Below the pieces are notes generated by a model, which ran no database searches, was not told the DNA's origin, and saw nothing but the letters and a program-made list of their open reading frames with translations. From NCBI GenBank assembly GCA_946887425.1, contig CAMPKW010000009.1, forward strand, positions 1 through 25,273: DNA of 25,273 nucleotides, written 5' to 3'. Each line of letters begins with the position of its first letter. The stretch's first letter is position 1. This DNA is from an uncultured Candidatus Saccharibacteria bacterium. Lineage in GTDB: Bacteria; Patescibacteria; Saccharimonadia; Saccharimonadales; UBA6022. Shown here in pieces: positions 1 through 25,273 of this stretch. Both the position numbers and the translations under genes were made by a program.

Positions 1-38
1 AAATATTATTGAAGCTATATTTAGTGCGTAACTGCCCT

Positions 39-67
39 ATTGTACATCTTTCCGCCCGCTTTTTCAA
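39..67 (-). promoter_or_regulatory. sigma70-type promoter leading out of the window
   Basis: On the minus strand there is a -35 box TTGAAA (62-67), a 17-base spacer and a -10 box TACAAT (39-44). It lies just past the stop codon of the 97-aa gene and points to lower coordinates, so it should drive a gene beyond base 1. That gene cannot be seen; a ribosomal protein gene would fit the usual secE-nusG neighbourhood, but this is a guess. Confidence 0.7.
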
Positions 68-71
68 GGTG

Positions 72-365
72 TTATCGGTACGTTTCGGCCCATCTGTATT
101 CCGGACTGATTGGCGCATCTGTCGCAACAGGTTTGGTGCGGTAACGATAGGTGCCGGGCTTATTGCTCGCAAGTCCTTGATCGACACCAAGGCTTATGCC
201 GGTTGCACGACGCGCGAGCTCATGGAGTGTTCCTTCGCGTGTGCCGTATTTCTCATTGTGCTCGATGATAGGGAGCGCACCAGTTTCTGTATTGACGAGA
301 ATACGAGGAGGCTGCTCCGTGTTAGGGATGATAGCTTCGATGTGCTGCGGGATTTCGTGTGCCAT
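72..365 (-). CDS. hypothetical protein, 97 aa
   Basis: I do not recognise this protein. It is short, polar and soluble-looking, with no signal peptide, membrane segment or cysteine. It is rich in Pro, Glu, Thr and Arg, has an N-terminal MAHEIPQHIE stretch and ends in an aromatic/basic tail (YRWAETYR). A possible ribosome site AAGGA lies about 7 bases before the ATG. The gene starts directly after the nusG terminator hairpin, so it is either expressed by read-through from secE-nusG or from a promoter I cannot identify. In most bacteria rplK follows nusG; here this unknown gene sits in that place. Confidence 0.6.
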   Translation of the reverse strand: MAHEIPQHIEAIIPNTEQPPRILVNTETGALPIIEHNEKYGTREGTLHELARRATGISLGVDQGLASNKPGTYRYRTKPVATDAPISPEYRWAETYR

Positions 366-377
366 GTGTGATTCCTT

Positions 378-403
378 AAAAAAACACCTCCCGGAGGAGG
401 TGT
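378..403 (-). terminator. intrinsic terminator after nusG
   Basis: A perfect 8-bp stem (ACACCTCC pairing with GGAGGTGT, 384-391 with 396-403) closes a 4-base loop. On the minus strand it is followed by a run of seven T (378-384). It lies 10 bases past the nusG stop and should end the secE-nusG transcript. Confidence 0.88.
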
Positions 404-413
404 AAAATTGAAA

Positions 414-956
414 TTAAACTTTCTTTACCTGCAAAGCGTCGAGCTCGACTGGAGTGTCGCGGCCAAACATACTGACCATAACCTTGAGTTTGCCCTTGTG
501 CGCATCGATTTCGGAGATAGCGCCATCGAAACCTTTGAAAGGACCGTCGGTAATGCTGACTACTTCACCTTCGGAGAACTCAATGTTGTACTTCGGATCT
601 TCAACGCCCATGCGCTTCTTGATCTTAGCAATTTCAGAATCGAATACTGGAGTTGGAGTCGTATCCGCACCTACGAAGCCAGTGACACCTGGGGTATTAC
701 GGACGATATACCATGTTTCATCCGTGAGCTTCATTTCAACCAGTGCGTAGCCCTGGAAGATCTTCTTCTCGACAACCTTGCGTTTGCCGTTCTTGATCTC
801 GATCTGCTTTTCTTTTGGCACCATGACGTCGAAAATTTTATCAGCCATGTCGACTGCGTTGATTCGCTGGCGAATGCTGTCGGCTACTTTCTCTTCGTAG
901 CCGCTATAGGTGTGAATAGCGTACCATTGGCGAGTACTGTCATATCGGTTTTTCAT
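414..956 (-). CDS. nusG: transcription termination/antitermination factor NusG
   Basis: NusG binds RNA polymerase, supports processive elongation and links transcription to Rho or to the ribosome. The 180-aa product has the usual two parts: an N-terminal NGN domain (about residues 9-110, starting WYAIHTYSGYEEKVADSI and including FQGYALVEM and VRNTPGVTGFVG) and a C-terminal KOW domain (about 125-180, with FSEGEVVSITDGPFKGFDGAI). Length and order match the family. An AGGA ribosome site precedes the ATG by 5 bases. The start lies only 2 bases after the secE stop, the classic secE-nusG pair, so the two genes are very probably co-transcribed. Confidence 0.97.
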   Translation of the reverse strand: MKNRYDSTRQWYAIHTYSGYEEKVADSIRQRINAVDMADKIFDVMVPKEKQIEIKNGKRKVVEKKIFQGYALVEMKLTDETWYIVRNTPGVTGFVGADTTPTPVFDSEIAKIKKRMGVEDPKYNIEFSEGEVVSITDGPFKGFDGAISEIDAHKGKLKVMVSMFGRDTPVELDALQVKKV

Positions 957-958
957 AA

Positions 959-1294
959 TTATCCTAGGATCCTTTCAAATAGTAGTTTAAAGCCAGCGTC
1001 AAGTAAGACAATAAGTATGATAAAGAATGCGGTAAATGCAAGTACGGCGAATGTGAGGCTCCATGTCGCTTTGCGAGTCGGCCAATGTACTTGTTTGAGT
1101 TCTACCCATGCACCCTTGAAGTAGCCACCAAATGCTACGAGCGGGTTGGTCTTCTCCTCTTCGTTTGAGACTGTGATTTTTTGCGGAGCTTTCTTGCTCA
1201 CTTTTTCAGAGGTGACTGTTTGTTTTGCGTCATCAGTTGCTTTGATGCGCGTCACTTTCGTCGTTGCTCCGGAGGTCTTTTTACTTGTCGCCAC
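959..1294 (-). CDS. secE: preprotein translocase subunit SecE
   Basis: SecE is the small membrane subunit of the SecYEG channel. The C-terminal part has the family pattern: an amphipathic stretch (GGYFKGAWVELKQVHWPTRKATW) followed by one membrane helix (about 20 hydrophobic residues). The N-terminal extension is long, basic and Lys/Thr-rich, as often seen in small-genome bacteria. I chose the GTG at 1294 (111 aa) because the frame continues upstream to a TTG at 1342 that is itself the -35 box of the promoter; translation cannot begin there. Immediately followed by nusG. Confidence 0.9.
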   Translation of the reverse strand: MATSKKTSGATTKVTRIKATDDAKQTVTSEKVSKKAPQKITVSNEEEKTNPLVAFGGYFKGAWVELKQVHWPTRKATWSLTFAVLAFTAFFIILIVLLDAGFKLLFERILG

Positions 1295-1312
1295 AGCTAT
1301 GTTGTCTCCCAA

Positions 1313-1342
1313 ATTAAAAAGCCTGCTGTTGCAGACTGTCAA
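1313..1342 (-). promoter_or_regulatory. promoter of secE-nusG
   Basis: On the minus strand a perfect -35 box TTGACA (1337-1342) is followed after 18 bases by TTTAAT (1313-1318; TTTTAA at 17 bases is the alternative). The predicted transcript would start near 1306, giving a very short leader of about 12 bases before the GTG. Confidence 0.65.
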
Positions 1343-1378
1343 GTACAGTATAGCTACTTAAAACACCTCAGTCAAGCA

Positions 1379-1394
1379 TGGTATAGTACTAGTA
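1379..1394 (+). promoter_or_regulatory. extended -10 promoter, nearly leaderless gene
   Basis: TGG-TATAGT (-10 at 1382-1387) stands 7 bases before the ATG at 1395, so transcription should begin at or one base before the start codon. No Shine-Dalgarno sequence is present. Confidence 0.6.
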
Positions 1395-2552
1395 ATGCTT
1401 GAGCTTATTCTGTTAATTATATACATCATAATAACCATGGCTACGATTTACTGTGCATGGAAGCTAATGCGCGCCTTTCACCGTTTTACGATTCGCGATT
1501 TTACTACGCCAGCTCGTCGTGTAAGTGATTTGCCGAGCGTATCAGTCTGCATACCGGCACGCAATGAAACCCATGCAATGACTCAGTGCCTTGAGTCCGT
1601 GGTCGCAAGTACATATCCTAAACTTGAAATTATTGTTCTTGACGATGCCTCGGCTGACAATACATCGTTTTTGATTAAGTCATTTGCACATGCTGGCGTA
1701 CGATTTGTTGAGGGCTCTAGGTTGCCTCATGATTGGCTTGGTAAGAACCATGCGCTCCAGGGGCTGCTCGAGGAATCGAGCGGACGATACATTTTGTATG
1801 TCGATGTCGATACTAGGCTTCAGCCCGATACAATTGGTCAACTCGTGGCTTATGCTACGAAAGAACAGGCCCAGATGGTATCGGTACTTCCGCAGCGTTC
1901 GGATGGCTGGCGACTAAGTGTGCTCTTTAGTCCGCTACGTTACTTTTGGGAGCTTGTATTGCATCGACAGAAGTCTCCGGCAGTCGCAAGTTCTGCGTGG
2001 TTGATCGATCGTCACGTGCTTTTAGAGAGTGGCGGTTTTTCAAATGTGGCACTAGACGTTCAGCCTGAAGCTCGGCTTGCTGCAGCGATGACACTCAGCG
2101 ACCAATATCGGTTCTTGATAAGTACGCCGGAGCTAGGTGTGACGTATGAGAAGAAGTGGTCGTCCCAGGTGGAGACAAGTATCCGTCTTCTTTACCCTCG
2201 TTTTGGCTATACGGCTTGGGCGGCGATTTTTGCCGTAACATTTCTTACTATCCTATGGTTACCGGTGCCGTTTGTACTATCAGGCTTTTTCTATGAATGG
2301 TCGATTGTTCAGGCACTTGCGCTTTGGAAGCTGAGTCTTTTTATGGCGCTGTATGCCTTGTATGCGTCTCGTATCTGGCGTCGTCATTGGTGGACTGCCC
2401 TTTTCTTATGGCCATTTACGCTGACTCAGGAGCTCGTGCTTTTGCTTGCAAGTGTTGCGGGCTATGCAAGAGGAACAATCACTTGGAAAGGCCGGCCAGT
2501 GCGGATTCATCGCACATCCTCGTCTGTCCGGTCGGAGGTTGCTGAGCTTTAG
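1395..2552 (+). CDS. membrane glycosyltransferase family 2 (CrtQ/HpnB-like)
   Basis: Likely transfers a sugar from a nucleotide sugar to a lipid or glycan acceptor on the inner face of the membrane. An N-terminal membrane helix (residues 2-25) is followed by a GT-A fold: SVCIPARNE (50-58), VLDDASADNT (81-90, with Asp83/84), PHDWLGKNHAL (about 111-121) and YVDVDTRL with the DxD metal site at 137-139. Three or four membrane helices lie in the C-terminal third, followed by W-K-G-R-P near the end. The PHDWLGKNHA and WKGR signatures resemble the CrtQ/HpnB branch (carotenoid or hopanoid glycosyltransferases); no QxxRW processivity motif is seen. Substrate unknown. Convergent with the histidine kinase gene, with 17 bases between stops. 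Confidence 0.8.
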   Translation: MLELILLIIYIIITMATIYCAWKLMRAFHRFTIRDFTTPARRVSDLPSVSVCIPARNETHAMTQCLESVVASTYPKLEIIVLDDASADNTSFLIKSFAHAGVRFVEGSRLPHDWLGKNHALQGLLEESSGRYILYVDVDTRLQPDTIGQLVAYATKEQAQMVSVLPQRSDGWRLSVLFSPLRYFWELVLHRQKSPAVASSAWLIDRHVLLESGGFSNVALDVQPEARLAAAMTLSDQYRFLISTPELGVTYEKKWSSQVETSIRLLYPRFGYTAWAAIFAVTFLTILWLPVPFVLSGFFYEWSIVQALALWKLSLFMALYALYASRIWRRHWWTALFLWPFTLTQELVLLLASVAGYARGTITWKGRPVRIHRTSSSVRSEVAEL

Positions 2553-2569
2553 TGCGAGAGAGCGTTTTG

Positions 2570-4216
2570 TTAATCAACTTTTTTGGTGATAACAGGAAGC
2601 GTGAAGCTGAAGGTCGAGCCGTGATTTAGGCGGCTTTCAAGCTCAATACTGCAGCCGAGCTTGCGTGCGAGCTTTGCCGCTACATATAGGCCAAGCCCTG
2701 TTCCGCCTGTTTCGCGGGTACGATAATCTTCGGAACGGTAAAACTTCTGAAAAATTTTCTTTTGTTCGTTCTTTCCAATGCCAATTCCAGTGTCGCTCAC
2801 TGCAAATTCGACGATATTCTTGCGCTTATGGGCACGTAGTGTAATCGAGCCTTCGTGCGTGTACTTGATGGAGTTGGTAATAAAGTTTTGAAGCAACTCC
2901 TCCAGGTAGAGTCTACTTGCGCTGACTGTTCCTAGCTTTACATCTGCATCAAGATTCAGGTGCAGCTTTTTTGCTTCGGCCTGCGGGAGATATTCATTAT
3001 AAAGCTTGTCAATGAGCGGTCGTACTTCAATCTCTTCGGTAAGATCAGCGACGCCGCGTTCTGCGCGTGACAACGTAGAAAGATCGTTGACCATCTTCGC
3101 CAAGAAGATAACCTGGTCGTGAGCATTTTTTATAGATTCAACCAGCACCTCTCGTTTGGCATCTGGGCGTGACAGAATGAGCTGGGCATTGCTAATGGTA
3201 CCTTCGGCAATAGTGATTGGTGTTCGTAATTCATGGCTAACGACACTAATAAACTCATCACGCTCCTCTTCGAGGCTCTTTGCTTTGGTGACGTCGCGCA
3301 TGATAATGATGTATCCGTCGTGGTCTTCACTATCCTTGCTGCGGCTGTAGCTACTTCGGATTGGCGAATAAGTCACTTCAAGTCGTACTTTTTCGTCGCC
3401 ATCAAACGTCATGTGAAGATCGTCACGTACGGTGACGCTATGGGATTTTAGCAGTTCATCAAAGAGGTGGACTCGATTATCATCTTTGTCTTTGACTGAT
3501 AGAATTTCGTCTATGTGGTGGCCGTTAAGGCTGTCGTTTGTGTCTAGGAGATTAAGGCTGGCGGCATTGTATACGCGTATAACTCCATTCTTGTCGGTAC
3601 TTAGGATTGCATCAGCGAGGTTATTTACGATAGTAAGGATGCGATCACGCTGTAACGATTCTTGTGCCTGAGATCGACTCAAGGCGCTTCGTTCAACTTC
3701 CTGGGTGCGTCCTATGGAGACGACAGCCATGCCAGTTACGAGTACGGAAATAGCTATCATAAGATCATTTAAGATGGCTAGTGAGTTGGAGTTGGCAATA
3801 AGATCAATCAAAATGTCTACCCCGACAGTAGCGATAAAGCCCATAATACTGAGCATGAGTCCTTGTCGCGAGAAGTAAATATTTGAGGCAACGAAGAGGA
3901 GTACCCAGAAGATAGCGAAGGGCGCGTTGAGTCCTGAGACAAAGATGAGATATGAGCTTGAAAGAAGGTGGTAGCTTATGAAGCGAAATGCAATGACGCG
4001 ACGCGACTTGCCTGGTGACAAAAATTGCCACGCACCAAGCAGCATCCAGGCGAGTGCAATAGTAATGAATGCAAATTCATTTGAATAATGTGGCGCCTGG
4101 AGAAGATCGTATTGGATGAGAGCCCCGTAAAGCACCAAAATAATAGGAATAAATAATCCTGCGTAGCGAACGATCTGTGCCGCACGTTGATTGTAAGCAG
4201 TCCCACCTTTAAACAT
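2570..4216 (-). CDS. membrane PAS sensor histidine kinase, orphan
   Basis: A two-component sensor of 548 aa. It has about six membrane helices in residues 16-170, a short coiled linker (about 170-190), a PAS domain (about 190-310), a HisKA domain with the H-box EFISVVSHELRTPI (phospho-acceptor His328) and a HATPase_c domain with N-box NFITNSIKYTHEG (about 444-456), G1 VSDTGIGIG (Asp475) and G2 GGTGLGLYVAAKLA (504-517). All catalytic motifs are intact. No response regulator lies beside it, so the partner is encoded elsewhere. The ligand cannot be read: the membrane part has no long extracytoplasmic loop, which suggests sensing within the membrane or through the PAS domain. Confidence 0.93.
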   Translation of the reverse strand: MFKGGTAYNQRAAQIVRYAGLFIPIILVLYGALIQYDLLQAPHYSNEFAFITIALAWMLLGAWQFLSPGKSRRVIAFRFISYHLLSSSYLIFVSGLNAPFAIFWVLLFVASNIYFSRQGLMLSIMGFIATVGVDILIDLIANSNSLAILNDLMIAISVLVTGMAVVSIGRTQEVERSALSRSQAQESLQRDRILTIVNNLADAILSTDKNGVIRVYNAASLNLLDTNDSLNGHHIDEILSVKDKDDNRVHLFDELLKSHSVTVRDDLHMTFDGDEKVRLEVTYSPIRSSYSRSKDSEDHDGYIIIMRDVTKAKSLEEERDEFISVVSHELRTPITIAEGTISNAQLILSRPDAKREVLVESIKNAHDQVIFLAKMVNDLSTLSRAERGVADLTEEIEVRPLIDKLYNEYLPQAEAKKLHLNLDADVKLGTVSASRLYLEELLQNFITNSIKYTHEGSITLRAHKRKNIVEFAVSDTGIGIGKNEQKKIFQKFYRSEDYRTRETGGTGLGLYVAAKLARKLGCSIELESRLNHGSTFSFTLPVITKKVD

Positions 4217-4226
4217 CTTAAAACGT

Positions 4227-4232
4227 ATTATA
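4227..4232 (-). promoter_or_regulatory. -10 box of the histidine kinase gene
   Basis: A consensus TATAAT (minus strand) lies 10 bases before the ATG at 4216, giving a predicted leader of about 4 bases and no room for a Shine-Dalgarno sequence. No convincing -35 box. Confidence 0.55.
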
Positions 4233-4249
4233 CACGAGACATAAGCTTT

Positions 4250-4945
4250 TTAGATAGATGGCGTTTCGTTTTTTAGTGCACGCTTATGTAGCTTGTACTG
4301 CGGGTCGCCAATAGCAACCAAATCCCAGAAGTCGGAGCTATGATTCATTTGTTTTGTGTGACTGAGTTCATGAATCAGGACGTAATCAATGAGCTCGAAT
4401 GGCAATTTCATAAGAGCAATATTAAGACTGATTGTGCCATTGCTACTGCAGCTCCCCCATCGCCCGCTCGCATGCGAGAATCGTACTTTTTGATAGCTGA
4501 ACCCGTACTTTGTGGCTAAAAACTGGAGTCTTTTTGGCAGGTAGCTTTTTGCTTCACGGCGGAGTGCCGTAATGACAACTTCTCGAACGGCAGATACTAC
4601 TACAGGATCATCGAGTGTCTGCTCATCGGGAAGTTGTACGATAATTTGCTGGCCATGTCGCGAAACAGCTACTTGATCAGTAGCCGACGGCCGCACAATG
4701 AGAGAGTGGCTCTTCCCTATTGTCATCCCGTCCTCGTATGAGGCATCAGGAAGATGCTCTTTCAGGATGCTACGCAGTTCGTCGCGTGAGTTCTTGAGGA
4801 GTCGTTTAACTAAGAAAAGCGGCGCATAAAGCGGCAATGATGCGCGCAATGTGCCGTCGGGTGCTACGCGAATGCGAACTTGTGAGGCGCGTGCGCTTCG
4901 CCGGATTGTTATTTTGCCAAATTCGACATCACTGATAATCGGCAT
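4250..4945 (-). CDS. YgjP/DUF45-family zinc metallopeptidase
   Basis: A member of the YgjP-like (DUF45, WLM-related) metallohydrolase family. The 231-aa product has the expected N-terminal beta-rich region (ITIRRSARASQVRIRVAPDG), the family motif GRWGSCSSNGTISLN (161-175) and the zinc site LIHELSHTKQMNHSSDFW (His192, Glu193, His196 and probable third ligand His202). The start at 4945 is chosen because AGGTGG stands 6 bases before this ATG and the protein then begins as the family does; a longer frame upstream overlaps the preceding gene and adds basic non-family sequence. It starts 13 bases after the P-loop kinase gene, so the two form an operon. The physiological substrate is not known. Confidence 0.88.
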   Translation of the reverse strand: MPIISDVEFGKITIRRSARASQVRIRVAPDGTLRASLPLYAPLFLVKRLLKNSRDELRSILKEHLPDASYEDGMTIGKSHSLIVRPSATDQVAVSRHGQQIIVQLPDEQTLDDPVVVSAVREVVITALRREAKSYLPKRLQFLATKYGFSYQKVRFSHASGRWGSCSSNGTISLNIALMKLPFELIDYVLIHELSHTKQMNHSSDFWDLVAIGDPQYKLHKRALKNETPSI

Positions 4946-4958
4946 AAGTTTCCACCTG

Positions 4959-5555
4959 TTATCGGACCGTAATGTGTTTCGATGGAGAGCGACGACTAAC
5001 TGGTGCGGTCGTGTGAACGCTAATATCGGCGCGCGGCTCTGCGAGTTTTCGTAGCACCATTTTCGCCTGCGTTGCATACGTATGCTTTCCACTTATGACA
5101 ATTGGCTTTTCTGTGGTGTGCGGAGCACTGAAGCGGCGAACGGCAGTATCGTGTTGCTCGGGAGTTGTAATGCGTCGGTGCGGTTCGGTTTTGGCTGCTT
5201 TAAGAGATCGTTGCTTCGCGGTCGTAGGCTCTGTTTGAACCCATATGATAAGTACTTCATATCCATGTTTGCGAGCTGATGACATGAGCGCCAGCCGTTC
5301 TGCTTTTGTGTCACTGTGCCCATCAACGATAAAAGACTGTCGTGTTTTAAATAGCTCGCCCATCTGCTGATCAATAAGTGCGTTGATGATTTTTGCAGGC
5401 AGTATGGCCTTGCCGAAGACCTTACTGATTGATGAGGTACTGACAAGTGGTGCCTGGAATGTCTCTGAAAACTGTTCGGCAAAAAAGCTCTTGCCTGCAC
5501 CCGAAATGCCGACCATGAGAATGAGATGCGGCTTAGATAGACTTAACGATTTCAT
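4959..5555 (-). CDS. P-loop kinase/ATPase (AAA_33, zeta-toxin/PNK-like)
   Basis: A 198-aa nucleotide-binding protein with a Walker A motif GISGAGKS (16-23) straight after a short beta-strand (HLILMV), a likely Walker B/acceptor strand QSFIVDGHSDTKAERLAL, and an Arg/Lys-rich lid region (KQRSLKAAKTEPHRR). This layout fits the small kinases of the AAA_33 group (polynucleotide-kinase or zeta-toxin type), which phosphorylate a nucleotide, sugar or other small substrate. No antitoxin-like partner is next to it; its operon partner is the YgjP-type peptidase. The start at 5555 rather than an upstream codon is chosen because the promoter box sits between them. Confidence 0.75.
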   Translation of the reverse strand: MKSLSLSKPHLILMVGISGAGKSFFAEQFSETFQAPLVSTSSISKVFGKAILPAKIINALIDQQMGELFKTRQSFIVDGHSDTKAERLALMSSARKHGYEVLIIWVQTEPTTAKQRSLKAAKTEPHRRITTPEQHDTAVRRFSAPHTTEKPIVISGKHTYATQAKMVLRKLAEPRADISVHTTAPVSRRSPSKHITVR

Positions 5556-5562
5556 ATATGAC

Positions 5563-5571
5563 AGTATAGCA
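5563..5571 (-). promoter_or_regulatory. extended -10 promoter, leaderless kinase-peptidase operon
   Basis: On the minus strand TGC-TATACT (-10 at 5563-5568) stands 7 bases before the ATG at 5555. Predicted transcription start is within one base of the start codon. No Shine-Dalgarno sequence. Confidence 0.62.
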
Positions 5572-5624
5572 AAAGTATGAGCTGATTGGATAGCCTGCAT
5601 GGGGAGTTGAGCGTCGCGATGTAG

Positions 5625-5630
5625 TACTAT
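5625..5630 (+). promoter_or_regulatory. -10 box of the FKBP gene, leaderless
   Basis: TACTAT lies exactly 6 bases before the ATG at 5637, so the predicted transcription start is the A of the start codon. No Shine-Dalgarno sequence precedes the gene. Confidence 0.5.
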
Positions 5631-5636
5631 AGAAGT

Positions 5637-6023
5637 ATGAATTCAGACACAACACCGCTCGAAGGTACGAAATTGGCAGATTTCGAACCTCGTAAAAAAG
5701 TAGAACAACTTGAAATAATCGACACAGTAATTGGCACGGGTGATGAGGTGCAGCCAAGCCAGACAATCACTGCCCACTATACTGGCGCCCTCGCTAAGGA
5801 CGGTACGATCTTTCAAAGCTCAAAAGATTTTGGTCAGCCTGCGACATTTGGGCTGGAGCAAGTTATCGAGGGATGGACAAAAGGCGTGCCTGGAATGAAA
5901 GTGGGCGGAATCCGTCGCCTTATCATTCCTTCATCTCAGGCATATGGTTCTGTGCGTGCAGCTGCCAATATTCCACCAAACTCAGATCTTGTATTTGATA
6001 TCGAGCTTATTTCTATTGGCTAG
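5637..6023 (+). CDS. FKBP-type peptidyl-prolyl cis-trans isomerase
   Basis: Catalyses cis-trans isomerisation of Xaa-Pro bonds to help protein folding. The 128-aa protein is one FKBP domain (about 22-128) with the family landmarks ITAHYTGAL, GTIFQSS, the active-site stretch VIEGWTKGVPGMKVGGIRRLIIP, AYGS and the closing PPNSDLVFDIELISI. No signal peptide or membrane segment is seen in the short N-terminal arm, so it should be cytoplasmic. Its stop codon overlaps by 4 bases the end of the 51-aa gene on the other strand. Confidence 0.95.
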   Translation: MNSDTTPLEGTKLADFEPRKKVEQLEIIDTVIGTGDEVQPSQTITAHYTGALAKDGTIFQSSKDFGQPATFGLEQVIEGWTKGVPGMKVGGIRRLIIPSSQAYGSVRAAANIPPNSDLVFDIELISIG

Positions 6024-6175
6024 TAGTTGTACTGGTCAATAAGATTGCTGCCACTAAAAAAGTAATATATAGCGCCATAAATAATTGTGGCAAATATAAT
6101 ATAAACAATCACCCACTGCCAGAGTGGGCGTTTACTGTAACCTTTTGGTAAAAGATTAGGGTGTCTGCTACTCAT
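6020..6175 (-). CDS. small single-pass membrane protein, 51 aa
   Basis: A short open frame with a strong ribosome site (GGGAGGTGA, about 3 bases before the ATG). The product starts MSSRHPNLLPKGYSKRPLW, then has one hydrophobic helix (about residues 19-40: WQWVIVYIIFATIIYGAIYY) and ends FFSGSNLIDQYNY. The 'K-R-P-L-W-Q-W ... Y-G-x-I-Y-Y' pattern reminds me of small proteins common in Saccharibacteria, whose function is unknown; that link is from memory. The gene is convergent with the FKBP gene and overlaps its stop codon. Coding is supported by the ribosome site, an uninterrupted frame and protein-like composition. Confidence 0.75.
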   Translation of the reverse strand: MSSRHPNLLPKGYSKRPLWQWVIVYIIFATIIYGAIYYFFSGSNLIDQYNY

Positions 6176-6232
6176 ATTCACCTCCCTTTGCTTGGTGACT
6201 ATAGTATGTCGTATGCGTAGCGTATGTGTATG

Positions 6233-6244
6233 TGATATATATCA
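6233..6244. promoter_or_regulatory. 12-bp palindrome TGATATATATCA
   Basis: A perfect palindrome of the form TGAT-N4-ATCA upstream of the 51-aa gene and behind the polysaccharide deacetylase operon. It lies 32.5 bases from the first base of a possible -10 box (TACTAT, minus strand, 6201-6206). Between them is a run of repeated CGTATG-like units (about 6202-6232). It could be an operator; evidence is only its symmetry and place. Confidence 0.35.
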
Positions 6245-6257
6245 TGCAAATGTAGAG

Positions 6258-6283
6258 GATCCGCGCTACTTCTAGCGCGGATC
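6258..6283. terminator. perfect hairpin after the deacetylase operon
   Basis: An 11-bp perfect stem (GATCCGCGCTA with TAGCGCGGATC) closes the 4-base loop CTTC. It lies 29 bases past the stop of the minus-strand operon. No U-tract follows on either strand, so it may act as an RNA end or stability element rather than as a textbook intrinsic terminator. Confidence 0.6.
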
Positions 6284-6311
6284 GGGTGGAGCGACTTGGT
6301 CAATTTAAGTA

Positions 6312-8123
6312 TTACGATTGATACCAGCGCACATCGTCGTAGTACCCGCTAATTCCTGAGTTCGCAGAAATAATCAGTTGCAAACTGGCGGCTTTTACGG
6401 CAGTTGACGTCGGTTTGTACTGGAAGTTAACGTCACCGGTACTTACGCCACGAATGCCCGTAATGTATTGCCCCGAGACCCAGTTGCCGCTTCCGTCATA
6501 CTCATCCATATAGTAGCCCACTTCACCGCTCGTAAGCTGCTGAACGCTTAGATAGCTCGTGAGCGAATAGCTCTTCGCGGTGTCAACCGTCACCTTCGGA
6601 GAAAATAGATGAGTATTCTTGGTAGTCGACTTTAGCGCAATGGAGTTTACAATATTGTTAGGACTGCCATGACTGCCAGTGTCTTTGACGATATTAACTG
6701 GGTCATCAGTAGTCCAGCCGTCCGCAATACCGCTATCAAAGGCACCATTGGCAACAAGATTCGTCTGTATCGGCGGGGTGGTGCTGGTTAGTGCGAACCA
6801 CTGGGCGTTATCGAGGTAGGCGGTAATGCCCGAATTTGCCGATGCAATAACCTGTAGTCGTGCTTTTTTAACGCTTGCCGAGGTTGGCTTGTACGTAAAA
6901 TTGAATTCCTCAACAAAGACCGACCGTTCGCCGTTTTTGTATTGCCCCGAGACCCAGTTGCCGCTTCCGTCATACTCATCAATATAGAAGCCCAGCTCGC
7001 CACTGTTGATTGCGTTTACTTTGATGTAGTTTTTTAGGAGATAGGTGGTATTCGAGTCAATGGTCACATGGGGTGAAAAGAGATGTGAATTGCTTGCCTG
7101 GCTGGTGAACTTTATTGAGTTGGCTGAACTTGGAAGACTTCCGTTGTTTGCGGTATCCTTTGTTACGTTTGCGGCCGCGTCGGTTGTCCAGCCCTCGCCT
7201 ACTCCATTATCGAATGTGCTGTTTGGCAAAAGATTCGTGTCACTTGTTACAATTCCCTGACTGATGTTGACTGGCGTTATCAATCCGGATGACTGCTTGG
7301 ACTTGACGTAAGCAGCGATTTTATCAAGGTTGCCTGTCGAGTACTGATAATCATCGGGATTGGTGCTCGGGCTTACTCTGATCTCATGCAATGTAAGCAC
7401 TAGCCAATGCTTGTTTGCGATAGCGGCGTCAATCTTTGCCTTAACTTGAGCGACCGTGACACCCGCACGAACTGGCATGTTGTTTATCAGATAATCATTG
7501 TACGGCCAGCTATTGTTTGCCTGATCGGCAAATCCACGGTGCGATGTATAGTATTTGGCAATCTCGGAAAGTGTAGCAGGGCTATAATCACCATACGGCG
7601 ATGCAAAGGCATTGGCGGTGATTCCTTGTGCGGCAAGGTCAGCCTTGCTACCTCTTAGCTCCTGGCTCACCTGTGCGGGCGTGAGTAGATTCGGTTGCCC
7701 GTCACTTGCATCACTTGAAGCAAGATACGGATGTGTTTGCGTGTGTGAACCTATTTCCCAGCCAGCATTTTTCAGCTGTTTTACCTGCGACCAGGACATA
7801 TATCTTACATCATTATCGGCTCGACAGCTATTTGGAACAGTCGTCATGCCGATACATTTTGTCGTCACATAGCTTGTGCCAGTTAAGCCGTACTTGGCAA
7901 GTGTGGGACGAGCTTGCGTGGCGACGCTTGCAAAACCGTCGTCGAAGGTGAACGATATTTTTGCTGTTGCTGTAGGGTTCTGTACGAGCGCTCCACTATT
8001 ACGGCTTAGCCATAACGGTGAGGATATGGCGAGGAGCATTGCGAGAGCGATTTGGATATACACGCGCGGTGTAGTGTGTTTTTTTAATGAATACCTGCCT
8101 ATGAGTGTGTAGAGTTTGCGCAT
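6312..8123 (-). CDS. exported NodB-type polysaccharide deacetylase with two C-terminal carbohydrate-binding-like domains
   Basis: Probably removes acetyl groups from an N-acetylated surface glycan. The 603-aa protein has an N-terminal membrane anchor/signal (about 21-40), then a NodB domain: FTFDDGF (Asp61/62), IGSHTQTHPYL (metal His127 and His131), FASPYGDYSP (about 173-182) and LTLHEI (His246). After it come two similar beta-rich domains (about 297-445 and 452-603), each starting TNL-P/A-N-x-x-FD-x-G and sharing DEYDGSGNWVSGQY; these look like CBM4/9-type carbohydrate-binding modules. The start at 8123 is chosen for its strong ribosome site (GGAGG, 5 bases before ATG). Last gene of the polysaccharide operon. 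Confidence 0.9.
   Translation of the reverse strand: MRKLYTLIGRYSLKKHTTPRVYIQIALAMLLAISSPLWLSRNSGALVQNPTATAKISFTFDDGFASVATQARPTLAKYGLTGTSYVTTKCIGMTTVPNSCRADNDVRYMSWSQVKQLKNAGWEIGSHTQTHPYLASSDASDGQPNLLTPAQVSQELRGSKADLAAQGITANAFASPYGDYSPATLSEIAKYYTSHRGFADQANNSWPYNDYLINNMPVRAGVTVAQVKAKIDAAIANKHWLVLTLHEIRVSPSTNPDDYQYSTGNLDKIAAYVKSKQSSGLITPVNISQGIVTSDTNLLPNSTFDNGVGEGWTTDAAANVTKDTANNGSLPSSANSIKFTSQASNSHLFSPHVTIDSNTTYLLKNYIKVNAINSGELGFYIDEYDGSGNWVSGQYKNGERSVFVEEFNFTYKPTSASVKKARLQVIASANSGITAYLDNAQWFALTSTTPPIQTNLVANGAFDSGIADGWTTDDPVNIVKDTGSHGSPNNIVNSIALKSTTKNTHLFSPKVTVDTAKSYSLTSYLSVQQLTSGEVGYYMDEYDGSGNWVSGQYITGIRGVSTGDVNFQYKPTSTAVKAASLQLIISANSGISGYYDDVRWYQS
6464..6506 (-). repeat. 43-base direct repeat, copy 1
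   Basis: Identical over 43 bases to 6938-6980. The two copies encode the shared DEYDGSGNWVSGQY segment in the two tandem carbohydrate-binding-like domains of one gene; flanking sequence is clearly diverged. Confidence 0.9.
6938..6980 (-). repeat. 43-base direct repeat, copy 2
   Basis: Second copy of the block at 6464-6506, in the first of the two C-terminal domains. Exact identity at DNA level inside diverged domains points to strong constraint or recent gene conversion. Confidence 0.9.
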
Positions 8124-8160
8124 ATATACCTCCTTGCCGAATGGGCGGATGTGATTAGGA

Positions 8161-9891
8161 TTATGACTGTTCATTGATTTCTCTCATAGCTTCAGAAACA
8201 GTTTTCACCGTCAGATTGCTCTTTTTTAAGATATCAAGTTGCTGCTGAAATTGTGCGGGGCTGACGACTGGTTCGCCTTGCGTATTTGTGTCGACGCGGT
8301 GATAGACGAGTATTAGCCAGCCGTTATTTGCCTTTACTTCGGCCAGAGCGTTAGCTAGCTTTGCTGGTGTTGTGTCGTTGCCTATATATAGAACCAGTAA
8401 GTTGTATGGATCAAGATTCTGACGGGTGTTGATGCCACTTTCTGTTCCGCGGAGCGAAGAGTAGTAGTTGCGCGCGTAATGGTTGACTTGATTATCTGTT
8501 CCACCGAACGGTACCGAAAATTGTACGGTGTGTTGTTTGTGTACTTGCTTGAAGTACTCACCTGCATGCTTTAACTGGTGATCGATAGATTGCGTATCGA
8601 GCGTTGTAAAATTAAGATGTTCGTACCCGTGAGAGGCAAGCTCGTGCCCATTCTTAGCAAGTGCAGTGACTTGATCTGAATTCACGAAACTTGTCGTATC
8701 GATAGCTGCCGGGTTAAGGTAAAACGTTGCCTTGTAGCCAAGCTGATCGAGTAGTGGAACGCCGTTCATGTGTGCAGATTCCCAGCCGTCATCAAACGTG
8801 ATAGAAACAAGTGGTCGTTTCCAGGCCGCTGCCCCCGGTTTCGAGATGTCGTAAAGCGTATATCCTCTTGTGTCGAGCGTACCATTGGAGTGGAGGGTTG
8901 GCGTCACTACTACACTTACGGCATTTGAGGGTGTTTCAAAGCTGCCAGTGTAGGTTGTCCATTCTTTTGCGGGTAGCAGTGTGGTGAGTGTGTAGAATTG
9001 GCGTTCGCCGGAGGCTAATACGTATTCGGCGACGATGTCAGAGGGTGTATCACTGCGGTAGCCTACACTAAATGAGAATGCTTGATTACCATGAGCGGAG
9101 ATTTCGGGGTATTGCCACTTCGCTTCACCGTCCTTGTAGTCACTTGCCTTGCTGCGGAGGTAGGCCGTCCCATCGTCGGTGACATAACTGGATGTGGTTT
9201 TATTATTGCCGCTCGTGAAACTCGTCCATTTGTCGGGCCATAATGATGTTTCATGGGATCGTTGAATCTTTGGAATGAGATTTTTCCCTTGGACTACCGT
9301 TGGTGGCTTGTGAACATTTGTTGGGTTCGCCTCTAGATAATTATTATCAATTTGAAGCTCGCCTTTTGCAGAAAAGCTGTAAATGAATTGAATGCTTTGA
9401 ACCTTAGGTTCCGGCGTAAACACATGGCTGACTGTCGTCCATTGCCTATCAGGTGAGTATTGCTTGGTGATAGCCAATTTTTTTGTCCCATCTGCATAGT
9501 TGGATTGCAAAATAAGATCAAACGGTACAGTCGACTTATAGAATCCCTTATAAAAGTATGTCGTATTGCTATCAGTAGCGACGAGTGGGCTTGATAGGGT
9601 CGTATTGGCACTAGGAGTTGCACTGCTATTTGTCAGTACGAGTAATTTCGGACTTTCATAGCCGGGTATGTTCGTGGCCGTTACTGCTGAGCTTGCGGGT
9701 GTAAACTCCCATCCCACGGGCAAACCACGATCATCGAGCGTATCAAGACCTCCGTTCGGAAGGACGTTTGAACGGGATACGTTAATTTGTGACTCGGCGC
9801 CCGTGTACTGGTGCCATGCGATCAGTAAAAGTGCAATGACTGGCAGAACAATCAGCAATGGGTTTTTAAGAATGCGCGATATCTTATTCAT
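8161..9891 (-). CDS. exported NodB-type polysaccharide deacetylase with N-terminal binding domains
   Basis: A second predicted glycan deacetylase, 576 aa. A membrane anchor (about 9-26) is followed by two beta-rich modules (about 36-190 and 200-350; NVLPNGGLDTLDDRGLPVGWEF at the start is typical of carbohydrate-binding modules), then a C-terminal NodB domain: SITFDDGW (Asp367/368), HELASHGYEHLN (His421, His425), FSVPFGGTD and LILVYHRVD (His531). The domain order is the reverse of the next gene, so the two enzymes are not simple duplicates. SITFDDGW and VYHRVD resemble deacetylases of the PgaB/IcaB side of the family. Its start overlaps the glycan synthase stop by 8 bases, and GGAGG precedes the ATG; translation is probably coupled. 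Confidence 0.92.
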   Translation of the reverse strand: MNKISRILKNPLLIVLPVIALLLIAWHQYTGAESQINVSRSNVLPNGGLDTLDDRGLPVGWEFTPASSAVTATNIPGYESPKLLVLTNSSATPSANTTLSSPLVATDSNTTYFYKGFYKSTVPFDLILQSNYADGTKKLAITKQYSPDRQWTTVSHVFTPEPKVQSIQFIYSFSAKGELQIDNNYLEANPTNVHKPPTVVQGKNLIPKIQRSHETSLWPDKWTSFTSGNNKTTSSYVTDDGTAYLRSKASDYKDGEAKWQYPEISAHGNQAFSFSVGYRSDTPSDIVAEYVLASGERQFYTLTTLLPAKEWTTYTGSFETPSNAVSVVVTPTLHSNGTLDTRGYTLYDISKPGAAAWKRPLVSITFDDGWESAHMNGVPLLDQLGYKATFYLNPAAIDTTSFVNSDQVTALAKNGHELASHGYEHLNFTTLDTQSIDHQLKHAGEYFKQVHKQHTVQFSVPFGGTDNQVNHYARNYYSSLRGTESGINTRQNLDPYNLLVLYIGNDTTPAKLANALAEVKANNGWLILVYHRVDTNTQGEPVVSPAQFQQQLDILKKSNLTVKTVSEAMREINEQS

Positions 9892-11212
9892 GTACCCCTC
9901 CTATGGTGCGAGTGTGAACGGTTGTTGTAGCGACGCCAGCAAGTCGGCCGCCGATACGATCTGGCGATATCCATGTGGAGTCTCTATTCTTATGTTCAGT
10001 TAAATCACGTGCCTTAATCATGCATTTTATGACCGCGAAAATCTGTATCAGATCCATGACGTAAAATACAAAATATGCAACTGGGACGTATAACGTGAGA
10101 TATACACGCTCAAGCCGACGCAAGTGATTGTTGTACCAGAGTGTGACAAGTACGTACATGGTAATGGTGAGGTAAGCACCTATGACGAGTAAAAGACTTT
10201 TGTGTGAAATGGTAAGATAAGCAGCGTATATCCATGTTAGTGGTAGAAGTAGCAACGTAATTTCAGTCATGATCGCTGCCGGCAGGCGGTATACGGTTAG
10301 CATTGAAGTGTACTTTGGTTTATTGGCACCAATTAGCGCGCGGTGCTTATAGAGATTCTGCATACTTCCATATTTCCATCGAAATCGCTGCCGAAACAGT
10401 GCTCGTATACTCTCTACTGACTCGGTCAATGCGACAACATCAACACCGTATATTATCCGATGTTGCTTATTGCCTTTTGCAACAACCTTCATGCTTAAGC
10501 TGATGTCTTCGGTCATAGTATCGGTGTCATAAAAATGCACTGACTTAATCGTGTCGACACGATATGTCGAGGCAACGCCTCCGATGATAAAGTCACAATT
10601 AGTGATTGAATAGGCTTTTTTCGATTGATAACTGATCATATGTTCAAATTTTTGCAGAATACTGAGTGTCGTGTGTTCGTTGAGTATCTGCACGTTTGCG
10701 GCAACTCCCGCCACATTTGGGTCGACAAAGTAACTTACTGCGCGCTCAATAGCTTGTGGCATAACAACTGAGTCCGCATCAAGCATCATGACCAGCTCTG
10801 TCCTTACATAGCGTCGTAGTGCGTAGTTGAGTCCGGCTCCCTTGCCAACATTGATGCGTTTATTGATAATGCGAAGCGAGCCATGGTCTTGCAGGCGACT
10901 GTAATCGCTGAGTATTCGCCTAGTTGCATCGGTCGAAGCGTCGTTGACCACGATGACTTCAATATTCTTGTATGTACTTGCAAATACCGAATTCAGACAA
11001 CGTGCGATCACCTTCTCTTCATTGTGGGCTGGTATGAGGATGGTGATATGAGGCGCGTAATCGGATACTATCCCCTTCTTTCGTAGAGTATAAATGCGCC
11101 GATGTTGCCAAATATCATACGCACTCGCTCCGATCAGGTAAAATCCGAGATGGACTATATATAGAATGCTCGTTATTGCGAATAGGTAAAGAATAATAGT
11201 GTTAACGATCAT
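9884..11212 (-). CDS. processive membrane glycosyltransferase, PgaC/IcaA-like glycan synthase
   Basis: A family 2 polymerising glycosyltransferase, 442 aa, with N-terminal membrane helices (about 3-30), a cytosolic GT-A domain and several C-terminal helices (about 310-400). All processive motifs are present: ILIPAHNEE (58-66), VVNDAST (Asp91), MLDADS (Asp145, Asp147), MTEDIS (Glu235, Asp236) and QRFRWKYG (275-282, the QxxRW motif). The pattern and the two deacetylase genes behind it match synthases of poly-beta-1,6-N-acetylglucosamine, but a hyaluronan- or chitin-like product is equally possible from sequence alone. Its start overlaps the 75-aa gene; its stop overlaps the first deacetylase. 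Confidence 0.9.
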   Translation of the reverse strand: MIVNTIILYLFAITSILYIVHLGFYLIGASAYDIWQHRRIYTLRKKGIVSDYAPHITILIPAHNEEKVIARCLNSVFASTYKNIEVIVVNDASTDATRRILSDYSRLQDHGSLRIINKRINVGKGAGLNYALRRYVRTELVMMLDADSVVMPQAIERAVSYFVDPNVAGVAANVQILNEHTTLSILQKFEHMISYQSKKAYSITNCDFIIGGVASTYRVDTIKSVHFYDTDTMTEDISLSMKVVAKGNKQHRIIYGVDVVALTESVESIRALFRQRFRWKYGSMQNLYKHRALIGANKPKYTSMLTVYRLPAAIMTEITLLLLPLTWIYAAYLTISHKSLLLVIGAYLTITMYVLVTLWYNNHLRRLERVYLTLYVPVAYFVFYVMDLIQIFAVIKCMIKARDLTEHKNRDSTWISPDRIGGRLAGVATTTVHTRTIGGVHE

Positions 11213-11429
11213 GATGCTTGCCTGCTATCTTTGTCAGATCGGAATGTACATAGGAAAGGGATCGTAGCGCAAATGTTGCCAGGTGCCTAACAACTAAACT
11301 TGCAGCGATTACGATCCAGATCCCAATACTAATGAGGCCGAGTATGGCCAGCAGTGTCGTGACACGTACGTGCTCGAAGCCTGTGAATTGATTGAAGTCG
11401 AATACGGTTGATAGAAAATCTGGTAACAT
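11202..11429 (-). CDS. small membrane protein of the polysaccharide operon, 75 aa
   Basis: I do not recognise the family. The protein has one long hydrophobic helix (about residues 24-47, LLAILGLISIGIWIVIAASLVV) followed by a basic, His-rich tail (HLATFALRSLSY...KHHDR). A strong purine-rich ribosome site (AGGGGGGTGG) precedes the ATG. It overlaps the start of the glycan synthase by 11 bases. Its place and size resemble small accessory subunits found with PgaC-type synthases (PgaD-like), but there is no clear sequence match. Confidence 0.7.
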   Translation of the reverse strand: MLPDFLSTVFDFNQFTGFEHVRVTTLLAILGLISIGIWIVIAASLVVRHLATFALRSLSYVHSDLTKIAGKHHDR

Positions 11430-11469
11430 ACCACCCCCCTTTCATATATACGTTGGTGTGTATTAAAAT

Positions 11470-11489
11470 GACTAGCTGTTAGGCTAGTC
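11470..11489 (-). terminator. hairpin overlapping the end of the coiled-coil gene
   Basis: A 7-bp perfect stem (GACTAGC with GCTAGTC) around a 6-base loop that contains the TAA stop of the preceding gene; on the minus strand it is followed by ATTTTAATA. It is a weak intrinsic terminator or attenuator between the coiled-coil gene and the glycan synthesis genes. Confidence 0.55.
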
Positions 11490-11742
11490 GTCGTCTAATG
11501 TTCACAAATAGTCGGTGGTAACGCTCGCTTGGCTTTTCCGCTTCTTTGATCATTTTTTCGAGTCGCTTTATGTCGTGCATGAGAAATTCACGTTCGAGTC
11601 GTCGAATCGATTGCACATTTTTTGGTTCATTTTTATTTTTTAAATCGCTACTAACATGTTCATAGCGCTCGCTGAGACGGTTAAGCTTTTCGCGAAGATC
11701 CTGGACTGTGAACATCGCTGAAGCGCTTGCGTACTTTTCCAT
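11479..11742 (-). CDS. GreA N-terminal-like coiled-coil protein, 87 aa
   Basis: A small, highly charged helical protein: heptad-like leucines run through DLREKLNRLSERYEHVSSDL and IRRLEREFLMHDIKRLEKMIKEAE, then a basic tail (RYHRLFVNIRRRLA). No membrane segment. Aligned without gaps over 58 residues it shares 14 identities with the N-terminal coil of the GreA-like protein at 18895-19347 (common positions include LR, RY, LK-K, E-E, D, E). It has no GreA C-terminal domain. The start at 11742 is chosen for GGAGG 5 bases upstream. First gene on the polysaccharide side and divergent from a Crp-family gene, just as its relative is. Confidence 0.72.
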   Translation of the reverse strand: MEKYASASAMFTVQDLREKLNRLSERYEHVSSDLKNKNEPKNVQSIRRLEREFLMHDIKRLEKMIKEAEKPSERYHRLFVNIRRRLA

Positions 11743-11776
11743 TTTCACCTCCTATTGCCTTACTTTCCTACAAAGT

Positions 11777-11782
11777 AATATA
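11777..11782 (-). promoter_or_regulatory. -10 box of the polysaccharide operon
   Basis: TATATT on the minus strand, predicted start near 11770 and a leader of about 28 bases that includes the GGAGG ribosome site. No -35 box is visible, which fits an activated promoter; a palindrome (11807-11818) and a CRP-type site (11827-11844) lie upstream. Confidence 0.45.
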
Positions 11783-11806
11783 TCTCACAGTGGGCTTTGG
11801 GGTGCG

Positions 11807-11818
11807 TGATGATCATCA
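11807..11818. promoter_or_regulatory. 12-bp palindrome TGATGATCATCA
   Basis: A perfect palindrome of the form TGAT-N4-ATCA between the divergent coiled-coil and Crp genes. Its centre is about 42 bases upstream of the predicted start of the polysaccharide operon, the position where activators often bind. The same outline occurs at 6233-6244 with a different centre. Confidence 0.4.
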
Positions 11819-11826
11819 AGCAAGCA

Positions 11827-11844
11827 TTGTGATATTGCGCACAA
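11827..11844. promoter_or_regulatory. CRP-type operator TTGTGA-TATTGC-GCACAA
   Basis: A CRP-like dyad with half-sites TTGTGA and GCACAA, one mismatch from perfect symmetry; the outer bases at 11826 and 11845 also pair. It sits between the divergent Crp-family gene and the polysaccharide operon, about 65 bases from the predicted start of each. Confidence 0.65.
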
Positions 11845-11887
11845 TCGAATTAGTAGTATCATGAAAGCGGGAGATACGAGTTGTGTC

Positions 11888-11893
11888 TATACT
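11888..11893 (+). promoter_or_regulatory. -10 box of the first Crp-family gene
   Basis: TATACT on the plus strand, predicted start near 11900, leader of about 15 bases to the ATG at 11915. No clear -35 box. Confidence 0.4.
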
Positions 11894-11914
11894 ATATGCC
11901 GTACGACATTGTCT

Positions 11915-12565
11915 ATGAAACCTGCTACCCATCAAGCAATTGGTGACTTTTTTGCCAGGTATCCAGTTCGGCATTATAAAAAAGGCCACATTCTTATTCT
12001 TGCCGGCGAGAAAGCATCGTCGGCTTTTTATTTAACGGAGGGAAAGATACGCGTTTACGACATTACTTATCGCGGAGAAGAAATTATTATCAATAGTTTT
12101 GACCCTCCTACGTTCTTTCCGCTATCTTTGATTCTTAATTCATCAACAACTCGCTATATATACGAAGCGACCACTGACATTACAGTCCGGCAGGCGCCTA
12201 TTGACGATGCTATACATTTTCTTACGACTCACCCGCCTGTTGTATTTGATCTGCTTGCCCATCTTTATGCAACACTCGACACGGTTTTGGAACGAATGGT
12301 ACATTTTATCTCTAGTGGTGCAAAAAATCGAATTATTTATAGCCTCATTGCAGAGTGTAAGCAGTTTGGTAAGCCCCAAGAGGATGGTAGCTACATCGTA
12401 ACGATTACAGAAAGAGAGCTTGGGTCTCGGGCTGGCTTATCACGGGAGACCGTTAGTCGTGAAGCAAGGGTTCTTAAGATCGCAAAACTGATTGAAGTGC
12501 ACCATAGTAGTATAGTGATTCCGAATTTGAAACGACTTGAACGCTACTTGGAAATCCATAATTGA
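11915..12565 (+). CDS. Crp/Fnr-family transcription regulator
   Basis: A 216-aa regulator with an N-terminal cyclic-nucleotide-binding-like beta-roll (about 1-110), a dimer helix (about 110-140) and a winged helix (about 150-210). The recognition helix reads SRETVSRE with Arg177, Glu178 and Arg182 in the places of E. coli CRP Arg180, Glu181 and Arg185. There is no N-terminal cysteine cluster, so it is not an FNR-type iron-sulfur sensor, and the cAMP phosphate-binding signature (GE-x-AL...R-x-A) is not seen; the ligand is unknown. The start at 11915 is chosen because its paralog at 19505 aligns without gaps from there; an ATG at 11861 would add 18 unrelated residues. It probably controls itself, the divergent operon and the GH10 gene. 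Confidence 0.93.
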   Translation: MKPATHQAIGDFFARYPVRHYKKGHILILAGEKASSAFYLTEGKIRVYDITYRGEEIIINSFDPPTFFPLSLILNSSTTRYIYEATTDITVRQAPIDDAIHFLTTHPPVVFDLLAHLYATLDTVLERMVHFISSGAKNRIIYSLIAECKQFGKPQEDGSYIVTITERELGSRAGLSRETVSREARVLKIAKLIEVHHSSIVIPNLKRLERYLEIHN

Positions 12566-12587
12566 TCAAACAGTAATCATTGATATG

Positions 12588-12605
12588 ATGTGATCAAGCG
12601 CACAT
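12588..12605. promoter_or_regulatory. CRP-type operator ATGTGA-TCAAGC-GCACAT
   Basis: A CRP-like dyad with half-sites ATGTGA and GCACAT, matching the site at 11827 in its right half. It is 48 bases before the GH10 start codon. A weak -10 candidate TAAAGT (12626-12631) would put the site at about -41.5, the position of a class II activator. Confidence 0.6.
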
Positions 12606-12652
12606 ACTTTTTTATTTTCTAAGCGTAAAGTTGGAATAAATGGAGGGTGTGA

Positions 12653-14401
12653 GTGACGAGAAATACGACCGTAGCGATTAAAAAGGTGTCCGGATATAAG
12701 TACCTTGTTTTGGTACTGGTTGGAATGGTTATACTCTTTGCGTATTACGTGTTGAGTGGACGTTCGTTTTTGCACGTCTCAGCACAGGACGATAAGATTA
12801 ATTTGTTGGAGTCTGGGTGGAACTATATGCCTGGCGTCCTGTCAAAACCCGACGGTCTTCATGTGTCACATCTTGGCAGGGCGATTGTTCGACAGGATGG
12901 ATCCGGGGGCCAGATTAATCCACCCATTAATATATATGGCACACATCTTCAAACTTCGGGCTCTTACACATTGCATATGACACTAAAGGACATTAAGGGT
13001 GCTGCTATTATACGCCTGTATGACAGTTTACCTGTAATCCAGGATGAATTTAGAGTTGAGCCAAGTAGCTTGGAGCTGAAGTTGGTAGACAACATGGCTA
13101 CGGTATCTATCTGGGGTGGCTACAAAAATGAAAAATTATCTCGGCAGCTACCAGCCAAGACGACCAGCTATGCGGTCTCGCCCCTCGAAACCGCTCGTGT
13201 CACTTTATCTCGCCAAGACGACAGAATAACAATTGACTTAAATGGAAAACGACTCGCAGTATTGCCACAAAACGACCTCTTGAAAGATAGGGTGTGGTTT
13301 GGAATGTCAGCCGAGAACCCAGGTGATACATGGACGCTGTCGCAACTCGAAGCTGATGCATCTGCGGATATCCTTGCGGTTAATACCGAGAATATGGAAG
13401 CGTACCGCAAATCGAATGACGCCCTTCAAGTAGTGGCGAGCAGTACGCGACCTGGGTTTATCGTCGGTGCGGCTACGGCGCTAGGGCCAATGGTTGAAGA
13501 TAGGCGTTACGCGGCTATTGCACTAGGCGGCCAGTTTGGGCAAGTAACTACGGAAAATGTGCTGAAATGGCAATTTATTCATCCACAGCCTGGGGTTTAT
13601 GATTTTCGAGATGCTGACGCCATGGTGGATATGGCGAGAAAAAATGATCTTTTAGTTCACGGTCACACACTCGTATTTGGCGAGGCAAATCCGGCATGGG
13701 TGCAAAAATTACCAAGCAGCACGGTCGATGAAAAGGCATACATAAATCAAGTAATGGTCGATCATATTACCCAGACTGTCGGTCATTTTAAGGGAAGGGT
13801 TGCGTCTTGGGATGTGATCAATGAGCCTTTGGCTGACTTTGGTGTGGCTGGGTCTAGTGGCCTTCGCAACCACATATGGCTTAAGGCATCGGGTGAGGAC
13901 TATATTGCAAGCGCATTCATGGCTGCACGGGAGGCCGATCCTCGAGCACAACTCTATATAAATGAGTATGGGCTTGAGTCGAATGGAGAGCGATGGGGCA
14001 CTTTCTTGGCATTGGTGAAAAAGCTTAAAGTCCAAGGCGTACCTATTGACGGTGTTGGATTCCAAGGGCATGTATATGATTCCGGTGACATCATCAACCC
14101 CGTCACACTGCGAAGTCATATCCGTGAACTTGCCGAATTGGGTCTCACTTCTCGTATCTCCGAGATGGATGTATATAGCGATGATGGCACTGAGGTGCAA
14201 GCCAAGCAGTATGCCGATGTGTTTAACGTATGCTTTACTGAGCCAAGTTGTGTTTCTTGGTCGACTTGGGGCGTGACGGATCGGTATAATTTTTGGCAAG
14301 ATGAAAGTGGCCGCTTGCAACATGGGCGCGACTTCTTATGGGATGAAAAATACCGTCCGACGGCAGCTGTATCCGCGATACAGAGTATGATTCACCGATA
14401 A
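12653..14401 (+). CDS. membrane-anchored glycoside hydrolase family 10 protein
   Basis: A predicted retaining endo-beta-glycanase, 582 aa. An N-terminal membrane anchor (about 16-33) is followed by a beta-rich accessory domain (about 45-235) and a GH10 catalytic barrel (about 260-580). Landmarks are TTENVLKWQFIHP (299-311), GHTLVF (337-342), WDVINEPL with acid/base Glu391, QGHVYD, ISEMDVY with nucleophile Glu504 and STWGVTDRYNFW. Most GH10 xylanases read LVWH after GHT; here it is LVFG, so substrate binding near the cleavage site may differ. Start codon is GTG with GGAGG 6 bases before it. It follows a Crp-family gene and has its own CRP-type site. Xylan or a self-made surface glycan are both possible substrates. 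Confidence 0.92.
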   Translation: MTRNTTVAIKKVSGYKYLVLVLVGMVILFAYYVLSGRSFLHVSAQDDKINLLESGWNYMPGVLSKPDGLHVSHLGRAIVRQDGSGGQINPPINIYGTHLQTSGSYTLHMTLKDIKGAAIIRLYDSLPVIQDEFRVEPSSLELKLVDNMATVSIWGGYKNEKLSRQLPAKTTSYAVSPLETARVTLSRQDDRITIDLNGKRLAVLPQNDLLKDRVWFGMSAENPGDTWTLSQLEADASADILAVNTENMEAYRKSNDALQVVASSTRPGFIVGAATALGPMVEDRRYAAIALGGQFGQVTTENVLKWQFIHPQPGVYDFRDADAMVDMARKNDLLVHGHTLVFGEANPAWVQKLPSSTVDEKAYINQVMVDHITQTVGHFKGRVASWDVINEPLADFGVAGSSGLRNHIWLKASGEDYIASAFMAAREADPRAQLYINEYGLESNGERWGTFLALVKKLKVQGVPIDGVGFQGHVYDSGDIINPVTLRSHIRELAELGLTSRISEMDVYSDDGTEVQAKQYADVFNVCFTEPSCVSWSTWGVTDRYNFWQDESGRLQHGRDFLWDEKYRPTAAVSAIQSMIHR

Positions 14402-14823
14402 ATATTGTTCGCAGTCGATTGCACGGGAGTGGCAAATTCATATACAAGCTGCTCTGATCGGTGTTCGCTATTTTTAAATAGCTCAGGTCTCATAAATGTC
14501 ACTTCGTCTGCATCTGCACCGATACCATATCTAAGATCATCTACCTGTACTTCGTATACGAGCCAGAGTAGCCATGCCTCTCTTTTCTCCAAATATAGTG
14601 ACGCGGTGTTTACCAGCGTCGCTTTAAAGTCGGAAGTGATAAGCGCCTCTTCGTACAATTCGCGCTTCAGTGCATCATGTGTTGTTTCGCCATGATCCAT
14701 GCCGCCGCCGGGTAGTGTCCATTTACTACCGTTTTCTTTGACGACCAAAACCTCACCGGCATCATTGCGAATAATTGCTTTTAGAGATACTCGGTAAAAT
14801 GCATCTGGATATTTTCCACTCAT
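14392..14823 (-). CDS. Nudix hydrolase
   Basis: A single-domain Nudix hydrolase of 143 aa, cleaving a nucleoside diphosphate linked to another group. The Nudix box is complete (GGGMDHGETTHDALKRELYEEA, split here as GGGMDHGE-TTHDALK-RELYEEA), giving the Mg-binding REx2EE core. The region before it (RVSLKAIIRNDAGEVLVVKE) is the usual opening strand pair. Specific substrate cannot be told. It converges on the GH10 gene and overlaps its end by 10 bases. Confidence 0.93.
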   Translation of the reverse strand: MSGKYPDAFYRVSLKAIIRNDAGEVLVVKENGSKWTLPGGGMDHGETTHDALKRELYEEALITSDFKATLVNTASLYLEKREAWLLWLVYEVQVDDLRYGIGADADEVTFMRPELFKNSEHRSEQLVYEFATPVQSTANNIYR

Positions 14824-14829
14824 TCAAAT

Positions 14830-14838
14830 ATTGTAGCA
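14830..14838 (-). promoter_or_regulatory. extended -10 promoter, leaderless Nudix gene
   Basis: On the minus strand TGC-TACAAT (-10 at 14830-14835) stands exactly 6 bases before the ATG at 14823, so the predicted start is the A of the start codon. No Shine-Dalgarno sequence. Confidence 0.65.
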
Positions 14839-14845
14839 GATCAAT

Positions 14846-15727
14846 CTAGCGGAATAGTCGCTCATACCAGTTGAGGGCACGTTCTCGGTATGACATCGGC
14901 GTATTGTCATACGTTTGCGATGAGGGTTCGACGTAGCGTGATAGCACGCTTGTCGCAATCGCCTGCTGGCCTGCCGCAGTAGGATGAAATGGCATAGCGC
15001 CTGACGGGCCTTGTACCCAGCTGTCAGAGCTACATAGCCCGTGACCAGCGAAATTCACAGGTGCATATGTGCCGTACGAATACTTGGAAACAGTGCGGTT
15101 GATCGCACTATTAAGCCCGTCAATCCTGGTATTGAGCCATGACACCTCCTGGGCTGTGATACCTGCCGTGTCATCGCAGGTGGTAGTCGAAAGTGGATTG
15201 TAGTATCCCGTAACGATAACTTGAGGTGGCGAGCCATCGCTGAGAGAGTGTATCTTTGCCATGATGACATTAAGTTCAAGTCTTAAATCAATAAGATAGG
15301 CATTAAAACGAGCCGTGTCGACGCTATAGCCGCATCGAATGTAGTAACACTGTCGTATAAATTGTGTCCAACGTGTGTCGTTTGCGCCAACAGTAAGTGT
15401 GATAAGGTCGGGTGTGCCATTTGCAAATGCTTGATCAAGTTGTGCAGGAAGAGTAGCGTGGCTGGTTTCCTGCGAGTCGTATATGCCTTCGTCTGCTTTT
15501 GCTCCTGTGCATGCATAGTGCTGCACTGATAGTCCTGTCGATGTTCCCACTGTATACGGATAGGCTCCTGAAGAGCGGTCGCATATGGTAGTGACTTCAC
15601 TTAGTCCGGCCCCGGATGCTACAGAGTCGCCAAGTGCGGCGTAGTTACCATTGGCGGCAAATGTAGTGGTTGAAAATAACGCGGACATTCCTAGCGTTAA
15701 AACTGCGATGACGATAAAGCGTTTCAT
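14846..15727 (-). CDS. secreted SGNH/GDSL-type esterase
   Basis: A secreted ester hydrolase of 293 aa. A signal peptide (residues 1-24, AFSTTTFA-like end) gives an export route; the mature part has the SGNH blocks: ALGDSVASG with nucleophile Ser35, TLTVGANDT (block III Asn) and PFHPTAAGQ with the catalytic His. Six cysteines are present in the exported part, which suggests disulfides. GGAGGGAAAG precedes the ATG as ribosome site. Possible roles are removal of acyl groups from surface or environmental polysaccharide or lipid; the GH10 and deacetylase genes nearby make a polysaccharide ester an attractive but unproven substrate. Confidence 0.9.
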   Translation of the reverse strand: MKRFIVIAVLTLGMSALFSTTTFAANGNYAALGDSVASGAGLSEVTTICDRSSGAYPYTVGTSTGLSVQHYACTGAKADEGIYDSQETSHATLPAQLDQAFANGTPDLITLTVGANDTRWTQFIRQCYYIRCGYSVDTARFNAYLIDLRLELNVIMAKIHSLSDGSPPQVIVTGYYNPLSTTTCDDTAGITAQEVSWLNTRIDGLNSAINRTVSKYSYGTYAPVNFAGHGLCSSDSWVQGPSGAMPFHPTAAGQQAIATSVLSRYVEPSSQTYDNTPMSYRERALNWYERLFR

Positions 15728-15775
15728 AACTTTCCCTCCTCATTCCTTCACAGACTTCCACGAATAACTACCTCT

Positions 15776-15805
15776 ATTATAATACTTTTTCCAAACAACT
15801 CGCAA
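15776..15805 (-). promoter_or_regulatory. promoter of the SGNH esterase gene
   Basis: On the minus strand TTGCGA (15800-15805), 18 bases, then a perfect TATAAT (15776-15781). Predicted leader of about 42 bases, carrying a Shine-Dalgarno sequence. Between this promoter and the end of the electron-transfer operon at 15893 no gene or clear terminator was found. Confidence 0.65.
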
Positions 15806-15892
15806 GTTGACCGCAACGCATCTGCACTAGTTGGGTTGCTCTAGGTTCGATATGGTGCGGCCAATCTTGTCCCTTTCGGATAGGATCAGAAA

Positions 15893-17398
15893 TCAATACC
15901 CAATAAAATAATCGGTTACAATCTTTTTTGCTCTGATGTGCTTTGATAAATTCTTAGCGCTATCAACGAGTGCTGGTGGCCCAGATATGTACACGTGCCT
16001 CATGGCGATATCTGGAACAATCTTTTGAATAAGCTGCTTGGTGAAGTGCGGCGCATCCATGTAGTGCCATCCGTCAACTAGCCGTGCGATATTGTCTGTC
16101 GGCGCGAGAATGAAAACGGCAATACCCGATTCCTTAAGGATGTCCTTGTATGCAATCTCTTCATGGCTACTTACTGCGTAGATGAGTGTAATATCTCTCA
16201 CCTCCTCGGTGTGGCGCAGGTGGCGCAAGTGGCTAATGAACGGCGTAATGCCAATCCCGCCAGCAATATATAGGAGCGGAATTTTTGCATCCTTAGGCAG
16301 AACAAAATCGCCATTTATGCCAGTGGCCGATATGGCTGAACTTGCTGGGAGTGCCTTAAGGTTGCGTTTAAAAGTGCTAGGAGGATCATAAAACTTTACA
16401 GCAAGACGTACATCTTTGTCCTCCGGGGCGGACGTGAGGCTGAATACGCGACGTACCCCTCTCATATCCTTGCCTCTATGTGGCAATGTCAGTTCGATAT
16501 ATTGACCTGCCTCAAAGTTAAGTACATCGTTGGGAGAAAATGTGAATTCATACGAGGTTGGTGTGAGTTCTCTGCGATTTTCATACTTGAGTGTTATTGA
16601 ACCTCGCCTGGTGAGCATGAACGCAATGAGGTTGCCGATAAGGAGTGCGACGGCTGGGTTTGTTGCAAAATCACCGATGTGGATTGGTATGGCAAAGAGC
16701 GCAGCGATGATAGTTGCTTCGATAATCTGCTGCCATCGCTTCTGCGGTAACGTGAGCGGTTCACTCAGCATAAAGCCGGCAAAAAATAGCAGCGGCCATG
16801 AGGCGAGCAATCCTATGCTTTCAGCCAATCCGCTTCCATATGACATCATCGTACTGATGATGATGAGTGATGCCAGTATTAAGAATATCCCGCCAATTAG
16901 TAGTCGACGAGTCTTATATAGGATTAATCCGGTCAAGAGCAACGTAGCCGGGAGTAGCGGTGGTGTTGCTACCCACCATGACGCAAATCCAAGCCCCGTA
17001 AGACTTATGACGAACGCGGCAATAGCTGCAGGATTAAAGATGTGCCGGCCGTAATACGCAAGAACGAATTTTGAAGCCGCAGCAATACAACCCGTTAGTA
17101 CAAGTGCCAGCAGTCCAGATGGCTCTAATGTCGGTGTGAATATGAAAAAAAGAATAAGTGCGGTGATGTATGATGATTCACTATGAACACGAACGCCAAA
17201 GAGAGAGCCGAACAAAAGACTTAAGAGATAGGTTGAAGTTACGAGGACAAGGGCGCTTACAATGATTGCAAGCGGCGGGTACGTGATACTGTTCGCTAGT
17301 GAGAGTGCGAGCGACATGCTCCATAATAGTGTGAGCGCAATAGAGACAAGTCGGTACATTGAAACATGATTAAGGAGGCGGTTGGCTATAGTGTGCAT
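15893..17398 (-). CDS. RnfD/NqrB-like membrane domain fused to ferredoxin-reductase (FAD/NAD) domain
   Basis: A predicted transmembrane electron carrier, 501 aa. Residues about 15-262 hold eight to ten membrane helices with NqrB/RnfD-family features (GRHIFNPAAIAAFVI at 117-131, GFMLSEPLTLPQKRWQ at 208-223). Residues about 268-501 are an FNR-type module: FEAGQYIELTLP, FAD motif RRVFSLTSAP (316-325), NAD(P)-binding GGIGITP (380-386), YISGPPALVDS and a C-terminal DYFIGY. It should take electrons from NAD(P)H in the cytoplasm and pass them into or across the membrane. No SGAT-type covalent flavin site is seen in the membrane part. Starts inside the ApbE stop codon (TAATG), so the operon is tightly coupled. 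Confidence 0.9.
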   Translation of the reverse strand: MHTIANRLLNHVSMYRLVSIALTLLWSMSLALSLANSITYPPLAIIVSALVLVTSTYLLSLLFGSLFGVRVHSESSYITALILFFIFTPTLEPSGLLALVLTGCIAAASKFVLAYYGRHIFNPAAIAAFVISLTGLGFASWWVATPPLLPATLLLTGLILYKTRRLLIGGIFLILASLIIISTMMSYGSGLAESIGLLASWPLLFFAGFMLSEPLTLPQKRWQQIIEATIIAALFAIPIHIGDFATNPAVALLIGNLIAFMLTRRGSITLKYENRRELTPTSYEFTFSPNDVLNFEAGQYIELTLPHRGKDMRGVRRVFSLTSAPEDKDVRLAVKFYDPPSTFKRNLKALPASSAISATGINGDFVLPKDAKIPLLYIAGGIGITPFISHLRHLRHTEEVRDITLIYAVSSHEEIAYKDILKESGIAVFILAPTDNIARLVDGWHYMDAPHFTKQLIQKIVPDIAMRHVYISGPPALVDSAKNLSKHIRAKKIVTDYFIGY

Positions 17399-18255
17399 TA
17401 GAACAATTCTCCTTTAATGTTATGTGAATAGTCAATGTGCCCATTTGAATCTACGCGTACATATTGAAAATCATATATATCGCTAAATGTAGTCGGCTCG
17501 ACGAAAAATAATGCGGTCGCTAGGCCGTCTGCTATTAAGGTCTCTTTCGCTACTACCCAGGTCGCTACGATGTTAGTTGTCGGTGCCTGGGTGTCTGGGT
17601 CGAATATGTGATGCAGGTTATCACCCCACCTTCTTCGATTTACGGCTGATGCGGCAAGGCTTTCGTTTTGTACATCTACTGTACCGATTATTTTCTTTGG
17701 ATCAAAAGGATGTTCAAGCCCTACTCTATTTTGAATTGTTCCTTTGTGGCGGAGATCTCCACTTGCGTCAATGACATAGTTATCTATGGATGCATCATCG
17801 AGTATGCGCGATACGATATCAACAAGGTATCCTTTGCCAGCGGCGCCAACGTCCAACATGACTGGTTGGGTGGTGTATAATCGTAACCCTTCTCGTCTTA
17901 TCGTATCGTCCCAGCCCGGAAGCGGGCGTTGTGCTTTTGGCTCAAACGAATACAGCGCATCATACCCAGCTCGTTCGAGCGTCGCACCAATAAGAGGTGT
18001 TACTTTTCCGGCGGTCTGATCATACAGTACTTTATAAAAATCAAGTAACATATCTGCATTTGATGGAAGTTCATATTCCCCCGCTGCCTTGGCAATTTGC
18101 GTCACGAGAGAATCGGCTCGAAAGCGTGAGTAAGTGTGGTCAAAGTCATCGATCTCTGTATGGATCTTTGCGAGTAGTCTATCTGGCAAAAGTGACTGAG
18201 TGTCTATGCTCCATGCTGTACCAAGAGCCTCGAATTGGTGTTTATGCAGCAGCAT
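17398..18255 (-). CDS. apbE: FAD:protein FMN transferase, ApbE family
   Basis: Attaches FMN from FAD covalently to a Ser/Thr of a target protein. The 285-aa product has the family motifs ALGTAWSI (10-17), MLDVGAAGKGYLVD (133-146), VIDASGDLRHKG (161-172), HHIFDPDTQAP (215-225) and IADGLATALF (241-250) with the conserved metal-site Asp. The obvious partner is the FMN-binding protein encoded just upstream, whose stop it overlaps by 14 bases. Unusually, no signal peptide or lipobox is visible at the start (MLLHKHQFEALG), though the flavin acceptor appears to be outside the membrane. Confidence 0.93.
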   Translation of the reverse strand: MLLHKHQFEALGTAWSIDTQSLLPDRLLAKIHTEIDDFDHTYSRFRADSLVTQIAKAAGEYELPSNADMLLDFYKVLYDQTAGKVTPLIGATLERAGYDALYSFEPKAQRPLPGWDDTIRREGLRLYTTQPVMLDVGAAGKGYLVDIVSRILDDASIDNYVIDASGDLRHKGTIQNRVGLEHPFDPKKIIGTVDVQNESLAASAVNRRRWGDNLHHIFDPDTQAPTTNIVATWVVAKETLIADGLATALFFVEPTTFSDIYDFQYVRVDSNGHIDYSHNIKGELF

Positions 18256-18730
18256 CGGTTTTAATTTGTTCTAGCGCGGTATTAAAACCATTTGAAGTTA
18301 GCGAAGAGCCAGCAACGCGTGAAAGCGAAACTTCATTGATGTCCTTGCCCACAATAAGGTCTTTATAGCCTGATGCAAATCTTTGCTGATACTCTTTTGC
18401 TTCGCCGGTCATTGCGTTCTGCTTGAGATTGGTGGCGGTAACGATGTCGTTAGAAATTTGCACAGTAAGCTCAATAGATTCCCTGCCGCCAGGCGTAGAG
18501 TAGGAGCCTGTAGCGACGTAGGTGCCGTTTTTGTACGACGATGTCGAACTATCTGGCGATTGAGACGGTGTACTTTCTGTAGGTGTGTTTTGGGTGCTTG
18601 GGGCAGGGTTTGTGGTTTCTTTGTTTGCGGAATCCTTGTTTACGGTAATTGCCGCTGCAATGGCAACGCCAATTAGTACGACAACTATGATTGCGGCAAC
18701 TGCTGGACTTATTTTCCTCGCTGACTCCAT
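18242..18730 (-). CDS. membrane-anchored FMN-binding domain protein
   Basis: A 162-aa extracytoplasmic electron carrier. One membrane helix (about 9-30) is followed by a Ser/Thr/Pro/Gln-rich linker (about 34-64) and an FMN-binding domain (about 65-160: YKNGTYVATGSYSTPGGRESIELTV, then VAGSSLTSNGFNTALEQI). The AGSSLTS stretch (140-146) occupies the place of the S-G-A-T-x-T/S flavinylation motif of RnfG/NqrC-type domains, with a serine (Ser143) as the predicted FMN acceptor. GGGGG precedes the ATG. It begins the operon with apbE and the reductase. The 164 bases before it (18731-18894) hold only AT-rich promoter-like sequence and a weak 6-bp hairpin; no gene found. Confidence 0.85.
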   Translation of the reverse strand: MESARKISPAVAAIIVVVLIGVAIAAAITVNKDSANKETTNPAPSTQNTPTESTPSQSPDSSTSSYKNGTYVATGSYSTPGGRESIELTVQISNDIVTATNLKQNAMTGEAKEYQQRFASGYKDLIVGKDINEVSLSRVAGSSLTSNGFNTALEQIKTDAAA

Positions 18731-18894
18731 GATCCCCCTTGGTTATATAACTAATTTTAACAAATTAAATTGAGTTAGTGCTTAAAACGAATGATATTTA
18801 TTCTGTGTAGTAGCCCTGAGGTTAAAGTATTTATTATGCAGGGTCATGCTACGTAGTGACACATGCCCAAGAATCTATGGTGCATTCTTACTGA

Positions 18895-19347
18895 CTAGGC
18901 AAGGTCTGTAATGGTAAGATGATGATCGCCACGGGGCGTCACGATCATGACAGAATCGCCAATTTGGCGGCCAAATAACATCGAGCCTACCGGTGACTGG
19001 ATAGATATATAGCCCTCGAGTGGATCTGCTTCAAGTGGGTCGACAAGAGTTACGACATGCTCCTCCTTCGTGTCGTTTTGCATGTAGGTAACTTGTGTGC
19101 CCTGCTCGGCTTGAAGTGGCGGCGCATTCTTCTCTATGACGGTTGCATTCGATAGGATTGTCTCAACTTTTAGCATGTCTGAAAAAATAATTTCTTTCTC
19201 AATAATTTTATCTGCCATGATACTACTACTCTGGGTCTTGTCTTTTAGTTCTTGGGTGATATTCAAGTATCTTTTTTGTAAACCTTCAAATTGAGCCCGA
19301 AGTTTCTCGACGCCTAGTATCGTAAGTGCAGTAGTGTGGTGGTACAT
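18895..19347 (-). CDS. GreA/GreB-like transcription factor lacking the acidic tip
   Basis: A 150-aa protein with the two-part Gre layout: an N-terminal coiled coil (about 10-70, LGVEKLRAQFEGLQKRYLNITQELK...) and a C-terminal FKBP-like domain (about 78-150, with GTQVTYMQ, HVVTLVDPLEADP, ISIQSPVGSMLFGRQIGDSVMIVTP). The C-terminal signature 'SPVGSMLFGRQIGD' is characteristic of Gre factors. The tip sequence, usually GDLSEN with two catalytic acidic residues, reads TQSSSI here. It may therefore bind the RNA polymerase channel without stimulating RNA cleavage. The start at 19347 is chosen because a GGGGA site lies 9 bases upstream and upstream sequence is not Gre-like. Divergent from the second Crp-family gene. 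Confidence 0.85.
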   Translation of the reverse strand: MYHHTTALTILGVEKLRAQFEGLQKRYLNITQELKDKTQSSSIMADKIIEKEIIFSDMLKVETILSNATVIEKNAPPLQAEQGTQVTYMQNDTKEEHVVTLVDPLEADPLEGYISIQSPVGSMLFGRQIGDSVMIVTPRGDHHLTITDLA

Positions 19348-19433
19348 GACATTTAGTCCCCTATTTCTAACTTGTAATGTGTTGATAGTACTGCAGAGGT
19401 CTGGCAAGATCCGTGGCATACAATAATAATTAT

Positions 19434-19451
19434 GTGTGATTTTTGTCACAC
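19434..19451. promoter_or_regulatory. CRP-type operator GTGTGA-TTTTTG-TCACAC
   Basis: A perfect dyad, half-sites GTGTGA and TCACAC, identical to the E. coli CRP core TGTGA-N6-TCACA. It lies directly upstream of the -35 region of the Crp-family gene at 19505 and about 87 bases before the GreA-like start, so it could serve autoregulation, the divergent gene, or both. Confidence 0.78.
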
Positions 19452-19458
19452 TTCCCTA

Positions 19459-19487
19459 TTGTGTATGGTGCTACATAAGCATATAGT
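19459..19487 (+). promoter_or_regulatory. promoter of the second Crp-family gene
   Basis: TTGTGT (19459-19464), 17 bases, TATAGT (19482-19487). Predicted start near 19494; the CRP-type dyad would be centred near -51.5. Confidence 0.5.
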
Positions 19488-19504
19488 TGTACAAAAGGAT
19501 ATCG

Positions 19505-20149
19505 ATGGACAGAAATATACAAAAGAGTCTTGACGATTTTTTCTCACAATACCCCCTGAAACAATACAATAAGGGGCAACTTCTTATTTACGCTCATGAA
19601 GATCCGACGGGTATCTTTTATCTCGAACGCGGAAGTGTGCGCAAATACGACATAGGGCATGAAGGCGATGAGGTGGTGTTGAATGTATTTAAAGAAAAAA
19701 TCTTCTTTCCTATGGCCTGGGCTATCAATAAAACACCCAATCATTATTTCTTTGAAGCAACAGAACCGATTGATGTAAGGCGTGCTCCGGTTGAAGCGTT
19801 TAATGCTTTTTTGGAAGCACATCCGGAGATTGTATTTCACTTACTAAAGAAGGTGTACAAGGGGCTCGAGGATGCACAGCACCGCACCGTGCTTCTTATG
19901 AGTGGCGATGCTCATCAGCGTCTTTTGTTTGAGCTATATATGGAGGGGCGTCGATCTGGTGAGCTTCAAGATGATGGCTCGTGTGTTGTCAATGTCAGCT
20001 TGACCGATCTTGCTCAGCGAGCTGGTTTGACACGCGAAACTATTAGTCGCGAACTGGGAAAAATCATCCAATCACATGAGCTGATATCACGTCAGAATCG
20101 CTCTTTGGTCATTAGTGACCTTCACGCCCTGAAGCAACAGATTAGCTAA
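19505..20149 (+). CDS. Crp/Fnr-family transcription regulator, second paralog
   Basis: A 214-aa paralog of the regulator at 11915; the two align without gaps for about 200 residues. It shows the same beta-roll (KGQLLIYAHEDPTGIFYLERGSVRKYD), dimer helix and winged helix. The recognition helix TRETISRE has Arg177, Glu178 and Arg182 at the same residue numbers. No FNR cysteine cluster and no cAMP signature. The ATG at 19505 is chosen for AAAGGA 5 bases upstream and for the match to the paralog start. Divergent from the GreA-like gene; convergent with a membrane protein gene with a 4-base overlap. Confidence 0.93.
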   Translation: MDRNIQKSLDDFFSQYPLKQYNKGQLLIYAHEDPTGIFYLERGSVRKYDIGHEGDEVVLNVFKEKIFFPMAWAINKTPNHYFFEATEPIDVRRAPVEAFNAFLEAHPEIVFHLLKKVYKGLEDAQHRTVLLMSGDAHQRLLFELYMEGRRSGELQDDGSCVVNVSLTDLAQRAGLTRETISRELGKIIQSHELISRQNRSLVISDLHALKQQIS

Positions 20150-20667
20150 AGTTTTTTATTCGTACTGTTTTGCATTAGCAATTTCATGATTATGAAGCAG
20201 AGGCAAAAATGAGCAAATGTCGCAAGTGTGCATAATAGGAATACGCTACGTACATGTAGTGTTAGTGCGTGTAATCCGTACGCGATCGGTGCGGCCACTG
20301 CACTATAGGAAAGAATGAAGGCAGCCAGATTAAGATTGGCGAAATAAAAAGATTTTGCCACGGTTGATAATTGCCACCAGGCTACGCCCATCCATAATAG
20401 TGCGAAGAAAAAGCAAAAAAATACGCCAGATATAACACCGAAAGAAAAAAGCAATGGAGCGACGGCGACGATCATAATGACGAGCAGCATAACGAGAACG
20501 TATGAACGCACGGCAATGCTAGCCATGAGATGGTGAAGATTTATTTTGGGCTTGGAAAGTTCAATTCTTTGCCGTTTCTCTAATATCTCATCATATGTCT
20601 TGGCACGAGGATAGATATTCGCGAGTTGCTCGGGTGATAGAGGTGGGTCGTTTGGTTGCTTTGTCAT
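20146..20667 (-). CDS. four-helix membrane protein, unknown
   Basis: A 173-aa protein of unknown family. A polar N-terminal arm (LSPEQLANIYPRAKTYDEILEKRQRIEL) is followed by four hydrophobic helices (about 50-70, 76-100, 108-128, 138-163) and a short basic end. The gene has no good Shine-Dalgarno sequence. Orientation and spacing do not tie it firmly to the pilin-like genes upstream. Confidence 0.75.
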   Translation of the reverse strand: MTKQPNDPPLSPEQLANIYPRAKTYDEILEKRQRIELSKPKINLHHLMASIAVRSYVLVMLLVIMIVAVAPLLFSFGVISGVFFCFFFALLWMGVAWWQLSTVAKSFYFANLNLAAFILSYSAVAAPIAYGLHALTLHVRSVFLLCTLATFAHFCLCFIIMKLLMQNSTNKKL

Positions 20668-20725
20668 GAGGTAATTGTCATAGTGGTAAATTTAATAGTC
20701 GAATCAGAAGTATGCGCCACCTGTG

Positions 20726-21253
20726 CTAGCCTGATATGTATGCCGATTGCCAACTGCCGTTATAGAAGAATATGTCTCGATCAGTGCCTATGGTCTGATT
20801 TATGCCGGCATCTTGGCATATGTCTGTTGTTCCAGTTCCAGCCCATGCGGACGATTGCGTGATGAGTCCGGTAGCAGATTTGTAGATAAATAAATTGCCC
20901 GACTTGGAGGCGGCTACCAACGCAAACTTATTTGGCCCCTCTGCAGTAACTCGACAGTATACGAGATTGTGAATGTTGTTTCCAAAACCATTTCCATATG
21001 CCGATTTTGTGACTTTAATGCCGAGTGTAGCTAGCTGTGTATCGCCGACCGGAAAAACATACTTTTCTGCATTGTAGAGTTCTAGCTGTTTTGCGATGTT
21101 CTTGAGATCATTTTGAACCGATGTGTCATAGCCGCGGTTTTGAATGCCATTGTAAGAAACGACAGTAATAGCTGCCAGAATGCCGATAACAACAATAACA
21201 ACTAGTAGTTCGACGATTGTGAATCCAGGTTGATGCTTATGTTTTACCCACAT
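20726..21253 (-). CDS. type IV pilin-like protein
   Basis: A 175-aa prepilin-like protein. The class III leader is MWVKHKHQPG, cleaved before Phe11; the mature N-terminus FTIVELLVVIVVIGILAAIT has Glu5 and the standard hydrophobic helix, followed by YNGIQNRGYDTSVQNDLKNIAKQLELYNAEK (the usual pseudopilin alpha region) and a beta-rich head with two cysteines. The start at 21253 is set by the leader and by the sister pilin. No assembly ATPase or prepilin peptidase is in the window, so the machine is encoded elsewhere. Confidence 0.93.
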   Translation of the reverse strand: MWVKHKHQPGFTIVELLVVIVVIGILAAITVVSYNGIQNRGYDTSVQNDLKNIAKQLELYNAEKYVFPVGDTQLATLGIKVTKSAYGNGFGNNIHNLVYCRVTAEGPNKFALVAASKSGNLFIYKSATGLITQSSAWAGTGTTDICQDAGINQTIGTDRDIFFYNGSWQSAYISG

Positions 21254-21263
21254 GTATAGCATA

Positions 21264-21272
21264 AGTATATCA
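21264..21272 (-). promoter_or_regulatory. extended -10 promoter of the pilin-like gene
   Basis: On the minus strand TGA-TATACT (-10 at 21264-21269), 10 bases before the ATG; predicted leader about 4 bases. The sister pilin has TATACT at the same distance. Confidence 0.55.
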
Positions 21273-21311
21273 GACTCTTTGGTGAGTATGGTTACTGGCA
21301 CAAGATGGCCG

Positions 21312-21692
21312 TTACTGCGCTGCAATTAGCAGAGTGGAGATGGCGAGTATCAAGGCGACAGGTGTCATAAGATTACGTTCTGGTTTGCTGCGCGAGATGC
21401 CGTTCATTACTACGCCAATACAAAAATATATAGCGAGTATCCATATGCCCATATTCGTGATCGTACGATCGCTCAGGAGCATCATTATTTCAGCCTTACT
21501 AAGAATGATGACAGCGAAAATGCCGTATAAAAGGATTGATATCGCGCTTCCAATCCGCAGATTGAGTGGAAGAATTGTATGCGCTCCGCCCCAGGAATAC
21601 TTGCCGATTGGAGCACCAAAAATGAGTGCTAGTTGAAAAAGTGTAAGACCAAGTAAAATAACACAAGAGACGACTGCGAGGGTTTCTATCAT
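21312..21692 (-). CDS. four-helix small membrane protein, unknown
   Basis: A 126-aa protein with four hydrophobic helices (about 5-27, 48-66, 80-98, 106-125). Conserved-looking motifs are FGAPIGKYSWGGAHTILPLNLRIGSA near the first loop and ERNLMTPVALILAIS near the end; I recall similar small membrane proteins in several bacteria but no function. It lies between the two pilin-like genes on the same strand with its own leaderless promoter. Confidence 0.78.
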   Translation of the reverse strand: MIETLAVVSCVILLGLTLFQLALIFGAPIGKYSWGGAHTILPLNLRIGSAISILLYGIFAVIILSKAEIMMLLSDRTITNMGIWILAIYFCIGVVMNGISRSKPERNLMTPVALILAISTLLIAAQ

Positions 21693-21698
21693 GGCTCA

Positions 21699-21707
21699 AT
21701 CATAACA
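21699..21707 (-). promoter_or_regulatory. extended -10 promoter, leaderless membrane protein gene
   Basis: On the minus strand TGT-TATGAT (-10 at 21699-21704) stands exactly 6 bases before the ATG at 21692. No Shine-Dalgarno sequence. Confidence 0.58.
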
Positions 21708-21750
21708 GCTGACTACATCAAATCACAGCTGCGCATGTAATAATTACTTA

Positions 21751-22272
21751 TTATAATGCCGGGAAACTAATTCGGCAGTATACATCTGAGCCGGAAACCG
21801 CCCTGCTCTGCTCTTTTGCACCCGCAATGTCCGGACATGTATTCGATCCTAAGATCGGGAACCCTAGGTACTGGCTTGCGGTGTAATAAAAGATACCCGT
21901 TCCTGTGAAAGTACTCCCTACAATTTTTGCATTTGAGAGCGTTGGTACGGTATTGATGTACTTATCGAGTGCAGCATTTAGCGTCGCGCTATGTGCATAG
22001 GTACTGTTGCCGATGTAGCAAGGATTTGAAACATAGAATTCAGCCTTTCCAAGGCATGCATTCCCCGCCGGATACGCACCGTTGTCGATGGTATAAGCAG
22101 TCAGGGCTGAATAATATGCACGAACGGATGCGATAGTCTGTTGATTGGTTGCCCTATTTTGTATGCCGTTATAGGCCACAATAGTAATAGCTGCTAGTAT
22201 GCCGATGACTACGATGACGATAAGCAGTTCGACAATTGTAAATCCATGCTGTTGTTTATGTTTTGTCCACAT
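21751..22272 (-). CDS. type IV pilin-like protein, second paralog
   Basis: A 173-aa prepilin-like protein with leader MWTKHKQQHG, cleavage before Phe11, then FTIVELLIVIVVIGILAAIT and YNGIQNRA. The leader and first helix are nearly the same as in the protein at 20726, whereas the head domains share little, as expected for major/minor pilins or for pilins that bind different things. Four cysteines in the head could make two disulfides. The head includes a long region of small and aromatic residues (YTASQYLGFPILGSNTCPD). Confidence 0.93.
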   Translation of the reverse strand: MWTKHKQQHGFTIVELLIVIVVIGILAAITIVAYNGIQNRATNQQTIASVRAYYSALTAYTIDNGAYPAGNACLGKAEFYVSNPCYIGNSTYAHSATLNAALDKYINTVPTLSNAKIVGSTFTGTGIFYYTASQYLGFPILGSNTCPDIAGAKEQSRAVSGSDVYCRISFPAL

Positions 22273-22282
22273 TGTAGTAGTT

Positions 22283-22288
22283 AGTATA
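22283..22288 (-). promoter_or_regulatory. -10 box of the second pilin-like gene
   Basis: TATACT on the minus strand, 10 bases before the ATG at 22272, the same arrangement as in the sister pilin gene. Confidence 0.5.
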
Positions 22289-22344
22289 AAGCATGTGCTT
22301 ATGTGCGTAAACAGAATGGCTTTTTAGTTCAGTCGAGTGGCTCA

Positions 22345-22824
22345 TTACTCTATTCTTCTTGCAAAGTATTCTTCTGTTTCGCGCATGAATATCTCTGCCG
22401 TTTTAGGGCCTACGCCGTAAAGTTTTTGTAGCCGTTTTGACAGTTCCTCTTCATTTTGAGACTCTTCGATCATGAGCTGGAGAGAGCCTTCGTAAAAACT
22501 TACCAGCTGCTGCATGCAAGTTTTGAGTGCCTTTGTCATGACATGTTGATAGCGGGTATAGCCACCTTGGTGAAGGAGACTTACTAGCTTTCGATCTGAG
22601 GTTTCCAGTATAGCCCATGGCAAGTCTAGCTTTCGATCGATAAACAGCTGCCATGTCTTAACAGCCACAGTCGACTGTATCGGCTTGCCGAGTAGGAACG
22701 TTAATAGAAACCAACGAAATAAATCATCATCACCAGCCATGACATCAAGATCAAAATCGATCGCATGATGAATAGGGCGTGGTCGTTTTACTTTTTGTGA
22801 CTTCTTAGGTTGAAGGTCTGGCAT
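22345..22824 (-). CDS. short helix-hairpin-helix (endonuclease III-like) protein
   Basis: A 159-aa protein resembling the six-helix part of the HhH-GPD DNA glycosylase family: FRWFLLTFLLGKPIQSTVAVKTWQLF (about 36-61) matches the early 'LLSAQ/T' helix region, and LYGVGPKTAEIFM (133-145) is the HhH with a lysine at the catalytic-Lys place of endonuclease III. The protein ends where the catalytic Asp of that family would be, and there is no iron-sulfur cysteine cluster. It may bind DNA without glycosylase activity or be a distinct family. Basic N-terminal arm (KKSQKVKRPRP). Confidence 0.65.
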   Translation of the reverse strand: MPDLQPKKSQKVKRPRPIHHAIDFDLDVMAGDDDLFRWFLLTFLLGKPIQSTVAVKTWQLFIDRKLDLPWAILETSDRKLVSLLHQGGYTRYQHVMTKALKTCMQQLVSFYEGSLQLMIEESQNEEELSKRLQKLYGVGPKTAEIFMRETEEYFARRIE

Positions 22825-22832
22825 ATATTACT

Positions 22833-22838
22833 ATTATA
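22833..22838 (-). promoter_or_regulatory. -10 box of the HhH gene
   Basis: A consensus TATAAT on the minus strand, 8 bases before the ATG at 22824; predicted leader 2 bases. Confidence 0.55.
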
Positions 22839-22895
22839 CTCGCAGCAAAAAATTCGCGGAACTACCGAGTACTATGCGAAATTTTATATTGGACG

Positions 22896-23144
22896 TTAAA
22901 TGCTCTGTAATACGTAGAAGATGCCAAGTCCAAGTACCCATAATCCGAGACATACAAGGAGTATGTTTCGAATAGTTTTATCGGCAAGTTTTTCTTTCTT
23001 ATTGGAGCTCAGTGATGCATTTGTTGCTGCCACTGCAAACGCAAGTATGAATGCGATGAGAGCAAAGGGCCAAGTCAGTATGAAGTATCCAAACGGGATC
23101 CAGTACCACTCGACAAAGATCGGACCAGCAAAGTGATGTAGCAT
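22896..23144 (-). CDS. small two-helix membrane protein, 82 aa
   Basis: Unknown family. Two hydrophobic helices (about 18-43 and 62-80) are joined by a short basic loop (SSNKKEKLADKT); the N-terminus is aromatic (EWYWIPFGYFILTW). The frame is complete and preceded by a good extended -10 element, which supports it being a gene. Confidence 0.65.
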   Translation of the reverse strand: MLHHFAGPIFVEWYWIPFGYFILTWPFALIAFILAFAVAATNASLSSNKKEKLADKTIRNILLVCLGLWVLGLGIFYVLQSI

Positions 23145-23151
23145 GCCTATT

Positions 23152-23160
23152 ATTCTAGCA
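23152..23160 (-). promoter_or_regulatory. extended -10 promoter, leaderless 82-aa gene
   Basis: On the minus strand TGC-TAGAAT (-10 at 23152-23157) stands 7 bases before the ATG at 23144. Confidence 0.52.
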
Positions 23161-23212
23161 TAAGTTCTACGGGCGCTGTGGTGTGCCCGCTAAAGTATAG
23201 AATGTGTTTTCG

Positions 23213-24604
23213 TTAGCAATAAAGCGGTTTGACGCGCGGATAATCTTTATCTGACCATTTCGTAGTGCCACCGAGCATACTATAGGCGATATGTCCCTGT
23301 TGCGTGGCATGCTGGGCCGCCCGTAGGCTAATGGAGCCTCGTCTGCATATAAATACGAGAGGCTTTGAAGCAGCGTCGTCTGAATCCAGCCATTCCGTCA
23401 ACTTGGCATATGGGACATTTATACTGTCGGGAAGATGATGGTCGAGGTATTCACCGGGGTCGCGTACGTCGACGAGAGTGTAATGTTGAATTTTCATGTC
23501 AGCCACCTCTTTGCCGATGTAATCCATATAGATATCATTGACTGTCAACTCAGCGACGTCGGCAATTTTATCTGAAGCTTCTCTCTCTGGCATCTCGTGC
23601 AATTGATTATCGATCACTGGAAAGTAGTCGTCTCCAAGAACTTCGATGTATTCATGTACGTATGGGAACATGCTATCTGGTGCTACGAAGACGACATTTT
23701 TGCCACGTAGCTGCTCGATCGTCCCGTCTCTCTGCATTAATGTGAGCTGGCTTAGTACGCCCGCATATGCAAAACCAGCGCTTGGGCCGACGAGGAGTCC
23801 TTGTCGTATAAGCCTCAGGCTGTGTTCGTATGAGTCATACTCATTGATCGCAACAAGCTCACCTGTAACTGTTGTAGCCCAGTCGAACGCCACTTCATTC
23901 AGGCCATTCTTTGTCCGTACGCCCGGTACGGCATTGTTAGGCACGCGAACGATACCGACAACGCTGAGTGTCGGGATTTTACTCCTAAGATACTGTGCGG
24001 TTCCGATCAAGGTGCCGGTTGTTCCGAGCCCAGCCACATACATAGCAAGTTCACCATTCAGTTGTCGGTAAATTTGAGGGCCAGTTACGCGTCGATGCAC
24101 TGCCGGGTTCGCGTCATTGTCATATTGTCCAGGATTAAACCACCCCTCTTGTTCTCCGTAGCGCTTAGCGATCGCTATGCTACTGTTGGGATCGTTTGCA
24201 TCAGGGCACAATGGCCCCTCGATAAGCTGTATATCAATTCCGGCGATTCGAAGGAGGTCTAATTTGCCAGGCGATACGTCTCGTGAAGCTACTGCCAAGA
24301 CCTTTTTTGCACCAAAATGCTTTGCAACAATGCCAAGACTAAATACGGTATTGCCGCTTGATGATTCAACAATAGTAGTATCGGTCAAATCTTGCTCGGT
24401 GGTGGCAAGCATGTTCCACGCGGGCATTGATTTGATATTGGAAAGTGGTAGCGTATTGAGGAGTTTAATATTGATATGGATATCGTATTGTCTTAAGAAC
24501 GGATTAAGAGCTTCGGGTAACTCGACAAGCGGAGTGAACTCGTTTTCATCAGGCTTTAGATAGTCTTTTAGGGCGTTTGCGCCACTGTAATATCGATTAT
24601 TCAT
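23213..24604 (-). CDS. cysteine synthase-like PLP enzyme fused to a rhodanese domain
   Basis: A 463-aa fusion. Residues about 1-325 are a fold-type II PLP enzyme of the cysteine synthase/cystathionine beta-synthase group: probable PLP lysine Lys58 in LSNIKSMPAWNML, substrate loop ESSSGNT (80-86), phosphate loop GLGTTGT (192-198) and VGPSAG (272-277). Residues about 350-463 are a rhodanese domain: LVDVRDPGEYLDHHLPDSINVPY and active-site Cys420 in FICRRGS. Together they suggest making or breaking a sulfur amino acid and passing on persulfide sulfur. The start at 24604 is chosen because the start codon overlaps the preceding gene by 8 bases and the protein then begins as an enzyme; the frame further upstream lies inside the ATPase gene. 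Confidence 0.88.
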   Translation of the reverse strand: MNNRYYSGANALKDYLKPDENEFTPLVELPEALNPFLRQYDIHINIKLLNTLPLSNIKSMPAWNMLATTEQDLTDTTIVESSSGNTVFSLGIVAKHFGAKKVLAVASRDVSPGKLDLLRIAGIDIQLIEGPLCPDANDPNSSIAIAKRYGEQEGWFNPGQYDNDANPAVHRRVTGPQIYRQLNGELAMYVAGLGTTGTLIGTAQYLRSKIPTLSVVGIVRVPNNAVPGVRTKNGLNEVAFDWATTVTGELVAINEYDSYEHSLRLIRQGLLVGPSAGFAYAGVLSQLTLMQRDGTIEQLRGKNVVFVAPDSMFPYVHEYIEVLGDDYFPVIDNQLHEMPEREASDKIADVAELTVNDIYMDYIGKEVADMKIQHYTLVDVRDPGEYLDHHLPDSINVPYAKLTEWLDSDDAASKPLVFICRRGSISLRAAQHATQQGHIAYSMLGGTTKWSDKDYPRVKPLYC

Positions 24605-25273
24605 GTGCTGCACTGGGGTACTTAAAGCCAGGGTCAATCTGTGCGGTAAGGTCGCCAAATCGTTCAATGATATAGGATTGTTGCACATACACTTTATGCA
24701 ACTTCCACAGTAGTTCTAATCTACTTTGCGCCGACGTTGCGTGCTCTCTTGCGACTAACTCGATCTTATTGAGGGCGGCTATATCTGCACCGCTCATACT
24801 TGATGCATCAAGCGATGCTCGGCCTTTGTCGACATTGAGTATCTGGGGCGATCGTGAGATTGATGCCACATATCTATCTCCTACTGCTTTTCGTATAAAT
24901 TCTTCGTCATCTATATCGTCAATTTTATTCCCCACGACGTAAAGACGATCTAGAACATCTCCCTTGGTGGCAAGAGCTTTGTATTGTTCAAATACCGCTA
25001 GACTTCTCGCAGTCGGCTCTGCCACGAAAAATAAGACGTCAAACTGCGCAAACAGCGTAGAGGCAAATGCGTCGGTACCGGCAACCATATCGACGACTGC
25101 AATTCCGTCGTCTGTCATATGGGAAAGCGTATTCTCTAGTATTGCAAGGTTGTTATGATAGCAGCTTGAAGCAATGCCCTCTTCGGAATAGGTACCGACT
25201 GTCGCAAGTGAAAGTGTCGGAGATGACGCTCGGCTAAATCGATTCATGAACCAGTCATTTTCATCCGATATGT
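24597..25273 (-). CDS. MinD/CooC-type P-loop ATPase, 5' end cut by the window
   Basis: The frame is open to the end of the window, so the N-terminus, including the expected deviant Walker A motif, is missing. The visible part has features of the MinD/NifH/CooC group: DGIAVVDMVAGTDAFASTLFAQFDVLFFVAEPTARSLAVFEQY (the Asp-rich switch strand and following helix) and LYVVGNKIDD (the nucleotide-base NKxD-like element), then a helical C-terminal half. CooC-type proteins insert metal in CO dehydrogenase; others of the group position proteins or build Fe-S clusters. It is translationally coupled to the sulfur enzyme, hence a link to sulfur or metal-cofactor handling is possible but unproven. Confidence 0.75.
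   Translation of the reverse strand, partial: ISDENDWFMNRFSRASSPTLSLATVGTYSEEGIASSCYHNNLAILENTLSHMTDDGIAVVDMVAGTDAFASTLFAQFDVLFFVAEPTARSLAVFEQYKALATKGDVLDRLYVVGNKIDDIDDEEFIRKAVGDRYVASISRSPQILNVDKGRASLDASSMSGADIAALNKIELVAREHATSAQSRLELLWKLHKVYVQQSYIIERFGDLTAQIDPGFKYPSAAHE

What the first reader, a model, noticed from the sequence alone, without database searches (positions are those of the whole stretch)
11479..20149. Duplicated divergent module: Crp-family regulator facing a GreA-like coiled-coil protein
At 11479-12565 a Crp-family gene (plus) is divergent from an 87-aa coiled-coil gene (minus). At 18895-20149 a paralogous Crp-family gene is divergent from a GreA-like gene in the same arrangement. 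The 87-aa protein aligns without gaps to the coil of the GreA-like protein over 58 residues with 14 identities, and at the same distance from the N-terminus. One module flanks a polysaccharide operon, the other a flavin electron-transfer operon. A pair in which a Crp activator is linked to a protein that could enter the RNA polymerase secondary channel would be a new kind of paired transcription control. Coiled-coil similarity can arise by chance; the context is the stronger argument.
Basis: partly seen in the sequence, partly recalled or inferred. Interest (0 to 1): 0.72.

Follow-up and report, generated by a model that had tools for sequence, protein, structure and literature searches.

The report
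Crp regulators paired with Gre-family proteins
In one lineage of tiny Saccharibacteria, two Crp-type gene switches each sit back to back with a protein of the Gre family (factors that reach into RNA polymerase), and one of those proteins has shrunk to little more than the hairpin that would enter the polymerase, which would be an unusual link between switching a gene on and controlling the polymerase itself.

Summary
The 87-aa protein (11479-11742, minus) is a true homologue of the Gre N-terminal hairpin: profile-profile E 9.4e-17 against the GreA-like family, and 1.5e-13 with the bridging protein left out. That bridge, full-length P0054, is 47% identical to it over 78 residues and joins it on the tree. 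It looks like a GreA-like duplicate that lost its polymerase-docking domain.

Both pairs recur in Saccharibacteria UBA4727, 13.8 kb apart on one contig, and in no other genome sampled (GreA-like in 1 of 394; coil in 1 of 392).

New here: all four shared promoter regions carry a Crp-type operator TGTGA-N6-TCACA with at most one mismatch, 21.5 bp from a possible crp -10 (autorepression layout), and in 5 of 6 loci of the lineage a weaker second operator 23 bp away.

The GreA-like protein keeps the Gre fold and docking domain, but its tip is about 5 residues shorter and keeps at most one of two catalytic acids. The two Crps are older paralogues, so the module was not copied as one unit. What the bare hairpin does is unknown. 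New variant of a known kind.

The parts
11479..11742 (-). Gre-hairpin-only ('coil') protein, 87 aa; first gene of the same-strand polysaccharide gene run
11915..12565 (+). Crp1, Crp/Fnr-type regulator (216 aa from ATG 11915; ORF opens at 11861)
11828..11843 (.). Crp-type operator TGTGATATTGCGCACA (1 mismatch) in the coil/crp1 shared promoter region
11805..11820 (-). weak second operator CTTGATGATCATCACG (3 mismatches), 23 bp from the first; about -42.5 for the coil promoter if the -10 call is right
11777..11782 (-). candidate -10 (TATATT) of the coil promoter
11857..11862 (+). candidate -10 (TATCAT) of crp1, 21.5 bp from the operator centre
12589..12604 (+). Crp-type operator TGTGATCAAGCGCACA (1 mismatch) between crp1 and the GH10 gene; a perfect site lies at the corresponding place in UBA4727
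12653..14401 (+). GH10 family glycoside hydrolase; a relative follows crp in UBA4727 and G107
11202..11429 (-). small putative membrane protein (75 aa) after the coil gene; relatives at the same place in UBA4727 and G092
9884..11212 (-). GT2 glycosyltransferase; kept in UBA4727 (69%) and G092 (64%)
6312..9891 (-). two polysaccharide deacetylase genes, same strand, probably the same operon
18895..19347 (-). GreA-like protein, 150 aa: Gre fold, shortened tip with at most one of two catalytic acids, C-terminal docking domain present
19505..20149 (+). Crp2, Crp/Fnr-type regulator (ATG 19505; ORF also open from TTG 19487)
19435..19450 (.). perfect Crp-type operator TGTGATTTTTGTCACA in the greA-like/crp2 shared promoter region
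19385..19390 (-). candidate -10 (TACTAT, 2 mismatches) of the greA-like promoter
19464..19469 (+). candidate -10 (TATGGT, 2 mismatches) of crp2, 21.5 bp from the operator centre
15893..18730 (-). flavin electron-transfer genes downstream of greA-like: a small ORF without Pfam family, ApbE, NAD-binding oxidoreductase (not recognised by eye beside greA-like in UBA4727)

Best explanation
Each module is a Crp/Fnr-type regulator divergent from a gene run that begins with a Gre-family protein, and the Crp itself probably controls both directions. Shown by sequence: a strong operator lies over the likely -35 region of crp and upstream of a possible -10 of the Gre-type gene, with a weaker second operator 23 bp further on at most loci of this lineage. 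Inferred: bound Crp represses its own gene by blocking its promoter and activates the divergent genes, for which the second operator would sit near -42 and the strong one near -65. The Gre-type protein is thus made together with the polysaccharide or flavin genes. The full-length GreA-like protein most likely docks on RNA polymerase through its C-terminal domain and puts a shortened hairpin with little or no cleavage activity into the secondary channel, competing with canonical GreA (a Gfh1- or Rnk-like modulator). The 87-aa protein is its duplicate reduced to the hairpin plus a short C-terminal stretch, basic overall. It most likely still acts on the polymerase or on the GreA-like protein as a weak, co-expressed partner or antagonist; that last step is the least certain.
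Against: No expression, binding or polymerase data. The GreA-like tip keeps an Asp aligned with the first catalytic acid (alignment there is uncertain because of the length change), and in mycobacterial Gre the first acid was essential while changing the second kept activity (PMC3132773, passages read), so some cleavage activity is possible. The Gre-side -10 spacing is only modestly better than chance (51 of 2000 shuffles as good with 1 base of tolerance, 34 of 2000 with none). The six loci are orthologues or paralogues, so shuffles overstate the significance. Outside the lineage the layout mostly fails: 3 of 16 other operator sites have a hexamer with 2 or fewer mismatches at the crp -10 offset, and 1 of 16 has the second operator. 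Window module 2 has a degenerate second site (6 mismatches). The perfect genome-wide sites are not confined to these genes; some lie inside ORFs or beside unrelated genes. In E. coli both Gre domains seem needed for specific polymerase binding, and overexpressed NTD lacked the lethal effect of whole GreA (PMC7527559, passages read). The coil model has no significant PDB match. The pairing is confirmed in a single other genome, and the genes after greA-like differ there.
Confidence: 0.55

Rival explanations
1. Ordinary regulator-beside-target arrangement: Crp1 and Crp2 are divergent autoregulated regulators, as elsewhere in the family, and a Gre-like gene happens to head each target gene run; the pairing has no special mechanism and the coil is a decaying duplicate.
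For: 17 of 43 other Crp genes examined also have an operator (0-1 mismatch) upstream and no Gre neighbour. The pair-1 locus exists without the coil: in G092 (GT2 genes divergent from crp, no coil ORF and no tblastn match) and, beside GH10, in G107. The coil is less conserved (39%) than its neighbours (48-69%).
Against: 18 database homologues of the coil (one aligned over only 48%) keep the hairpin pattern down to 55% identity. The gene is intact in two species whose neighbouring proteins differ by 31-52%. Both Gre copies stand at Crp-divergent promoters.
Confidence: 0.3
2. The hairpin protein's main target is not RNA polymerase: it pairs with the GreA-like protein or with a Crp and titrates it, giving a feedback loop between the two modules.
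For: It lacks the polymerase-docking domain; its hairpin is in register with that of GreA-like; it is basic (net +7 against 0 for the GreA-like N-terminal part, K+R minus D+E).
Against: Gre hairpins are intramolecular in solved structures (recalled), and no interaction was computed here; no complex prediction was on offer.
Confidence: 0.25
3. Chance similarity of coiled coils.
For: Pairwise identity is only 24% over 68 residues, and no Pfam or NCBIfam Gre model matches the coil at E 0.1.
Against: Profile-profile E 9.4e-17, still 1.5e-13 without the bridge protein; bridge P0054 at 47%; nesting in the tree.
Confidence: 0.01

Closest known systems
Gfh1 (Thermus anti-cleavage GreA homologue)
   Same: Best-scoring solved sequence for the GreA-like family (4.8e-17) and same fold; a Gre paralogue beside a canonical GreA.
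   Different: [quoted passage not shown] here the tip is about 5 residues shorter with usually one acidic residue, and the gene is Crp-linked.
GreA/GreB transcript cleavage factors
   Same: Two-domain fold and C-terminal domain PF01272.
   Different: No match to PF03449 (GreA N-terminal) at E 0.1 and no GDLxEN motif, unlike the canonical GreA of UBA4727; the 87-aa protein has no C-terminal domain at all.
Rnk
   Same: A Gre-type protein with a shorter hairpin that competes with Gre factors for polymerase (PMC4598747, passages read).
   Different: The Rnk hairpin is described as much shorter; GreA-like loses only about 5 residues.
TraR (plasmid-encoded small DksA relative)
   Same: A reduced secondary-channel factor (PMC4598747, passages read).
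   Different: DksA family, there described as predicted to be a single helix; here a Gre hairpin without the globular domain.
CRP / NtcA regulators
   Same: Crp/Fnr domains; NtcA 2.7e-21 and CRP 2.6e-20 among solved structures; CRP-like TGTGA-N6-TCACA operator.
   Different: CRP E72 and S83 (recalled as cAMP contacts) are not kept in the alignment, though an Arg at the R82 place is kept in some; no class III cyclase was found in the 3 genomes searched. The ligand is unknown.

Membership tests
GreA/GreB transcript cleavage factor (GreA-like protein) | Gre C-terminal domain | tested here: met
   PF01272 E 3.1e-19, above cutoff
GreA/GreB transcript cleavage factor (GreA-like protein) | N-terminal helical hairpin | tested here: met
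   predicted H10-35 and H41-67, pLDDT 91; whole-chain match to GreA and polymerase-bound Gfh1
GreA/GreB transcript cleavage factor (GreA-like protein) | two acidic catalytic residues at the tip | tested here: inconclusive
   D-x-x-E of the canonical GreA aligns with D-K-T-Q here, so at most one of two is kept, and the tip is about 5 residues shorter, which makes the alignment uncertain; 6 of 28 rows of the family have 3-4 acidic residues there
GreA/GreB transcript cleavage factor (GreA-like protein) | stimulates transcript cleavage | not testable with these tools
   needs purified polymerase
Gfh1-type anti-cleavage factor (GreA-like protein) | inhibits polymerase and competes with GreA | not testable with these tools
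   closest by sequence and fold only
Gre family (87-aa coil protein) | common descent with the Gre N-terminal hairpin | tested here: met
Gre family (87-aa coil protein) | C-terminal polymerase-docking domain | tested here: not met
   87 aa, no PF01272; the C-terminus is predicted as one short helix, residues 73-86, with low confidence
Crp/Fnr superfamily (Crp1, Crp2) | cNMP-binding fold plus Crp-type HTH | tested here: met
   PF00027 and PF13545 above cutoff in both
Cyclic-AMP-responsive CRP | cAMP-binding residues and a cyclase | tested here: inconclusive
   E72/S83 equivalents not kept in the alignment (the residues are recalled); 0 of 3 genomes with a class III cyclase, genomes may be incomplete; other cyclase classes not searched

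The most novel reading that the evidence does not exclude
A Gre-family hairpin has been released as a free-standing regulator, made only when a Crp switch turns on, that reaches the polymerase secondary channel without its own docking domain, perhaps helped by the Crp bound close to polymerase or by the full-length GreA-like partner. This would be two-level control in which one switch sets both promoter activity and the behaviour of the polymerase.
Probability: 0.2. Interest if true: 0.85.

Novelty: new variant of a known kind. Interest (0 to 1): 0.6.

Why it matters
Bacterial secondary-channel factors are described as a globular domain that docks plus a hairpin that acts (PMC4598747, passages read). 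A family of hairpin-only Gre proteins, with a full-length sister still in the databases, lets one ask whether the hairpin alone can regulate transcription, and why a genome of about 0.9 Mb (UBA4727) keeps five Gre-related genes. The operators give a testable regulon logic for Crp-type regulators in Saccharibacteria.

Tried and rejected
Rejected: chance coiled-coil similarity; simple duplication of the whole Crp+Gre module (one search puts Crp1 with the coil-less loci and Crp2 elsewhere); Crp-Gre pairing as a general rule in the family (0 of 43 other Crp genes in 40 fetched regions has a Gre-type immediate neighbour; no Crp of this type in the 18 regions nor in L009-L011, all around other Gre genes, one place twice).

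Led nowhere: the genome-contig scan with the coil alignment found nothing, nor did viral contigs; because the scan reads only exact patterns, it could miss diverged coils (it missed that of UBA4727). The coil model gave no significant fold match; NCBIfam and PHROGs gave only weak matches for it, under the NCBIfam cut-offs. Literature searches (listings, plus passages of three papers) showed no hairpin-only Gre and no Crp/Gre pair; two searches returned 0 papers and mostly unrelated ones, so this is weak evidence of absence. The operator search at up to 2 mismatches is not above chance over the whole window (16 found, 12.65 expected) nor over the two UBA4727 stretches (9 against 4.81; 5 against 9.28); the argument rests on positions and on 0-1 mismatch sites, one of which (3412) lies inside a kinase gene and is probably chance. 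Promoter similarity after the box is uneven: window and UBA4727 coil regions share 27 of 55 bases (p 0.0002), but the two greA-like regions only 14 of 55 (p 0.65).

Change made on checking: the catalytic acids are now called at most one of two kept, not lost, and the confidence of the best explanation went from 0.58 to 0.55 for that reason.
Full report
What was checked. The window holds two divergent pairs. Pair 1: an 87-aa protein (11479-11742, minus) and Crp1 (plus). Pair 2: a 150-aa GreA-like protein (18895-19347, minus) and Crp2 (plus). Both Crps carry the cNMP-binding and Crp HTH domains; the GreA-like protein carries the Gre C-terminal domain; the 87-aa protein matches no Pfam family above cutoff. 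The Crps are 38% identical.

The coil protein is a Gre hairpin. Direct BLASTP gives 16 of 68 identities without gaps. A search returned 18 coil homologues, one aligned over only 48%, and 32 GreA-like proteins, the window's own included and three of them short fragments. The two profiles align at E 9.4e-17 over 77 columns. That GreA-like profile contained P0054, so I repeated the comparison without it: E 1.5e-13, and the window coil is still found at 1.6e-13 among 1792 ORFs. P0054, a full-length 149-aa protein with a Gre C-terminal domain, is 47% identical to the coil over 78 residues. On a tree of the hairpin part (35 rows: 12 coil, 21 GreA-like, 2 other Gre proteins; 10 of the 18 coil hits and 19 of the 32 GreA-like hits were used, with the window and UBA4727 proteins; 68 columns, few for so many rows), the coil rows group together (92/88), P0054 joins them (100/99), and all lie inside the GreA-like family (97/97). 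The plain reading is duplication of a GreA-like gene, then loss of the C-terminal domain.

Structures. The GreA-like model (pLDDT 91) matches GreA and polymerase-bound Gfh1 over the whole chain. Its hairpin is about 5 residues shorter at the tip. Where the canonical GreA of UBA4727 has D-L-S-E, the GreA-like protein has D-K-T-Q and the coil N-K-N-E, so at most one of the two catalytic acids is kept in either; the alignment at the tip is uncertain. Six of 28 GreA-like rows have 3-4 acidic residues in this stretch. The coil model is a confident hairpin plus a low-confidence C-terminal helix. A hairpin this simple has no significant PDB match, so the homology argument is from sequence.

Related genomes. 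The only locus found by the genome-contig scan with the GreA-like alignment is in Candidatus Saccharibacteria UBA4727. It has both pairs, 13.8 kb apart on one contig: coil divergent from Crp1, between relatives of the same GT2 and GH10 genes as in the window, and GreA-like divergent from two tandem Crps. Identities to the window: Crp1 63%, Crp2 61%; GreA-like 55%, coil 39%, GT2 69%, GH10 55%. In 394 family genomes only UBA4727 passes E 1e-27 for GreA-like, and in 392 order genomes only UBA4727 has a coil match at E 1e-6; both are samples of larger groups. UBA4727 has five Gre-related genes, one a canonical GreA. Among 295 family genomes, 88 have a Crp of this type at E 1e-12. I examined 40 fetched regions, from the upper part of that list, with 43 such Crp genes outside the modules: none has a Gre-type immediate neighbour, one (L136) has a Gre gene about 4.7 kb away. 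In two of the four other genomes of the genus the pair-1 locus exists without a coil: G092 has the GT2 genes divergent from crp, G107 has crp followed by GH10.

The Crps are not a recent duplicate pair. Crp1 groups with the coil-less loci of G092 and G107 and, one step out, with the extra tandem Crp of UBA4727; Crp2 falls in another subgroup with UBA4727 Crp2. The modules therefore share a Gre duplication but not a recent Crp duplication.

Operators. TGTGA-N6-TCACA with 0-1 mismatch occurs in all four shared promoter regions of the window and UBA4727, and between crp1 and GH10 in both. Perfect sites are rare in whole genomes: 4, 5 and 5 in G001, G107 and G092, against controls of 1, 0 and 0; some of them lie inside ORFs or beside unrelated genes. 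On the crp side a -10-like hexamer (1-2 mismatches) starts 21.5 bp from the operator centre in 6 of 6 loci of this lineage (0 of 2000 dinucleotide shuffles as good), which places the operator over the -35; at the 16 other operator sites examined only 3 have such a hexamer. On the Gre side a -10-like hexamer lies about 53 bp away in 4 of 4, a weaker result (51 of 2000 shuffles as good with 1 base of tolerance, 34 of 2000 with none). A second, weaker operator lies 23 bp from the first in 5 of 6 loci with 2-3 mismatches; it is degenerate in window pair 2 (6 mismatches), and among the 16 other sites 1 has it (0 of 2000 simple shuffles as low in summed mismatches for the six). The six loci are related by descent, which shuffles do not allow for. 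Among the 43 other Crps, 17 have an operator with 0-1 mismatch upstream. The -10 calls and distances are predictions, not mapped starts.

Ligand. NtcA and CRP are the closest solved structures. The alignment does not keep CRP E72 and S83 (recalled as cAMP contacts), and no class III cyclase was found in G001, G107 or G092. The signal is unknown.

Literature. PMC4598747 (passages read): the C-terminal domain of secondary-channel factors is held responsible for binding polymerase, two acidic residues typically sit at the tip, and Gfh1, Rv3788 and Rnk displace Gre proteins in vitro. PMC7527559 (passages read): the E. coli GreA NTD is described as responsible for antipause activity, both domains seem needed for specific binding, and NTD alone was not lethal when overexpressed. 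PMC3132773 (passages read): a mycobacterial Gre homologue lacks cleavage activity although it keeps the acidic residues; in the active one the first acid was essential while a change of the second kept activity.

Verdict. Crp control of both Gre-type genes is supported by sequence but not shown by experiment. The GreA-like protein is probably a modulator with reduced or no cleavage. The role of the bare hairpin is the open and interesting part.

Noticed in passing
L003, L004, L006 (UBA4727 contigs 47, 5, 38): UBA4727 has three further Gre-type genes besides coil and GreA-like: a canonical GreA, a diverged two-domain Gre without the GDLxEN tip, and a third with a distinct N-terminal part.
   Followed up: partly
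L110, L112, L113, L114: Four Crp genes of this family are divergent from a conserved 63-64-aa protein starting MNRL(H/R)IV and followed by a PspC-like gene (name by eye): another divergent Crp partner.
   Followed up: no
L008 15135-15150 (UBA4727 contig 25, 35135): A perfect Crp-type operator upstream of a cellulose-synthase-like glycosyltransferase gene (name by eye), suggesting a polysaccharide regulon.
   Followed up: partly
window 23213-24688: PLP-dependent enzyme domain fused to a rhodanese domain.
   Followed up: no
window 20726-22272: Two proteins with prepilin N-methylation motifs close together (pilin-like cluster).
   Followed up: no
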